DNA of 64,000 nt. Origin: Christiangramia forsetii KT0803. GTDB taxonomy: Bacteria; Bacteroidota; Bacteroidia; Flavobacteriales; Flavobacteriaceae. The position numbers and the translations under genes are program-made. Numbering within the stretch: position 1 is the first letter of the stretch; every line of letters begins with the position of its first letter. Where the stretch lies: the NCBI RefSeq assembly GCF_000060345.1, contig NC_008571.1, forward strand, positions 1,736,001 to 1,800,000, given 5' to 3'. The notes beneath the pieces were generated by a model. It was not told the origin of the DNA. It saw only the letters and a program-made list of their open reading frames with translations, and did no database searches. Below, in pieces: positions 1 to 64,000 of the stretch.

Positions 1-1130
1 TCAGTATCTACCGCGATCCCGATATTCACATATTTCTTAAGGATCATTTCCTCGTTTTCCATGTCGATACTGGCGTTGAATTTAGGGAACTGTCTTAAAG
101 CGCTGGCCGATATCTTAGCGAGAATAGCAGTAATGGTAAGATTTCCATCAGCTTTTTCCTGAAGTTTCTCCATACGCTCTTCAATGTCTGAAATATCGGC
201 TTCGTCAAACTGAAATACATGCGGAATAGTGCTCCACGCCGCCGAAGTATTCTTTGCCGTCGCTTTCCTGATCCCCGAAATTGCTTTTCGTTCGGTTTCT
301 CCCCATTTGCTGAAATCCGGAAGCGATAGATCATTGGAAGTTTTTCCTTGCTGGCTATTACTTCCCTTATTATGAGCCTTCACATCTTCTTTGCTGATTC
401 TACCAGCTTCGCCGCTGCCTTTTACTTCACTAATATCAACACCAAGTTCCCGGGCAAATCTCCGAACCCCCGGCGCCGCCGCTACATCTTCCGTTCTCGA
501 AGTTTTTTCTTTTTCAGAATCTTTGGAATCATCTTTTTCAGAATCTTCGGAATCATCTTCCTGATCTTTTTTACTCTTTTTTCCTTTGGAATCCTTCTTA
601 TCTTCAGAGTCGTTATCCTGATCTTTTTTATTCTTTTTTGTTTCAGAATCCTCGCCATCTTCATCAGCAGCATCTTCTTCCTTATTTTCAGAAGCTTTTT
701 CTTTTTCTTCAGAACTGCCTGAATCCTCTTCTTCTGATGTGCTTTTTTTATCTTTTTTACTCTTATCCTCTTTTTCTTCTTCCTCAGAATTCTCTTTTTC
801 TGAATCCTCTTTTTCTGAATCCTCATCCTTTTCAGACTCGTTATCTTTCTCGCTCTCTTCCTCTTTATCTTCTTCAGGATCCTCCTCAGCGTCCCCTTCT
901 TCCAACTCCAGGATCACGTCACCCACTTCTACTTCATCCCCTTCACTTACCGAAATGGATTTTACAGTTCCCGCCTGCGGACTGGGAATTTCCACTGAAG
1001 CTTTATCTGATTCAACCGCGATGATCGACTGGTCTTTTTCTATGCTGTCTCCTTCTTTAACCAGCACTTCGGTCACGGTAGCCGATTCTACTCCTTCTGC
1101 GATCTGTGGGATCTTTATTTCTTTAGCCAT
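1..1130 (-). CDS. aceF: Pyruvate dehydrogenase E2, dihydrolipoamide acetyltransferase (partial, C-terminus beyond window)
   Basis: This is the acetyl-transferring core subunit of the pyruvate dehydrogenase complex, in the cytoplasm. Translated from the ATG at 1130, it begins with a lipoyl domain (residues about 1-78) with the lipoylation motif ESDKAS and Lys43. A very acidic linker rich in Asp, Glu, Lys and Ser covers about residues 85-213. A peripheral subunit-binding domain follows (APGVRRFARELGVD, GRISKEDV), then the start of the catalytic acyltransferase domain. The frame is open to base 1, so the catalytic His-containing end lies outside the window. It starts 24 bp after the E1 gene and is surely co-transcribed with it. 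The linker is unlike the Ala/Pro-rich linkers of enterobacterial E2 and is long. Identification is firm; only the length is unknown. Confidence 0.93.
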   Translation of the reverse strand, partial: MAKEIKIPQIAEGVESATVTEVLVKEGDSIEKDQSIIAVESDKASVEIPSPQAGTVKSISVSEGDEVEVGDVILELEEGDAEEDPEEDKEEESEKDNESEKDEDSEKEDSEKENSEEEEKEDKSKKDKKSTSEEEDSGSSEEKEKASENKEEDAADEDGEDSETKKNKKDQDNDSEDKKDSKGKKSKKDQEDDSEDSEKDDSKDSEKEKTSRTEDVAAAPGVRRFARELGVDISEVKGSGEAGRISKEDVKAHNKGSNSQQGKTSNDLSLPDFSKWGETERKAISGIRKATAKNTSAAWSTIPHVFQFDEADISDIEERMEKLQEKADGNLTITAILAKISASALRQFPKFNASIDMENEEMILKKYVNIGIAVDT

Positions 1131-1154
1131 GCTTTTATTTTTTAGTTGACGGAT

Positions 1155-3818
1155 TTATGAGGTCCTGGGATTTATTTTTTTAGGATCTATATTCAGCTTT
1201 TTCGCGGCTTCTTTTAAATCATTAGATTTTATCTCACCTTGTAGCGCAAACTCATATAAAACCGTATAAACAATATGCGCAGCGTTTACTTCAAAGAAAT
1301 TCCGTAATTCTTCCCGGGCATCGCTCCGGCCAAAACCATCGGTACCCAGCACCGTTAATTTCTGTGGAAAATATTTCGCCACCGCTTCCGGCAAAGCTTT
1401 TACATAATCTGTTGCTGCCAAAAAAACCCCTTTTTCATCCTTTAGACAATCTTCTATATAATTGGTTTCTTTATTCATCTGGGATTTAAGCCTGTTCTCC
1501 CGTTCTATATCCTGCGCATTATCATATAAAGCTTTATAACTGGTCACACTCCATATATCGGTACGCACATTATAATCTTTTTCGAGGATCTCTGCTGCTT
1601 GCAGCACTTCTTTCATAATAGCACCACTTCCGAAGAGATGCGCTTTTTTCTTATATTTTTTCGAAGTTTTCTGAAAGCGATACATTCCACTTAATAATCC
1701 TTCTTCGCTGCCTTTGGGCATTTTTGGCATCGCATAAGTATCGTTACCCACAGTCATATAATAGAAGTAATTCTTTTTTTCGGTGTACATCTCCTTAATG
1801 CCTTCTTTTACGATGATGGCAACTTCATAGGCAAAGGCTGGGTCATAAGCTTTTAAATTTGGAAAAGCGAGGGCATATAAATGGCTGTTTCCATCCTGGT
1901 GTTGTAAGCCTTCTCCCGGCAGACTTGTTCTTCCGGAAATTCCGCCAATTAAAAAACCTTTCGCTCCGGCATCGGCGGCGGCCCAAATAAGATCTGCCGT
2001 ACGCTGAAATCCGAACATGGAATAGAAAAAATAGAAAGGGATCATATTTAGCCCCTGGTTGATGTAAGCGGTACCGGCGGCAATAAATTCACTGGTACAA
2101 CCGGCCTCAGTGATACCTTCTTCCAGGATCACCCCTTCTTTGGATTCTTTATAATAGAGCAGGCTGTCTTTATCTACCGGTTCATATTTCTGGCCTCCTT
2201 CCGCATAGATCCCGGCCTGCTGAAATAAAGATTCCATTCCGAAAGTCCGGGATTCATCAGGAATTATTGGGACTATGTTTTTCCCCACATTATCATCTTT
2301 CAGTAATTTACTTAGCATTTGTACAAGCGCACTGGTGGTAGCCGCTTCGTCTTTTCCAGAACCTTCAAAAAATTTACTAAAAACCGAATCATCAGGCGCT
2401 TTTAAAACTTCACTTTTGTCTTCTCTCTTCGGAACAAAACCTCCAAGATCTTCTCGATGTTTCTTTAAATAATTAAGTTCTTCACTATCTTCTTCCGGCT
2501 TTATAAAAGGAATATCTTCCAAATCATCATCTGAAATAGGCACATTAAAATAATCCCGGAAATGTTTTAATCCGGCTTTATCCATTTTTTTGGTCTGGTG
2601 TGAAACATTGCTGGCTTCACCCGCATCCCCCTGCCCGTATCCTTTGATGGTCTGCGCCAAAATAACCGTAGGCTGACCTTTATGTTCCACTGCTTCTTTA
2701 TAGGCATTGTAGATCTTCACGGGATCATGTCCACCACGTCGTAATTCCTTTAATTCCTTATCTGATAGATTTTTAACCAGGTTTTTCAGGTCTTCATCAT
2801 CTTCAAATAAATGTTCCCTCATATAGGAACCCTCTTCAAAGGCATATTTTTGTAGTTCCCCATCCGGTATTTTATTCAGTTTCCGGATAAGCTTATGATT
2901 TTTGTCTTTGGAGAAAATAGGATCCCAGTCACTACTCCAAAGAACTTTGATCACGTTCCAGCCTGCTCCTTTAAAAACGCCTTCCAGCTCCTGAATGATC
3001 TTTTTATTTCCACGAACCGGCCCGTCGAGACGTTGCAAATTACAGTCAATCACGAAAATAAGGTTGTCCAGTTTATCCTGGGCGGCAATGCTAATGGCTC
3101 CACGAGATTCAGGTTCGTCCATTTCGCCATCCCCCAGAAAAGCCCAGACTTTCTGATTGTTTTCTTTTATAAGTCCTCGGTGTTCCAGGTATTTATTAAA
3201 ACGTGCCTGGAAAATGGCAGTTATGGAAGCCAGTCCCATTGATACTGTGGGATGATTCCAGAATTCAGGCATCAAACGTGGGTGTGGGTATGAAGTTATG
3301 CCTTTTTCAGATTTAATTTCCCTGCGGAAATTTTCCAGGTTTTCTTTATCTAACCTGCCTTCCAGGAATGCCCTTGCATAAACCCCGGGAGAAGCATGTC
3401 CCTGAAAATAAATATTATCACCACGTCCTTCATCAATTCCTTTAAAGAAATGATTAAAACCTACTTCCCATAAATTTGAAATAGAAGCATAGGTAGAAAT
3501 ATGCCCGCCAATGCCGGCGCTTTTTTTATTTGCTTTAGCTACCATGGCCATGGCATTCCAGCGGATCATCCCCATTAATTTTTCTTCAATTTCGAGATCT
3601 CCGGGATAAGCGATCTCATCCTGGGTGGCAATGGTATTAATGTAGGGGGAATTAATGTTTTTTTTTAGAGAGATACCGTTCTTTACCGCTTCAACTTTTA
3701 GCAAGTTCAGAAGATAATTAGCTCTTTCCGGAGATTCATTTTTTAATATCCACCTAAAGGATTCGAGCCATTCACGGTTTTCAGCTTCGATTTCATTTGA
3801 TTTTTCTTTTTCAGCCAT
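1155..3818 (-). CDS. aceE: Pyruvate dehydrogenase E1 component, homodimeric type
   Basis: This thiamine-diphosphate enzyme decarboxylates pyruvate and acetylates the lipoyl group of E2. The 887-residue product matches the usual length of homodimeric AceE. Visible family features are the thiamine-binding stretch GDGEMDEPES followed by the IFVIDCNLQRLDGPV region, and the GRTSLPGEGLQHQDG segment in the second half. The frame extends upstream to 3932, but I chose the ATG at 3818 because MAEKEKSNEIEAENREWL aligns with the normal AceE N-terminus and the extra 38 residues look like translated leader. The E2 gene follows 24 bp downstream; a dodecin gene lies upstream on the same strand. Confidence 0.95.
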   Translation of the reverse strand: MAEKEKSNEIEAENREWLESFRWILKNESPERANYLLNLLKVEAVKNGISLKKNINSPYINTIATQDEIAYPGDLEIEEKLMGMIRWNAMAMVAKANKKSAGIGGHISTYASISNLWEVGFNHFFKGIDEGRGDNIYFQGHASPGVYARAFLEGRLDKENLENFRREIKSEKGITSYPHPRLMPEFWNHPTVSMGLASITAIFQARFNKYLEHRGLIKENNQKVWAFLGDGEMDEPESRGAISIAAQDKLDNLIFVIDCNLQRLDGPVRGNKKIIQELEGVFKGAGWNVIKVLWSSDWDPIFSKDKNHKLIRKLNKIPDGELQKYAFEEGSYMREHLFEDDEDLKNLVKNLSDKELKELRRGGHDPVKIYNAYKEAVEHKGQPTVILAQTIKGYGQGDAGEASNVSHQTKKMDKAGLKHFRDYFNVPISDDDLEDIPFIKPEEDSEELNYLKKHREDLGGFVPKREDKSEVLKAPDDSVFSKFFEGSGKDEAATTSALVQMLSKLLKDDNVGKNIVPIIPDESRTFGMESLFQQAGIYAEGGQKYEPVDKDSLLYYKESKEGVILEEGITEAGCTSEFIAAGTAYINQGLNMIPFYFFYSMFGFQRTADLIWAAADAGAKGFLIGGISGRTSLPGEGLQHQDGNSHLYALAFPNLKAYDPAFAYEVAIIVKEGIKEMYTEKKNYFYYMTVGNDTYAMPKMPKGSEEGLLSGMYRFQKTSKKYKKKAHLFGSGAIMKEVLQAAEILEKDYNVRTDIWSVTSYKALYDNAQDIERENRLKSQMNKETNYIEDCLKDEKGVFLAATDYVKALPEAVAKYFPQKLTVLGTDGFGRSDAREELRNFFEVNAAHIVYTVLYEFALQGEIKSNDLKEAAKKLNIDPKKINPRTS

Positions 3819-3954
3819 GGGATATAAATATATTGCGAAGGTATTAAGGTGTTGTCGAGCAATAGAAAAGAATAGGATCGTCCAAAAAAGTTCCAAAGAT
3901 TCCTTCGAAGACTCTTTATCTTTTTTGGACAACCCATTCTAAGGTTACAGTATA

Positions 3955-4155
3955 TTATCCTATTGTAAAGGATATTTTAGCAGTTACCCCATAAGATACG
4001 AGATTTCCATTCTCCACTTTTGCGTTCATATCTTTAACATAAACAGATTTAATATTTTTAACCGTTTTAGCCGCCTCACTTACTGCCTTTTTAGTAGCAG
4101 CTTCAAAACTCTCATCAGAAGTTGCAAGAACTTCAATCACTTTTATAATACTCAT
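3955..4155 (-). CDS. Dodecin family flavin-binding protein
   Basis: A 66-residue protein with the full dodecin pattern: an N-terminal beta strand (MSIIKVIEVLATS), a helix with SFEAATKKAVSEA, and two strands ending in YGVTAKISFTIG. Dodecins assemble into hollow dodecamers that store or buffer flavins in the cytoplasm. It lies 137 bp upstream of aceE on the same strand, so it may share the transcript, although the spacing also allows a separate promoter for aceE. The length is typical of the family and nothing is missing. Confidence 0.9.
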   Translation of the reverse strand: MSIIKVIEVLATSDESFEAATKKAVSEAAKTVKNIKSVYVKDMNAKVENGNLVSYGVTAKISFTIG

Positions 4156-4904
4156 AATTTTAAATTTTTGAGATTAAATATTTGGTTTAAACCTTAAATT
4201 AGAAATTAAATAAAGGCGGCTCTAATGATTAACAAAAGATTGTAAACGAATATAAAAGCTACGTTAAATTCTGGATCAATAATCTACAGACCAAATTTTA
4301 TTGAGAAGGATGGTTTACAACTTCAATAAATAGATTAGCATTCCTTTTTAATTTAAGGAGGTGGCATATAAGTGGAAGCAGTTGGCTTTTAGGTTTTTAT
4401 TTGAGAGAAAAATTAGCGAAGAACTTTCGGGAATAGGACTGGAAAATTTGGTGGAAAGGTAACAAAAAGCTATGGTGGAGGTTGGTCTGCATTATGGAAA
4501 GACAGTCCCAATCATATGAAAAAACTGAAAAACGAATAGTTATGTTAAATATTCTAAATAATAACATATCTAAAGTATTTTGTTAGTTTTTGTAGCTAAA
4601 TAGTTAAGCCTGGGATCTATCTATGAATATATTTGCTTTCGAGTTTTTTTTAGACGAAAACCTCACTTTTTATAGGTTTAATGTGAATATAGGTTCGGGA
4701 ATTTTTCAAATTGGGGATTGTTAACAGGAACGGACTATTTCACATTGAATCTATACAAAATTACAAGATGAAATTTTTTGGCTTTTTTACATAAACATAT
4801 TCACGATATTTAAGTTTCTATAATAATTTAATAATTGTTTAAACTTCCTTAAATTCCCTTGCTCGAAATGCCGGATTTTTATGTTCCAGGCTTATTCGTT
4901 TTAA
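4156..4904. other. Gene-free intergenic region between dodecin and chemosensory kinase genes
   Basis: About 750 bp of AT-rich DNA separates the divergent dodecin and CheB/CheR-kinase genes, so it must carry both promoters. One open stretch at about 4420-4543 could encode a short peptide ending in SPNHMKKLKNE, but it has no ATG or convincing ribosome binding site. I see no RNA gene or strong hairpin. Confidence 0.5.
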
Positions 4905-4916
4905 TTGGATAAATTA

Positions 4917-7900
4917 ATGAAACAAGACAACCAACCAAACCAGACCAATAAACCTAAAGAAACGTCCAAACAATTCTGCGTCGTGGGCATTGGTGCCTCT
5001 GCCGGTGGCCTGGAGGCTTTTAATACTTTTATCGAAGCCCTGCCTGAAGATTCTGGGATGGCGTTCATACTTGTACAACACCTGGATCCTGAACATCAAA
5101 GCCAGTTGCCTGAAATTTTACAAAGGAATACGAAAATTCCGGTAAAAGAGATCAGGGACAAGATGGAGGTAAAACCCAACCATATTTATGTGATCCCAAG
5201 TAATAAAACTTTAAGCTTTCAGAATAAGGAGATGGTTTTAAAGGCTCGTGATAAACGCAACGACCTTTCTCCTTACCAGCCCATTAATTCGTTTCTCACT
5301 TCGCTTGCAAAGATATATGGCTCCTATGCTATTGGTGTAATCCTATCTGGCACAGGTTCTGACGGAACGAAAGGTTTAAAAGCTATAAAAGATCATGGAG
5401 GAATAACTTTTGCCCAAGATAAAAAATCTGCAGCCTACCCGGCGATGCCTGAAAATGCTGCGGAAGCAGATGTGGTAGATTTTATAATGTCCCCAGGTAA
5501 AATTCCCGGTAAAATCCTGGATGTTGCAAAAACTATCAATAAAGTTGAATTTAATACTCACCAGGGAGAAGAGTTGATTTCGGATCAGGATTCAGAAATA
5601 AAAAAGAAGACCACAAAGGATGCGAAGAAGCCGGTTAAGAAAGAAAAAGAGTCTTCCAGTAGTAAAAAAGAATCAGAAATATTTCAGCAAATACTGGCAT
5701 TATTACGAATACGAAAAGAAATAGACTTTACCTATTATAAGCAAACAACCATCCGCAGAAGAATTCTGCGTAGAGTAGCTTTGACCAATAAGCAAACTCT
5801 TACAGAATATCTTCAGTATCTAAGAAATACTGCCAAAGAGCAGGATTTATTATACCAGGATTTACTAATTCCGGTGACTAATTTTTTCAGGGATCAGGAA
5901 ATTTTTAAAAACCTGTCCAGCAGTGTTTTTCCGAAGATCTTAGAGAATAAAAATACAGATAAAACTATAAGAGTCTGGATTGCGGGTTGTAGTACCGGGG
6001 AAGAGGTGTATAGCATTGCGATCTCTCTTTTGGAATACTTAAAAAGCCAAAAAGAAGGAACACAAAATTATAAAATTCAAATATTCGGGACAGATATTAA
6101 TGAAATTGCCATTTCTAAAGCACGAAGAGGAATTTATAAAGCGAATGAAGTTGAAGGGATTTCCAATGAAATACTTGAAACTTATTTCACTAAAACCGAT
6201 GGCAGCTATCATGTACATAAAGATTTAAGAGAACTATGCGTATTCTCCCTGCACAATTTTTTAAAAGATCCACCCTTTGGGAAAATGGATTTTATGAGTT
6301 GTAGGAATGTTTTAATTTATCTGCAACCGTACCTTCAAAAGAAAGCCCTTATTAATTTTCACTATGCCCTAAATCCGGGCGGATTATTATTACTAGGGAA
6401 ATCCGAGACCATTAGTAGCGCTTCAGAATTCTTTACAGTGGCCGAAAGGGATGATAAATTATTTTCTAGAAAAGATAAAACAAGTAGGTACAAGCCGTCA
6501 CCAAGTAATGCGCCATCTGAGGAAGATTTGGAATCTCATAGCGAACCACCTTCTGAAAATAAAAAAACTAATTTTCAAAAGTCTGCAGATGATCTTATCC
6601 TGAGAAAATACAGTCCTTCCGGAGTAGTTGTAAATGAAGCTATGGATATTGTTTATTTTAGAGGCAATACCAGTAAATTCCTGGAACAATATTCCGGAAA
6701 GCCAACTCATAATCTGCTGAAAATGGCAAAAATGGGATTGTCTTTTGAGTTAAGGAATATCCTGCATAAAGTAAAAAAAGAATTAACCGATGAGATGAGT
6801 AACAATCCATCAGTTATCAAAAAAAATATTCCGGTAGAGACCAATGGCCAGCAATTTATTGTTTCTCTAGAAGCGATGCTTTTGCCTAATCTGGTAGAGC
6901 CTTATTACTTAATTCTTTTTCATGACGATGGTTTTGAACTGGAAGCAAGCCAGACCATAAAATCTACTGAAAACTCTAAAGACGCCCGTATTCACCAGCT
7001 GGAGCAGGAACTTTCCCATGCCCGCGAAGATATGCGGAGTATAACCGAAGACCAGGAAGCAACAAACGAGGAATTACAAAGTGCCAATGAAGAGTTGCAA
7101 AGTAGTAAAGAAGAATTGCAAAGTTTAAATGAAGAATTAGAAACCAGTAAAGAGGAACTGCAGAGTACCAATGAAGAATTGATTACATTAAATGATGAGC
7201 TGGTAAATAATAACAAGCGATTAACGGTCTCTAAAAATTATTCCCAAGATATCGTTTCAACCCTTAGAGAACCACTGGTAGTATTGGACAAAAGCTTGAA
7301 TGTAAAATCGGCAAATGCTGCATTTTATAAAAAGTTCCACTTAGATGAATCTGAGATTGAAGGTAAAGCAATATTTGATCTGGAAAATAAAGGATGGAAT
7401 ATTCCGGAATTAAAGAATTTACTAAGAGAAATTCTTCCGAAGCATTCCAGTTTTTACGATCATGAGATCACCCATGATTTTCCGGGACTTGGCCAGCGGA
7501 CCATGTTGCTTAATGGACGGGAAATTATCAGAGAAGAAGGTGGTGAAAAGTTGATATTATTGGTATTTGGTGATATTACTGATAAAAGATTGATCGAAAA
7601 GAACCTTGAAAAAAGTGAAATTAAATTCAAATTACTAGTAGATTCAATTTCCCAGTTAATCTGGATTTCAAACGCAGAAGGAAATATCGAGTTTTTTAAT
7701 CCGCAATGGCAACATTATACGGGTATCAATTCCGGAGAATCTATTAAAGATGGGATGTGGGAAGAAGCAATTCATCCAGATGACCTTAAAGAATTTAAAG
7801 ATCAATTTAATAAATGTATAGATACCGGTAAATCGTTTACCAAAGAAACAAGGCTGGAATTGAAAGAGGGAAATTATAACTGGTACCTGGCCAAAGCCAT

Positions 7901-9074
7901 GCCTTACTATAATCCTGATGGGGAAATTATGAAGTGGTTTGGTTCTTTTACAAATATTGAAGTTCAAAAACAGGCTGAAGCGACTTTAAGAAAGAGTGAG
8001 GAACATTTTAGGCAACTGGCAGAGCTTATTCCAGATAAAATTACCAAAGCAAATGCCGAAGGAGAGGTAACATATTATAACCAAAGCTGGCTAAATTATA
8101 CGGGCTTAACTCGTGATGAATTAAAAGAAACGAGCTTAAATGGATTCCTTCATCCTAAAGAAAAATGGGAGATAAAGAAAAAATGGAAAAAATCTGTAGA
8201 TTCTGGTGATGCATTTGAAATGGAAATTCAAATCTTAAATAAAAGTGGAGATTATTGCTGGCACCTGGTTCGTTCTATTCCGGTAAAAGACGAAAAAGAA
8301 CAGATAAAATTCTGGATAGGTACAACTACAGAAATACAGAAACTAAAGGAAGAAGAAAAGAGAAAGGAAGATTTCTTAAAAATGGTAAGCCATGAACTTA
8401 AGACGCCGGTTACTTCAATTAAGGGATACACCCAGTTACTGTTGGATATGTTAATGGCCAGTACCGAAATTAATTTAGATTCTATTCCCTTAAAACCTTC
8501 TTTAGAAAGAATAGACAGCCAGGTGTCTCGTTTGACCCGGCTTATTGCAGAAATACTTGATTTATCTCGTATTGAAGGTGATAAGATGGTACTACATAAA
8601 AAAGCTTTTAATCTAAATGATCTGATTGATGAATCTATCCAGGATATTAAATACTCCAGCAGAGAATCTAATATAGATATAGATCACGAGGGTAGTTTTG
8701 AGGTGTGTGGCGATATGGATAGGATTGGCCAGGTACTCATTAATTTTATTACCAATGCGATTAAGTATTCACCCGATGATAAGAATATAGAAGTACGTGT
8801 TTTTGAGTCTGGTAATAACAAAGTTTCTGTAAGTGTGAAGGATCATGGTATTGGGATTGACCAAAAGCATCTAAAGAACATCTTTAAAAGATTTTATCGT
8901 GTAAGTCAAAAAAATGATGAAACCTATTCTGGTTTTGGTATTGGTTTATTTCTGGCAAAGGAAATAATTGAACGACACCGTGGAAATGTAGCTGTGAAAA
9001 GCAATAAAGGCGAAGGCTCTGAATTTATATTTACTATACCAACGATAACTAAAAGTAAATCAACAAAAAAGTGA
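4917..9074 (+). CDS. CheB-CheR-PAS-histidine kinase fusion protein
   Basis: A soluble multidomain sensor of about 1385 residues. In order: a CheB methylesterase domain (residues about 18-205, with the GASAGG serine at Ser28, VQHLDPEH and SGTGSDG), a charged linker, a CheR methyltransferase domain (about 250-525, with the SAM-binding GCSTGEEVYS), a PAS-like region, a heptad coiled coil made of NEELQS/KEELQS units (about 715-765), two or three PAS/PAC domains, HisKA with phospho-accepting His1159 in SHELKTP, and HATPase_c. No transmembrane segment is visible. This architecture is known in Bacteroidota and proteobacteria but its targets are poorly known; no chemotaxis receptor or flagellar gene is nearby. 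The frame allows a TTG start at 4905; I prefer the ATG at 4917. It overlaps or abuts the following response regulator gene. Confidence 0.9.
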   Translation: MKQDNQPNQTNKPKETSKQFCVVGIGASAGGLEAFNTFIEALPEDSGMAFILVQHLDPEHQSQLPEILQRNTKIPVKEIRDKMEVKPNHIYVIPSNKTLSFQNKEMVLKARDKRNDLSPYQPINSFLTSLAKIYGSYAIGVILSGTGSDGTKGLKAIKDHGGITFAQDKKSAAYPAMPENAAEADVVDFIMSPGKIPGKILDVAKTINKVEFNTHQGEELISDQDSEIKKKTTKDAKKPVKKEKESSSSKKESEIFQQILALLRIRKEIDFTYYKQTTIRRRILRRVALTNKQTLTEYLQYLRNTAKEQDLLYQDLLIPVTNFFRDQEIFKNLSSSVFPKILENKNTDKTIRVWIAGCSTGEEVYSIAISLLEYLKSQKEGTQNYKIQIFGTDINEIAISKARRGIYKANEVEGISNEILETYFTKTDGSYHVHKDLRELCVFSLHNFLKDPPFGKMDFMSCRNVLIYLQPYLQKKALINFHYALNPGGLLLLGKSETISSASEFFTVAERDDKLFSRKDKTSRYKPSPSNAPSEEDLESHSEPPSENKKTNFQKSADDLILRKYSPSGVVVNEAMDIVYFRGNTSKFLEQYSGKPTHNLLKMAKMGLSFELRNILHKVKKELTDEMSNNPSVIKKNIPVETNGQQFIVSLEAMLLPNLVEPYYLILFHDDGFELEASQTIKSTENSKDARIHQLEQELSHAREDMRSITEDQEATNEELQSANEELQSSKEELQSLNEELETSKEELQSTNEELITLNDELVNNNKRLTVSKNYSQDIVSTLREPLVVLDKSLNVKSANAAFYKKFHLDESEIEGKAIFDLENKGWNIPELKNLLREILPKHSSFYDHEITHDFPGLGQRTMLLNGREIIREEGGEKLILLVFGDITDKRLIEKNLEKSEIKFKLLVDSISQLIWISNAEGNIEFFNPQWQHYTGINSGESIKDGMWEEAIHPDDLKEFKDQFNKCIDTGKSFTKETRLELKEGNYNWYLAKAMPYYNPDGEIMKWFGSFTNIEVQKQAEATLRKSEEHFRQLAELIPDKITKANAEGEVTYYNQSWLNYTGLTRDELKETSLNGFLHPKEKWEIKKKWKKSVDSGDAFEMEIQILNKSGDYCWHLVRSIPVKDEKEQIKFWIGTTTEIQKLKEEEKRKEDFLKMVSHELKTPVTSIKGYTQLLLDMLMASTEINLDSIPLKPSLERIDSQVSRLTRLIAEILDLSRIEGDKMVLHKKAFNLNDLIDESIQDIKYSSRESNIDIDHEGSFEVCGDMDRIGQVLINFITNAIKYSPDDKNIEVRVFESGNNKVSVSVKDHGIGIDQKHLKNIFKRFYRVSQKNDETYSGFGIGLFLAKEIIERHRGNVAVKSNKGEGSEFIFTIPTITKSKSTKK

Positions 9075-9076
9075 AA

Positions 9077-9445
9077 ATGCGTAAAGTTTTAGTGATTGAG
9101 GATGATCGGGTGATAAGGGAAATGCTAAGACTAATACTAGAATTTAATAAATATAAAGTATTTGTGTCTGAAAAAGCGAAAGATGTCTTAAACATAGTTC
9201 ATCAAAAGAAAATTGATGTGATACTTCTGGATCATTTTCTTTTTGGGATTAGTGGTATAGAGGTGTGTAAAGAATTAAAGGGAAACGAATCTACCAGTAG
9301 AATTCCTATTCTAATGATGTCTGCTCTTCCTGAAGTTGAAGAGAATTGTTTACAAGCGGGGGCGTCGGCTTTCCTTGAAAAACCTTTTGAGAAAAATATA
9401 TTGCTTTCAAAAATTGAAAAGATTTTAAATTCAGCGCTCGCTTAA
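9077..9445 (+). CDS. Single-domain response regulator (CheY-like)
   Basis: A stand-alone receiver domain of 122 residues. It has the acidic pair in VIEDD, the phospho-accepting Asp in ILLDHF, the conserved Ser/Thr switch position in MMSA and the conserved Lys in EKPFE. There is no output domain. A GTG at 9071 would overlap the stop of the kinase gene by four bases (GTGA), which would couple translation; the ATG at 9077 is the better match to the family N-terminus. It is almost certainly a phospho-partner of the kinase just upstream. Confidence 0.88.
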   Translation: MRKVLVIEDDRVIREMLRLILEFNKYKVFVSEKAKDVLNIVHQKKIDVILLDHFLFGISGIEVCKELKGNESTSRIPILMMSALPEVEENCLQAGASAFLEKPFEKNILLSKIEKILNSALA

Positions 9446-9510
9446 AAAATAGTGGTATTGTATATAAATTGACTATAAAATCTATTACCAACTAAAATCA
9501 ATCTGTAGAA

Positions 9511-9891
9511 ATGTATAAAATACTTATTGTAGAAGATGATCATAACCTTGGCCTTATGATAAAGGATATACTCGAATTTAAAGGTTATGATATTATACTC
9601 TCTAAAAAGCCGGAAGTGACAATTGATATACTTACAGATGAAGATATTGATATGGTATTAATGGATAAGCTAATGTCTGGTATAGATGGGACAGATATAT
9701 GTACTCAAATCAGAAAAACCGAAGAGGTTTACAATACTCCTATTCTCATGATGTCTGCACTTCCAGATGTTGAAGAAGAGTGTAAGGCTGCGGGAGCTAC
9801 AGATTTTATTTATAAACCTTTTGAAATTAAATTATTACAGGAGAAAGTAAAAAACATCCTGGAAATAAGTAAGGATATTCCTCAAAGCTAA
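9511..9891 (+). CDS. Single-domain response regulator (CheY-like), second copy
   Basis: A 126-residue receiver domain with VEDDH, the phospho-accepting Asp in VLMDKL, MMSAL and the conserved Lys in IYKPFE. It resembles the preceding regulator closely (shared PILMMSALP core, CxxAGA segment), so the pair probably arose by duplication. It lies 65 bp downstream in the same direction and so is likely part of the same transcript. With no output domain it probably acts in a phosphorelay or by protein binding. Confidence 0.88.
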   Translation: MYKILIVEDDHNLGLMIKDILEFKGYDIILSKKPEVTIDILTDEDIDMVLMDKLMSGIDGTDICTQIRKTEEVYNTPILMMSALPDVEEECKAAGATDFIYKPFEIKLLQEKVKNILEISKDIPQS

Positions 9892-10234
9892 ATATGTCAG
9901 TTATAATAAAAAATGTAAAGAATTAACTGCCATTAAAAAATCACGGACTTCTAAAGCTCTTATCGAAACTGAGATAACATGCTAAGTTATTTTACTGCGT
10001 ATTACTATCATTTTTCTATGTTATAAAAATCCTGATAAAACAGAAGTTTTATCTATTCCAGGGATAAGCTTTATTAGATCAATTATCAAAATTGCCATGT
10101 AACTCCTTATAGAAATCAGGGATGTATTGAATTTAAAGAAATACAAGAAGGCGAAATTTAGTCTCCTACCCCAACTTAAAAAGCCTGTTAATCTATCAAT
10201 TAACAGGCTTTTTATATTTTATGCTTCTTAAATT
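9892..10234. other. Intergenic region with convergent terminator
   Basis: About 340 bp between convergent genes. Apart from the strong hairpin at 10178-10213 I see no gene or repeat in it. Confidence 0.6.
10178..10213. terminator. Bidirectional rho-independent terminator
   Basis: AAAAGCCTGTTAAT is followed by a short loop and ATTAACAGGCTTTTT, a near-perfect stem flanked by A-runs on the left and T-runs on the right. It can end both the response regulator transcript (plus) and the DUF1206 gene (minus), whose stop codon lies 22 bp to its right. Confidence 0.85.
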
Positions 10235-11017
10235 TTAATTGCTACTTGCAACAGATATAGAAGGGTACTTTGCTTTAATAAGCATATAAACACCATAACC
10301 GGCAAGACCTATAGCCACTATTCCTAAGACAATAGATCCAAATTCAGCTTGTATATAACTAAACGCATCTGTTTGAGTTTTTACACTACTCCCACTGGAA
10401 AGGCCAGATTTCAAGGTTAAATACGCCATTAATCCAAGAACAGCACCTCTGGCAGTATGCCCAAATTTTCCTGCATTGATAAGTAATTTCTGTTCCTTTC
10501 GGCTCATACCTGCTTCTTCCACTTCTTCTCTAAATTTATTCGAATATGCACGGTAAAGATCATAAATTGCTTTGATTGCAATTCCAACACCAATAATAAT
10601 GGCTATGGTATCTCCATTGGAACCAGACATTATTCCTCCCATCATTCCACCTGAACCACTGGAAGAACCGCTTCCAAAAGCTAATTTTAAAGAATAAAAG
10701 GCCAGACCACCGTAGATAAGTCCACTAATAAAATATCCTATACGTTTACCGTAACCTTTCAAATTATCTTCAAATTCATTAGGATTGGCAAAAACCTGAT
10801 ACATTCTCCAGAAAAGATAACCTAATAAACCAATTCCCATAATAACCAATAAAATTTGGCCATAAGATTGTTCTGCAAGATATTGTAAGGCACCTTTGCT
10901 ACCAGATTTTTCTCCTCCCTGTCCAAAGGCGGCCAGAGCGGTTAAAACCCCAATTAAACAATATACTGCCCCTTTTGCAGCCATTCCAAAGCGTGCGAAA
11001 TTTTTTCTTTTACTCAT
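10235..11017 (-). CDS. DUF1206 family membrane protein
   Basis: A 260-residue integral membrane protein made of three repeats of two transmembrane helices. Each repeat begins with a similar amphipathic start (FARFGMAAKGAVYCLIG, YGKRIGYFISGLIYGG, FGHTARGAVLGLMAY), which is the DUF1206 pattern. The loops are rich in Gly and Ser, as in GSGSSSGSGG. The function of the family is not known, and no neighbour suggests one. It is a single-gene unit ended by the terminator at 10178-10213. Confidence 0.85.
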   Translation of the reverse strand: MSKRKNFARFGMAAKGAVYCLIGVLTALAAFGQGGEKSGSKGALQYLAEQSYGQILLVIMGIGLLGYLFWRMYQVFANPNEFEDNLKGYGKRIGYFISGLIYGGLAFYSLKLAFGSGSSSGSGGMMGGIMSGSNGDTIAIIIGVGIAIKAIYDLYRAYSNKFREEVEEAGMSRKEQKLLINAGKFGHTARGAVLGLMAYLTLKSGLSSGSSVKTQTDAFSYIQAEFGSIVLGIVAIGLAGYGVYMLIKAKYPSISVASSN

Positions 11018-11282
11018 TTGAATTATTTTTTTGGTTGAATAGTCTCCGTTAAAGTACTAGGAATTTCAATGGACTTAATAGTATTTAGAAAAATTTTATA
11101 CTTGTTTTAGCTAATTTTGCTGTAATTATTAATTTACTATGAATTGAAAACAAATTTTATACATAGTAATTGATAAAATTAAACTCTAAAAGGTATGGCT
11201 AAAAAATTTGGAAAGAAAGGAGGCATTTGTATTCTATACAAATTATTTAATATTTCATCTCTATTTCTAATGGAACGAAAGC

Positions 11283-11510
11283 TTAAATTTTTTCAATAAA
11301 TTTCTGATGAGTTTTTAACCATTTATCAAGTTTTAATTTCCTTGCTTCTGATACTTTTTTATTATTTTTTGTACTATACCAGCAATCATATCCTTCTTTT
11401 TTAGTGAAAGATTTTTCTATTGATAGAAAATGAATATTCAAGAATTTATAACTAACCAAGGCTTTGATTTCGTATTTATCCTTTAATTTTAAAACTTTTA
11501 TCAGCTTCAT
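11283..11510 (-). CDS. Small hypothetical protein
   Basis: A 75-residue basic protein (MKLIKVLKLKDKYEIKALV...). It has alternating strand-like and helical stretches and no signal peptide, membrane segment or motif that I recognise. It has an ATG start and clear spacing from its neighbours; codon use is AT-rich like the surroundings. It stands alone on the minus strand. It may be a real small gene, but coding is supported only by the open frame and sensible composition. Confidence 0.5.
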   Translation of the reverse strand: MKLIKVLKLKDKYEIKALVSYKFLNIHFLSIEKSFTKKEGYDCWYSTKNNKKVSEARKLKLDKWLKTHQKFIEKI

Positions 11511-11869
11511 AGCTCTGCTCCTTACTAAATTTTATCGATGAATTATTTTTGTACTAAATACAAGCAACTAATAATCGAGAAAAGTATATAAGTAAAATTC
11601 AAACTTATATAAGCTCTTGTTAAACTTGAGTTCACCTTTCAACAGGTACCATTATATCTATTTTGTTTTCGTCTTATAAAAATGTTTTTTAAAGACGCCG
11701 ATAGCCAGCAAAAATTCTTCTAAATAACACAACTTACTATTTGTTAACTAGTTGTAAGTAAATTCTACTATTATTCTAAAATGTTAAATCTTAAAATTTC
11801 CTTAAATATGTACAATAGGATTTTTAACTTTACGTTCCTACAGAACCAAACAAAAAGATCCTATACCCT
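11511..11869. other. Gene-free intergenic region
   Basis: About 360 bp of AT-rich DNA between divergent genes. Nothing recognisable beyond a possible promoter for the lipoprotein gene, with TAACTTTA about 40 bp before its ATG, close to the TAnnTTTG box of Bacteroidota. Confidence 0.4.
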
Positions 11870-12328
11870 ATGAAAAGTTTTAAGATTACACTGGTTTTTA
11901 TCATGGTTAGTTTTTTTCTTTCTTGTGACACCGATATGGATGATATAGACCTATCAACAGCCGAGGCTAAAGAATTAAATTTAATAGTTAAAGAAGGAGA
12001 ATGGCGAATTTCTCTATTTTCATTGAATGCTTCTGAAAAAACGGCCAATTATGAAGACTATATTTTTGTATTTGAAGAGTCGAATGATCTTTCTGCTACT
12101 TCTTCAAATGATCAGACCAACGGAACCTGGAGAGTTAGTAATGATTCGGGCAGCGAATTTGAATCATACAATGACGTAGATTTTAATGTTTTCTTTTCTT
12201 CAGATGGTAAGTTTGGAGAACTAACCAGTAATTATGACGTGATCTCTGCCAATAAAAAAGAGATTAACCTGATATTTCAGGATAGTGAAAATGGTAATAC
12301 AGCGAGACTTAGTTTTAGCAAGAACTAA
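11870..12328 (+). CDS. Hypothetical lipoprotein
   Basis: A 152-residue protein with a signal peptide and lipobox (FFLSC, Cys at about residue 22) followed by an acidic DTDMDD segment, which in Bacteroidota often favours surface export of lipoproteins. The mature part is a beta-rich domain with GTWRVSNDSG and a Phe/Asp-rich middle, resembling small lipocalin-like lipoproteins, but I cannot assign a named family. It ends in front of a strong terminator, so it is probably a single-gene unit. Confidence 0.75.
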   Translation: MKSFKITLVFIMVSFFLSCDTDMDDIDLSTAEAKELNLIVKEGEWRISLFSLNASEKTANYEDYIFVFEESNDLSATSSNDQTNGTWRVSNDSGSEFESYNDVDFNVFFSSDGKFGELTSNYDVISANKKEINLIFQDSENGNTARLSFSKN

Positions 12329-12353
12329 TTATTAGCGCTAATCAATACACTTT

Positions 12354-12397
12354 AAGAAGGGCATTATACAGCAAAAGTATAATACTCTTCTTTTTTT
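12354..12397 (+). terminator. Rho-independent terminator
   Basis: AAGAAGGGCATTATAC, a short loop, then GTATAATACTCTTCTT with two mismatched positions, followed by TTTTTTT. It ends the lipoprotein transcript and isolates the aldo/keto reductase gene. Confidence 0.8.
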
Positions 12398-12467
12398 GTC
12401 ATTTTTACTTTTCTTCAACTGTCTTTTTTCAGCTCATTTAGTACATTGCATTTACTAATAAAAAGAG

Positions 12468-13463
12468 ATGAATCAATATATAGCACAAAAGGACAGGTAC
12501 GACAAAATGCAATATAGACGCTGTGGTAAAAGTGGAATAAAACTTCCCTTATTATCATTAGGTCTCTGGCATAATTTCGGAGATCAGGACGATTTTGAAA
12601 ATTCCCGTAATTTACTTAGAAAGGCATTTGATAATGGAATTACCCATTTTGATCTTGCTAATAATTATGGGCCTCCATACGGTTCAGCTGAAAAAAATTT
12701 CGGAAAGATATTCCAGGAAGATTTCAAAGATTATCGGGATCAATTAATTATTTCAACAAAAGCCGGATGGGATATGTGGCCAGGTCCTCACGGAAATTTT
12801 GGATCTCGTAAATATCTTATCGCCAGTTTAGATCAGTCCTTAAAAAGAATGGGGTTGGAATATGTAGACATCTTTTATCACCACCGTCCGGATCCTGAAA
12901 CCCCTTTGGAAGAAACGATGGGTGCACTGGATCAAATCGTAAGACAGGGAAAAGCTCTTTATGTAGGTATCTCGCAATATAGTGCTGAAGATACTCTTAA
13001 AGCTTCTGAAATTTTAAAAGATCTAGGAACGCCATTTCTTATTCATCAACCAAGATATAATATGATGGATCGCTGGGTAGAAAATGGTTTATTAGATACT
13101 CTTGAAAAAGTGGGAATTGGAAGTATTGTTTTTTCTCCATTAGAGCAGGGTATTCTCACTTCCAAATATCTTCGTGGGATTCCAGAGGATTCCAGGGCAG
13201 CAACTGAAGGCAGCTACCTTGATAAATCGCAAATTACAGATGAAGTTGTTAATCAAATTCAGCAATTAGATAAAATAGCACAAAATCGAGATCAGAGTCT
13301 TGCTCAGATGGCAGTTGCGTGGCTTTTAAAAGATAAGCGTGTAACCTCTGTTCTGGTTGGAGTTAGCAAGGTTTCGCAGTTAGAAGATAATATTGAAGCA
13401 ATTAAAAACCTTCATTTTAATGACACCGAATTAAAGGAAATTAATACTATTTTGAATTATTAA
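12468..13463 (+). CDS. Aldo/keto reductase, YghZ-like (L-glyceraldehyde 3-phosphate reductase type)
   Basis: A 331-residue NADPH-dependent aldo/keto reductase with a TIM-barrel fold. The catalytic Asp and Tyr are in HFDLANNYGP, the Lys in ISTKAGWDMWPG and the His in FYHHRPDPETPLEET. The DMWPGPHG, GSRKYLIASLDQSL and IHQPRYNMMDRW segments are characteristic of the YghZ group, whose E. coli member reduces L-glyceraldehyde 3-phosphate and detoxifies methylglyoxal. It has its own upstream region and is not linked to the PUL. The physiological substrate here is unknown. Confidence 0.88.
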   Translation: MNQYIAQKDRYDKMQYRRCGKSGIKLPLLSLGLWHNFGDQDDFENSRNLLRKAFDNGITHFDLANNYGPPYGSAEKNFGKIFQEDFKDYRDQLIISTKAGWDMWPGPHGNFGSRKYLIASLDQSLKRMGLEYVDIFYHHRPDPETPLEETMGALDQIVRQGKALYVGISQYSAEDTLKASEILKDLGTPFLIHQPRYNMMDRWVENGLLDTLEKVGIGSIVFSPLEQGILTSKYLRGIPEDSRAATEGSYLDKSQITDEVVNQIQQLDKIAQNRDQSLAQMAVAWLLKDKRVTSVLVGVSKVSQLEDNIEAIKNLHFNDTELKEINTILNY

Positions 13464-13469
13464 ATAGCA

Positions 13470-13510
13470 GGAACTTCTGGATTTGCTAAATGTATATTTC
13501 CAGAAGTTCC
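13470..13510. terminator. Inverted repeat at convergent gene ends, likely bidirectional terminator
   Basis: A perfect 12-bp inverted repeat, GGAACTTCTGGA and TCCAGAAGTTCC, with a 17-base loop. It begins just after the aldo/keto reductase stop and runs into the last codons of manA on the other strand. A T-rich tract follows on the plus side only weakly, so termination efficiency is uncertain. Confidence 0.55.
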
Positions 13511-14454
13511 GCTTTTTCTGCATCTATTGCAATAATATCGGCAAAAGCCGGTATTAATAAGCTCTCCCCTTTTTTTAAAATTTCAGAATTAGAATCAAGT
13601 GTTATCTTAGCAACTCCGTCAAGACACATAAATATTACAAAAGAATCTAATTGAGAATAATCCTTTTCTAATTTTCTGTTTACTGGCAAATAGTTAGTGG
13701 TAAAATATTCACAGGATACAATCTCTGAAGATGCATTCACTTCCGCGTCATATATTAATTTATAATCATCATTTTTCTTAAAATCTATTGCATCAATGGC
13801 TAATGCCGTATGCAGCTCCCTGCTTTTCCCCTCAACATCTACTCTATCCCAATCGTAAATTCTATAGGTTATATCTGAAGTCTGCTGAATTTCAGCCAAA
13901 AGAACGCCGCCACCAATCGCATGAACTTTACCGGTATTAATAAAAAACGCATCTCCTTTTTGAACTTCTTCAAAATTCAGTAGTTCAGTTATTTTACCTT
14001 TTTCAAGGTATTCTAAATATTCTGTTCTATCCAGATCTTTTTTGAAACCTATATTCAGCTTAGATCCTTTATCGGCCTGCATTACATACCACATTTCGGT
14101 CTTCCCAAACGAGTCGTGACGCTGTCTTGCTAATTTATCATTGGGATGTAACTGAATAGAAAGATCGGTTTTAGCATCAATAAATTTAATTAGCAAAGGA
14201 AAGTCATTCCCGAATTGATGGTAGTTTTTTTTACCAACCAATTCACCTTTATATTCTGAAATAAGAGTAGTGATTTTTTTACCTGATTCAGAACCATTTT
14301 CAACTATAGAAATATTTTCTTTCACACCAGAAATTTCCCAACTTTCCCCAATATTATTCTTGCTGGTATCTTTATTTAAAAGATCCTTTAATTTACGTCC
14401 TCCCCATATTTTTTCCTGAAGAATGGGTTTAAATTTGATTGGATAGTTGATCAT
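13486..14454 (-). CDS. manA: Mannose-6-phosphate isomerase, class I
   Basis: This zinc enzyme interconverts mannose 6-phosphate and fructose 6-phosphate, feeding GDP-mannose and sugar nucleotide synthesis. The 322-residue product has the short-form cupin layout. IWGGRKL is at the N-terminus; metal-binding residues lie in SIQLHPND and KTEMWYVM, then VHAIGGGVLLAEIQQTSD and the substrate-loop YDWDR. The length matches short bacterial forms. It is 18 bp downstream of the glycosyltransferase gene, so the three minus-strand genes 16699-13486 probably form one operon for surface glycan or lipid A work. Confidence 0.92.
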   Translation of the reverse strand: MINYPIKFKPILQEKIWGGRKLKDLLNKDTSKNNIGESWEISGVKENISIVENGSESGKKITTLISEYKGELVGKKNYHQFGNDFPLLIKFIDAKTDLSIQLHPNDKLARQRHDSFGKTEMWYVMQADKGSKLNIGFKKDLDRTEYLEYLEKGKITELLNFEEVQKGDAFFINTGKVHAIGGGVLLAEIQQTSDITYRIYDWDRVDVEGKSRELHTALAIDAIDFKKNDDYKLIYDAEVNASSEIVSCEYFTTNYLPVNRKLEKDYSQLDSFVIFMCLDGVAKITLDSNSEILKKGESLLIPAFADIIAIDAEKAELLEIYI

Positions 14455-14472
14455 AACTAATAGATTCTTAAT

Positions 14473-16089
14473 TTATTCGCTACTAATTAAAAATAGATTT
14501 CTGTATAATCTTTCCCGATGACTGTTTAGACTCGCATTCATATCAATCTCATCGATCTTCTCTATTTTGAATCCAGATAGAACAGTTTTCATCTCCTTGG
14601 TCTGGCTTTCAGTAACTAATAATAAGAAGCGTTCCTTATCAGGAATATCATAAGCATTTTCATTTTTCAAATCTTTAATAGGTCTTCCATACTCCCATAT
14701 TAATTCTGGTGTAAAACCACTGAATTCATATACGGGTAAATCATCCTCATCAAAATGTTGATCAATAACAGAAATACTTTTGTAAGAAGGATTTAGTTCC
14801 ATTTTTTTTGCAATTGGAAAAGCAAAAAATATGATACAGATAATAAACCAAACGCTTAAATAAAATACCGGTTTGATACGATTTCTCCTTAAATAATAAA
14901 ATATGAGGATGCCTATTAATCCAAGGCAAATGGAAGTAATTAGAAACCAGGGCCATATTTCTGAAAATATATCTTTTAAGAAATAGAACCCTATAATTGG
15001 AAAGGCAAGACCTATAAGAGCGATTAGCGAAAAATTGAAATAAACAACCAGCTTTTCTTTTTTCGGCATCATATCAAACCTTCTAAAAAGATATTCTATA
15101 TAAAATGCCGTATTCAAAGCAAGCGGGATTAAAACCGGTAAGAGATATCTTGATTTCTTTTCAGGTATTATAGAAAGCAATACTACTGAAGCTAAAGTCC
15201 ACCATAGTGTAAACTTATAGCCTGGTTTATCAAAAACCCTGTTTTTAAGATATGGATAAAGCAGACTGACAAATGCCGGAATCGTCCATATTCCCGTTTG
15301 AATTACAAAACTCCAGTAATAATAGATTGGACGGGTATTATAATCAAGCCAACGACCTGTTTCCTTTTCAGTTATTTTAGCAACGGCATGAGTATCGAAA
15401 AAATATACATAAAGACTCCAGGAGGCTGAAACGATAAAAGCAATTAATACCATCAATATTAAAGGCTTCCATTTGCTTCTGAGGTTTTTATATTTATAAA
15501 CTGCTCCGTAGGCAATTAAAAAGGGTAAGAGCAATCCATACATAGAGACAGGGCCCTTACTAAGAAATGAACAGCCCAATAAGAGCCCCGCAATTACACC
15601 GTTTGTATATTTATTACCTTCTTCAGCAAAAATTCTATACATCCCATATATAGCCATGATCATCCAGGCATGAGTATGTATATCCCATTGTCCATCTCTA
15701 CCCGAATGGAGTATATAAAATGAGGTTACGCCAATTAAACCTGCGATAAATGCAAATTTTCGATGTGCAGTAATTTTAAAACCTAATTTATAAATAAAAA
15801 TTACGGTTATAGTTCCCATTATTGCTGCAGGCAACCTTAACGCAAAAAGACTTTTCATTCCAAATAGCAACATTGACAGAGCCGTTAGCCATGTTGGAAG
15901 TGGAGGCTTTTCATATCTAGGTTCATTATTTAGTGTTGTGAAGATCCAATGATCCAGATTAATCATTTCCCGGGCTGTAGCGAAATTTCGGGCTTCCATA
16001 ATATTCACCAGTATCGCATCGAGATTAACGAAAAATATCGCAATACAAACCATCACTAATAAAAGAAGATAATTATCCTTTAACTTCAT
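14473..16089 (-). CDS. ArnT-like membrane glycosyltransferase (GT39/GT83 type)
   Basis: A 538-residue inner-membrane protein with about twelve predicted helices. It would transfer a sugar from a polyprenyl phosphate donor to a lipid or protein acceptor on the periplasmic side. The first loop after helix 1 carries the acidic motif in NIMEARNFATAREM and then YEKPPLPTW, both hallmarks of ArnT and related transferases. GRDGQWDIHTHAW and SFLSKGPV are also family-like. Its start overlaps the end of the LAB_N gene by 17 bp, showing tight coupling. The donor and acceptor are not known. Confidence 0.85.
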   Translation of the reverse strand: MKLKDNYLLLLVMVCIAIFFVNLDAILVNIMEARNFATAREMINLDHWIFTTLNNEPRYEKPPLPTWLTALSMLLFGMKSLFALRLPAAIMGTITVIFIYKLGFKITAHRKFAFIAGLIGVTSFYILHSGRDGQWDIHTHAWMIMAIYGMYRIFAEEGNKYTNGVIAGLLLGCSFLSKGPVSMYGLLLPFLIAYGAVYKYKNLRSKWKPLILMVLIAFIVSASWSLYVYFFDTHAVAKITEKETGRWLDYNTRPIYYYWSFVIQTGIWTIPAFVSLLYPYLKNRVFDKPGYKFTLWWTLASVVLLSIIPEKKSRYLLPVLIPLALNTAFYIEYLFRRFDMMPKKEKLVVYFNFSLIALIGLAFPIIGFYFLKDIFSEIWPWFLITSICLGLIGILIFYYLRRNRIKPVFYLSVWFIICIIFFAFPIAKKMELNPSYKSISVIDQHFDEDDLPVYEFSGFTPELIWEYGRPIKDLKNENAYDIPDKERFLLLVTESQTKEMKTVLSGFKIEKIDEIDMNASLNSHRERLYRNLFLISSE

Positions 16090-16699
16090 TTTTTTGAATA
16101 TAAATATTTCTAATATACATAATCAATCCAATTCCATGACCTGCTAATAAAACGGGATCTTTTCTAAGTATTGCATAAATTGTAATAGTTCCCGAACCAA
16201 GTAAACTTAATAACCAAAAACCCAGGGGGAGACTTGATATTTTCTTCCTTTCTGAATAGAGCCATTGGTATATAAATCTTAAGGTAAAAATTAGTTGTCC
16301 TAAAGATCCAAGAATTAACAACCAAAATGGTATTGCTTCATTTCTAAATAACTTTGCGGCATCATATTGATTATTATTGAAACCATAAATAACTATGAGC
16401 AACGGAAATATCCATAGAAATATTCTAAATAACTTGGGATACCTATGCCATTCACCTTGTAGTTGAAGATTTCTTATGTATATAAAATAAGTTAGCGTTT
16501 GCCCCATCATAATTGCGAAATCATTCCTTAAATAACCATAAACGAATAGTAAAAAAGAAGCAAGTAAACTTAAGTGCCAAAATACAATGGGAGTAATTAT
16601 TTTTTTACTTTTTTCAGAAAGAATCCATTGTAGGATCATACGCCCAGAGAAAAGTAATTGTGCAAAAAAACCTATTGTATAAATTAACCAACTATCCAT
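16073..16699 (-). CDS. Duplicated LAB_N-domain membrane protein
   Basis: A 208-residue membrane protein with two copies of the LAB_N (lipid A biosynthesis N-terminal) domain. Both copies show the same order: a GFFAQLLFSGRMILQWILSEK-like start in copy one, and LGQLIFTLRFIYQWLYSERK in copy two, each followed by FWxLSLL and a late YIRN. Such small proteins usually lie beside a dolichyl-phosphate-mannose-synthase-like GT2 and an ArnT-like transferase and are thought to help flip or hold the lipid-linked sugar. Here only the ArnT-like gene is adjacent (17-bp overlap) and no GT2 gene is seen. Confidence 0.8.
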   Translation of the reverse strand: MDSWLIYTIGFFAQLLFSGRMILQWILSEKSKKIITPIVFWHLSLLASFLLFVYGYLRNDFAIMMGQTLTYFIYIRNLQLQGEWHRYPKLFRIFLWIFPLLIVIYGFNNNQYDAAKLFRNEAIPFWLLILGSLGQLIFTLRFIYQWLYSERKKISSLPLGFWLLSLLGSGTITIYAILRKDPVLLAGHGIGLIMYIRNIYIQKNEVKG

Positions 16700-16901
16700 C
16701 TCTTGAGATCATCTTAAATAATGAAAAAATATCATTTTTAATACAATCAATACATTGAAATAAAGTCGTCATAAATGTGATCAGGAAGTTTTCAGCTAAA
16801 TTAATATTATTTCTCGAACCCATGATATTGTCCTTTACCGATTAATTTTAGCAGTTTGAAGATTTTCTAATCATGCAATATGTATGACTCATTTTTACTT
16901 C

Positions 16902-16909
16902 TATATTTG
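16902..16909 (+). promoter_or_regulatory. Putative -7 box (TATATTTG)
   Basis: TATATTTG fits the TAnnTTTG consensus of Bacteroidota housekeeping promoters and lies 54 bp before the start of the small gene at 16964. The matching TTG box about 19 bp upstream is poor, so this is tentative. Confidence 0.4.
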
Positions 16910-16963
16910 AAACTCCAAATCTATTGAAATACCCTGCTTGGCTAACAGAAAAATTTATTAGTC

Positions 16964-17218
16964 ATGCTGACACAACAGGATTATATCCTCAATACTGAGG
17001 AAGAATACAAACAGATCGAATCTGTAAAAGAATGGATTCAAAATATTCACGAATCTGGTACATTTTTTAATCTTTCTTTGAAGACACTAGAATTAATTCG
17101 CCGTTTCAATAATTTACATATCCAGGTTTTTGAAGAAAATAATACCACTCCCAGTAATTTAAATCAGCTAGTGATCACTTCAAAGGGACTGGAAACACAA
17201 TTAATTAGAGAGAATTAG
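16964..17218 (+). CDS. Small hypothetical protein
   Basis: An 84-residue, mostly helical acidic protein (MLTQQDYILNTEEEYKQIE...). It has no signal peptide, membrane segment or metal-binding motif. The first half looks like two amphipathic helices (SVKEWIQNIHESG, LSLKTLELIRRFNNLHIQVF). I do not recognise a family. Support for a real gene is good: an ATG start, a TAnnTTTG box upstream, and a strong terminator 32 bp after the stop. It sits alone between the glycosyltransferase operon and tRNA-Arg. Confidence 0.65.
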   Translation: MLTQQDYILNTEEEYKQIESVKEWIQNIHESGTFFNLSLKTLELIRRFNNLHIQVFEENNTTPSNLNQLVITSKGLETQLIREN

Positions 17219-17249
17219 AAAAAATCAAAAATATTATATACTGATAATC

Positions 17250-17280
17250 AAAAACTTCCCTCGGGAAGTTTTATTTTTTT
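17250..17280 (+). terminator. Rho-independent terminator
   Basis: AAAACTTCCC, loop TCG, GGGAAGTTTT followed by ATTTTTTT. A compact stem with a T-tract that ends the small hypothetical gene. Confidence 0.88.
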
Positions 17281-17311
17281 ATAAATGTGTGATTTTTTAG
17301 ATGAAAAAACA

Positions 17312-17341
17312 TTGTATTATTTATAAAGTGGCTTATATTTG
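17312..17341 (+). promoter_or_regulatory. Promoter of tRNA-Arg (TTG-N19-TATATTTG)
   Basis: TTG at 17312-17314 and TATATTTG at 17334-17341 are separated by 19 bp. This matches the -33/-7 arrangement known for Bacteroidota primary sigma factor promoters. The mature tRNA starts 13 bp after the -7 box. Confidence 0.7.
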
Positions 17342-17353
17342 CAACCGCAAAAA

Positions 17354-17427
<74 letters not shown>

Positions 17428-17429
17428 CG

Positions 17430-17457
17430 AAAAGCCTTCCTTACGGGAGGCTTTTTT
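17430..17457 (+). terminator. Rho-independent terminator of tRNA-Arg
   Basis: AAAGCCTTCC, loop TTAC, GGGAGGCTTTTTT: a ten-pair stem (one G-T pair) with a T-tract directly after the tRNA. Confidence 0.88.
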
Positions 17458-18557
17458 GTTTTTATTAAAATTTATCACATCTACTATTTTTATATAACAC
17501 CTACTTTACGCACACAAAGAATATTTTAGCGAAATTTCACAACTAGATAATATTTTTAATGGTTAGAATAAAAATTCAGACATTTTATACTAAACATAGG
17601 GTTCAATTCTACATCTGGGTTATTCATTATTTCGGTTAATGATCCTCACTTAACAACATTACTGAAAATAACTTAAGAATTTGTACAGCCTATTTTAGTA
17701 CTATCTGTTTATTAATTCAGTTTATAATTCAACCCATATTTTTTGGAATGATTGTGTAATAAAAATTCCCAATAATTATCTTACTTCCCGTTTCTAAAGA
17801 ACTATAACCTTCCAAAGGTTATTCAAATCATAACCAAGACATCGCTTTATTTGCTGTTTTTATGATGCAAGGTTTTAATCAAGAGTTATTTTCTTACTTA
17901 TCCATCTTATTTTCAGGTGATTATATTTAAAAGTTCTTTTTGACATTTACGAAAGCTTATCCTTTATTGAGAGATATTCTTCCAAAACGGAATGAGCTAT
18001 ATGGAAGAACTTTGAAAGTCATTTTCCGATGACTGATTTCTATATGATGATCAAATTTGCACTAGGAACTTAGGGTAATATTGGATATCAATCAATCACC
18101 TAAAATAATTTGGCAGGAAGAATGAGATAGATAAAATTAGAATTCTCAAAAACTTTAATCGTATTCAAATTAAATTGTTTTGATTTGAAAAATGGACAAT
18201 TTTAAATTATTAAGGTCAAACATATTTAGACCGAACTCCTGTCCAGATTATTTAATTATCTAAATATCTATTGTCTGATTTTCACTAGAGTTAGGGATAA
18301 AAAATTACAATTCTAACGAAGAAAATTTAAGAAATGGTTGATAGGTTAGCTACCTGTAAAGGTATTCAAAGACTAAATCCAAAACTATCCTTTTGAGAGA
18401 AAGTGATTATTTGTACATAATCATTCTCCTACTTCATTTGAAAATTATATTCCTAAAGAATGTTAACATAATTACTAAATTGCATTTAATAAATATATGG
18501 TTTAAAAATATTTAAATATTAAGAACATTCTATCCATACATTATTTTTAAAAACTCT
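17458..18557. other. 1.1-kb gene-free region upstream of the PUL regulator
   Basis: AT-rich DNA with stop codons in all frames at short intervals. I see only minor structure: an 8-bp inverted repeat TTCTTCCA/TGGAAGAA at 17977-18009 and a 7-bp one near 18402-18422. No tRNA, integrase remnant or repeat copy is recognisable. It must contain the promoter of the HTCS gene. Confidence 0.5.
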
Positions 18558-21500
18558 ATGCTCGCTCTTATTAAACAGACAATTTTAATCTACCGACCAA
18601 TAATAAGCCTGCTATTATTTTTTGGATGCTATCTAAATTTGTCTGCTCAAAATCAAATTAGTTTTGAACGAATCTCTACTAATGATGGCCTTTCCCAAAG
18701 TGATATTAATGCCATTTACCAGGATAAAACCGGTTTTATCTGGTTTGGGACCCATGACGGCCTTAATAAATTTAATGGCTATAATTTTACAGTTTATAAG
18801 CCAAAAAAGGATGAAAATTCTATCAGCAGTAATTTAATCTTTTCAATCACCGGTGATAAAAAAGGCAATTTATGGATAGGGACTACGGGTAGCGGCCTCA
18901 ATTTTTTCGATAAAACCACCGATAAATTTACCACTTATAGGAATGATAAAAAGGATGCAAACAGTTTAAGCAATGACCATATAACCTGTTTATTCTTGGA
19001 TAAGAAAGGTCGCTTATGGATAGGAACCCGGGATGGTTTGAATCTACTGGATCTTCGCAAATCAAAGAATGAATATCGCTTTCAGCGTTTCTATATAGAA
19101 AAAGATAAAGGAAGTCCTGAGAATAACACTATTTATTCAATCTTCGAAGACAGTTCCGGTGAAATTTGGGCTGGAGGTCAAATTGGCTTATATAAATTAA
19201 AGTCGAATAACGAAGGGGCCACCGGTTTTTCAAAAGTGAATAAGGACCTTAATCTTCCCGAAGGGATGGTAGAAGCTATTGCACAGGATGATAACGGTAA
19301 ATTATTTTTTGGAACTTCTGACGGACTCTATTTTTTATCCGATCAAACGCAGCAAACGAAAAATGTTGTTCGTCTGGTTGACGGTTTCTTCAACGATATT
19401 CAAATAGATAAAGAAAATAATATTTGGGGTGGAACCAATAAAGGACTGATTTATCTTGAAAATGGAAAATTGCCTGTTGTTACAGACCATTTTCAGTATG
19501 ATCCCCGAAATTTAAACAGTCTCAGCAAAAATATTGTAAAATCCCTTTATACCGATGACACAGGAATTATTTGGGTTGGAACCAATGGTGGTGGTATCAA
19601 TAAATTTGATCCCGGGCATAAAGATTTTCGACATATAAGAAAAACTACTGCCGATAATAGCTTAAGCTATGATAAGATACGGGCTATGTATGAAGATTCT
19701 AACGGAACTTTATGGATAGGAACCGAAGGTGGAGGCTTGAATATGTTATTAGAGGAAGATAACCGGAATTATTCAGGATTTAAAAATTTTGAAACCGTCC
19801 TAAAGCCTTTTGCTTTATCAGAAATTGAAATCGATAATAAGAAAACCCTGCTTATTGGTGCAGAAGGAACTCCTTCTTTTTATAAACTTGATATTTCCAA
19901 TCCTGAAAAAATTAAAGAAAGTGATATCATCCCGATTCCTGAAATTGAATATAGCGTCTTTTCCTTTTTGACCGATAGTAACGAAAATTTATGGATAGGA
20001 ACGTATCGTGGCGGGGTACACAGATGGGTTAAGGATTCAGCATCTCCTGACGGATTTAAAAAACAACAATTTTTAAACGAGCAAAATAATCCTAACAGCA
20101 TTTCAGATAATATTATTCGGAGCATTTATGAAGATAGTAAAGGAAATATCTGGTTTGCCACGGGGGATGGATTAGCACGGCTAAAAAAGGATCAGATTGA
20201 AAAAGAGAATCCGGATTTCATCAATTACAAACATCAAAAAGGCGATACTACCAGTATAAGTCATGATTATATTTTAAGCCTGCATGAAAGCAAAGACGGA
20301 GCGCTATGGATAGGAACCTTTGGTGGTGGCTTGGATAAATTTATTCCGGCGTCACAATCCCAACCTGAACGTTTTATTTCATATTCCGAAGAAGATGGCC
20401 TGCCAAATAATGTGATTAAAGGAATTCTTGAAGATGAAAAAGGAAATTTATGGCTATCCACAAATAAAGGACTTTCCAGGTTTAATCCGGAAAAAGAGAC
20501 CTTTAAGAATTTTAATGTTAATGACGGACTCCAGAATAATGAATTTCAGGAATTAGCTTTTTTGAAGCGGGATGACGGTGAAATGCTCTTTGGGGGAATC
20601 AATGGATTTAATGCCTTTTACCCCAGTAAAATTATAGAGAACCCCTACCCTCCGGAAACAGTAATTACCAATTTTTCCATTGCGAATAAACCCGTTAAAA
20701 TAGATGAAAAGCTAAAAGGAAGAATTGTTCTGGATAAATCTATTACGGAAACTGAAAATATTAAAGTAAAGTACAATCAGAATAATATTTCCTTTGAATT
20801 CGCGGGGCTTCATTATGCCTCCCCTAAAAAAAACAAGTATGCCTATAAATTAGAAGGTTTTGATGAAGATTGGATTTATACAGATTCTGAAAAGCGTTTT
20901 GCAACCTATACTAATTTAAACCCGGGCGATTATATCTTAAAAATCAAGTCTACTAATAATGATGGAATATGGGATCCCACACCAGCAGAATTGGCAATTG
21001 AGGTAATCCCCCCTTTCTGGATGACCAATACTGCCTATGTGATCTATTTTCTGCTTTTTATTGCTTTACTCTATGCGCTTCTTAAATACACGATAATCAG
21101 CACTACTAAAAAACATCAGCTGGAGATGGAGCATCTGGAAAAAGAAAAAAATGAGGAATTGCAACAGATGAAAATGGATTTTTTCACGAATGTCTCTCAC
21201 GAATTTCGGACGCCTCTTACGTTAATAAAAGGCCCTCTGGAATATTTACAACAAAAAGGTAAAGATCTGGATTATAGCATTATTGAGAACCAGTATGCTA
21301 TGATGTATAAAAACACGAAATACTTATTAAGGTTATTGACGCAATTACTGGATTTTGAAAAGATGGATCAGGGTAAAATGAAGCTGACCGTTAGAGAAGG
21401 TAATATTGTAAAATTCCTTAAAGAAGTTGGTGAGCCCTTTAAATTTATTAGCGAAAAGAAGAATATCGAATATAAATTTGAAACTGAAAAAAGTAGTATC

Positions 21501-22778
21501 ACTTCCTGTTTTGATCCCGATGCCTTAGAGAAAATAATGAACAACCTTTTATCTAATGCGTTTAAATTCTGCCCTATAGACGGCTATGTTTTAGTCAAAA
21601 TAAAAATTGATAAAAAGCAGATAGACGGACAAGTTTCAGAAGTGGTCGTTATAGAAGTGACCGATTCCGGAGCTGGAATTTCAGCAGCTAAAAAAGAGCG
21701 AATCTTTAAGAGGTTTTATAGCAAAGATATTTCAAGGGAAAAACAAATGGTGGGAACAGGCATTGGCCTTAGTTATACCAAAAGCCTGGTAGATCATCAT
21801 TTAGGTACTATAAATATTGATAAAAATGAAAAGGGCGGCTCTACCTTCGTTATAAGCCTACCCAAAGATAAAAGCTCTTACATCAATAAAGAAGGTATCA
21901 AACTATATAAAGGGAAGGATAAAGAGATCCTTCTAAATCCGGCAAATTCGTCGTCCTACCTTATTTCTCTAAGTGATGAGAAAAATGATAAAAACATTTT
22001 TAAAGACCGGCCTGAACTACCAATCATACTGGTAGTAGATGATAATAAAGATATCCGGAAATTTATAAGACAAAGCCTGCAGGATAATTATAATATTCAG
22101 GAAGCTGAAAATGGCAGGGAAGGTTTTGAAAAAGCAAAAGAAATAGTTCCCAATATTATCATTAGTGACCTTATCATGCCTGAGATGGATGGCATAGAAT
22201 TTTGTCATCATTGTAAAAATGACCCGGCTACCAGCCATATTCCATTCTTACTATTAACCGCTAAAGATTCCCAGGAGAGTGAATTGGTGGCCATGGAAAG
22301 CGGGGCCGATGATTACTTAATAAAACCTTTTAACCTGGAGCTCCTTCAGTTAAAACTGAAGAATATTATTACAAAACGAAATCATCTAAGGAAACGTTTC
22401 AACAGGGAAATCATTCTAAAACCAGAAGATGTTACGGTAACCTCTGCCGATGAAAAATTCCTTCAGCAGGCCATGGATATTGTGGAGAATAATATGATGA
22501 ATACCGATTTTAGTGTGGAAATGCTCGTTAAGGAAATGGGATTAAGTCGAAGCAATCTTTACCTGAAACTAAAAGAAATTACCGGTCTTTCTTCAAGTGA
22601 ATTTATTCGCAGTATCAGATTAAAAAGAGCAGTCCAGTTACTTGAAAAAAGTGACCTTTCGGTGAAGGAAATAATGTATATGACAGGTTTTAATACAGCC
22701 TCCTATTTTGCTAAATGTTTCAAAAAACAGTTTGGTAAGACTCCTAGCGAATACGTGAATAAATTAAATAATACCTGA
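18558..22778 (+). CDS. Hybrid two-component system sensor/regulator (HTCS)
   Basis: A 1406-residue one-protein sensor and transcription factor. It has a signal sequence (to about residue 31), a periplasmic sensor of many Reg_prop beta-propeller repeats (ISTNDGLSQSDINAI, then repeated GxxWIGTxxGGL units, about residues 33-735), a Y_Y_Y domain, one transmembrane helix (about 822-843), HisKA with His881 in SHEFRTP, HATPase_c, a receiver domain with Asp1204 in ISDLIMPEMDG, and an AraC-type helix-turn-helix (about 1322-1403). HTCS proteins bind oligosaccharides from their PUL substrate in the periplasm and switch on susCD and hydrolase genes. It stands at the edge of the PUL and is the only regulator in it, so it probably controls both divergent operons. 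Confidence 0.95.
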   Translation: MLALIKQTILIYRPIISLLLFFGCYLNLSAQNQISFERISTNDGLSQSDINAIYQDKTGFIWFGTHDGLNKFNGYNFTVYKPKKDENSISSNLIFSITGDKKGNLWIGTTGSGLNFFDKTTDKFTTYRNDKKDANSLSNDHITCLFLDKKGRLWIGTRDGLNLLDLRKSKNEYRFQRFYIEKDKGSPENNTIYSIFEDSSGEIWAGGQIGLYKLKSNNEGATGFSKVNKDLNLPEGMVEAIAQDDNGKLFFGTSDGLYFLSDQTQQTKNVVRLVDGFFNDIQIDKENNIWGGTNKGLIYLENGKLPVVTDHFQYDPRNLNSLSKNIVKSLYTDDTGIIWVGTNGGGINKFDPGHKDFRHIRKTTADNSLSYDKIRAMYEDSNGTLWIGTEGGGLNMLLEEDNRNYSGFKNFETVLKPFALSEIEIDNKKTLLIGAEGTPSFYKLDISNPEKIKESDIIPIPEIEYSVFSFLTDSNENLWIGTYRGGVHRWVKDSASPDGFKKQQFLNEQNNPNSISDNIIRSIYEDSKGNIWFATGDGLARLKKDQIEKENPDFINYKHQKGDTTSISHDYILSLHESKDGALWIGTFGGGLDKFIPASQSQPERFISYSEEDGLPNNVIKGILEDEKGNLWLSTNKGLSRFNPEKETFKNFNVNDGLQNNEFQELAFLKRDDGEMLFGGINGFNAFYPSKIIENPYPPETVITNFSIANKPVKIDEKLKGRIVLDKSITETENIKVKYNQNNISFEFAGLHYASPKKNKYAYKLEGFDEDWIYTDSEKRFATYTNLNPGDYILKIKSTNNDGIWDPTPAELAIEVIPPFWMTNTAYVIYFLLFIALLYALLKYTIISTTKKHQLEMEHLEKEKNEELQQMKMDFFTNVSHEFRTPLTLIKGPLEYLQQKGKDLDYSIIENQYAMMYKNTKYLLRLLTQLLDFEKMDQGKMKLTVREGNIVKFLKEVGEPFKFISEKKNIEYKFETEKSSITSCFDPDALEKIMNNLLSNAFKFCPIDGYVLVKIKIDKKQIDGQVSEVVVIEVTDSGAGISAAKKERIFKRFYSKDISREKQMVGTGIGLSYTKSLVDHHLGTINIDKNEKGGSTFVISLPKDKSSYINKEGIKLYKGKDKEILLNPANSSSYLISLSDEKNDKNIFKDRPELPIILVVDDNKDIRKFIRQSLQDNYNIQEAENGREGFEKAKEIVPNIIISDLIMPEMDGIEFCHHCKNDPATSHIPFLLLTAKDSQESELVAMESGADDYLIKPFNLELLQLKLKNIITKRNHLRKRFNREIILKPEDVTVTSADEKFLQQAMDIVENNMMNTDFSVEMLVKEMGLSRSNLYLKLKEITGLSSSEFIRSIRLKRAVQLLEKSDLSVKEIMYMTGFNTASYFAKCFKKQFGKTPSEYVNKLNNT

Positions 22779-23064
22779 TCATAGATTTCAAATTCGATAG
22801 GTGTTATTTTGAATTCAAACTTTTCGAGAATAAAAAACAGCAATTAGATTTAATTAGAAATTCAACCATCTACCTTCTTTAAATATTCGCTATAACTACT
22901 GATTACAAGCACCTTAAATAAAATAAATTTAATTTAAAGAATACCCGCGAAACATTTGATATAGCTTTTTAAACATACGTAGCCTTCATTTTACAGGTTA
23001 AATCCAATATTTACCTACTTTGTTATTTCAAAATATATAAGCAGTGGGATTAATCCATATTTGT

Positions 23065-24783
23065 ATGAAGAAGTATATTCTCAAAATTTCCGAAGCAATT
23101 TTTACGAAGCATCATTACTTGCTGGTTATACCTATTGTATTTTTTATATCCTGTGCTACAAATGCACAATCAGATGTTTCAAAAAATAGCCAGAAAAAGC
23201 CTAATATCATCTATATAATGGCAGATGATCATACTACGCAGGCTTTTGGCATATACGGAAGCAGGCTTGCCCAACTAAACCCAACGCCGGTGCTGGATAG
23301 TTTAGCACGTGATGGGATGATCTTTGACAATGCGTTCGTAAACAACTCCATTTGCGTACCCAGTCGAGCGGCTATTTTAACAGGTCAACGGGCCCAGACT
23401 AATGGAGTGATAGATCTGGAAGGAACACTTCCCGTAGAAAAACAATATTTGCCTAAAGAAATGAGCAAACTGGGTTATCAAACTGCGCTCGTAGGTAAAT
23501 GGCACTTACATGACGAACCTGCAGCTTTTGATTACTACCAGGTATTGCCGGTGCAGGGTAAATATTTTGATCCTGACTTCAGAGTCCGCGGTGAAAAGTC
23601 CTGGCCACAAAATGTGATAAAAACTAAAGGACATTCTACAGATATCATTACCGATATTAGTTTAGACTGGTTAAAAAATAAGCGTGATCCGAACAAACCA
23701 TTCTTTCTGATGCATCATTTTAAAGCGCCGCATGATGACTTTGAACATGCCCCCAGATATGAAGACTATCTCAAAAATGCTTTTATACCAGAACCGGCCA
23801 GCATGTATTATAACGCTGATAATGGTTCTATCGCTACAAGAGGTGTCCACGATTCCCTTACGCGAATTATAGGTTCCTCGGTTTCAAGAAGAAATTTGGT
23901 AAGAAACCAGGCCATGAATATTTATCCCGAAAAAGAAATATATAAGAACTATCGGGATGCGGGAGATATTGATATTAGCGAACATATTCCTTTTGAACTG
24001 GATGCCGAAGAACGAAAATATACTAGTGCTGTATATCAGGATTATCTTAAAAAATATCTTCGGGCAGTGAAAGGTGTTGATGATAATGTAAAACGATTGC
24101 TCGATTACCTGGAGCAGGAAGGGCTAATGGAAAACACCATTATTGTCTATACCGGGGATCAGGGGTTTATGCTTGGAGAGCATGATTATATAGATAAACG
24201 CTGGATGTATGATGAATCTATGCGCATGCCTTTTTTTGTTCGATATCCCAAAACCATACAAGCCGGCACCCGTACCAATGCCATTATAAACAATACAGAC
24301 TTTGCTCCTACCCTTATAGAATTAGCAGGCGGAAAAACTCCTGATTATATGCAGGGACACAGTTTTAAAACCATCCTCGAAACCGGGAAAGAACCTGAAG
24401 ATTGGCAGGATGCCACCTACTATCGTTACTGGATGCATATGGCTCATAAACATGGAAACCCAGCACATTTTGGTATAAGGACAAAGGATTTTAAACTTAT
24501 TTTCTTTTATGGAAAATACTGGGTAGATACTGAAGACCCCAATGCTACCTGGAACAAGGAAAGCTGGGGGAACGATTTTAAACGGCACACCCCGGTGGCC
24601 TGGGAGTTTTATGATCTAAGAAACGATCCTTACGAAATGAATAATGCATATGACGATCCTTATTATAAGGAGATCATTTCGAATTTGAAAATCAGGTTGA
24701 AAGATCTCAGAGAAGAACTTAACGAAACTGATAAAAATTATCCCCACATCCAGAAAATTATTGATGAACACTGGGAAAATTAA
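23065..24783 (+). CDS. Family S1 sulfatase lipoprotein (formylglycine-dependent)
   Basis: This enzyme hydrolyses sulfate esters from a glycan in the periplasm or at the cell surface. The maturation motif CVPSR (Cys97 counted from the ATG at 23065) would be converted to formylglycine. ADDHTTQAFG carries the metal-binding Asp pair, and KWHLH, HHFKAPHDD and TGDQGFMLGEH are the other sulfatase signatures. A signal peptide with lipobox FISC makes it a lipoprotein. The frame also allows a GTG start seven codons upstream. It resembles S1 sulfatases acting on 6-sulfate of hexoses; in this PUL, L-galactose-6-sulfate of porphyran is the likely target, which is inference from context. It is followed by a strong terminator. 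Confidence 0.9.
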   Translation: MKKYILKISEAIFTKHHYLLVIPIVFFISCATNAQSDVSKNSQKKPNIIYIMADDHTTQAFGIYGSRLAQLNPTPVLDSLARDGMIFDNAFVNNSICVPSRAAILTGQRAQTNGVIDLEGTLPVEKQYLPKEMSKLGYQTALVGKWHLHDEPAAFDYYQVLPVQGKYFDPDFRVRGEKSWPQNVIKTKGHSTDIITDISLDWLKNKRDPNKPFFLMHHFKAPHDDFEHAPRYEDYLKNAFIPEPASMYYNADNGSIATRGVHDSLTRIIGSSVSRRNLVRNQAMNIYPEKEIYKNYRDAGDIDISEHIPFELDAEERKYTSAVYQDYLKKYLRAVKGVDDNVKRLLDYLEQEGLMENTIIVYTGDQGFMLGEHDYIDKRWMYDESMRMPFFVRYPKTIQAGTRTNAIINNTDFAPTLIELAGGKTPDYMQGHSFKTILETGKEPEDWQDATYYRYWMHMAHKHGNPAHFGIRTKDFKLIFFYGKYWVDTEDPNATWNKESWGNDFKRHTPVAWEFYDLRNDPYEMNNAYDDPYYKEIISNLKIRLKDLREELNETDKNYPHIQKIIDEHWEN

Positions 24784-24810
24784 GTTTACGTAATTGTTTG
24801 ATTAGCCTTT

Positions 24811-24836
24811 GGGGGAACAATAGTTCCCCCTTTTTT
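24811..24836 (+). terminator. Rho-independent terminator between sulfatase and GH2 genes
   Basis: GGGGGAAC, loop AATA, GTTCCCCC, then TTTTTT. This perfect eight-pair GC-rich stem lies only 17 bp before the GH2 start codon. It should end sulfatase transcription or reduce read-through into GH2. Confidence 0.9.
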
Positions 24837-24853
24837 AAGAAAAATATATCTCC

Positions 24854-27800
24854 ATGAAAATTAATATTCTATTAGTTGCACTATTCGCTCTTATCCATAT
24901 CCCTGCTTTAAATGCGCAGGATTTGAACGACTGGGAAAATCCGGCCGTAACAGGTATCAATAAACTACCTGCAAGGGCTACTATGTATTCGTTTTCCAAT
25001 AAGCAGGCAGCTATAAATTTGAATAAAGAAAATTCAGATCGTGTAAAATCTCTGAACGGTACCTGGCAATTTAATTTTTCCACCAGCCCTTCATCGGCTC
25101 CTGAAAATTTTCTAAATAAATATTTTAAAGATTGGACAAGCATTGAAGTTCCTGCAAATTGGGAATTGCAGGGTTTTGGAATGCCTATTTATACAAATTC
25201 CCAACATCCGTGGGGAACCAATGATTACCCCAATATCCCAGAAGACAATAATCCCGTTGGAATCTATAAAAGGAAGTTTACAGTTCCCAATTCGTGGCAG
25301 GATATGCAAGTGCGTATTCATTTTGGAGGGGTAACTTCGGCGTTTTATTTGTATATAAATGGAGAAAAAGTAGGTTATAGCCAGGGAAGTCGCTTACCTG
25401 CAGAATTTGATATTAGTCCTTATCTAAAAAAAGGAGAAAATACCGTGATTGCCAAAGTTTTTAGGTGGTCTGATGGTTCCTACCTGGAAGCCCAGGATCA
25501 TTGGAAACTCAGCGGGATTCACCGTGATGTTTTATTGCTGGCTGAACCAAAAACGGCCATATCAGATTTCTTTGTAAAGACTGAATTGGATAAAGAATAT
25601 AAAAACGCAACATTACTCATTAAGCCATCTATTAAAACTTCGGAAAACACCGATTATAAGAATTGGCAATTATCAGCTGAATTATTTGATACTGAAGGAG
25701 AACCTATAGCTCAGGAAACCATTCCACTTTCAGAAATAACCGATTACAGGTATTCGCAACGATGGACTGAAAAATTCGATTTCATTAATATTCCGATAGA
25801 AAATCCTAAAAAATGGACGGCAGAAACGCCCAACCTGTATACACTTACACTGAGTTTAATAGATTTAAATTCAGAAATTACCGAAGTAAAAAGCACCAGT
25901 GTTGGTTTTAGAAAATATGAAACCAAGGATGGTGTATTTATGGTAAATGGCCAGCCTGTAAAAATTTATGGGGTAAATCGTCATGATCACAACCAGAAAA
26001 CTGGGAAGACGGTTAGTTATGAAGATATGAAACGGGATGTTGAGCTGCTGAAATTATATAATTTCAATGCCGTTCGAACCAGTCACTATCCAAACAATCC
26101 TGAATTCTATGACCTATGTGATGAATACGGGATCTATGTAATGGATGAGGCTAATATAGAGTCCCACGGTTTACGGGGAGAACTCACCAATAATTCTGCC
26201 TGGGGAAATGCTTTTTTAGACCGAATGATACGAATGGTTGAAAGGGATAAAAATCATCCCAGTATATTTTCCTGGTCTTTAGGAAATGAGTCCGGACTTG
26301 GCCCGCTACATGGTGCACTTTCCGGCTATACAAAGTATATGGATCCAGATCGCCTGGTTCATTACGAAGGGGCCAATGGCGGTGGAGGCAAGCTTTCTCC
26401 CCAGAGCAGGAACACCCCTGAAGACCCTTATAATATTGTCGACTTTGTTAGCCGAATGTACCCTACCCCACAGGAGTTTTTGGAAATGGATGCTTCACAA
26501 ACAGGAATGAAACCTTTACTCGCCATAGAATATTCACACGCCATGGGGAACTCCAACGGTGGCTTAAAAGATATTTGGGATATTGTGCATGCAAGTCCAC
26601 GCTGGGCTGGTGGTTTCATCTGGGACTGGATGGACCAGGGCATACTGGTAGAAAAGGATGGCTGTGAGCAATATGCTTATGGTGGATATTTCGGCGAACC
26701 CTACCACGATAGCAATTTCAATATTAACGGGATTATAAATTCAGATCAAACGGTGAAACCGGTGATGTATGAATGCAAGTATATTTTTCAGCCATTTGTT
26801 TTTGAAAATTTCAATGCTGAAAAAAACACGTTAGAAATAACTAAACGCCGAAAATTTGCAGCATGGAATGATTATGAATTTTCATATGAAATTCAGGAAG
26901 ACGGAATCTCAATTGCTACTGGTGCAATCGCTGATGGAGCAAATATTTCAGAAGAAACACATTCAGTAATATTAGACTCTAATTATACCGAAAAGAAAGG
27001 AAAAGAATATCATTTAAATGTTTACGCAAAATTAAAAAAGGAAACAAAATGGGCTGATAAAGGCTATGTCCAGGCGCAGGAACAATTTGCGCTACCAGCA
27101 ACCGAGACTTTATTAAAATTTCCACAGGCACAGGGAGAAAAAATCAGCATTAAAGAACAGGATGTAAAACTCATTATTGAAAATGTTGATTTTGAAGTAG
27201 TGTTTGATACAAAAGTTGGTACACTGGAAGAATTCAGCTTTAAGAATAAAGATTTAATTACCAGTCCTGTAAAACCTAATTTCTGGAGGGCGATGACCGA
27301 TAATGACCGGCTGGGATGGCATACCGATGAAAATCTCAAATTCTGGAAAAGTGCCACTCAAAACCAAACATTATTAAAAATTGAAGAAGAAAAAATTGAT
27401 GATCATACTATTATTATCAATACCTATCATCAACTTGCCGATGGAGGTGCCACACAGAAAACAAGCTATACTATTAATTCTGATGCCAGCATAGAAATCA
27501 CCAGCGAACTTTCTACAAGCAACCATTTGTCATGGATCCCAAGGATTGGAGTGGAACTAGGTCTGGCTCCTTCCCTATCCAAAATTAAATGGTTTGGCAA
27601 AGGCCCGCACGAAAATTATAATGATCGTAGTGAAGCTGCTTTTGTGGGACAGTACAACAGTAATCTCGAAGAATTCCCGACCTCCTATGTTTATCCCCAG
27701 GCAAATGCTAACCGAATGGATACGCGCTGGGTTCAGTTTAAAGATAAAAAGGGCGATGGCCTCAAATTTACTGGTAGTTTATTTGAATTTAGTGCTTATC

Positions 27801-28003
27801 CCTATTCCAATGAAAATTTAGAAAAAGCGACCAACATCTGTGAATTGGAAGAAGGCGATTATACCACACTCAATATAGATCACAAGCAGATGGGCGTTGG
27901 AGGTTTTAATTCCTGGAGCTGGAAAGCAGCACCTTTAGAGAAATATCGCATTCCTCCGGGAAATTATATTTATAAAATAAAAATACAGCCTGTGGGGTTT
28001 TAG
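24854..28003 (+). CDS. GH2 beta-galactosidase (LacZ-like, secreted)
   Basis: A 1049-residue five-domain enzyme of the LacZ type that releases terminal beta-D-galactose. It has a signal peptide ending near LNAQ, then a sugar-binding domain (WELQGFGMPIYTN, SDGSYLEAQDHWKLSGIHRDV), an Ig-like domain, the TIM barrel with acid/base Glu479 in SLGNESG and nucleophile Glu559 in AIEYSHAMGNS, GGFIWDWMDQG, and a C-terminal Bgal_small_N domain (FWRAMTDNDRLGW, WFGKGPHENYNDR). All catalytic residues are present. In the PUL it would remove non-reducing D-galactose from agar or porphyran oligosaccharides in the periplasm. A strong terminator separates it from the sulfatase gene. Confidence 0.93.
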   Translation: MKINILLVALFALIHIPALNAQDLNDWENPAVTGINKLPARATMYSFSNKQAAINLNKENSDRVKSLNGTWQFNFSTSPSSAPENFLNKYFKDWTSIEVPANWELQGFGMPIYTNSQHPWGTNDYPNIPEDNNPVGIYKRKFTVPNSWQDMQVRIHFGGVTSAFYLYINGEKVGYSQGSRLPAEFDISPYLKKGENTVIAKVFRWSDGSYLEAQDHWKLSGIHRDVLLLAEPKTAISDFFVKTELDKEYKNATLLIKPSIKTSENTDYKNWQLSAELFDTEGEPIAQETIPLSEITDYRYSQRWTEKFDFINIPIENPKKWTAETPNLYTLTLSLIDLNSEITEVKSTSVGFRKYETKDGVFMVNGQPVKIYGVNRHDHNQKTGKTVSYEDMKRDVELLKLYNFNAVRTSHYPNNPEFYDLCDEYGIYVMDEANIESHGLRGELTNNSAWGNAFLDRMIRMVERDKNHPSIFSWSLGNESGLGPLHGALSGYTKYMDPDRLVHYEGANGGGGKLSPQSRNTPEDPYNIVDFVSRMYPTPQEFLEMDASQTGMKPLLAIEYSHAMGNSNGGLKDIWDIVHASPRWAGGFIWDWMDQGILVEKDGCEQYAYGGYFGEPYHDSNFNINGIINSDQTVKPVMYECKYIFQPFVFENFNAEKNTLEITKRRKFAAWNDYEFSYEIQEDGISIATGAIADGANISEETHSVILDSNYTEKKGKEYHLNVYAKLKKETKWADKGYVQAQEQFALPATETLLKFPQAQGEKISIKEQDVKLIIENVDFEVVFDTKVGTLEEFSFKNKDLITSPVKPNFWRAMTDNDRLGWHTDENLKFWKSATQNQTLLKIEEEKIDDHTIIINTYHQLADGGATQKTSYTINSDASIEITSELSTSNHLSWIPRIGVELGLAPSLSKIKWFGKGPHENYNDRSEAAFVGQYNSNLEEFPTSYVYPQANANRMDTRWVQFKDKKGDGLKFTGSLFEFSAYPYSNENLEKATNICELEEGDYTTLNIDHKQMGVGGFNSWSWKAAPLEKYRIPPGNYIYKIKIQPVGF

Positions 28004-28365
28004 AATAAAATTGATTGTATTCTGAAATTATGAAATTGGATAACATATCCTAATCCTTGTCCAAAGGTTCTGTAAAACCAAATCTAATCTTTGTTTTTCG
28101 GCTTCAGTCTCTTTGTTGTTTCTCTCCATACCAAGCGGAGCAGGAATTTAGTTAAAGGAAAGCCCTGTTTTGTGTTATCAAAGCGAAGAAATACAGGGAT
28201 CAAGAGATTCCTCTTTCTTTGGAATGACATCCTTGAAACTGTATCTAGTATTTTTTACGAAGGATGTAGTAAGAGACAACTATTGGCTGGTTAAACAAGC
28301 AAATATTATCCTGAAAAGTTAAAATCTGAGTTCAGATTAAAGTAATTTAAAATTAGAATATATCA
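28004..28365. repeat. Convergent intergenic region with degenerate dispersed-repeat-like sequence
   Basis: About 360 bp between the GH2 gene and the end of the minus-strand operon. The stretch at about 28090-28300 contains CCCTGT...ACAGGG inverted ends and GAGATTCCTC...GGAATGACA, which resembles the intergenic palindromic repeats seen in many flavobacterial genomes. No second copy is present in this window, so its repeat nature is inferred. An open frame of 67 codons inside has no coding character. Confidence 0.35.
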
Positions 28366-28713
28366 CTACTCTAGCTTGAAAATTTGCTCCAAAGGCACCC
28401 ATTTTTGCCCGTTTTCAGCCCACGGTAATCTTTGCTGAAATGTATCCATCAGTTTTTCCCATTCCTTTACTTTAGGGTTCTCAGCATCCATTCTGGCCTT
28501 TTTTTCATGGTCAAAAGTTTCATCCACTTCCATGATCATAAATAACCGATTACCGGTAAGATAGATTTCCATGTCTATAATCCCGGCGTCCTTAATGCTT
28601 CTGGTAATCTCTGGCCAGGCATTGCCCGCAGCATGGTATTCTTTATATTTTTCAATCAGTTGCGGGTCATCCTTTAGGTCGCAGGAATAACATAATCTTT
28701 TTATAGCACTCAT
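28366..28713 (-). CDS. L-sugar mutarotase, RhaM family (DUF718)
   Basis: A 115-residue protein of the L-rhamnose mutarotase family, which interconverts the alpha and beta anomers of L-sugars. Family features are the start KRLCYSCDLKDD, the active-site stretch EYHAAGNAWPEI, NRLFMIMEVDETFD and the Trp-rich end. Members act on L-rhamnose, L-fucose or related sugars. As the last gene of an operon for L-galactose breakdown, it probably equilibrates L-galactose (or L-fucose) after uptake, in the cytoplasm. It starts 12 bp after the permease stop. The substrate is inferred from neighbours. Confidence 0.85.
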   Translation of the reverse strand: MSAIKRLCYSCDLKDDPQLIEKYKEYHAAGNAWPEITRSIKDAGIIDMEIYLTGNRLFMIMEVDETFDHEKKARMDAENPKVKEWEKLMDTFQQRLPWAENGQKWVPLEQIFKLE

Positions 28714-28725
28714 TTTCTTCTGAAA

Positions 28726-30072
28726 TTAATTTGTATGGTAAACTTTATAAACCTGTCTTCCGTAGATACCAATTACTACAAAACATATTAGTGGTAGAAT
28801 AAATGAGAAATTCACTTCAGGAACTCCTAAGATGAGAGTATCTACATAACCCGGTCCGCCGAAGTCAAGAATATATCCCTGTAAATAAGGCATAAATGCG
28901 CCTCCAACAATAGCCATTACCAGAAAAGCAGCTCCAAATTTGGCATCCGGGCCCTGTCCTTCCAAAGCGATCCCGTAAATAGTTGGGAACATGATAGACA
29001 TAAAAAACGAAACTCCAACCAGGGCATACAGTCCGGTCATCCCTCCCACGAAAATCGTCACCAGGGTCAATAAAAACGCTCCAATTGCAAAATACATCAG
29101 CAATTTACCGGAATTCACATATCGCATTAGAGCGGTACCTACTGCCCGGCCGATAAGAAATATGATCAGGGCTGCTGCGCCATAATATATTGCTGTGGCA
29201 TTATCTATACCCAAAGGTTCTGCATATTGATAGACGTAGGTCCAACACATGATTTGTGCCCCCACATAAAAGATCTGAGCGATGACCCCACCTGCAAATT
29301 TTTTACTGCTCCATAAACGTTTCACAGATTCGAAAAAATTAACTTTTCCTTCCTGTTCCTTATTTCGCGGCATTTTCATAATCCCGATAATGATAAGGAA
29401 GACCAGTACTACCCCACCAAGGATCACATAAGGATTTCTTATGATTTCCAGGTCTGCTGTTCTAATCGTCGCTTTGGCAGATTCTGAAAGCTGATCGTAA
29501 AACACATCCCCGGATTCATTGGTGTCATCAGATTGTAGCGCATCGAGAATAAAACTTCTGGCAATTAATAGACCTGCTATGGAACCCACAGGATTAAAGG
29601 CTTGCGCCAGATTTAAACGCTGGGTTGCAGTTTCCGGGGCTCCCATGGCCAGAATATAAGGGTTGGCTGTGGTTTCCAAAAAGGCCAGTCCGAATGTTAA
29701 TATGTATAATGCTACCAGGAAAAAACTAAAACTTTCATAGGCGGCAGCAGGAAAAAACAGGAAAGCTCCCGTGGCATATAGCGCTAAGCCTATCATTATC
29801 CCTTTTTTATAGGAAAATTTATTTACAAAAAGTGCTGCAGGAATAGCCATGGTAAAATATCCTCCATAGAAGGCCGCCTGAACTAAAGATGCTTCAGTGT
29901 TAGAAAGTTCCAATACCTTTTTAAAAGCTGAAACCATGGGGTTGGTAATATCATTGGCAAATCCCCATAATGCAAAAAGCGAAGTGATTAATATAAATGG
30001 AACAATTACCGATTTAGATACTACGGGAATGCTTGTTTTTTTGTTCAATTTAGCTGTATAGGTAGATTCCAT
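28726..30072 (-). CDS. fucP: FucP-like MFS sugar:H+ symporter
   Basis: A 448-residue inner-membrane transporter with twelve predicted helices, of the FucP branch of the major facilitator superfamily. Typical elements are FALWGFANDITNPMV in helix 1, QAAFYGGYFTMAIPAALF, and the long FLETTANPYIL segment with NLAQAFNPVGS. FucP imports L-fucose with a proton; L-galactose is the 6-hydroxy form of L-fucose and is a known FucP substrate in E. coli. Here it is most likely the L-galactose importer of the operon. It lies 11 bp after the dehydrogenase gene and 12 bp before the mutarotase gene. Confidence 0.92.
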   Translation of the reverse strand: MESTYTAKLNKKTSIPVVSKSVIVPFILITSLFALWGFANDITNPMVSAFKKVLELSNTEASLVQAAFYGGYFTMAIPAALFVNKFSYKKGIMIGLALYATGAFLFFPAAAYESFSFFLVALYILTFGLAFLETTANPYILAMGAPETATQRLNLAQAFNPVGSIAGLLIARSFILDALQSDDTNESGDVFYDQLSESAKATIRTADLEIIRNPYVILGGVVLVFLIIIGIMKMPRNKEQEGKVNFFESVKRLWSSKKFAGGVIAQIFYVGAQIMCWTYVYQYAEPLGIDNATAIYYGAAALIIFLIGRAVGTALMRYVNSGKLLMYFAIGAFLLTLVTIFVGGMTGLYALVGVSFFMSIMFPTIYGIALEGQGPDAKFGAAFLVMAIVGGAFMPYLQGYILDFGGPGYVDTLILGVPEVNFSFILPLICFVVIGIYGRQVYKVYHTN

Positions 30073-30082
30073 CTAATTATTT

Positions 30083-30874
30083 TTATTCGGTTAATAATGA
30101 ACGATCCAGGTGAACATAACCACCGTCCACAAAAATAAACTGGCCTGTGGTATGTGATGATTTTTCTGAAATATTAAACAGGCACGCATCTGCAATTTCT
30201 TCGGGAGTTGTCATCCTGTTACCTAAAGGGATTTTGTCTTCTATAGCTTTCTTCTTTTGCTGGCCGTCTTCCATAGTATCCAGCCAGTTTTGATAAGCCG
30301 GCGTCATACTTTCGGCGATAATAAGCGCGTTGCACCTTATTCCATCCTTGATTAAATCTACGGCCCATTCACGGGTAAGCCCTAAAACGCCCCCTTTAGA
30401 AGCAGCATATCCAGAAGTACTTCCCTGTCCCGTTAAGGCAACCTTGGATCCTATATTTAGGATATTTCCGTTGGTCTTTTTTAGAAGCGGCAACGCATAT
30501 TTGGTCATTGCAAAAAAGCTGACCAAATTAAGTTTTAGAGAGTACATAAAATCTTCTATCGAGCTATCCAGTCCGGCGCCGTCGTTCACCCCAACATTAT
30601 TGATAAGCGCGTCCATACGACCATACTTCTTATCAATAGTTTTTACCGCATCTTCAATTTGGTTAGGATCAGAAAGGTCTGTTTTTATAAATATTGCATC
30701 GATTCCTTTTTGTTGTAATTCTTCTGCATAGCCAATACCCCGTTCATTCCTACATACGATCACAGGAATGGCTCCTTCTTCTGCCAACGATTGTACAATC
30801 GTCTCACCAATACTACCTTTTATCCCGGCGGCACCAGTTACTACTACTACTTTATCTTTCAATCCTAAGTCCAT
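30083..30874 (-). CDS. SDR sugar dehydrogenase (probable L-galactose/L-fucose 1-dehydrogenase)
   Basis: A 263-residue short-chain dehydrogenase. It has the nucleotide-binding TGAAGIKGSIG, NNVGVN, and the catalytic Ser143, Tyr156 and Lys160 (YAASK). The C-terminal GQFIFVDGGYV is typical of classical SDRs. In L-fucose and L-galactose oxidative pathways an SDR oxidises C1 to the lactone. The gene next to it encodes a lactonase of the matching family, which supports this step. A TTG start two codons upstream is possible, but I take the ATG at 30874. SDR sequence alone does not fix the substrate. Confidence 0.85.
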   Translation of the reverse strand: MDLGLKDKVVVVTGAAGIKGSIGETIVQSLAEEGAIPVIVCRNERGIGYAEELQQKGIDAIFIKTDLSDPNQIEDAVKTIDKKYGRMDALINNVGVNDGAGLDSSIEDFMYSLKLNLVSFFAMTKYALPLLKKTNGNILNIGSKVALTGQGSTSGYAASKGGVLGLTREWAVDLIKDGIRCNALIIAESMTPAYQNWLDTMEDGQQKKKAIEDKIPLGNRMTTPEEIADACLFNISEKSSHTTGQFIFVDGGYVHLDRSLLTE

Positions 30875-30891
30875 CTTCAAATATTTTTAAA

Positions 30892-31719
30892 TTATACATC
30901 ATAAAAGTTCTGTGCCGTTCTGCCCCACACATCTTCTTTTTCTCTTTCACTAAGCGGCTTTATATAGTTTTCCAGAATTCCTTTAACCTCAGAATAGCTA
31001 CCTCCCAGTAAACATACCGGCCAGTCAGATCCAAACATAATACGCTCCGATCCAAAGCCATCAAATATTACATCCAGATAGGGTGCAAAATCGGAATATT
31101 CCCATTTTTCCAAGTCTGCTTCGGTGACCATCCCGGAAACTTTACAATACACATTCTTATGCGATGCCAGGGTTTTCATCTTTTCTTTCCACTCATCAAT
31201 TTTTCCATTTTTAATATCCGGTTTGGCGATATGGTCGATCACAAATTTTTGCTTCGGAAACTTTTTTACCGTAGCCAGCGCAGCTTCCATTTGTGAGGGA
31301 AAAATGAGAATATCATAAGTAAATCCATATTTTTCGAGGGAAGCAATCCCCTTTTGAAAATCGGCGAGCTTCATAAAATTCACATCCGGTTCATCCTGCA
31401 CCACATGTCGAAACCCCTTTAGCTTTTCATATTTTCTATAGTGCTCGAGTCTCTCTTCAAGATCCGGGGAACGTAAATCTATCCATCCCACAACGGCTTT
31501 TATAAAATCATGTTTTTCAGCCAGGTCAAGTAGAAAATTAGTTTCATCTTCGGTTTGATCTGCCTGTACAACCACGCAACCCGCTATACCCTCTTTTTTG
31601 CATATAGGTTTAAGATCTTCCGGCAGAAAATCTTTTTGTATCACCTTCATATCATCACTAATCCAGCTGTGTTTTTCGGGATTATATTTCCAAAAATGCT
31701 GGTGCGCGTCAATTTTCAT
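30892..31719 (-). CDS. COG3618 amidohydrolase, probable L-galactono-/L-fucono-1,5-lactonase
   Basis: A 275-residue TIM-barrel amidohydrolase. The metal-site motif DAHQHFW is at the N-terminus, then VVQADQTEDET, GFRHVVQDEPD, VIDHIAKPD and MFGSDWPV with the conserved Asp. COG3618 members hydrolyse sugar lactones such as L-fucono-, L-rhamnono- and L-galactonolactone. The gene sits directly after a dehydrogenase that would make the lactone, and its start overlaps the uxaB stop by 11 bp (ATGAAAATTGA), so translation is coupled. The product would be L-galactonate, the substrate of the LgoD-like enzyme of the same operon. Confidence 0.87.
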   Translation of the reverse strand: MKIDAHQHFWKYNPEKHSWISDDMKVIQKDFLPEDLKPICKKEGIAGCVVVQADQTEDETNFLLDLAEKHDFIKAVVGWIDLRSPDLEERLEHYRKYEKLKGFRHVVQDEPDVNFMKLADFQKGIASLEKYGFTYDILIFPSQMEAALATVKKFPKQKFVIDHIAKPDIKNGKIDEWKEKMKTLASHKNVYCKVSGMVTEADLEKWEYSDFAPYLDVIFDGFGSERIMFGSDWPVCLLGGSYSEVKGILENYIKPLSEREKEDVWGRTAQNFYDV

Positions 31720-33181
31720 AAATCGGGGTTTTAAGGTTTCTTAGACTCTCCCGAATACCTTCAGCTTCTATTTCGTTAAGGTAAACGGCAATGGTCCTGA
31801 CCAAACCCTCAAATTGAGTAAGGTCTTCTCCGAAAATTATTTTATTCTGAAGTATCGATTCTACAAATTCTTCAGTATTTATAAGCTTTTTATCCTTTTT
31901 CTCCCATTGCTGATTGAAAAAAGAAAGTACTTCAGGATCATCTTTCACTTCTATACTCTCCCCCTTAAATTCCCCTTTATAAAACCGAAGCATACATGCT
32001 AGTGAGAAAGCGGTTCGCTTGGGAAAATGGCCTTTTTCGGAAGTATATTCTTTGAATGCCGGCAGCAAACGTGCCTGAAATTTTGAAGTACTGTTTAAAG
32101 AAATAGCAAGTAGGTAATGTTTTAAAGTAGGATTTTTAAACCTATCTAATACCGCGTCTATAAATGCATCTATTTCGGATTCTGGAAACTTATTTAGTGT
32201 AGGTTTAATTTCTTCTCGTAATACCTGCTCCACATGATTTAAAACCAGGTCATCATCCATGCTTTCCCTCACTGTTCGTAAGCCTGCCAGGTAACCTACA
32301 GGAACAAGCGAAGTATGCGCTCCGTTCAATATCCTAACTTTTAATTCCCGGTAAGAAGCAAGCTCATCTACAAACTGTACATTCAAATTTGTCTTTTCAA
32401 ATGGCAGTTCTTTTTTCACGATTTCGGGTGCCTTTATAATCCAACTATGATATTCCTCGCCGGCAACTAATAATGGATCTTTAAAACCTGTTTTTTGTTG
32501 AATCTCGTTCTTCCTATTCTCAGGAAAACCGGAAACTATTCGATCTACCAGTGTACTACAGAAATAGTTGTGCTTTTCAATCCATTGTTGAAAATCATCT
32601 CCTAAATCCCACAGTTTGATATATTGCAGTACGGTTTTTAATAGTTCTTCTCCATTATCTTCTATTAATTCACAAGGTAAAACGATGCAACCTTTATCTT
32701 CTGCTCCCTTAAAATGATCAAATCTGTACAACAACCATAAAGTCAGTTTTGCCGGGAACTCTTTTGGTGGTTGATCCTCAAAACTATCTGAGTCAGAAAA
32801 CTTAATACCAGCTTCGGTAGTATTAGAAATAATAAAGCGTATCTCTGGTTGTAAAGCTGTTTTTAAGTATTTATCCCATTCGTTGTAAGAATGAATTACC
32901 CGGTTCACGCAGCTTATCAATTTCACTTCGGAAAGCATTTCTCCCCGCTTTATTCCATCCAGCGCCACATGAAAAAGACCATCTTGTTGTTTTAATTCCT
33001 TGTAATTTCCACCCTCAGTAGGTTTTACAACTATTACCCCGGCGTCAAACCCGGTTTTTTCGTTCAGCTCATTGATCATCCAGTCACAGAAAGCCCTCAA
33101 AAAATTACCTCCGCCAAACTGTAGTACACGTTCGGGATATTCAATAGGTTTATTTGCTGTATTTCTGTTAAGTTGTTTCAT
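31709..33181 (-). CDS. uxaB: Tagaturonate reductase (altronate oxidoreductase)
   Basis: A 490-residue polyol dehydrogenase of the mannitol dehydrogenase family that reduces D-tagaturonate to D-altronate with NADH. It aligns well with E. coli UxaB: YPERVLQFGGGNFLRAF, ISNTTEAGI, PAKLTLWLLYRF, CELIEDNGEEL, FCSTLVDRIVSGFP, RILNGAHTSLVPV and RFKNPTLKHYLL. The frame runs upstream to 33208, but the ATG at 33181 (MKQLNRNTANKPIEYPERV) matches the E. coli start. A 209-bp gap with repeat DNA separates it from uxaA. Its job in a pathway that starts from L-galactonate is to convert the tagaturonate made by the LgoD-like enzyme. Confidence 0.94.
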   Translation of the reverse strand: MKQLNRNTANKPIEYPERVLQFGGGNFLRAFCDWMINELNEKTGFDAGVIVVKPTEGGNYKELKQQDGLFHVALDGIKRGEMLSEVKLISCVNRVIHSYNEWDKYLKTALQPEIRFIISNTTEAGIKFSDSDSFEDQPPKEFPAKLTLWLLYRFDHFKGAEDKGCIVLPCELIEDNGEELLKTVLQYIKLWDLGDDFQQWIEKHNYFCSTLVDRIVSGFPENRKNEIQQKTGFKDPLLVAGEEYHSWIIKAPEIVKKELPFEKTNLNVQFVDELASYRELKVRILNGAHTSLVPVGYLAGLRTVRESMDDDLVLNHVEQVLREEIKPTLNKFPESEIDAFIDAVLDRFKNPTLKHYLLAISLNSTSKFQARLLPAFKEYTSEKGHFPKRTAFSLACMLRFYKGEFKGESIEVKDDPEVLSFFNQQWEKKDKKLINTEEFVESILQNKIIFGEDLTQFEGLVRTIAVYLNEIEAEGIRESLRNLKTPIYEN

Positions 33182-33275
33182 TTGATATTTTGTTTTATGC
33201 TCGTTCATTAAAGCACCTTATAAGCAAATCATGAATTAAATTGCCACGTCCACCGCAGTCAAGACATTTTTTGAC

Positions 33276-33310
33276 CTTTCGACTGCGCTCAAGGTGACAA
33301 AAACTTATGT
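33276..33310 (-). repeat. 35-bp dispersed repeat, left copy
   Basis: The sequence beginning CTTTCGACTGCGCTCAAGG and ending AACTTATGT is the exact reverse complement of 47701-47735 (35 of 35 bases). It lies in the 209-bp gap between uxaB and uxaA. The core TCGACTGCGCTCA is typical of intergenic palindromic repeats in Flavobacteriaceae. Confidence 0.85.
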
Positions 33311-33347
33311 AAGGTCTCTAAATAGATAAGCATATTTTGTTTTTCCA

Positions 33348-33378
33348 GACTTCACAGGTTTTTAAAACTTGGGAGGTC
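33348..33378 (-). terminator. Hairpin just downstream of uxaA
   Basis: GACTTCACAGGTTTT and AAAACTTGGGAGGTC form a 15-position stem (12 Watson-Crick, two G-T, one mismatch) around a one-base loop. On the minus strand it lies 12 bp after the uxaA stop and has no clean T-tract. It resembles a flavobacterial palindromic repeat and may act as a partial terminator or as an mRNA end that splits expression of the two operon halves. Confidence 0.5.
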
Positions 33379-33390
33379 TTTGCTCATATT

Positions 33391-35052
33391 TTATAATGAT
33401 ATTCCCCTTTTCCAGGGAATAAAATCATTTTGATTTTGTAATACTGCCTTTGCTTCTTTTTCCCCACTGGCCACCAAAATAATTTCGTCCAGGATCTTCT
33501 CACCCATAGATTGTATGGTATCTTCTCCAGTAATCACCGTACCGGCATTAATATCAATGATATCATTCATACGCTCAAAAAGTGCGGTGTTGCTGGACAT
33601 TTTTAGGACCGGTGCAACGGGATTACCGGTGGGCGTACCAAGACCGGTAGTAAATACGATCATATTGCACCCACTCCCGGCAAGCCCCGTCGTACTTTCC
33701 ACGTCATTCCCGGGGGTGCATAAAAGATTTAAGCCTGGCGTTTTTACCTTCTCGGTATAGTCTAATACCGAAGTTACCGGGGATGTTCCACCTTTCTTAG
33801 CTGCACCGGCAGATTTCATCGCATCTGTGATCAGGCCATCTTTAATATTTCCCGGGGAAGGATTGTTTTCAAATCCAGAACCTACATCTTTTGCACGTTG
33901 CGAATATCGATTCATGATATTGGCGAATTTTTCGGCATCTTCTTTCTCGTTACATCTGTTGATGAGTTCCTGCTCTACTCCATTGAGTTCTGGAAATTCA
34001 GAAAGCACCGGAGAACCACCCAGGGCGGTAAGCAAATCTGATGCATATCCCAGGGCCGAGTTACAGGAAATTCCCGAAAACCCATCGGATCCCCCACATT
34101 CCAACCCCAGAACCAGCTTATTTAAAGCTGCTGGTTTACGGTCTATCTTATTTGTCTGGGATAAGCCGATAAATGTCTTTTTAACGGCGGTTTCTATAAA
34201 CTTTCGTTCATTCCCTATTTGCTGTTGTTCCAGATAATACACCGGTTTTTGAAAATTTTTGTCTTTTTCGGCGATTGCGTTCTGGAGCATATCCATCTGT
34301 GCATTCTGGCAACCTAAACTTAGAATGGTCGCCCCCGCCACATTGGAATTTGTAATGTATCCGGCAAGTAACCTGCATAAGGTTTCAGAATCCTGCCTGA
34401 TACCGCCACACCCGCCATCATGTTTTAAAAACTTGATCCCATCAACATTCGGGAATAAACGATTTTTAGTTAATTCTTCGGTGGTGTGCACAATGGAAGT
34501 TTCCATAAGTTCTTCAGGAGACGCGCCATTTTTATATTTCTCAATAAGCTTTGGGGTGTCTACAGAATAATCTTTATTAGTTTGGTATCCCAATGCTTCC
34601 ATTAAAGCATCCTGCACCACATCAATATTCCTGTTCTCACAGAAAACTAAAGGAATTACCAGCCAGTAATTACGGGTTCCTACCGATCCATCTGCCCGGT
34701 GATAGCCTTTAAAAGTCCGCTCGGTATATTTTGAAATATCTGGCGCCGTCCATTTATATTTAGATTGCTCCGAATTAAATTCTGCGGAAGCGTGTTTGAT
34801 ATTTTTAGTAGTAATGGCAGCACCCCTTTTTATAGGCTGAATAGCTTCTCCAACCAGCACCCCGTACATAATTATTTCATCTCCAATTTGAAAATCATAA
34901 AGTGCAAATTTGTGTTTCTGTTTAATAGCTTCTTCCAGAGGGAAATCTTTACCAGCAATATTGACTATAGTGCTTTTTGGCAAATCCTGGATCGCCACGA
35001 TAATATTATCCCGCGTATCTATCTGTGAATATGGTTGAGCCATCTTAGCCAT
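33391..35052 (-). CDS. uxaA: Altronate dehydratase
   Basis: A 553-residue enzyme that removes water from D-altronate to give 2-keto-3-deoxy-D-gluconate (KDG). The N-terminal SAF-like domain (about residues 1-105; GRGAAI-type stretch PIKRGAAITTKN) is followed by the UxaA/GarD catalytic region with GYHRADGSVGTRNYW, DGGCGGIRQDS, LGLECGGSDGFSGI, a LCTPGNDVESTTGLAGSGCN segment and TTGLGTPTGNP. The Cys residues in these motifs match the iron-dependent family. It is somewhat longer than E. coli UxaA (495). It lies 20 bp after the aldolase gene. A second ATG three codons downstream is possible. Confidence 0.93.
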   Translation of the reverse strand: MAKMAQPYSQIDTRDNIIVAIQDLPKSTIVNIAGKDFPLEEAIKQKHKFALYDFQIGDEIIMYGVLVGEAIQPIKRGAAITTKNIKHASAEFNSEQSKYKWTAPDISKYTERTFKGYHRADGSVGTRNYWLVIPLVFCENRNIDVVQDALMEALGYQTNKDYSVDTPKLIEKYKNGASPEELMETSIVHTTEELTKNRLFPNVDGIKFLKHDGGCGGIRQDSETLCRLLAGYITNSNVAGATILSLGCQNAQMDMLQNAIAEKDKNFQKPVYYLEQQQIGNERKFIETAVKKTFIGLSQTNKIDRKPAALNKLVLGLECGGSDGFSGISCNSALGYASDLLTALGGSPVLSEFPELNGVEQELINRCNEKEDAEKFANIMNRYSQRAKDVGSGFENNPSPGNIKDGLITDAMKSAGAAKKGGTSPVTSVLDYTEKVKTPGLNLLCTPGNDVESTTGLAGSGCNMIVFTTGLGTPTGNPVAPVLKMSSNTALFERMNDIIDINAGTVITGEDTIQSMGEKILDEIILVASGEKEAKAVLQNQNDFIPWKRGISL

Positions 35053-35072
35053 GGTGTATGCTATTTTAAAAA

Positions 35073-35744
35073 TTATCTTTTTCTTATTCGCTGTATAAGT
35101 GCAAGTGTTTCTTTTACTTTAAGTTCCAATCCCTCGAAATTCTTATTTGCAAGTACTTCTTTTGAAATTAATTTTGACCCCATCCCCACGCAAGTCACGC
35201 CGGCATCAAACCAGCCTTTTAAATTTTCTTCTTCGGTGGTTACCCCACCGGTAGGCATGATAGATGTCCAGGGTTGAGGCCCTAAAATGCCTTTTACAAA
35301 GCCGGGACCATAAATATTTCCAGGAAATAACTTTACAATTTCACAACCCAGTTCTTCTGCTTTGGCAATTTCAGTAAGGCTTGCACAACCTGGTGACCAT
35401 AATATTTTTCTACGATTACACACTAAAGCGATGTCTTCCCTTAAGACCGGGGTTACAATAAAATTCGCTCCTAAGGCCATGTATAAAGAAGCTGCTGCCG
35501 CATCTGTCACCGAGCCAACGCCCATAATCATTCCTGGTAATTCCTCTATGGCATATTTGTTCAATGCTGAAAAAACCTCATGGGCAAAATCACCTCTGGC
35601 GGTAAATTCCATAAGCCGGGCACCTCCATCGTAACAAGCCTTTAATACCTTTTTTCCAAGTTCAATATCAGGATGGTAGAATAAAGGCACCATCCCTGTT
35701 TCCTTCATGATCCCTGTTACTTCTATTCTTGAAAACTGAGCCAT
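35073..35744 (-). CDS. eda: 2-keto-3-deoxy-6-phosphogluconate (KDPG) aldolase
   Basis: A 223-residue class I aldolase that splits KDPG into pyruvate and glyceraldehyde 3-phosphate, the last step of the route. The Schiff-base Lys138 is in CEIVKLFPG, the catalytic Glu46 in RLMEFTAR, and the phosphate-binding region in IMPTGGVTTEEENLKGWFDAG. GVGSVTD and FIVTPV are also typical. It is 23 bp after the kinase gene and 20 bp before uxaA. The same enzyme would serve the Entner-Doudoroff pathway. Confidence 0.94.
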   Translation of the reverse strand: MAQFSRIEVTGIMKETGMVPLFYHPDIELGKKVLKACYDGGARLMEFTARGDFAHEVFSALNKYAIEELPGMIMGVGSVTDAAAASLYMALGANFIVTPVLREDIALVCNRRKILWSPGCASLTEIAKAEELGCEIVKLFPGNIYGPGFVKGILGPQPWTSIMPTGGVTTEEENLKGWFDAGVTCVGMGSKLISKEVLANKNFEGLELKVKETLALIQRIRKR

Positions 35745-35767
35745 TATTCTTTATCTTTTGGTTACTA

Positions 35768-36790
35768 TTATCTATTTACTTTAGCAGAACCATCACTGGC
35801 CATACACTCTAAAACTTCTTCTTTGGTTACCCGGTTCACATCACCAAAAATGCTATGTTTTAAAGCACAGGCGGATGTTGCGAAATCAATCGTTTTTTTC
35901 ATATCCCCTCCAAACTCCAGTAGTCCATAAAGAAATCCGCCCATAAAGGCATCTCCGGTTCCTACACGGTCAACAACGGGTTGTACTTCGTAGTTTTTAG
36001 CCCGATATAATATATCATCTTTGAATAAAAAACCTCCAATTCGCTGATGGGAAGCATTTACCGAATCCCGAAAAGTCATACCTATGGTGTTTAGCTTAGG
36101 AAGAAGATCTGTTAATTCTGAAAAATGCGTTTTAATTTCTTCATCATTAGAATAATTAGGAGCAACCTTATCTTTTCCCAACATAAACATGGCCGTATCG
36201 ATATCTCCCAGGATTACATTGCTGTATTGTAACATTTCCGGCATTACCTCATGGGGCGCTTTGCCGTATTGCCATAATTTGCTGCGATAATTCAGGTCTG
36301 TGGAAATACCAAGTCCCATCTTGTCGGCCATTTTAATTGCTTCCAGACACACTTCAGCAGTGGCCTGAGAAAGGGCAGGCGTTACCCCACTCCAATGAAA
36401 CCAGTTCGCTCCTTCTAATATCTGTTCCCAGTTAAAAACACCTTTTTCTATTTGTGATATCGCGGAGCCACGCCGATCATAAACTACTTTGCTTGGGCGT
36501 ATGGAATTTCCTGTTTCAATAAAATAAATTCCCAAACGTTCTCCCTGACGTATAATATGTTTACTCCCAACCTGAAATTCATGGGTCGCGCTCAAAGCAC
36601 AATCCCCGATCGCAATATCAGGCAGGGCTGTTACAAATTCAGTATCTATTCCATAATTTGATAGAGAGGCGGCAACATTAAACTCTCCCCCACCATAAAT
36701 AACCTCGAAATTTTTCGCCTGACTAAACTTACGATTATCTGGAGGCGACAAACGCATTAGAATTTCACCAAATGTGATTACTTTATGCAT
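35768..36790 (-). CDS. kdgK: 2-keto-3-deoxygluconate (KDG) kinase, PfkB family
   Basis: A 340-residue sugar kinase that phosphorylates KDG to KDPG. It begins MHKVITFGEILMRLSPP, the usual KdgK start, followed by YGGGEFNVAASLSNYG; the PfkB signature with the catalytic Asp is DRVGTGDAFMGGFLYGLL near the C-terminus. WSGVTPALS and STDLNYRSKLW are KdgK-like. The frame extends to 36850 into the end of the dehydrogenase gene, but the ATG at 36790 fits the family and leaves an 11-bp gap. It works between altronate dehydratase and the aldolase. Confidence 0.93.
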   Translation of the reverse strand: MHKVITFGEILMRLSPPDNRKFSQAKNFEVIYGGGEFNVAASLSNYGIDTEFVTALPDIAIGDCALSATHEFQVGSKHIIRQGERLGIYFIETGNSIRPSKVVYDRRGSAISQIEKGVFNWEQILEGANWFHWSGVTPALSQATAEVCLEAIKMADKMGLGISTDLNYRSKLWQYGKAPHEVMPEMLQYSNVILGDIDTAMFMLGKDKVAPNYSNDEEIKTHFSELTDLLPKLNTIGMTFRDSVNASHQRIGGFLFKDDILYRAKNYEVQPVVDRVGTGDAFMGGFLYGLLEFGGDMKKTIDFATSACALKHSIFGDVNRVTKEEVLECMASDGSAKVNR

Positions 36791-36801
36791 ATAATAAATC
36801 T

Positions 36802-37809
36802 CTAAAAATCTACCGTTGCTTTTATAACTCCGGTTTCCGGTTTGGTCCAACTATCAAAATTTTCAATCATATCGCCAAATGGAACATTGTGGGTTATAAA
36901 AGAAGAAGTTGGAAACTCATCCAGCACTTTTATAACATGCTCAAAATCCTCTACAGTGGCATTTCGGCTACATAGAATAGATGATTCTTTTGCATGAATT
37001 TTTGGATGGGTAAAAGTTAATTCGCCTTTAGATAAGCCTACCAAAACATACCGCCCACCGTGAGCCATATAATCGGGTCCACTCTCCAGGGCTGCTTTAT
37101 GACCGCTTGCATCAAAGACTACATCGGCCAGATCGCCATTGGTAATTTCAGTGATTTTCTCAACCGGATCTTTTGAAACATTCACTATATGATCTGCTCC
37201 AATTTCATTTTTCGCATATTCCAGTCGGTCATCATTCATATCCAGGGCAATCACTTTCGCTCCAGCTATTTGGACCAGTTTGATAATCCCAATACCTATT
37301 GGGCCACAACCCACTACCACAACGGTCTCTCCTTTTTTCAGCTGAGCTCGCCTGATAGCATGTGCTCCAATTGCCAATGGTTCCACAATGGCCATTTGAT
37401 CATTCGATAACTGATTGGCAGGTAATAATAAATCCTGGCGCACGGTAATGTACTCCTGCATTCCGCCATCAGAATGCACCCCGATTACACTTATATTTGA
37501 GCAACAATTGGTCTTTCCGTTTCTACAGGCCACACATTCCCCACAGCTTATATAGGGCATCACTACTACATTATCCCCAGATTTTAAGCCTCGTTCATTT
37601 TCACCAATCTCAACAACTTCAGAGGCCAGTTCGTGACCAAGAATACGTGGATAGGTAAAAAAAGCCTGGTTTCCAGAATATGCGTGCAAATCTGTACCGC
37701 AAATCCCAACTTTTTTAACTCTTAAAAGAGCCTCATTGTCTTTCGGAACCGGTTTTTCCTTTTCCTTTAACTGAAAATTTCCAGGTTCTTCACATACTAT
37801 ATATTTCAT
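36802..37809 (-). CDS. lgoD: Zinc-dependent L-galactonate 5-dehydrogenase (LgoD/YjjN-like)
   Basis: A 335-residue medium-chain dehydrogenase. It matches E. coli LgoD (YjjN) closely as I recall that sequence: VGICGTDLHAYSGNQAFF, YPRILGHE, NCCSNISVIGVHSDGGMQEY, HGGRYVLVGLSKGEL and SRNATVEDF. LgoD oxidises L-galactonate to D-tagaturonate. Catalytic zinc ligands are Cys37, His59 and Glu60 or the following acidic residue; structural zinc ligands are Cys89, Cys92, Cys95 and Cys103; the nucleotide motif is GCGPIGIG. It lies between the GH29 gene and kdgK, and its product is the substrate of UxaB in the same operon. This is the key enzyme that points to L-galactose rather than L-fucose. Confidence 0.88.
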   Translation of the reverse strand: MKYIVCEEPGNFQLKEKEKPVPKDNEALLRVKKVGICGTDLHAYSGNQAFFTYPRILGHELASEVVEIGENERGLKSGDNVVVMPYISCGECVACRNGKTNCCSNISVIGVHSDGGMQEYITVRQDLLLPANQLSNDQMAIVEPLAIGAHAIRRAQLKKGETVVVVGCGPIGIGIIKLVQIAGAKVIALDMNDDRLEYAKNEIGADHIVNVSKDPVEKITEITNGDLADVVFDASGHKAALESGPDYMAHGGRYVLVGLSKGELTFTHPKIHAKESSILCSRNATVEDFEHVIKVLDEFPTSSFITHNVPFGDMIENFDSWTKPETGVIKATVDF

Positions 37810-37828
37810 TACAATGATCTTTTATTAA

Positions 37829-39394
37829 TTAAGCTTTTGTAAGCTCTAGAACGTGGGCATAATCACCCGATTTCTTTCCTAAGTTTTCAACCTTAAGACC
37901 TTTTTCATTTCTGACAAATTTCACTTTTGCATCACTTCCCAGTAAACGAATATTCTTTACCTTAAAATCTCTTCCGAATTCACTATTATCACCCAGGGAT
38001 TCGATATTTACTTTTCCATCTTCCGGCCACGCCATCATAATAGCAAACAACTTATCTCCCTTTTTAGTAAAACGAATATCCTGACCAGTAAAGTCCTTGT
38101 TCTCACCTTCAGAGTGATGTCCCTTCTTTACTTCTGTAGGACCTTCACCAAAAGTTTCCCAATATTCTGTTTCATAGATAGCTTCTCCATTTACATCCAG
38201 CCAATCCCCAATTTGTAAAAGGATCTTTTTTTGGTCTTCTGGAATAGTACCATCAGCTTTGGGACCTACATTCAGCAATAAATTGCCATTTTTTGAAACG
38301 ATATCCACGAGATCGTCTATTAACTGATTAGTGTTTTTAGATTCCCAGTTAGTCACATGACTCCAGGAATTTTTTCCAATAGAAGTATCGGTTTGCCAGG
38401 GCAGTTTTCTAATGCCAGGCAGTTTTCCGCGCTCCAAATCGTATATCACCGTACCTTCAGGAAAAGCCTCATGATTAAAATTCTTATCATTGATCACGAC
38501 TTCTTTGCCCCATTCATTTCCTTTGTTATAATAATAGGCCGCTATTTTCGGTCTTAATTCTTCAAAATCCGGGATATCTAAATAAAAATCAAACCAAAGA
38601 ATCTCAGGTTGATAGTTATCAATTAGATCGGTTGTTCTATTCCACCATCTCTTTTTAAATTCTTCGGAAACCGGTTCTTCAAGATTCTGTCCTTTGGAAG
38701 AATACAAATCGGCATATTCAGGATTGGTAGTATCAAAATGATCTTTTTTGTTGTAAAAAGACCAGTTGAAAGCGAAATGCGAAGAAGCTCCCATTATCAT
38801 ATCCTGCTTGCGGCCTTCCTGAAAAAGCTCTCCGAGTATATCACGATTTGGCCCCATATCTACAGAATTCCAACGTGTGGTTTTAGAATCATACATTGCA
38901 AAACCATCGTGATGATCGGCGACCGGAATTATATATTTTGCTCCCGCTTTTTTGAAAAGGCTAATCCATTCTTCTGCATTAAACTTCTCCCCTTTGAACA
39001 TCGGGATAAAATCTTTATATCCGAAATCCTTCTGCTTACCCCATTCTTTCACATGATGTTTATAAACATCTGAAGGTCCCGAGCTCTGGTGATCCAATTG
39101 TGCCGTAAACACTGCCGTATCCATATACATTAAACGAGGATACCATTCAGATCCATAGGCCGGTACTGAATAAGCACCCCAGTGGATGAAAATTCCGAAT
39201 TTTTGATCGTTGAACCACTTCGGGTCTTCATAGTTTTCTTTGATGGATTCCCAATTTGGCTGGAAATTTACCGTACTGTCAGATTGGGAAAAATTTTGCA
39301 TATTTCCTAAATCCATCTTCTTCTCTCCCTGTCCACAAGCTGATAGTAATACCAGCGAAAACATATAGACAAGGATTTGTTTTGGTCTGAACAT
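37829..39394 (-). CDS. GH29 alpha-L-fucosidase family lipoprotein, probable alpha-L-galactosidase
   Basis: A 521-residue exo-hydrolase. Signal peptide with lipobox LLSAC, then the GH29 barrel: KFGIFIHWGAYSVPAYGSEWYPR, AKYIIPVADHHDGFAMYDS, and the nucleophile Asp269 in ILWFDFYLD, with NLLLNVGPKADGTIP near the end and a C-terminal beta domain. GH29 enzymes act on alpha-L-fucose, and some porphyran-locus members act on alpha-L-galactose. Because the next genes degrade L-galactonate through tagaturonate, and fucose would instead give 6-deoxy products not handled by UxaA/UxaB, L-galactose is the better guess. It is the first gene of the minus-strand operon. Confidence 0.88.
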   Translation of the reverse strand: MFRPKQILVYMFSLVLLSACGQGEKKMDLGNMQNFSQSDSTVNFQPNWESIKENYEDPKWFNDQKFGIFIHWGAYSVPAYGSEWYPRLMYMDTAVFTAQLDHQSSGPSDVYKHHVKEWGKQKDFGYKDFIPMFKGEKFNAEEWISLFKKAGAKYIIPVADHHDGFAMYDSKTTRWNSVDMGPNRDILGELFQEGRKQDMIMGASSHFAFNWSFYNKKDHFDTTNPEYADLYSSKGQNLEEPVSEEFKKRWWNRTTDLIDNYQPEILWFDFYLDIPDFEELRPKIAAYYYNKGNEWGKEVVINDKNFNHEAFPEGTVIYDLERGKLPGIRKLPWQTDTSIGKNSWSHVTNWESKNTNQLIDDLVDIVSKNGNLLLNVGPKADGTIPEDQKKILLQIGDWLDVNGEAIYETEYWETFGEGPTEVKKGHHSEGENKDFTGQDIRFTKKGDKLFAIMMAWPEDGKVNIESLGDNSEFGRDFKVKNIRLLGSDAKVKFVRNEKGLKVENLGKKSGDYAHVLELTKA

Positions 39395-39467
39395 TTATTG
39401 ATTTTTAAAATTGTGATCTAACTTCTTCTCTGCTGCTAAATTGTAATTTTTCTTTACATATAAGGAT

Positions 39468-39496
39468 TACGTATGTTTTCTTTAAGGTAACATATG
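39468..39496 (-). promoter_or_regulatory. Putative operator for the GH29/L-galactose operon
   Basis: Read on the minus strand, CATATGTT and CATACGTA are direct repeats with a period of 21 bp (13 bp between the octamers). The right end is about 74 bp upstream of the GH29 start codon. The same composite motif occurs on the plus strand at 39749-39777. AraC-type HTCS output domains bind direct repeats, so this is a candidate HTCS site. Confidence 0.55.
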
Positions 39497-39748
39497 GTTT
39501 TTACTCAGAGAAATTATTGCAAAATCCCGCTATTTGCCTATATGAGATTTAAAACTGCATCACAGAACTGAGGAAAGTGAAGTACTACCTTATTGCTTAT
39601 CTATAAGCTTCTTATAAGGCATTCCATAATATGGACACTCTATCTTGTGAAGTACGTTTTTCTTAAGACAGTTAGGAATTCATAATTTCTACATTCAACG
39701 GAAAAACTTTAAAAGCAAGGCTATTACTCAATTTACGAGAATAAAAAT

Positions 39749-39777
39749 CATATGTTGCAACCTTCAAAACATATGTT
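39749..39777 (+). promoter_or_regulatory. Putative operator for the susC operon
   Basis: CATATGTT at 39749-39756 and again at 39770-39777 are perfect direct repeats with a 21-bp period, two turns of the helix. The 13-bp spacer ends in AAAA, as it does in the oppositely oriented site at 39468-39496. It lies 118 bp before the susC start codon. Confidence 0.6.
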
Positions 39778-39894
39778 ATCCTGTTCAGAGCTTTTATTAT
39801 ACACCTTTACAACATGTTAAGGAAAGATTAATTTTTTATTCTCTTTTTTAACAAGATAAATCAGAATAATTTACATAACACTAAAACTTTAAGT

Positions 39895-42800
39895 ATGAAT
39901 GAAAAATTCAAAGCTTTAATAAGGAGTTTCTTTTTACTCGTCCAATTACTATTATTTATGAGTTTTCAGGATGGGAATGCTCAAAAGGAAATAACAGGCC
40001 AGGTTATAGATGACAATAATATTCCTATGCCCGGTGTAACTGTCCTTATAGAAGGTACAAATCAGGGAACTGCTACCGACTTTGATGGGTTTTACTCTTT
40101 AGAGGCCTCTCCATCAGATGTTTTGGTGTTTTCATTTATAGGATATGATGCCCAAAAAGTTACGGTAGGCGAAAAAACAACGATTGATTTAGTTCTACAG
40201 GCAAATGCTGAAGCTATGGACGAAATTGTTGTAATTGGTTATGGTACAGCCAAAAGAAGTGATTTAACAGGTTCTATTTCCTCTGTAAAAGCTGAAGAAC
40301 TGGATAAGATAAAACCTGTTTCATTTGAGGGAGGACTTGCTTCAAGAGCAGCCGGAGTTCAGGTGACCCAATCTGAAGGAGGACCTGGAGCTGGTTTCCA
40401 GGTAAGGGTTAGAGGAGGTTCCTCTATTAATGCCAGTAATGATCCATTATATGTAATTGACGGATTTGCCATACCGGGAAGTCCGGTAAGCACATCTACC
40501 GGGATAGGAAACAGTACCACAAGTCCGCTTTCTACAATAGATCCAAGTACTATTGAATCCATTGAAATACTAAAAGATGCTTCTGCAACTGCAATTTACG
40601 GTTCCAGAGGGGCTAATGGTGTTGTTTTAATTACAACCAAAGGTGGAAAAAAAGGACGAACAGATCTAAACTTTGAAGCCTATACCAGTGTTTCAAACAT
40701 TGTTAGACCTATAGACCTTTTATCTGCGCAAGAATTTGTAGACTGGAGATATGAGTATACTCCATTCGATCCTAACAATCCTACCGGTCAATTTGTAGGA
40801 GCCTACAGGGATCAGTTTGGAAACCCGATAGATCTTAATAATCCTGATGTTATACTAACAGACTGGCAGGATGAAATTGCCAGGACTGCAATAACAAGTA
40901 ATTACAAATTATCCTTATCTGGAGGAAGCGAAAATACTTCGTATGCGGGCTCCTTCTCTTATCTAGATCAAGAGGGTGTTATCAAAACTTCCAATTTTGA
41001 ACGTTATGCAGCCAGTATTAAAGTAGATCAAAAAATATCTGACAAATGGAAAGCCGGTCTGAATGTAAATATTGGTTATAACAAAAGAAGTGGAGTTGTT
41101 TCGGCAGCTACTGAAAATGCAAACGGAAGATCGGGAATCGTTACCAATGCTGTTCTATTTTCACCGGTTCAGGGTCTAACCCGTTATGATGATGCAGAAT
41201 ATGATGATGATGGTAGATTACTATCATTAAGAGGGGGTGACATTGTAAATCCTAACAGGATTCTTGAAGGAAACCTGAATGAAGGAGATAACTTCCAAAG
41301 CTTTGGAAATATATTCGTTCAATACAATTTTACAGATGCCCTTAGTTTCAAATCTTCTATTAGAGGAAACTTCTATACCAATAAAGGACAGGCTTACTAC
41401 TCTGAAAAATTTGGTTGGGGACAGTCTGCCAATGGTAGAGCTTTTACTAATGAATCCAGGGGTGCTGGCTTTATCACTGAACAAAACCTTAGTTTTAATA
41501 AAACTTTTGACGATCATAGAATAAATGCCACAGCAGTCTATGAGCAACAGCAAAATTTCAATGAGTTTTTAGTAGCCAGATCTACCGGTTTCAATTTACC
41601 CGGAGTAAATCTTGATAATTTAGGGACAGCTACGGTAACATTACCTACAAACTCAGGATATAATGATAATTCATTAAAATCATATTTGGGTAGGGTTCAA
41701 TATGATTTTAAGAATAGATACACCTTAAATTTAAGTGCTCGTTACGATGGATCATCAAGGTTTGCAGAAGATAAAAAATGGGGTTTCTTCCCTTCAGCGG
41801 GGGTCGCGTGGAAGGTTTCTAATGAAAAATTCCTGGAAAACAGTAAGACCTTTAATAATTTAAAATTAAGCGCCAGTTATGGAGAAACGGGAAATACGCA
41901 AATTGGATCTTATAGATCTATTGCAGCCGGAACTCTTGCCAACTATATCTTTGCCGGTGATCAATTAGCAACCGGAGTCGCGATAGACAGATTAGGAAAC
42001 CCAGATCTTACCTGGGAAACCACCACACAATATGATATTGGGCTGTCACTGGGTCTTTTCAAGAACCGAATTACTCTTGATGCAGATTATTATAATAAAA
42101 GCACTACAGATTTATTATTAGAAGTGCCTCTTCCTACAACATCGGGCTTTGAGTTTTCCTTTTCCAATTTAGGAGAGGTTGAAAATAAAGGTTTAGAATT
42201 TGCTCTAAATACTATAAACATAGAAAAGGACAATTTCACCTGGAACTCAAGCTTTAATATTAGTTTCAACAAAAATGAAATAAAAAATCTGGGGGGAGCG
42301 AATGAGTTTTTCGTTACTGCTATTGGTGATAACCAGATACAGAATGATTATATTGTAAGAGTAGGTGAATCGCTTGGATCGATTTATGGAATTGAAGAGC
42401 AGGGAGTTTATAATTATGGAGACTTTGCCGCTTTTGATGGTCTAACAGATACGCAAGCAGCCGAACAAATCCGTCAGGATGCCGCAACACAGGGAATTCC
42501 TTACTATGATTTGGTTTATACATTAAAAGACGGAGTAGTAACTTCTGCTGGACAACCAGATAATACCCAGTATCGTCCCGGAATACCAAAATTTGTAGAT
42601 CAAAACGGTGATGGTATTGTAAATTCAGATGACAGAACTATTATTGGAAATACGCTTCCAGAATTTTTCGGAGGTTTCAATAATAATTTCACTTACAAAA
42701 ACTTTGACCTATCTGTTTTAACATCTTTTTCCTATGGAAATGATGTTTACAACAAAAATATAAAACAAGGAACTTCACAGGATATTCCATTTTTTAATAA

Positions 42801-43161
42801 ATATGGGCAGGTAAGAGACCGCTGGACCCCTGAAAACCCAAATACTAATGTACCAGGAATTTGGGGATACGGAGATGCCGGTATTTCTGGTAATACTTAT
42901 TCCAGCTACGTTGAGGATGGTTCTTACATCAGATTGAGTAATATAACTTTTGGATATAATCTTCCTAATGACACTGCAAATAAGATGGGGCTAAAATCAT
43001 TTAGAGTATATGGAGCGGTAGACAATCTTTATATCTGGACAGATTATTCAGGATATGATCCTGATGTTAGCGTTGGAAACAACCAATTAACACCAGGTTT
43101 GGATGTTGACTCTTATCCGAGAGCAAGAACTTTCAGAATAGGAATGAATATAGGTTTGTAA
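39895..43161 (+). CDS. SusC-like TonB-dependent outer membrane transporter
   Basis: A 1088-residue outer membrane protein that imports oligosaccharides with its SusD lid. Signal peptide to about residue 29, then a CarboxypepD_reg-like domain (about 31-118; EITGQVIDDNNIPMPGVTV), the short TonB-interacting stretch MDEIVVIGYGTAKRSDLTGS, the plug (LASRAAGVQVTQSEGGPGAGF, DPLYVIDGF, SIEILKDASATAIYGSRGANGV) and a 22-strand barrel ending RTFRIGMNIGL. The SusD gene follows after 29 bp. First gene of the plus-strand operon. Confidence 0.97.
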   Translation: MNEKFKALIRSFFLLVQLLLFMSFQDGNAQKEITGQVIDDNNIPMPGVTVLIEGTNQGTATDFDGFYSLEASPSDVLVFSFIGYDAQKVTVGEKTTIDLVLQANAEAMDEIVVIGYGTAKRSDLTGSISSVKAEELDKIKPVSFEGGLASRAAGVQVTQSEGGPGAGFQVRVRGGSSINASNDPLYVIDGFAIPGSPVSTSTGIGNSTTSPLSTIDPSTIESIEILKDASATAIYGSRGANGVVLITTKGGKKGRTDLNFEAYTSVSNIVRPIDLLSAQEFVDWRYEYTPFDPNNPTGQFVGAYRDQFGNPIDLNNPDVILTDWQDEIARTAITSNYKLSLSGGSENTSYAGSFSYLDQEGVIKTSNFERYAASIKVDQKISDKWKAGLNVNIGYNKRSGVVSAATENANGRSGIVTNAVLFSPVQGLTRYDDAEYDDDGRLLSLRGGDIVNPNRILEGNLNEGDNFQSFGNIFVQYNFTDALSFKSSIRGNFYTNKGQAYYSEKFGWGQSANGRAFTNESRGAGFITEQNLSFNKTFDDHRINATAVYEQQQNFNEFLVARSTGFNLPGVNLDNLGTATVTLPTNSGYNDNSLKSYLGRVQYDFKNRYTLNLSARYDGSSRFAEDKKWGFFPSAGVAWKVSNEKFLENSKTFNNLKLSASYGETGNTQIGSYRSIAAGTLANYIFAGDQLATGVAIDRLGNPDLTWETTTQYDIGLSLGLFKNRITLDADYYNKSTTDLLLEVPLPTTSGFEFSFSNLGEVENKGLEFALNTINIEKDNFTWNSSFNISFNKNEIKNLGGANEFFVTAIGDNQIQNDYIVRVGESLGSIYGIEEQGVYNYGDFAAFDGLTDTQAAEQIRQDAATQGIPYYDLVYTLKDGVVTSAGQPDNTQYRPGIPKFVDQNGDGIVNSDDRTIIGNTLPEFFGGFNNNFTYKNFDLSVLTSFSYGNDVYNKNIKQGTSQDIPFFNKYGQVRDRWTPENPNTNVPGIWGYGDAGISGNTYSSYVEDGSYIRLSNITFGYNLPNDTANKMGLKSFRVYGAVDNLYIWTDYSGYDPDVSVGNNQLTPGLDVDSYPRARTFRIGMNIGL

Positions 43162-43190
43162 AAAGAATTAATAACTAAAATAAAAAGATT

Positions 43191-44729
43191 ATGGAAACAG
43201 TAAAATTTAAAGGAGTCTGGATGATCCTGATAGGGATTATCTCCTTGACCTCCTGTAGTGATGATTACTTAGATGAAAATCCAAAAACTTTTGTTAGTCC
43301 AGATGCATTACTAACAGATGAAGAAGGAGCTGAAATCTATTTAGTGGGAGCATATGATGCCGTTCAGGATATTATAGTAACCGATGATGCCGACGGTTGG
43401 TTAAACCACTGGGGGACATTGGCAGCAGATGAAGTAGTGGTTCCTGGCTGGGGAGGTGATAGAAAATTGATATTTCTTCATCAGCTCACTCCTTCTAACG
43501 CTACAGTTAGAAGAATGTGGGAGAGCATGTATATTTCATTAAACCGTATTAATAGTGTGGTAGACAGAGTGGGTGCTATGACTCCAGATCAAATTGAAGA
43601 TGAGCCAAAACAAAGAATTTTAGCCGAAGCAAGATATTTAAGGGCTATGATCAATTTTGCACTGGTATCAACCTGGGAAAACGTTCCGCTCATAGAACAT
43701 GAAACTACCAGCCTAAATAATTTAGAAGTACCACAGGCTACACCTGAAGAAGTATATGCTTTTATTATTGAAGATCTCCAGGCCGCTAAAACTACTCTTC
43801 CTATGGAACAGGGAGGAGGAAGAGCTACTAAAGGTGCAGCTCAGGCACTTCTGGGGAAAGTTTACCTGCAAATGACCGGCTTCCCTTTAAATCAGGATGA
43901 TAAGTTTGCCCTTGCAGAAGCTGAACTTAAAGAAGTGATTGACAGCGGTGTTTATGGCCTGGTAGATTCTTATCCAGATCTTTTTGACTATACCAATGAG
44001 CAAAACAAAGAAATCCTCTTTTCAATAGGAAAAGAAGGACCTGGTAAAAATGAAGGATCTTACCTGGGTGCTTTTTACGGACCTAACGGAAATGTAAATG
44101 AAGGTGGAGGATTTGGAACCGTATATGCAAATCATGAATGGGAAGCATCTTACGACCGTGATGACATCCGTTTATTAAACAATGTAGCAAAACACAATGC
44201 TAATAACTGGACACCAGAAGAAGGAATGTTCAACCCGGAATCCTGGGGTACCAATAAAGTACCATGGAGAGCCTGGAAATGGCATGCAGAAAAGCCAAAT
44301 AACTATGTAAACGATGCTCCTTTTGACAACCCATATATTCGTTTTGCGGATGTTTTACTAATGTATGCGGAAGCATTGAACGGCCAGGGAGAGTTAAGTC
44401 AAGCTGTGATTGATATGACTGTGAACAGTCTGAGGGAAAGAGTTAGATTAGAACCTACTGCAGTTCCAGATATGGCTTTAGGAAGTCAGTCTGAAAATGC
44501 TGCCGAGATTCTCGCAGAAAGACGTAGAGAGCTTGCCTTAGAAGGGTGGAGACGTAATGATTTGATCCGTTTTGGGGTATATGAAGAAACGATAAATGCT
44601 ATCAACCAGGAAGGTTTCAGTACAGCTGGAAATCCTGGTCCAAATTATAATGAATTTGAAATAAGGTGGCCAATTCCTAATTCAGAAATCGAGTTAAACC
44701 CAAGTCTGGAACAGAACCCAGGATATTAA
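43191..44729 (+). CDS. SusD-like surface glycan-binding lipoprotein
   Basis: A 512-residue lipoprotein (lipobox LTSC, then DDYLDENPKT) with the TPR-rich SusD/RagB fold. The N-terminal ENP motif, RILAEARYLRAMINFALV, RATKGAAQALLGKVYL and the C-terminal ILAERRRELALEGWRRNDLIRFG are all diagnostic. It covers the SusC pore and binds the incoming glycan at the cell surface. The pair defines this locus as a PUL. It is followed by a PKD-domain protein in the position of a SusE/F-like surface glycan-binding protein. Confidence 0.97.
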   Translation: METVKFKGVWMILIGIISLTSCSDDYLDENPKTFVSPDALLTDEEGAEIYLVGAYDAVQDIIVTDDADGWLNHWGTLAADEVVVPGWGGDRKLIFLHQLTPSNATVRRMWESMYISLNRINSVVDRVGAMTPDQIEDEPKQRILAEARYLRAMINFALVSTWENVPLIEHETTSLNNLEVPQATPEEVYAFIIEDLQAAKTTLPMEQGGGRATKGAAQALLGKVYLQMTGFPLNQDDKFALAEAELKEVIDSGVYGLVDSYPDLFDYTNEQNKEILFSIGKEGPGKNEGSYLGAFYGPNGNVNEGGGFGTVYANHEWEASYDRDDIRLLNNVAKHNANNWTPEEGMFNPESWGTNKVPWRAWKWHAEKPNNYVNDAPFDNPYIRFADVLLMYAEALNGQGELSQAVIDMTVNSLRERVRLEPTAVPDMALGSQSENAAEILAERRRELALEGWRRNDLIRFGVYEETINAINQEGFSTAGNPGPNYNEFEIRWPIPNSEIELNPSLEQNPGY

Positions 44730-44747
44730 TAATCTTTATTGATAATT

Positions 44748-46214
44748 ATGAAACAATTTTTAAATAGAAAATTCTTCAACTTAGGACTGGTTGTATTGGT
44801 AATGGTTATCGCTTTTATAAGCTGTACTCCAGATTCCAATTTAAGGGACGGAATTAGAGAAGTGACTTTTAGAGCAACAGCCAATACTGCATTAATAACG
44901 GAAGGAGAATCCATAACTTATATAGATTCTTCTTTAAATGTTGCCTCACGCACCTGGACATTTAACGGTGCCGATATTACCACATCAGATCAGAAGGAAG
45001 TTGAAGTAATGTATTCTGAACCTTCCTTTGATACGGTAAATCCGGCTGAGCAATCTACAGGTTTCTTTACTACGCTGGAAGTGGAACATGACGATGGAAC
45101 TACTGAAAGTAATACTTTTAGAGTAATAGTCTATCCTGAAGTGGAAGCGGCTTTTACAGCCGATAAAACCTCAGCGCTGTTTGGAAGTACGGTTCAATTT
45201 ACCAATCTCACAAAAAACAGAAGATCTGAATTTGAACTTGAACGTGAAGAAGATAGTTACCTCTGGGAATTTGAAGGCGGAACTCCAGCAACGAGTACTG
45301 CAGAAAACCCGGTAGTTACGTATCCGGAACCAGGCGTTTATAATGTAAAATTAACCGCACATCGTGCAGCTCCTGAACATGATGATATAGAAGTGAAAAC
45401 CGACTATATCACCATTCTGGCAGCTATACCTATAGAACCTAAGTTTTCAGCAAATATTACCACAATTGAGGCTGGCGAAGCAATCACCTTTACGGATTCA
45501 AGTAGCGGAGATGGTGATTCGTGGAAATGGACATTCCCTGGTGGAACTCCGGAAACCTCTACAGAACAAAATCCAACAGTAGTTTATAACGAGGCAGGTG
45601 TTTACGATGTAACCTTAGAAGTAAACAGGTCTCAGGATGGTGAAAGCGAAAGCATTACCAAAGCTGAATTTATTACCGTAACTGAAGCTACCGGGCCATA
45701 CTGTAATGATGAATCTAATCTGGTAGGCTGTGGCAATAATGATGGGGAAGAACAAAGCCTTTCAGACTGGGTAATCACCGGAGATGGTGGTGAAGATAGA
45801 AACGCTAATTTTTCGGTATCTACTGAACGTTTCTCAGAAGGTAGTGGTAGTCTGAAATATTCGTACAGCGAACCTGGAGCTCCAGCTTTTACTGATAACT
45901 TTTTAAGGTATAAGGAAGTATTGGTAAAAGTAGATGAAGCCGGTAACTATACATTATCTATGGATGTGTTTGGAGATATTTCTTCATCAGGAACCGAGTT
46001 TGTTTTTGAAATTTCCTTAGTAAATGCAGCTACAGATGTTGAAGCCAATAAGCAATTTTTCAGAAAAGCAGGAGGTTCCTGGTTTACGGCAACTACCTCT
46101 GTTGATCTTGCTCCGGGAGACTATTATGTGATGTTTAAAATGTGGAATCCGGGATTCCATGCAGATCTGGACATAGATGTTTATTTAGATAATATCACCG
46201 TGGTAAGGAATTAA
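44748..46214 (+). CDS. PKD-domain lipoprotein, probable surface glycan-binding protein
   Basis: A 488-residue lipoprotein (lipobox near FISC). After an Ig/PKD-like N-terminal region it has two clear PKD domains (YLWEFEGGTPATSTAENPVV, WKWTFPGGTPETSTEQNPTV, each with the trailing VYNVKLTA/VYDVTLEV strand), then a C-terminal jelly-roll module of about 170 residues ending YLDNITVV, like carbohydrate-binding modules. No catalytic motif is seen. Position directly after susD suggests a SusE/F-like role in holding the polysaccharide at the surface. The frame allows a TTG start at 44739; I use the ATG at 44748. Confidence 0.85.
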   Translation: MKQFLNRKFFNLGLVVLVMVIAFISCTPDSNLRDGIREVTFRATANTALITEGESITYIDSSLNVASRTWTFNGADITTSDQKEVEVMYSEPSFDTVNPAEQSTGFFTTLEVEHDDGTTESNTFRVIVYPEVEAAFTADKTSALFGSTVQFTNLTKNRRSEFELEREEDSYLWEFEGGTPATSTAENPVVTYPEPGVYNVKLTAHRAAPEHDDIEVKTDYITILAAIPIEPKFSANITTIEAGEAITFTDSSSGDGDSWKWTFPGGTPETSTEQNPTVVYNEAGVYDVTLEVNRSQDGESESITKAEFITVTEATGPYCNDESNLVGCGNNDGEEQSLSDWVITGDGGEDRNANFSVSTERFSEGSGSLKYSYSEPGAPAFTDNFLRYKEVLVKVDEAGNYTLSMDVFGDISSSGTEFVFEISLVNAATDVEANKQFFRKAGGSWFTATTSVDLAPGDYYVMFKMWNPGFHADLDIDVYLDNITVVRN

Positions 46215-46234
46215 AATTTTTATCACAATCAAAT

Positions 46235-46272
46235 AAAAGGGGCTGGAATATAACTTTCCCGTCCCTTTTTTT
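46235..46272 (+). terminator. Hairpin with T-tract after the PKD protein gene
   Basis: AAAGGGGCTGGAA and TTTCCCGTCCCTTT can form an imperfect stem followed by seven T residues. It lies between the surface protein gene and the first GH16 gene and may lower expression of the downstream enzymes relative to susCD. Confidence 0.55.
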
Positions 46273-46317
46273 ATCTCATGTAGAATGTAGAACATGTGAA
46301 GTTTAAAAATATTGACT

Positions 46318-47634
46318 ATGAAAATGAGAATTAAAATTTTATTCCTGAGCTTTATTATCCTGCCGATTTTAGGCTGTTCAAAGAGCGATGATAGTACAGA
46401 ACAGGAACCCGAACAAGAAGTGGTTGATCCACAGGAACCTGACATTACCGAAGGATATATGCTAGCAAATTTTTCCATTGACGGGGAAATGGGCCATCCT
46501 CCTACTGAAGAAAACTGGGAAGTAGAAGAAATATTAACCGATGAATTTAACGGGGCTTCCTTAGATGAAGAAAAATGGAATGGTTTGCACCCTGTTTGGT
46601 CCGGACGCGTTCCCAGCAATTTTGTAAGGGAGAATACCACCCAGGCAGATGGCAATTTGAGGTTGAAATCTACCTCTATGGTAGACGACCTTTCTGAAGT
46701 GAATGATCCAGAGAATGATGTATGGGTCGCTGCGGCCAGCATGACTTCCAAAGCGAAATCAGCGAAACCGGGCTATTACTATGAAGCATCTATAAAAGCT
46801 TCAGACTTATCCATGACCTCTTCTTTCTGGTTTCGTATTGGTGAATATTCAGAAATAGATGTGATCGAACATCTCGGGCATTCCAGTAAAGAGAATCTGG
46901 CTGAAAGGCTGTCTTACGAATATGCAGCGAACACCCACGTTTATGGCCCGGAACAGGGTCCCGAACCAATTGGAGCGACTTATGAAATGGGTACCCGTGG
47001 CCGTGAAGAATTTCATGTGTATGGTTTCTGGTGGAAAGATGCCACTACCCTCCTATTCTATCTGAATGGAGAACAGGTGATGGAAATCACTCCAGCAGTT
47101 CCTTTTGAAGAAGACTTGTATCTAATTTTTGATACTGAAGTTTTCACATGGGCTGGCTTACCAAAAATTGAAAATTTAAAAGACGATAGTAAAAACACCA
47201 TGCTGGTAGATTTTGTAAGAACGTACAAACCTGCAACTTCAGATTTTGATGGTGGCCTAGTGAAGAATGGAAGTTTTAATCAGTCTGAACTTGCTAACTG
47301 GTACTGGAAAGGCACAATTGCCCTTGAAACCAATACCCTGATTAATGACGGAGAAGTATTTAGCCTGCAATTAGCCCCAACGGGAGCAGTTTTACAGGAA
47401 GTTCAGGTAGAAAAAAATACAGCATACACCTTAAATTATAAGGTGAAAAATCCGGGAGGCTCTGCTAAAATTGGAATTTTCGATATCGAGGAAGAAACTA
47501 TAAGCTCCAATGATTCCTGGAGCAGTAAGAACCTCACTTTTAATTCCGGTGATAATACTAAAATCTTTATTACTGCTGAGAATACCGGAAACTTCAGTGT
47601 GTATGTAGATGGTTTTAAACTGGCCAAACAATAA
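46318..47634 (+). CDS. GH16 lipoprotein, predicted agarase/porphyranase (copy 1)
   Basis: A 438-residue endo-hydrolase with lipobox LPILGC. The GH16 domain (about residues 55-305) has DEFNGASLDEEKWNGLHPVW and the active-site motif EIDVIE with Glu179, Asp181 and Glu184, which is the beta-bulge form used by agarases, porphyranases and kappa-carrageenases. [24 protein letters not shown] resembles the agarase group. A C-terminal jelly-roll domain (GSFNQSELANWYWKG...) is probably a binding module. It is a paralogue of the next gene. The TTG at 46312 is a less likely start. Cleavage preference (agarose or porphyran) cannot be told from sequence by eye. Confidence 0.88.
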   Translation: MKMRIKILFLSFIILPILGCSKSDDSTEQEPEQEVVDPQEPDITEGYMLANFSIDGEMGHPPTEENWEVEEILTDEFNGASLDEEKWNGLHPVWSGRVPSNFVRENTTQADGNLRLKSTSMVDDLSEVNDPENDVWVAAASMTSKAKSAKPGYYYEASIKASDLSMTSSFWFRIGEYSEIDVIEHLGHSSKENLAERLSYEYAANTHVYGPEQGPEPIGATYEMGTRGREEFHVYGFWWKDATTLLFYLNGEQVMEITPAVPFEEDLYLIFDTEVFTWAGLPKIENLKDDSKNTMLVDFVRTYKPATSDFDGGLVKNGSFNQSELANWYWKGTIALETNTLINDGEVFSLQLAPTGAVLQEVQVEKNTAYTLNYKVKNPGGSAKIGIFDIEEETISSNDSWSSKNLTFNSGDNTKIFITAENTGNFSVYVDGFKLAKQ

Positions 47635-47700
47635 AAGAATAAGCTTTATAAAGAAAGCATACCTATGGTTATGTTATATGCTAATCCGTTTAGACGCCTA

Positions 47701-47817
47701 ACATAAGTTTTTGTCACCTTGAGCGCAGTCGAAAGTTGAAACAAAAACGTTTCGACTTGAGCCTGTCGAAGGGCTTTTGGAATGTGCTTCGACAAGCTCA
47801 GCACGACAATAATCAAC
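47701..47817 (+). repeat. Dispersed palindromic repeat, right copy
   Basis: Bases 47701-47735 are identical, inverted, to 33276-33310. The element continues with a hairpin: TGAGCCTGTCGAAG (47758-47771) pairs with CTTCGACAAGCTCA (47787-47800), 13 of 14. It fills the 244-bp gap between the two GH16 genes and may act as an mRNA stability or termination element. Confidence 0.8.
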
Positions 47818-47878
47818 TTTTGTTTTTAAAACAAACTAGCATAGTTGAAAAACAATCATTTATCAAATTTTTATAAAA

Positions 47879-49207
47879 ATGAAATTATTTTTAATATTAC
47901 TTCTTAGTGTAGTTTTCAGCTCCTGCTCAGGTGATAGCAATACTGAACCACAGGAACCACCGGTTACTACACCTCCAGTTACTCAAATTGATCCTACGGA
48001 AGGTTATTCTTCAGGAAATCAAATACTTGAAAATAGTGATTCCCGGTTACCTGAAGAACAAGAATGGGCCATAGTCTCTGAATTAACCGATGAATTTGAG
48101 GGCGAAAGCCTGGATGAAACCAAATGGGATGATTACCATCCACATTGGGCAGGAAGGGCTCCAAGTAAATTCAAAAAAGGAAATGCATTTGTAGAAAATG
48201 GCAGGCTTAATTTAAGGTCTACCCTGCTTAAAGATCCTTCTGAAGTTGAAGATCCTGATACCGATATCTGGGTAAATTCAGCCGCGATGGTTTCTAAAGA
48301 CTGGAGCGCGAAACCCGGTTACTATTACGAAGCTTCAATGAAAGCATCTTCCCTTTCCATGACCTCATCGTTCTGGTTCAGGGTGGGAGAATATTCTGAA
48401 ATAGATGTTATAGAACATATTGGGAATGCTTCCAATCCTGTTTCAGAAACAAGGGATAAAAACCTGGGCTATCAATACCATACGAATGCTTTTCATTACT
48501 TCGGTTCAGAAGTAATTGATGTGGTTAGAAATGAATGGACCATGCCTACATTGGGGAGAGAAGAGTTTCACGTTTACGGACTATGGTGGAAAGACGCCAA
48601 TACCCTTCATTTCTATCATAATGGGAAATTGGTGATGACCACTACCCCGCCCACCTCATTTGAAGAAAACTTGAAAATGATCTTTGATACAGAGGTGTTT
48701 TCATTTTATACCGCTTCCTGGGGTCTGCCGGGATTACCGTTAGTAGAAAACCTGAATGACGATTCAAAAAATACCGCTTATATAGATTTTGTAAGGACTT
48801 ATAAAAAAAGTGAAGTCTCTTATAATTCCGGATTGCTGACCAATGGTTCATTTGAATCTAATGGATTGAATGGCTGGCTTTGGAAAGGCGATGTAAAAAT
48901 CAATAACAATACCCTAAATCTAAATGAAGGCGTGATATACCTGGAATTAAAGGATCAAGGCAGTGTTATACAGGAAATTGATGTGGAAAAAAATACTGAG
49001 TATAGATTAAGCTGGAGTTCCAAAATTGAAAATGAAGAATTACAGGTGGAAGTTTATGATATTAAAAATGCGGCAAACAATAATACATCATGGCAGGAAG
49101 ATGAATTTAGCTTTAATACCGGCGATACCGACAAAGTCTATATTTCATTTACTGCCGCTACAGGAGCAACTGCCTTTATAGATGCTATCAAACTAGAGAA
49201 ACTATAA
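47879..49207 (+). CDS. GH16 lipoprotein, predicted agarase/porphyranase (copy 2)
   Basis: A 442-residue paralogue of the preceding enzyme. Lipobox SSC, a Pro/Thr-rich linker, then the GH16 domain with [44 protein letters not shown] and catalytic motif EIDVIE (Glu174, Asp176, Glu179). [20 protein letters not shown] and the C-terminal jelly-roll ([15 protein letters not shown]) mirror copy 1. It differs by an insertion around [16 protein letters not shown] and around [12 protein letters not shown], both likely near the substrate cleft, so the two enzymes may cut different parts of a hybrid galactan. Confidence 0.88.
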
Positions 49208-49235
49208 TGTGATTTAAACCATAAAAAATAAAACC

Positions 49236-50105
49236 ATGAGAGATCTCGCAGAATACCATCATCCGCTAACAGATATTTTTCCGCAGCCAAAAACGGCAAA
49301 AGAGTGGGAGAAATATAAGCTTACTGAAGAACAGGTTGCTTATTACCACGAGTATGGGCACTTATCGGGGATAAAACTGCTGGACGACCGGCAAATTGAT
49401 CTACTAAACAAACAACTAGAAGAAATCCAGGATCCCGAACACCCCGAACACGATCTTTTTTATGAATTTCATTCCAATGAATCTGAAGATCCCAATTCGG
49501 TACTTTTCCATTCCCTGGGACATTGGCGTATAACCAAAGGTTTTCATGATGTATTGTGGAACCCGGCTTTTGTTATGGCTGCCAGTCAGTTATTGGGAAA
49601 TAAAGCTGTCAGGTTCTGGCATGACCAGTTATTCTGCAAACCGGCAAAACATGGAGGCGTGGTAGCCTGGCACCAGGATTATTCTTACTGGACCCGCACT
49701 ACCGCTATGCAGCATTTAACCTGTTGGACGGGACTTGATGACGCCACTACTGAAAATGGTTGTCTTCATTATATACCAAAAAGCCATAAATGGGGCTTGC
49801 TCGACAAACCAGAACTGGCGGGTGATATGGATAAAATAATGAATTACCTCACCGAAGAACAAAAACATGAATTTAAGCCGGTTCCTATAGAATTAAAAAA
49901 AGGCCATGCTTCTTTTCATCATCCATTAATGGTACACGGTTCCTATGAGAATAAATCAGATATAAGCCGCCGTGCATTTGTTCTTAATGTTTTTGCAGAT
50001 GGAACAATCAGTAATACGAATGAAGAATTATTGAAAGGTGTTCCGGTAATCGAAAAAGGTGAGAAAATGCAAGGTAAATTTTTTCCCATGCTATTTGAAA
50101 AATAA
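49236..50105 (+). CDS. PhyH-family Fe(II)/2-oxoglutarate dioxygenase, candidate sugar O-demethylase
   Basis: A 289-residue cytoplasmic oxygenase with no signal peptide. The double-stranded beta-helix iron triad is visible as His146 and Asp148 in AWHQDYSYW and His234 in MVHGSYENKS, followed by Arg245/246, the usual 2-oxoglutarate anchor. NGCLHYIPKSHKWG is the PhyH signature. The family hydroxylates C-H groups next to a variety of functions. Its genes downstream, a class III-like zinc dehydrogenase and an S-formylglutathione-hydrolase-like esterase, are the pair expected after formaldehyde release. I infer that it may demethylate 6-O-methyl-D-galactose. Hydroxylation of another sugar position or oxidative removal of sulfate are alternatives. 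Confidence 0.8.
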   Translation: MRDLAEYHHPLTDIFPQPKTAKEWEKYKLTEEQVAYYHEYGHLSGIKLLDDRQIDLLNKQLEEIQDPEHPEHDLFYEFHSNESEDPNSVLFHSLGHWRITKGFHDVLWNPAFVMAASQLLGNKAVRFWHDQLFCKPAKHGGVVAWHQDYSYWTRTTAMQHLTCWTGLDDATTENGCLHYIPKSHKWGLLDKPELAGDMDKIMNYLTEEQKHEFKPVPIELKKGHASFHHPLMVHGSYENKSDISRRAFVLNVFADGTISNTNEELLKGVPVIEKGEKMQGKFFPMLFEK

Positions 50106-50238
50106 ATTCCATTAGAAAATTGTATTTCCTTTTTCATAGGATGCAGATAAAAACAAGATGCTAATAATATATTTTTCAGATAAGAAAATCAAGAGCCTCT
50201 GGTCATAAAACCCTTCTATAAAGCTTAAAAAATAAAAC

Positions 50239-51354
50239 ATGCCGATTATTTCAAAAAGCGCGGTTGCCAAAGGCGACGGTACTTTTATAATAGATAACAT
50301 ACACCTTGCAGATCCTGAAGCAGACGAGGTTTTGGTAAAAATTAAAGCTGCCGGACTTTGCCATACCGATTATGATTCCCTTTCCTGGGGCAAACCTTTA
50401 GTGATGGGTCATGAAGGCGCCGGAATTGTGGAAAAGGTGGGGAACGCGATAAAAGACCTGAAAAAAGGTGACCAGGTTATTTTAAACTGGGCTACTCCGT
50501 GTATGACATGTTTTCAATGTCAGGATGGAAACCAGCATATTTGTGAGAATAATTCACCCGTGGTAGCCGGCAGTAACGGTCATACTCCGGGTCACGCCCA
50601 TCTGGAAGGCTCTAAATGGAATGGAAAAGCTATAGAACGATCCTTCAATATTGGTACGTTGAGTGAATATGCCCTGGTAAAAAAATCAGCCGTCGTAAAG
50701 GTGGAGGAAGAAAAACTGAATTTTTCTGCTGCGAGTATCATAAGCTGCGGTGTAATGACAGGTTACGGTTCAGTGGTAAATTCAGCAAAATTAATAGCAG
50801 GTAGTTCAGCTGTAGTATTGGGCTGTGGCGGGGTAGGTTTAAGTGTTATAAATGCCTGTAAGATTTCAGGTGCAAGTAGGATTATTGCCGTGGACATCAA
50901 TCCTAAAAAACTGGAACTGGCCAAAAAATTTGGCGCTACAAAAATCGTTTTAGCCGAAAAGACTGATAAAGGATTAAATAAAATAGCTGAACAAATTAAA
51001 ACAATATTTGATGGCCGTGGCGCAGATTATGCTTTTGAATGCACTGCTATTCCAGAATTGGGTGTTGCACCTTTGGCAATGATCCGCAACGCGGGTACCG
51101 CAGTTCAGGTTAGTGGTATAGAACAGGAGATAAATGTAGATATGCGATTGTTTGAGTGGGATAAGGTTTATATAAACCCGTTGTACGGAAAATGTCGCCC
51201 ACAGATAGATTTTCCTAAGTTGATGCACCTTTTTAAAAAAGGGGATCTGAAACTAAGGGAAATGATTACGAAAGAATACAAGCTCGAAGATCTGCCAAAA
51301 GCTTTTGATGATATGCTTGCTGGCAATAATGCCAAGGGAGTGGTGGTGTTCTAA
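50239..51354 (+). CDS. Zinc alcohol dehydrogenase, class III-like (candidate formaldehyde dehydrogenase)
   Basis: A 371-residue medium-chain dehydrogenase. Catalytic zinc ligands Cys41, His58 and Cys170; structural zinc ligands Cys88, Cys91, Cys94 and Cys102; nucleotide motif GCGGVG at about 195-200. The stretch SCGVMTGYGSVVNSAKL and its length put it with class III and related aryl/alcohol dehydrogenases rather than with the LgoD-like enzyme of the other operon. Class III enzymes oxidise S-hydroxymethyl-glutathione, formed from formaldehyde. The thiol used by this organism is not known, and direct oxidation of another aldehyde or alcohol is possible. It is followed after 24 bp by the esterase gene. 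Confidence 0.82.
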   Translation: MPIISKSAVAKGDGTFIIDNIHLADPEADEVLVKIKAAGLCHTDYDSLSWGKPLVMGHEGAGIVEKVGNAIKDLKKGDQVILNWATPCMTCFQCQDGNQHICENNSPVVAGSNGHTPGHAHLEGSKWNGKAIERSFNIGTLSEYALVKKSAVVKVEEEKLNFSAASIISCGVMTGYGSVVNSAKLIAGSSAVVLGCGGVGLSVINACKISGASRIIAVDINPKKLELAKKFGATKIVLAEKTDKGLNKIAEQIKTIFDGRGADYAFECTAIPELGVAPLAMIRNAGTAVQVSGIEQEINVDMRLFEWDKVYINPLYGKCRPQIDFPKLMHLFKKGDLKLREMITKEYKLEDLPKAFDDMLAGNNAKGVVVF

Positions 51355-51378
51355 TAATTAAGTGAATAAATCGATAAA

Positions 51379-52182
51379 ATGAGCAGTTTAAGAACTATTG
51401 AACTTTCAGACAAAAACTTTGAGACTGATGGGCTGCGCTTTCTAACAGTTAAAACTAAAAACCTGAAAGGGCGGGGCGATATTTGCCTTTTTGTTCCCGA
51501 AGTTGCTGAAAATGTAACTAACCTGCCCATCTATATCCTGTTGCATGGTGTTTATGGGAGTGCCTGGGTATGGGCTTTAAAAGGCGGTGCCCACCATACC
51601 GCTAAGCAATTAATGGACAATGGCAGTATTGATCCAGCCATTATTGCCATGCCTTCAGATGGACTTTGGGGAGATGGTTCGTCCTATTTATCTCACCAGG
51701 AAAAAGACTTTGCTCAATGGATTGTTTCGGATGTGCCAAAGGCTATTATCGAAAATATCCCATCTGCAGGGGAGAAATCTAAACTCTGCATTGGCGGGCT
51801 CTCCATGGGTGGCTACGGTGCATTGATGTTAGGAGCTAAATATCCTCAAAAATTTAAGGCAATTTCAGCACATAGTGCTATTACAACATTTAAAGGAATG
51901 GCGGCTTTTGTAGAAGAGAACCTGAACCTATATAATTTGAAGGATGTGGAAAAGAATGTCATAGACGTCATTTTAGAACATCAAGATCAATTGCCCAACC
52001 TTCGATTTGATTGTGGAAGAAATGATGATTTATTGAAAGCTAACCGAAAATTGCATCGGCAACTACTTGAACTTGGCGTAAAACACAGCTTTGAAGAGTT
52101 TGAAGGCGGACATGAATGGTCCTACTGGCAAAAGCATTTGGAACTTAGTCTCCGGTTCTTTGATGAACAAATTGGAGTTTAG
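51379..52182 (+). CDS. Esterase D / S-formylglutathione-hydrolase-like alpha/beta hydrolase
   Basis: A 267-residue alpha/beta hydrolase without signal peptide. The nucleophile Ser142 lies in IGGLSMGGYGAL, the acid is Asp216 or Asp217 in CGRNDDLL, and His245 lies in FEGGHEWSYW. The layout is that of the esterase family (Pfam Esterase), which includes S-formylglutathione hydrolase, as well as acyl and sugar esterases. Cytoplasmic location and its place directly after a class III-like dehydrogenase favour a thiol-formyl hydrolase in formaldehyde clearance. An intracellular acetyl esterase is the main alternative. Confidence 0.82.
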   Translation: MSSLRTIELSDKNFETDGLRFLTVKTKNLKGRGDICLFVPEVAENVTNLPIYILLHGVYGSAWVWALKGGAHHTAKQLMDNGSIDPAIIAMPSDGLWGDGSSYLSHQEKDFAQWIVSDVPKAIIENIPSAGEKSKLCIGGLSMGGYGALMLGAKYPQKFKAISAHSAITTFKGMAAFVEENLNLYNLKDVEKNVIDVILEHQDQLPNLRFDCGRNDDLLKANRKLHRQLLELGVKHSFEEFEGGHEWSYWQKHLELSLRFFDEQIGV

Positions 52183-52230
52183 AAAGAAATGATCATGTTT
52201 TTAGCAATCTGTAAAAAAAGCATTTATAAA

Positions 52231-54816
52231 ATGAACAATAAAAAACTAAAAAATATTGCAATATCTAAATTGTATGCTTTTATTCTTATACTCTCCTTTT
52301 TGGGTAATAGCTCTTATTCCCAGGAGCATAGAAAAATGGTTGCTGAAAGAGAAATAGATTTCAATCAGGATTGGCAATTTTCCTTACGCGAAATTTCAGA
52401 TAGCAGCCGTACTCACCACGAAGCAAATTGGAAAAAGCTACAGCTGCCCCATGACTGGAGTGTGGAAGCCTCTTTCGACTCTATAAACGGCGAGGGCGCG
52501 ACCGGATATCTTCCCGGCGGCATCGGCTGGTATAAAAAGGAATTTAAAACTAAGGTTACCAAAGATGAAAAAACCTATCTATATTTTGATGGGGTCTATA
52601 ACAATGCTGAAATTTGGCTAAATGGGAATAAGTTGGGCTTCCATCCCTATGGCTACTCCCCTTTTTATTTCGATATCACCGCCTATCTTAAAAAAGACAG
52701 CATAAATAACCTTTTAATGCTTAAAGTTGATCGCACCCGATATGTTGATAGCAGGTGGTACACAGGTTCCGGAATTTACCGGGATGTAAAATTGATTACT
52801 ACCGATAAGCTGCATATACCAGTATGGGGGACTTTTTTTACAACTTCAAAAATTTCAGAAAAAGAAGCAACTATTAATGCCGAAATTAGCCTTATAAATG
52901 ACCATTCTGAAAATATGGATTTTCAATTGATCACAGAAATATATAATCCGCAGGATAAAATAGTAGCCAGTATTTCTGAAAATATAAGTTTAAAAGGTAA
53001 TTCTGAAAAACCTATCGTTCAGGAATTGAAAGTTGACGACCCACTTCTATGGGATATAAATACTCCCAATATGTACACCGCTATAACCACCATAAAAAGT
53101 AACGACAAAAATATAGATCACTATAAAACCTCATTTGGGATCAGGTCATTTAGGTTTGACAAAGACAATGGCTTTTTTCTAAATGGAAAAAGCATGAAGA
53201 TAAAAGGTGTCAATTTACATCATGATGCTGGGCTTGTAGGAGCCGCCGTCCCTAGAGGTGTGTGGAAAAGACGCTTGTTAAAGTTAAAGGAAGCAGGGGT
53301 AAATGCCATACGCACTGCCCACAATCCGGCTTCAGAAGACTTCCTAGATCTTTGCGATGAAATGGGCTTTTTGATCCAGGAAGAATTTTTTGATGAATGG
53401 GGTTTTTCAAAAGATAAAAGATTAAACCAACAGGAAAGACATTCAGATTATATATCCAGAGGCTATACGGAACATTTTCAGAAGTGGGCTGAAAAAGATC
53501 TCAAAAATACCATGCTACGAGATAGAAACCATCCTTCTATTATCCAGTGGAGCATAGGGAACGAGATTGAATGGACCTATCCCCGCTACTCCCATTCCAG
53601 TGGCTTTTTCAACATGGACTGGCAAGGAAATTATTTTTGGGAACAGCCCCCAATTTCCCCTGAAGAAATTAAAAAACTATATAATGAAAGCCCGGAAAAT
53701 GAATATGTCCTGGCCGAAACAGCAAAAAAATTATCCAATTGGACAAAGGAAATGGATACTACCCGACCAGTAACTGCCAATTTAATCCTGCCTTCGGTAA
53801 GTCATGTTTCGGGATATACCGATGCACTGGATGTAGTAGGATATAGCTACCGTAGGGTTATGTATGATTATGGCCATAAAAACTATCCAGATAAACCTAT
53901 AATGGGAACAGAGAATTTAGTGCAGTGGCATGAATGGAAGGCTGTAATGGAACGACCTTTTATAGCAGGAACTTTTTTATGGACGGGAATTGATTATATG
54001 GGGGAATCTAACGCTCAATGGCCAAGAAAAGGGACTACCAGCGGGATGCTTGATTTTGCTGGGTTTAAAAAACCCTCTTACCATATGATAAAAACTTTAT
54101 GGAATGATGAGCCCCATATTTATATCGCAACCCAAAAGGCTGAAAAATCGATTTTCAGGTATGATAAGAATAAAGGGGATGTAGTAGAAAAAGAACCCGG
54201 CGCATGGAAACAGGCTTTGTGGACCTGGCATGACGTAAACGAGCACTGGAATTATTCAGCAAATGATACCGTTATCGTAGAAATATATTCTAACCTGGAG
54301 GAAGTAGAATTGTTTCTAAATGATAAATCACTCGGCAGTAAAAAACTGGATCAATTTGATGATAGGATCTATAAATGGGTTGTTCCTTTTACTGATGGCA
54401 CCTTGATCGCGAAAGGAACAAAAAACGGCAAAATTGTAAGTATTCAACGTACAACTGCCGGCCCGCCCGTAGCAATCGAGCTTAGCACGAAAAACAACAG
54501 CATAGCCGCAAATTCGCGTGACGTGGCCCATATTGTAGCCCAATTGATAGATGATTCGGGCAATCCGGTCAAAACCCAGGAAAAGAAAATTGAATTTACT
54601 ATTGAAGGTGAAGCAAAAATTCTTGGAGTAGATAACGGTGCCGGGGATAATGTACAGGATTATCAATCAAACTCCATAATTACAGATCAGGGAAGAGCAC
54701 TTTTAATTATTCAAGGTACCAACCAGCCTTCAACCATTAAGGTAAATGTCAAAGCTCCTGGCCTGAAGAAAGAGACCACTTCAATTAAAATATCATCAAC
54801 CCATAATCAAAAATAA
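52231..54816 (+). CDS. GH2 beta-galactosidase-type enzyme (secreted)
   Basis: An 861-residue glycoside hydrolase with a signal peptide ending near SSYSQ. The sugar-binding domain ([25 protein letters not shown]), Ig-like domain, and barrel are followed by C-terminal Ig-like/BIG-type domains. The acid/base is Glu445 in SIGNEIEW and the nucleophile Glu561 in MGTENLVQW. It probably removes beta-D-galactose residues. A frame-start ATG at 52189 exists, but the ATG at 52231 (MNNKKLKN) gives a cleaner signal peptide. It follows the esterase gene closely and precedes GH117 by 2 bp, so all three are co-transcribed. Confidence 0.9.
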
Positions 54817-54818
54817 AA

Positions 54819-56042
54819 ATGATCAAAAAAACTAAAGCTTTAATTGTTATAGGTCTTATGGCTACTTTATATAGTTGTAATAATACTTCGGAGAAAATTT
54901 CCGCGGAAAAGACAGAAGATAAGCCGGAAATTTCTCAGGTAGATATTGATCGGCTGGGAATTACCAATCCAGATTCCCTTAGCGCCGCTTCAGTAAGGGC
55001 ATTAGACTGGCCGGATGTGGGTAATGAATGGTTTATTGAATTCAGTGAACTGCAACCCCTGAAAGGCGATCTTGCTTACGAAGAAGGTGTGGTAAGGCGT
55101 GATCCCAGTGCTTTATTAAAGCATGATGGGAAATATTATGTATGGTATACTAAAAGTGTTGGACCTACGCAGGGATTTGGGGGAGATATTGAAAATGACA
55201 AGGTTTTCCCATGGGATCGCTGTGATATCTGGTATGCGACTTCAGAAGATGGTTGGACCTGGGAAGAACAGGGTATAGCCGTTGCTCGTGGTGAAAAAGG
55301 GGAATATGACGACCGTTCTGTGTTTACCGTAGAAATTATGGAAGACAAAGGCAAATATTATTTATCCTATCAGACTATTCAATCTCCTTACAATGTAAGA
55401 ACCAAAAACCAGGTGGGACTTGCCTGGGCAGATTCTCCCAATGGCCCCTGGACCAAAAGTAAAGACCCTATCTTAAGTCCAGCTGATAACGGTATTTGGA
55501 AAGGGGAAGAACAAAACAGGTTTGCAGTTGAAAAAAAAGGTGATTTTGACAGTCATAAAGTACACGATCCCTGCATTATTCCCTACAATGGCAAATATTA
55601 TTTGTACTACAAAGGAGAACAAATGGGGGAAGAAATCACTTTTGGGGGTAGACAGATACGTCACGGAGTAGCCATAGCTGATAATCCCAAAGGGCCTTAT
55701 GTGAAATCTGCTTACAACCCAATTAGCAACAGTGGCCATGAAATTTGTGTTTGGAAACATAATGGGGGCATTGCCTCGCTGATCACCACCGACGGACCTG
55801 AAAAAAACACGATCCAATGGGCTCCAGATGGCGTTAACTTTGGTATAAAATCAGTTATTAAGGGTGCGCCGCATGCTATTGGTCTTAACCGCGAACTTAA
55901 TACTGATGAATCTGAGGAGCCAGGGGCAATTTTAGGGTGGGGATTATCACATATTTATAACAATAGTGACTACCAAAGCATCATGCGATTTTCCTCCAAA
56001 AGAAGAACTTCCCATGTAGCAAAAGGGGAAAAAGCTGAATAA
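54819..56042 (+). CDS. GH117 alpha-1,3-(3,6-anhydro)-L-galactosidase lipoprotein
   Basis: A 407-residue five-bladed propeller enzyme with lipobox TLYSC. It is recognisable as GH117 from SAASVRALDWPDVGNEWFIEF, GVVRRDPSALLKHDGKYYV, WDRCDIWYATSEDGWTW, KVHDPCIIPYNGKYYLYYKG and SGHEICVWKHNGG, all typical of the neoagaro-oligosaccharide hydrolases such as Zobellia AhgA. These release 3,6-anhydro-L-galactose from the non-reducing end of agar oligosaccharides in the periplasm. It starts 2 bp after the GH2 stop. It is the clearest sign that the substrate is agar-type and not carrageenan. Confidence 0.93.
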   Translation: MIKKTKALIVIGLMATLYSCNNTSEKISAEKTEDKPEISQVDIDRLGITNPDSLSAASVRALDWPDVGNEWFIEFSELQPLKGDLAYEEGVVRRDPSALLKHDGKYYVWYTKSVGPTQGFGGDIENDKVFPWDRCDIWYATSEDGWTWEEQGIAVARGEKGEYDDRSVFTVEIMEDKGKYYLSYQTIQSPYNVRTKNQVGLAWADSPNGPWTKSKDPILSPADNGIWKGEEQNRFAVEKKGDFDSHKVHDPCIIPYNGKYYLYYKGEQMGEEITFGGRQIRHGVAIADNPKGPYVKSAYNPISNSGHEICVWKHNGGIASLITTDGPEKNTIQWAPDGVNFGIKSVIKGAPHAIGLNRELNTDESEEPGAILGWGLSHIYNNSDYQSIMRFSSKRRTSHVAKGEKAE

Positions 56043-56059
56043 CATAAATTCTAAATTTT

Positions 56060-56851
56060 ATGAAAAAAGTATCTGTATTATTCCTTCTTACCGTAATGCT
56101 CATTGCTTTATCATGTGGATCGAAAATCAAAAAAGACAGCAGCGAAAACTGGCAATCCCTTTTTAATGGGGAAAACCTTGACGATTGGATTGTAAAGATC
56201 CACCATCATGAAGTGGGCGATAATTATGCTAATACCTTCAGGGTGCAAAACGGGGTAATCCAGGTAAATTACGATGAGTATACCGGATTTAACGAGCGGT
56301 ATGGCCATCTGTTTTACAAAGAGCCATTTTCTTCCTATCATCTTAAATTTAAATATCGTTTTACAGATCAGTGGTTAAAAGATGCGCCAGATTACACCTA
56401 TCGCAATAGCGGCGTGATGTTCCATTCCCAGGCACCAGAGACTATTCTAAAAGAACAGGACTGGCCAATTTCCGTAGAATATCAAATGCTTGCCGATGCC
56501 GGCGATGGTGAACCGAGACCCACCGGAAATATGTGTTCTCCAGGTACCGAAGTGTATTACGATGGTGAAATGGATCCACGGCATTGTATTCGTTCATCCT
56601 CTAGAACTTATAGATGGGACGAATGGGTTAATGCGGAACTTATTGTTTATCGTGATTCCCTTATCATCCATAAAATCAATGGGAATAAAGTGTTGGAGTA
56701 TAGTAAACCCCAAATTGGCGGCGGAGTCGCCACGGGTTTTGACCCTACTCTAAAAGAAGATGGAAAGCCTCTTACCAGTGGGTATATAGCTTTACAGGCA
56801 GAAGGCCAGGGTGTAGAGTTTAAAGATATCAAAATCAAAAAACTGGATTGA
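56060..56851 (+). CDS. DUF1080 (3-keto-disaccharide hydrolase-like) lipoprotein
   Basis: A 263-residue lipoprotein (lipobox LIALSC) with the DUF1080 jelly-roll: SLFNGENLDDWIVK at the start, YRNSGVMFHSQAPE, PISVEYQMLAD, and the closing GYIALQAEGQGVEFKDIKIKKL. The family includes 3-keto-glycoside hydrolases, and it is common in PULs. Here no Gfo/Idh-type oxidoreductase that would make a 3-keto sugar lies in the window, so its role in this locus is not clear; a galactan-binding function is an alternative. It is 17 bp after the GH117 gene and is the last gene of the susC operon. Confidence 0.85.
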   Translation: MKKVSVLFLLTVMLIALSCGSKIKKDSSENWQSLFNGENLDDWIVKIHHHEVGDNYANTFRVQNGVIQVNYDEYTGFNERYGHLFYKEPFSSYHLKFKYRFTDQWLKDAPDYTYRNSGVMFHSQAPETILKEQDWPISVEYQMLADAGDGEPRPTGNMCSPGTEVYYDGEMDPRHCIRSSSRTYRWDEWVNAELIVYRDSLIIHKINGNKVLEYSKPQIGGGVATGFDPTLKEDGKPLTSGYIALQAEGQGVEFKDIKIKKLD

Positions 56852-56930
56852 ATATTTATTCAAAATTTAGCATTCCTTTCATTCTGAATTAAGAACAAAG
56901 TCATAAGAGATTTTTAGCTAAATTTGAAAT

Positions 56931-57230
56931 ATGCAATTAATTGAGAATCATATTGAAAAATTGAATCGTCTTTGTAAATCTCACAAAGTTGATAAATTGT
57001 ACTTGTTCGGATCTGCTTTACGATCGGATTTCACGGAAAAGAGCGATATAGATTTTTTAGTGAGATTTGGATCAATTGACCTGTCGGAGTACTTCGATAA
57101 TTATATAGACTTTAAAGAAAACTTGAAAAGCCTCTTAGGACGGGAGGTTGATTTAGTGGAAGAACAAACACTAAAAAACCCAATTTTGATTAATTCAATA
57201 AACAAATCGAAGGAATTAATCTATGGATGA
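56931..57230 (+). CDS. MNT-domain nucleotidyltransferase (MntA-type antitoxin)
   Basis: A 99-residue minimal nucleotidyltransferase. It has the motif GSALRSDFTEKSDIDFLV (GS followed by DxD), which binds ATP and metal. Such proteins pair with HEPN toxins as MntA/HepT modules, where they adenylylate and silence the toxin. The HEPN frame starts inside its last codons (8-bp overlap at 57223-57230), the usual operon arrangement. Location just past the PUL operon and absence from the pathway logic suggest an unrelated insertion. Confidence 0.85.
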   Translation: MQLIENHIEKLNRLCKSHKVDKLYLFGSALRSDFTEKSDIDFLVRFGSIDLSEYFDNYIDFKENLKSLLGREVDLVEEQTLKNPILINSINKSKELIYG

Positions 57231-57562
57231 AAAAATTCTAAAATGGCTTTTTGATATTAAACTGGCAATTGAAGAAATTGAAAGTTATTTTGCAGGTGCG
57301 GAAATGGACTTTTATAAGTACAAAAAGAATTTAATGTAAAAGGGCTGTTGAAAGGGATTTAGAAATCATAGGAGAAGCTGTGAACAGGATTTTAAAAAAA
57401 GATCCCAGGTTTGAAAAAAAAATATCGAGTGCAAAATCTATCATAGCGCTAAAAAATCAGATTATACACGTGTACGACAATATCTCAGATGAAAATATTT
57501 GGTCCGTATTGGTTACTCATCTTCCAAAACTCAAAGATGAAGTCAGAACCCTGACCAGGTAA
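57223..57562 (+). pseudogene. HEPN (HepT-like, DUF86) gene broken by a frameshift
   Basis: The frame opens at ATG 57223 (MDEKILKWLFDIKLAIEEIESYF) and stops at about 57337 with a TAA right after KKNLM. Removing one base there rejoins it to the rest of the family sequence (KRAVERDLEIIGEAVNRIL ... HVYDNISDENIWSVL) ending at 57562. The total length of 340 bases is not a multiple of three. The usual catalytic RX4HXY motif reads KNQIIHVY, so Arg is replaced by Lys. It is either an inactivated toxin or a sequencing error at the A-run; the Lys change argues for loss of activity. Confidence 0.75.
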
Positions 57563-57566
57563 TCAT

Positions 57567-57606
57567 AAAAAATGACCTTAAATTTTTAATATTTAAGGTC
57601 ATTTTT
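57567..57606. terminator. Bidirectional rho-independent terminator
   Basis: AAAAATGACCTTAAAT, a short loop and ATTTAAGGTCATTTTT form a long perfect stem between convergent units. It ends the plus-strand transcript of the PUL/MNT genes and the minus-strand GH16 transcript. Confidence 0.88.
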
Positions 57607-57629
57607 GTTTTCAAGTTATCATCGGTGTT

Positions 57630-60600
57630 TTATCGCTTCACTATCAGCTTATGGGTAAACGACCTGGTTTCTGTCTTCACTTTTAAAATATATAGGCCAT
57701 CTAATAAATATGTCTTTTCTAAATCTACAGAAAGTATTCCGTCAGCCTCAATTATCTTCTCAAAAATACTGGTGCCGGCCATGTTTACTATCGTCAATTC
57801 TGCCTTTCCGAAATCTTCTGAAAAAGCTAAATTCAAAACCTGACTTTGCAAAGGATTAGGGTACATTTTAAATGCTTCATCTTCTAAAATTGCTTCTCCC
57901 ATACCTGATTTTTCAATTGTCATAGAAACTTTAGAAGTGCTTTCTATTGATGTACATGCGCGCTCTATTTTCCAAACATTGGCTTTTCCGGGTTCCCGGC
58001 CCGCACTTGCATACCATTTATTGCTGTATAAGGTTCCATTAAAAATTACAAGGCTTCCAGTTTCCTTGTATACTGCTTTAGGATTCCAAACACTTGCGTT
58101 TTCGGGGCATGTGGTGGGTGTGGTATTTTGTGAACTTGAACTGCAAGGCCCAATAAATTCCCATACTTTGGAATTTCCGGGTTCCTTTCCTGTACTGGCG
58201 TGCCATTTATTACTATATAAATTGCCGTTGTAAACTATCTCCGTCCCCGCATCTGGATAAACATTAGTAGCGGACCAGCTTGGCAAATCAAAGCAATCAG
58301 GTTTTGCCGCACCGCAATAACCTTCAAAAATCCATGCATTGCCGGTTCCGGGTGCTTCTGTGGTATAATGCTTATTGCTATACCTTAATCCATTATAAAT
58401 CACCTCTGTTCCCGCATCGCTGTATATAGTTTGGACATTCCAGTCAGCGACCCCTTCGCATACCGCTGGTACTGCTCCAAATTGAACATAGTTCAGGTTA
58501 AAACTCCCTCCTTTCATACTAATCTGTAATACTTTTTCTCCTGAAGAAATAGCCAATGGTAAGGTCAAAGCCAAAGTTTGCCATTTTCCATTCGTGTTTG
58601 GGATACTAAGAATCTTACTAATATCAGCTATTTTTAACTGAAGTGTAGAACTTACAGTTGAAGCAATTCTGGCAGAAAAGTAATAATTTCCCCCTGTGGT
58701 AACATTGACAGTATATTCCAGCCATTCCCCATTTTCAAAATCGGTTATATGATAATCGCCACTCAAATCGCTTGTGGGAGTTATATCTACATCATCAGTT
58801 CTAAATACACCTCCGGAGTTTCCCGCAGAAAGGTCTAAATATGCAGCATTTTCACCACCCAGATCATAATCTTCCGCCTGGATTACCGAAGGCAGGGCAA
58901 TTTCTGTAAATGGCCCCTGTACCTGGACTTTGGTAGAATCTGTAAAGTCCCCATCAGAAGCAATTGCTTTAACAAAGGCAGTCCCACCTGCTGTTGCGCT
59001 AAAAATACCTTCGCTATCGATATTCAGTATATTTTCATCACTTATTTCCCAGGAAAAATCTTTATCGGTAGCATCTTCCGGGGATATGGTAACAGGAATA
59101 GTAAGGGTATCGCCAACCTTTAGAATAGTTTCATGAATACCTATAGAAATTCCCGTTGCGGGGATCTTTGGTTCGATCATGACAATATTCCTTAATTCTT
59201 CAATAGTAATATTCGTCCTCCAATCACCTCCCACGGGCCGTAAGCTGCTTTTTAAAACGTAATCATTTCCCACTTCTGGCAGGTTGTTCAACTGGATATT
59301 TACCTGCACGGTATCTTTTCCAGCAGGTACATTTACCTTCTTACTGGCCATCCACTGTGTAGGGGAACTCCAAATTTCCACAACAATATCACGGCTTTCC
59401 CTTGCCGTATAAGCAATATCAAAGCTGTAATTATCCTGTATCTCCAAGGTGTCTGGTGTTTTTGCAAAAGCGATGACTTCGGGTATCGGTAATCTGACGG
59501 CTTCCGTGATTTCATCCACAACCACCGGAGTTTCGCCGGCACTCACAAGTTGCGTTTTCAGGTTATATTCCTTATTTAAATCTATGGGGTTCTCTAATTC
59601 CAGCATCACCTTTTTTTTGCCAAATCCTGCCAGGGCATTTCCGTTAAGCTCCTGGACTATTTCCCCGGAAGCATTCAAAAGTTGAAACACCAGGTCACGT
59701 TCTATACTGGCCTTATATTCAATTTTGGCACTTATACTGGTGGATTCCTGCTGATATTCTGGTGATTGATAATACCCGATGGATTCTTCCAATGGCATGG
59801 ATCCCTGTTCAGAAGTTCCACTACCAACCTCTGTCAGTGCAAACTCATCACCATAAGCTTCTTCTCCAGGTTGGGCGAAAAAATATACTTTCAGGTTAGC
59901 ATCACTGCCGGTGGTGAAAGTAAAAGATTTCTGGGTGTATTCGCTTGCTGTAAATGCTACGCTGCCCACTACCGCACCTCCCTGATTTTGCTTGATTCCC
60001 AAAACTATATCCCCAGAAAGGACTTTTGCATAGGCAGATAAATTATACTGGGTATTAGGTTTCAAAGTCACTACCTGTTCCGGCGCACCGCCTCCCACAA
60101 TATGAACGGCGTAATTTCCAGCATACTGGTTATTGTTTACCACTTCTTTCGGATTTCCTCCCCAGCCAATCCAGCCGGTAAAATCTCCTGTCTCGAAACC
60201 CCCATTGATCAAAAGTGCTCCTCCCTGGGGTTTTTCATCTACATCAACCAAAGAATAAGCACGTACATAATCATAATAAGTCGTATTACGACTATCATCT
60301 GCAAGTTCTTCGTCTGTGGGTAGGATTTCCCAATCGTAGGTTTCGGTAACCATGTTTATCCACATAGGCCTATCAAAAGGCGTGGGATCGGTTTGCGTGG
60401 AAGGTTGAATTGAATGGCTGTATTCCCCATCGATATAGAAATCTATATTATTAGGGTCTCTCCACCAGGCACCATAAGTATGGTAGGCATCGGCGGCATT
60501 CCCTCCTATATCTCCGTTTGCACCCACTGCATAATCGGTTTCCACTCCATTACAATCCTTATGGAATATGTGAGTATTGGACTTCATTTGTGTGGAAAAA

Positions 60601-61103
60601 CCGGGGAATCTTTTAGCGCCGCCAATAGCTTCTATAATATCAAGCTCTGTTTTGCTTGAGGTACAACCATCGGAAACAGCAAGATTTTTAAGCCAAAAGG
60701 TTGAGGACATTGATATTTTTGAAGCCTTCATCCGTACCTCGTAATATCCGTAATGTGCTTTTTGGGCTTTGGAAACCACTGCACCGCCTCCTATGGTATA
60801 GGTTGTATAAGTATCGTTCCATTCATTATAAACTATGGAATCCTTTTCAAGTTTTGTATTCTGAATTTTTAAATTTCCATTCTCAGTGCTTACCTGGGAT
60901 GGCAAAAACATGGCCGGTGCCCTACCTGTCCAATACGGATGGGAATCATACCATTTGTTTTTGTCCAGTTCAGTTCCATTGAATTCGTCGGAATAGGGTT
61001 CATTTATTATCCAGCGTTTTCCTTCCGGAGGGGAAGGTAATTGCGCTTGCATCTCATTACAGAAAATAACTAGGGTAAAGGCGAAAAGTAGTTTCAAATT
61101 CAT
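57630..61103 (-). CDS. Secreted multimodular GH16 (agarase-type) with CBMs and T9SS tail
   Basis: A 1157-residue extracellular enzyme. Signal peptide (1-20); GH16 domain (about 36-283) with SDEFNGTELDKNKWYDSHPYW, GRAPAMF, YGYYEVRMKASKISMSSTFWL and catalytic Glu153, Asp155, Glu158 in ELDIIEAIG; a CBM4_9-like jelly-roll (about 296-425); Ig-like domains (about 440-640); a BIG2-like domain (about 645-728); CBM6 (about 733-876, VIQAEDYD, GEWLEYTVNV, NYVQFG); three CBM5/12-like Cys/Trp repeats (about 881-1049); and a type IX secretion tail (KMYPNPLQ ... GLYILKV). It is probably released or surface-anchored and starts polysaccharide breakdown. Its product feeds the SusC operon opposite. Confidence 0.92.
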   Translation of the reverse strand: MNLKLLFAFTLVIFCNEMQAQLPSPPEGKRWIINEPYSDEFNGTELDKNKWYDSHPYWTGRAPAMFLPSQVSTENGNLKIQNTKLEKDSIVYNEWNDTYTTYTIGGGAVVSKAQKAHYGYYEVRMKASKISMSSTFWLKNLAVSDGCTSSKTELDIIEAIGGAKRFPGFSTQMKSNTHIFHKDCNGVETDYAVGANGDIGGNAADAYHTYGAWWRDPNNIDFYIDGEYSHSIQPSTQTDPTPFDRPMWINMVTETYDWEILPTDEELADDSRNTTYYDYVRAYSLVDVDEKPQGGALLINGGFETGDFTGWIGWGGNPKEVVNNNQYAGNYAVHIVGGGAPEQVVTLKPNTQYNLSAYAKVLSGDIVLGIKQNQGGAVVGSVAFTASEYTQKSFTFTTGSDANLKVYFFAQPGEEAYGDEFALTEVGSGTSEQGSMPLEESIGYYQSPEYQQESTSISAKIEYKASIERDLVFQLLNASGEIVQELNGNALAGFGKKKVMLELENPIDLNKEYNLKTQLVSAGETPVVVDEITEAVRLPIPEVIAFAKTPDTLEIQDNYSFDIAYTARESRDIVVEIWSSPTQWMASKKVNVPAGKDTVQVNIQLNNLPEVGNDYVLKSSLRPVGGDWRTNITIEELRNIVMIEPKIPATGISIGIHETILKVGDTLTIPVTISPEDATDKDFSWEISDENILNIDSEGIFSATAGGTAFVKAIASDGDFTDSTKVQVQGPFTEIALPSVIQAEDYDLGGENAAYLDLSAGNSGGVFRTDDVDITPTSDLSGDYHITDFENGEWLEYTVNVTTGGNYYFSARIASTVSSTLQLKIADISKILSIPNTNGKWQTLALTLPLAISSGEKVLQISMKGGSFNLNYVQFGAVPAVCEGVADWNVQTIYSDAGTEVIYNGLRYSNKHYTTEAPGTGNAWIFEGYCGAAKPDCFDLPSWSATNVYPDAGTEIVYNGNLYSNKWHASTGKEPGNSKVWEFIGPCSSSSQNTTPTTCPENASVWNPKAVYKETGSLVIFNGTLYSNKWYASAGREPGKANVWKIERACTSIESTSKVSMTIEKSGMGEAILEDEAFKMYPNPLQSQVLNLAFSEDFGKAELTIVNMAGTSIFEKIIEADGILSVDLEKTYLLDGLYILKVKTETRSFTHKLIVKR

Positions 61104-61257
61104 AATTACAGTTTTATTTGGTTTACTTCCAAATATAACTGCAAGCCTACTGTTAATGAGGTAGATATGGTTTCAAGCTTAACACAGATGGTTAATTTGG
61201 CTTATTCCTGAAGAAACCAGCCAAATCTTATAGCATATAAATTTGTAATGGCCAATC

Positions 61258-64000
61258 CTAATTTACCTTCTTCAGAATAAATCCATTTAACCAAATATCA
61301 CCTTCCTCTAAATTTTTAAATGAAATAATTACTTCTTTGTCCCCATTGGTATTAAAAATAGTTTTAACCGAAAGTGGCTCTCTTTCACCGGTACTATCGT
61401 GCTGATAATAATCCACTAGATGATCATCTGCTTTTTTGGTAAAACTACCTTTAGCATCTTTTATTTCAAGTTCAATATCATTGGTCATTTTAGCATCCCC
61501 TCTTCTAGTATGGTGATAGGTTTCCAGTACATATTCCCCATTTTCCAATCCTGAAAATTCTAATTGAAGCTCTCCTTCTTCGGAATAAACACCATCGGTA
61601 CCCATAAAACTGAGATCACCAAGCATAGATGCATCATCTCCAAACCAATTGATTTTTCCAGCTCCACTTATTTTAATTTTCGCATCCTGAAAATCTTTCA
61701 ATTCAAACCGAAGTTCTTTATTTGAATTTCCGGTCCATGCCTGCCATTCGTGCTGTACCAATTGCTTTTCACCCCCTATATCTATTTTTACCACGGGAAA
61801 GTCATAAATAGGTTGTGCGGTGCGGGCAATTTCGTCGGGATTAAAAGTTGCGGTAGTAATAGATGTTTTTCCAGGTTTTAATCCTTCGGAAGAAGCCATA
61901 ACTTCTATTTTTCCTGCTGCAGCTGTAGATCTTACGTAGATAGAAGCCACACCATCATATAATAATGCAGGGTTAGCTTCAATTTTACCATTATCCACGA
62001 ACTCCCCTTCCCCGGAAATTTCAAAATTTATCCTGTTCTCAGCTGAAGTTACTATTTCCCCGTTTTTATCAAGTACATAGGCATGTGCCAAACGTAAATC
62101 GGATCCTCCGGAGTAAAAAGCCTGATCTCCACCGTCACTAATTTTCACTTCTATCTCGTAAGGTTCAGCCTGTTTCGTTCTGGAATGTTCCCCTATTTTT
62201 TCACCATGTATAAATCCTTCCGCCCGAATCTCACCTTCTTTCCAGTTATAATGAAAGGTAAAGGAAGGATGTTCCAGATTTGCCTTTTCAGGATCGTTAT
62301 CTGGCAACTGGCGTGAAATCAGAGAATCGTTATGATACAATGCTACTTCCCGGGCATTACTAAAAACACGAATTTTTCCGTTATTGGAAACGGACTCATC
62401 AGCTATATGAACGATAGGTTTAGACACCAGTTCAGATTGATACCAATAATATACAGGTTTTGGAACCCGATAAGCACTTAAAACGGCGTAAGTGGTCATA
62501 AAATCACGCTTCCATCGGCTGTCAATAATATCCGGTTGCAGATGGTTATAATCGGCTCCCAACCAGCCAATCGCGGCAATATTCTGCTTACTGGCTTTAT
62601 ATCTTGAAATATGGAACTGGTTCACTTCAGCGTTGGCAGAACTACCATGCTCCATAACCATATTAAAATCACTTTCAGGCCACTCGGTACGGCGATAGTC
62701 CATTGTAGCATGTACATCGGTAATTCCGGCATTTTTCACCCCATTCCATGGACTGGACGCTGAGGCTGTTAAGCGGTTGGGATCTTCCTCTTTTGCCACA
62801 TATTGCATCTGGGGAACCGGTCCGCGGTGGTTGATTCCTGCGCCCCAAAAAACGATGGAAGGATGGTTTCTATGGTTTCTTATCATAATTCTGGTGGCTC
62901 TATCAAGCTTAGAGAACCACTCTTCCCCACCCCATTCTATCCAGGTAGAAGGTTCTTCATAAACCAAAAGTCCTAGCTCGTCACAGGCATCCAGAAAAGC
63001 ATCATCCTGAGTGTAATGCGCCAACCTGATTATGTTCATCCCGGCCTGTTTGTATTGCAAAGCTTCCTGATAATGCAAGGCATTAGGAACTGCATCCCCG
63101 ATATTGGGAAAATTCTGGTGCCGGTTTACTCCAATAAGGAAAATAGGTTCACCATTCAGCACAAAACCTTTTCCTTCAACTAATTTAAAAGTCCGGAATC
63201 CAAAACGGTTTTCGACATAATCCACCGGTTCTTCTTCATTGTAAATAACAGAATTTACCCGGTATAAATATGGAGTGTCAGGAGACCATAAATGAAAATC
63301 ATCATCTATTCCTGTAGTTTGATAAAATGTATGTGTACTATTTGCAGGGATCAAAACCTCATTCTCTAAATTTTTGATCACGTAACCCTTATCGTTAATG
63401 ATCCTGGTCGCAATTTTAGTGTTTTGGGGAACATCATATTCGTTGCTTACGGTGGTTTTTATAGAAACCGTCCCGTTATTGGTATTTACAGTAGGAGTGG
63501 TGATATGTACCCCGGCATTATAATCTTCCCAGTTAAAATTTACGTGGAGTTTATTAGTTTTTACCAGATATACATCCCGGTACAGCCCTCCGAATTTCAC
63601 ATAATCTGTCCGGTGGGGATCAGGTGCAATGCTTTTATCATAACTATTATCGGCTTTGATAGCGATCAGGTTTTGCTGACCTGGTTTTACATATTTGGTA
63701 ATATCAAAGTGAAAAGGCACGTACCCGTTAATTTTAAAACTTCCCGCCTGTTCTCCATTTACCCAAATCTCCGTAGCATTATGTACGCCTTCAAACTCAA
63801 TGAACACCTTTTCATCGGCTGCTGCATCTATGACGAGATTTTTCCGGTACCAACCAAAGTCCCTCAAATATTTTTCCTGCACCCAACTTTCTTTTATGCT
63901 ATCCAACTCGTAGGAAACCAGTTGAAGTGTATGGGGAACAGAAACTTCTTTCCACTGAACATCATTAAATTCAATTTTGCCCGGATTTCCCGATACCTCC
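61258..64000 (-). CDS. GH2 family enzyme (partial; N-terminus beyond window), unusual active site
   Basis: At least 914 residues of a GH2 protein whose frame remains open to base 64000, so the true start is outside the window. An apparent start at 63906 is inside the sugar-binding domain (upstream codons read WKEVSVPHTLQLVSYEL, as in GH2). The Ig-like and barrel domains are present (FRTFKLVEGKGFVLNGEPIFLIGVNRHQ, IRLAHYTQDDAFLDACDELGLLVYEEP). The acid/base region reads FWGAGINHRGP where SxGNE is expected, and the nucleophile candidate is the Glu in NMVMEHGSS. The C-terminal domains are Ig-like plus a malectin-like end. It lies 155 bp upstream of the large GH16 gene and may be co-transcribed. 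Confidence 0.85.
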   Translation of the reverse strand, partial: EVSGNPGKIEFNDVQWKEVSVPHTLQLVSYELDSIKESWVQEKYLRDFGWYRKNLVIDAAADEKVFIEFEGVHNATEIWVNGEQAGSFKINGYVPFHFDITKYVKPGQQNLIAIKADNSYDKSIAPDPHRTDYVKFGGLYRDVYLVKTNKLHVNFNWEDYNAGVHITTPTVNTNNGTVSIKTTVSNEYDVPQNTKIATRIINDKGYVIKNLENEVLIPANSTHTFYQTTGIDDDFHLWSPDTPYLYRVNSVIYNEEEPVDYVENRFGFRTFKLVEGKGFVLNGEPIFLIGVNRHQNFPNIGDAVPNALHYQEALQYKQAGMNIIRLAHYTQDDAFLDACDELGLLVYEEPSTWIEWGGEEWFSKLDRATRIMIRNHRNHPSIVFWGAGINHRGPVPQMQYVAKEEDPNRLTASASSPWNGVKNAGITDVHATMDYRRTEWPESDFNMVMEHGSSANAEVNQFHISRYKASKQNIAAIGWLGADYNHLQPDIIDSRWKRDFMTTYAVLSAYRVPKPVYYWYQSELVSKPIVHIADESVSNNGKIRVFSNAREVALYHNDSLISRQLPDNDPEKANLEHPSFTFHYNWKEGEIRAEGFIHGEKIGEHSRTKQAEPYEIEVKISDGGDQAFYSGGSDLRLAHAYVLDKNGEIVTSAENRINFEISGEGEFVDNGKIEANPALLYDGVASIYVRSTAAAGKIEVMASSEGLKPGKTSITTATFNPDEIARTAQPIYDFPVVKIDIGGEKQLVQHEWQAWTGNSNKELRFELKDFQDAKIKISGAGKINWFGDDASMLGDLSFMGTDGVYSEEGELQLEFSGLENGEYVLETYHHTRRGDAKMTNDIELEIKDAKGSFTKKADDHLVDYYQHDSTGEREPLSVKTIFNTNGDKEVIISFKNLEEGDIWLNGFILKKVN

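Follow-up and report, generated by a model that had tools for sequence, protein, structure and literature searches.

A candidate P450-free version of the oxidative-demethylation module, built around a PhyH-family dioxygenase, in a porphyran PUL of Christiangramia forsetii KT0803

Methylated galactose can account for as much as 28% of porphyran (PMC10033563, from earlier work). In the open-licence PMC literature examined, a P450 is the sole route described for demethylating 6-O-methyl-D-galactose (G6Me). In Zobellia galactanivorans and Formosa agariphila, the genes of this route form a cluster (CYP-ferredoxin-reductase-ADH-esterase). A ZoADH knockout was described as growing badly on G6Me, and both FoADH and ZoADH were reported to be inactive with formaldehyde, whether alone or combined with glutathione, mycothiol, bacillithiol, cysteine, CoA, ergothioneine and other compounds (PMC10033563). 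Enzymes of the PhyH family were reported in 2025 to O-demethylate 2'-O-methyl nucleosides. Formaldehyde release was demonstrated for one of them, FJS, and demethylase activity was called widespread among the PF05721 members assayed, several bacterial members being active (PMC12709175). Among the matches listed from open-licence PMC titles and abstract starts, none connected 2OG dioxygenases, PhyH included, with porphyran or with the demethylation of G6Me, and the word "dioxygenase" is absent from the main text of the G6Me ADH study (PMC10033563).

The window analyzed here is a stretch of 64,000 nucleotides from the C. forsetii KT0803 genome, which is a single contig. Genes for a PhyH-family dioxygenase (PhyH), an ADH and an esterase form one uninterrupted run inside a porphyran PUL, as checked from the ORF positions (Table 1). 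The first-pass annotation had placed these three ORFs between GH16 and GH2/GH117 genes, and the coordinates bear this out, with intergenic gaps of 28, 133, 24 and 6 bases along the series GH16-PhyH-ADH-esterase-GH2. It had also described the three proteins as lacking signal peptides, which agrees with inspection of the N-termini by eye, where a signal-like stretch was absent. A scan of the window counted 52 promoter-like sites against 56.0 in shuffled sequences and 19 terminator-like sites against 15.0; these counts were not used as evidence.

Table 1. Features of the porphyran PUL and its surroundings (window coordinates).
Feature	Coordinates	Strand	Basis
Sulfatase	23044..24783	+	homology
MFS transporter	28726..30072	-	family match
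SDR, above the NCBIfam L-fucose dehydrogenase cut-off; putative substrate L-galactose	30083..30880	-	NCBIfam
L-fucono-lactonase-like amidohydrolase	30892..31719	-	below NCBIfam cut-off
Mannitol-dehydrogenase family, probably tagaturonate reductase	31709..33208	-	family match
Galactarate/altronate dehydratase family	33391..35052	-	family match
KDPG/KHG aldolase	35073..35744	-	family matches
pfkB kinase, probably KDG kinase	35768..36850	-	family match
Zn-dehydrogenase, probably L-galactonate 5-dehydrogenase	36802..37809	-	family matches
GH29, closest solved structures 7snk, 7ljj (BpGH29)	37829..39394	-	432 bits
SusC-like TonB-dependent transporter	39895..43161	+	family match
SusD-like lipoprotein	43191..44729	+	Pfam
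PKD-domain protein, probably surface glycan-binding (from post-SusD position)	44739..46214	+	Pfam
GH16, closest solved structure beta-porphyranase A	46312..47634	+	structure-sequence match
GH16, closest solved structure beta-porphyranase A	47879..49207	+	structure-sequence match
PhyH-family Fe(II)/2OG dioxygenase; may demethylate O-methyl sugars	49236..50105	+	289 aa; Pfam, alignment, predicted fold
Zn-dependent ADH, close ZoADH and FoADH homologue	50239..51354	+	371 aa; Pfam, sequence comparison
Alpha/beta-hydrolase esterase, regular ADH partner	51379..52182	+	267 aa; Pfam, neighbourhoods
GH2 beta-galactosidase-like	52189..54816	+	Pfam, NCBIfam
GH117 3,6-anhydro-alpha-L-galactosidase	54819..56042	+	710.6 bits to 3p2n
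PF06439 (3-keto-disaccharide hydrolase family) protein	56060..56851	+	Pfam

The combination of SusC/SusD with porphyranase-type GH16s identifies the locus as a porphyran PUL, and the GH117 was recognized by homology to solved 3,6-anhydro-alpha-L-galactosidases. The PUL also carries a GH29 and L-galactose pathway genes. The 6-O-methyl-porphyranases (GH16_14) are marked by a Gly that replaces PorA Ser129/PorB Thr137 (PMC12316285). None of the three window GH16s contained this Gly, the column holding Ser in those at 46312 and 47879 and Thr in that at 57630; we placed this column by its distance from the nucleophile and, in the case of 57630, by resemblance to PorB. This lack counts against G6Me as the PhyH substrate.

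The dioxygenase, the sole PhyH match in the genome, scored 122.6 bits against Pfam PhyH (PF05721; cut-off 22) and covered profile positions 1-213 of 213. His146, Asp148 and His234, the iron triad that had been called intact from the sequence, were invariant across 50 aligned homologues and again across 41 in a second alignment, which confirms that call. Arg245, which we take to be the 2OG-binding residue, was equally invariant. An AlphaFold2 model (pLDDT 84.7) matched the PhyH-superfamily fold in Foldseek.

The window ADH was 83% identical to ZoADH over its full length (308/371 residues) and also close to FoADH, scoring 713.6 and 621.3 bits against ADHs of this type, so it belongs with the ADH of the G6Me system. 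Pfam ADH_N/ADH_zinc_N matched at 87/78 bits. The motifs CHTD (from 41) and GHEG (from 57), Cys170 and C88/C91/C94/C102 were present, and presumably hold the residues that bind zinc. The first-pass annotation's description of a class III-like Zn-ADH with all zinc ligands thus holds for the zinc motifs, and its class III label is loose, with 217.9 bits against TIGR02818 (class III ADH/glutathione-dependent formaldehyde dehydrogenase; cut-off 543.95). The esterase (Pfam, 73 bits; motifs GLSMGGYG, FDCGRNDD and GGHEW) had been assigned to the S-formylglutathione hydrolase type; that assignment is weak at 39.4 bits against TIGR02821 (cut-off 281.7). A canonical hexulose-phosphate synthase, an enzyme of formaldehyde fixation, was absent from the window genome at a 200-bit cut-off, which counts against the demethylation proposal. 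Above 200 bits it occurred in nine of 160 genomes searched, including 4/41 PhyH genomes and 5/28 P450 genomes (two of these five also carry PhyH), and formaldehyde fixation as a co-occurrence partner of PhyH was unsupported.

The P450 and reductase had been noted as missing from the window, and their absence extends to the whole genome. A search for a G6Me-type P450 (6G5O/6G5Q type) elsewhere in the genome returned none at E<=1e-60. The genome encodes one P450, outside the window and unrelated, sharing only 22% identity with the G6Me type across 201 columns. Its best match to the G6Me ferredoxin reductase, at 30% identity and 82.5 bits, is too distant to count as that enzyme.

The distribution of these genes was investigated in a sample of 397 Flavobacteriaceae genomes taken from a larger set. 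ADH and PhyH were each found in 41 genomes and the G6Me-type P450 in 28, all 28 of which also contained the ADH. Every genome with ADH and no P450 contained PhyH (13/13; 11 at >=74% identity, two at 55-57%), compared to 7/28 genomes with both ADH and P450 (Fisher p=4.4e-6) and 21/356 without ADH. In a phylogenetic control of seven independent pairs differing in P450, PhyH was opposite in three, the same in none and showed no difference in four (p=0.25, not significant). P450 and PhyH occurred together in seven genomes, in three of them within one locus; therefore PhyH is no simple stand-in there. The 21 genomes with PhyH and no ZoADH-type ADH had it, in many cases, next to L-fucose/L-galactose or unrelated genes. 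L-galactonate dehydrogenase (LgoD) was present in 33/41 PhyH genomes and 50/356 others; as a genome-level predictor of PhyH it was uninformative within P450 genomes, where it occurred in 7/7 with PhyH and 18/21 without. The proposal that the dioxygenase replaces the P450 thus gains comparative support from the ZoADH/FoADH-like ADH and the 13/13 pattern, and has against it the coexistence in seven genomes and the non-significant phylogenetic control. The genome encoding a letter-identical ZoADH lacked PhyH at E<=1e-40; consequently, the published P450-knockout phenotype is not evidence against PhyH.

Gene neighbourhoods were delimited with a mechanical ORF caller and labelled by best BLAST match, most neighbour genes being identified by that label alone. 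PhyH was within six ORFs of the ADH in 12/20 Flavobacteriaceae genomes having both. One GTDB scan provided 63 further ADH loci (77 minus five duplicates of already sampled genomes and nine lacking a usable ADH ORF). A P450 was nearby at 17, a PhyH-family gene at 18, both at none and neither at 28, and this last number counts against the view that PhyH takes the place of the P450. Six of the 18 PhyH-family genes belonged to the family of the window PhyH and 12 were divergent, seven of these being near-copies. Among 27 of the 28 genomes with oxygenase-free loci, 23 contained some PhyH-superfamily gene and six a member of the window-PhyH family (>400 bits), figures that lack a matched base rate and are not evidence. 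In Saprospiraceae (L142, L147) and Flammeovirgaceae (L154), PhyH lies between AraC and ADH, the position of P450-Fd-FdR; in Cyclobacteriaceae (L201) it is directly upstream of an ADH whose ORF is short. PhyH thus directly precedes ADH-esterase in three Bacteroidota families besides Flavobacteriaceae. L-galactose/L-fucose catabolic genes were found at 9/12 ADH+PhyH loci, with the window scanned at full length and the others over ~20 kb or less (8/12 at +-10 kb, where the window drops out), compared to 1/24 ADH+P450 loci without PhyH and 13/30 PhyH loci without a nearby ADH. On the PhyH tree, the ADH-locus label changed eight times against a shuffled mean of 14.7, with 0/500 shuffles as low (two duplicates left out). 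The label is clustered, but a single clade of ADH-linked PhyH was ruled out, and therefore the substrate cannot be read from location.

We propose, at a probability of about 0.58, that in the PhyH-ADH-esterase run the module for oxidative demethylation known from porphyran PULs takes a P450-free form; as a hypothesis, substitution of PhyH for the G6Me P450 is well supported. This analysis establishes the gene content, the close ADH homology, the conserved PhyH residues, the porphyran context and the complementary distribution. We infer the reaction, the substrate and the auxiliary roles as follows. PhyH would be cytoplasmic, its His146, Asp148 and His234 coordinating Fe(II) and its Arg245 binding 2-oxoglutarate, and would hydroxylate the methyl-ether carbon of a porphyran-derived O-methyl galactose, with G6Me as the first candidate. 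Succinate, CO2 and a hydroxymethyl ether would result, the latter yielding galactose and a C1 unit. PhyH would thereby do the job of P450, ferredoxin and reductase in Z. galactanivorans and F. agariphila, and ADH and esterase would be auxiliaries common to both versions. Judging from the assayed homologues, the auxiliaries' substrate is probably neither free formaldehyde nor a known thiol adduct.

PhyH might instead demethylate another sugar, such as O-methyl-L-galactose or O-methyl-L-fucose, alongside the P450, in which case the P450-free genomes would not use G6Me and ADH-esterase would serve either oxygenase. This is rather unlikely. In its favour, L-galactose/L-fucose genes are enriched at ADH+PhyH loci as counted above, several ADH-free PhyH loci contain fucose/uronate genes, and PhyH and P450 do coexist. 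However, LgoD fails to separate P450 genomes with PhyH from those without, and the 13/13 complementarity and the position swap beside AraC better fit the same step. We consider it improbable that PhyH acts as a hydroxylase on some metabolite without a methyl group, be it a sugar, an amino acid or a lipid, and that the enzyme's adjacency to ADH-esterase reflects PUL co-regulation only. The family does catalyze many reactions, with MysH, SnoK, SnoN, GriE, proline hydroxylase, EctD and EvdO2 among the nearest solved relatives, and part of it sits in unrelated contexts. Against this stand the link to an ADH that is knockout-tied to G6Me use, recurring in four Bacteroidota families, and the reportedly widespread demethylation among assayed PF05721 members (PMC12709175). 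A 2'-O-methyl nucleoside demethylase like FJS/PHYHD1 belongs to the same Pfam family, with active bacterial members (PMC12709175), and its PHYHD1 structures 2opw/3obz resemble the PhyH fold in Foldseek. We give this assignment almost no credence, as the PHYHD1 sequence match (47.3 bits) is below the scores to several other PhyH proteins and PhyH is linked to PULs and sugar-acid pathways, with no nucleoside gene noticed at its side.

The fate of the C1 unit also allows different readings. The full formaldehyde scheme, in which formaldehyde set free by PhyH is removed by ADH and esterase in the manner of class III ADH and S-formylglutathione hydrolase, draws on their fold families and on the esterase accompanying the ADH in 41/41 Flavobacteriaceae loci. 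It is very improbable, since both window proteins fall under the curated equivalog cut-offs, and the clearing role that had been assigned to the pair is contradicted for homologues by the reported inactivity of FoADH and ZoADH on formaldehyde with or without thiols (PMC10033563). More speculatively, and still rather doubtful, ADH-esterase could lie at the centre of a module for removing methyl ethers in general, in which the oxygenase is interchangeable (P450-Fd-FdR, the window-PhyH family, another, divergent PhyH family from other Bacteroidota, and maybe further enzymes). The ADH would oxidize the hydroxymethyl ether (hemiacetal) to a formate ester, the esterase would yield sugar and formate, and free formaldehyde would be largely bypassed; the ADH would be inactive on formaldehyde because it acts one step earlier. 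This would copy the logic of class III ADH and SFGH with the sugar in the thiol's place. However, the published ADH active site is narrow and prefers aromatic aldehydes, the enzyme was inactive on the sugars tried, equimolar formaldehyde was reported in vitro, and some PhyH genomes lack the ADH-esterase pair.

If PhyH does replace the P450, a single-gene, ferredoxin-free substitute would alter which bacteria are predicted to use G6Me, explain P450-free PULs that retain auxiliary genes, and give a simple soluble enzyme for sugar methyl-ether removal. The P450 and PhyH versions would also provide a clean comparison that reopens the role of the ADH needed for growth on G6Me.

Compared to the G6Me P450 cluster, the window shares the porphyran PUL context, a close ADH homologue and an adjoining esterase, and a related divergent AraC regulator is present at several other PhyH loci; the P450 and reductase are missing, with a PhyH dioxygenase instead. 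The zinc motifs and Phe136 of FoADH/ZoADH (PDB 8H2A, 8H2B) are retained in the window ADH, whose putative partner oxygenase is PhyH rather than a P450. PHYHD1/FJS share the PhyH family and HxD...H triad with the window PhyH, and the chemistry proposed here would likewise take the O-methyl group off a sugar in a 2OG-dependent reaction, whereas similarity is low (47 bits) and the expected substrate in the window is a methylated hexose from the PUL. The Bacteroides plebeius porphyran PUL (BpGH29, BpGH16s) is similar in its GH16 porphyranases and its GH29, BpGH29 being an exo-alpha-L-galactosidase (PMC12316285) that the window GH29 matches at 432 bits only. No demethylase gene is reported for that gut PUL (PMC12316285), whereas the window PUL carries a candidate demethylase in PhyH.

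The first-pass annotation had placed genes for a PhyH-type Fe(II)/2OG dioxygenase (PhyH), a Zn-alcohol dehydrogenase (ADH), and an esterase in a row, and the three closely spaced frames were found where claimed, flanked by a GH16 pair and by GH2-GH117-PF06439. The final gene of the run encodes a PF06439 (3-keto-disaccharide hydrolase family) protein. Both flanking GH16s had beta-porphyranase A as their best solved-structure match (312 and 301 bits). A minus-strand block contains a GH29 whose nearest solved structures were those of BpGH29 (432 bits), described in PMC12316285 as an exo-alpha-L-galactosidase from a porphyran PUL. Its other members (a dehydrogenase, a lactonase, L-galactonate dehydrogenase, tagaturonate reductase, altronate dehydratase, KDG kinase, KDPG aldolase, and a transporter) we infer to form an L-galactose pathway. 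Given the GH16 likeness, the GH29, and this pathway, porphyran/agar PUL is the most fitting name for the locus. The window's GH16s carry Ser, Ser, and Thr at the position where, according to PMC12316285, Gly marks 6-O-methyl-porphyranases, a point that limits the case for PhyH replacing the P450.

Coordinates of genes in the window and in compared loci (L numbers)
Feature	Location	Strand	Remark
PhyH	49236-50105	+	ORF confirmed
ADH	50239-51354	+	ORF confirmed
Esterase	51379-52182	+	ORF confirmed
PF06439 protein	56060-56851
Minus-strand block	28726-39394	-	GH29 and putative L-galactose pathway
Divergent PhyH-family gene	L169:9170-9976
Divergent PhyH-family gene	L170:7212-8006
Divergent PhyH-family gene	L185:9192-10001
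448-485 aa protein	L198:8527-9984
448-485 aa protein	L199:5292-6638
448-485 aa protein	L200:8444-9796
ADH, split or shortened	L137:10001-11116		Cyclobacterium
ADH, split or shortened	L197:9908-11115		Cyclobacterium
ADH, split or shortened	L201:10001-10795		Cyclobacteriaceae MAG

The best solved relatives of the ADH were ZoADH of Zobellia galactanivorans (8H2B, 713.6 bits; 308 of 371 residues identical) and FoADH of Formosa agariphila (8H2A, 621.3 bits). PMC10033563 describes these as the dehydrogenases of the P450 cluster for 6-O-methyl-D-galactose (G6Me), which also includes an esterase; ZoADH knockout impaired G6Me use, and neither enzyme acted on G6Me, on galactose, or on formaldehyde, whether supplied by itself or together with many thiols. 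Given this likeness and the knockout and activity data, the ADH links the run to the use of methylated sugars, in a role other than that of a formaldehyde dehydrogenase. The esterase scored far under the S-formylglutathione hydrolase cut-off, its nearest relatives being ferulic-acid and other esterases, and the earlier suggestion that ADH and esterase clear formaldehyde is therefore disfavoured. The ADH frame appeared split or shortened in three compared loci.

The absence of the P450 and its reductase, originally claimed from the window, held across the genome. Searching with the P450 of locus L073 (640 bits from 6G5O) recovered no G6Me-type P450 in the C. forsetii genome; its one P450, slightly downstream of an ORF labelled ruvB-like by eye, was 22% identical to that type over 201 columns, and the cluster's ferredoxin reductase had only distant matches (30% identity).

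Across 397 sampled Flavobacteriaceae genomes, ADH (E ≤ 1e-100) and PhyH (E ≤ 1e-40) were each present in 41, and the G6Me-type P450 in 28, all 28 with the ADH. PhyH was found in 13/13 ADH genomes lacking the P450 (two, G153 and G374, with a 55–57% identical branch), compared with 7/28 having it (Fisher 4.4e-6) and 21/356 without ADH. Within genus g214, G213 had P450 without PhyH and G374 the reverse. Twenty genomes carried PhyH together with ADH, and in 12 of them the two genes lay ≤6 ORFs apart. The 41 ADH loci comprised 24 with P450 only, 3 with P450 and PhyH, 9 with PhyH only, and 5 with neither nearby, for which PhyH (four) or P450 (one) was elsewhere in the genome. That PhyH stands in for the P450, as first proposed, is a good hypothesis that these genome comparisons now support better, although the two coexist in seven genomes. 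Controlling for kinship on the ADH tree left only seven independent pairs differing in P450, with PhyH opposite in three, the same way in none, and not differing in four (p = 0.25).

PhyH (Pfam PhyH, 122.6 bits) is the sole such match in the 3.80-Mb single-contig genome. His146, Asp148, His234, and Arg245 were invariant across 50 aligned homologues, and the AlphaFold2 model (pLDDT 84.7, pTM 0.87) matched the PhyH superfamily fold. The top solved-structure match by sequence and fold was RESC14, a trypanosome RNA-editing complex protein annotated as PhyH-family. Relatives with solved structures catalyse widely differing reactions, so the substrate cannot be given by sequence alone. According to PMC12709175, PhyH-family members of bacteria, plants, and animals, as well as of one fungus and one virus, strip 2'-O-methyl from free nucleosides with 2OG, formaldehyde being demonstrated for FJS, and human PHYH had no activity. 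Sugar-ether O-demethylation is accordingly an established reaction of this family, albeit on ribose.

A methylated L-sugar is a serious rival substrate, since L-galactose/L-fucose genes occurred in 9/12 ADH+PhyH loci (the window being scanned more widely; 8/12 on equal width) versus 1/24 ADH+P450 loci. PhyH loci without ADH nearby had L-fucose/L-galactose, uronate, or unrelated surroundings. Five loci lacking this ADH (L105, L110, L113, L123, and L126; families named from L105) had PhyH near a BNR-repeat protein (5/5) and a creatininase-family gene (4/5). Separately, a gene with ~139–149 bits to hexulose-phosphate synthase (cut-off 200) shared a run with genes for a Zn-dehydrogenase, an SDR, and a TIM-barrel protein at all five loci inspected (L228, L230, L232, L234, and L237). 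It occurred in 19/41 PhyH genomes versus 0/119 PhyH-free genomes searched and was not found in the C. forsetii genome.

For PhyH replacing the P450, the Zobellia P450 knockout, which fails on G6Me according to PMC10033563, does not decide. PhyH was present in 7/9 genomes of a genus taken to be Zobellia, and G399 (5.5 Mb), whose ADH is letter-identical to ZoADH, had no PhyH at E ≤ 1e-40, so the failure was seen in an apparently PhyH-free strain. Among the matches listed in an open-licence PMC search, no paper linked such a dioxygenase to porphyran.

One GTDB scan supplied 63 additional ADH loci: 17 with P450, 18 with a PhyH-family gene, none with both, and 28 with neither. Divergent PhyH-family genes accounted for 12 of the 18, seven of them near-copies from related MAGs. 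In other Bacteroidota, such a gene preceded the same ADH in L169, L170, L185–L187, L189, L190, L192, and L193, adjoining an AraC-like gene in 8/9; those of L169 and L170 were ~21% identical to the window PhyH, and Pfam PhyH was confirmed for L169 and L185. At L198–L200, which come from two unplaced MAGs and one of Methylacidiphilales, the gene immediately ahead of ADH-esterase encodes a protein of 448-485 aa, possibly a further oxygenase type; that of L198 had weak DUF455 likeness (19.9 bits vs. 34.3), and a family scan of that of L199 gave no match. The window-type PhyH occurred in the remaining six (L142, L147, L154, L155, L166, and L201), immediately before ADH in Cyclobacteriaceae L201 and five ORFs off, with opposite-strand genes between, in Chitinophagaceae L166. 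In Saprospiraceae (L142 and L147) and Flammeovirgaceae (L154), the order was AraC-PhyH-ADH-esterase, whereas in others it is AraC-P450-Fd-FdR-ADH-esterase, with ferredoxin (Fd) and its reductase (FdR).
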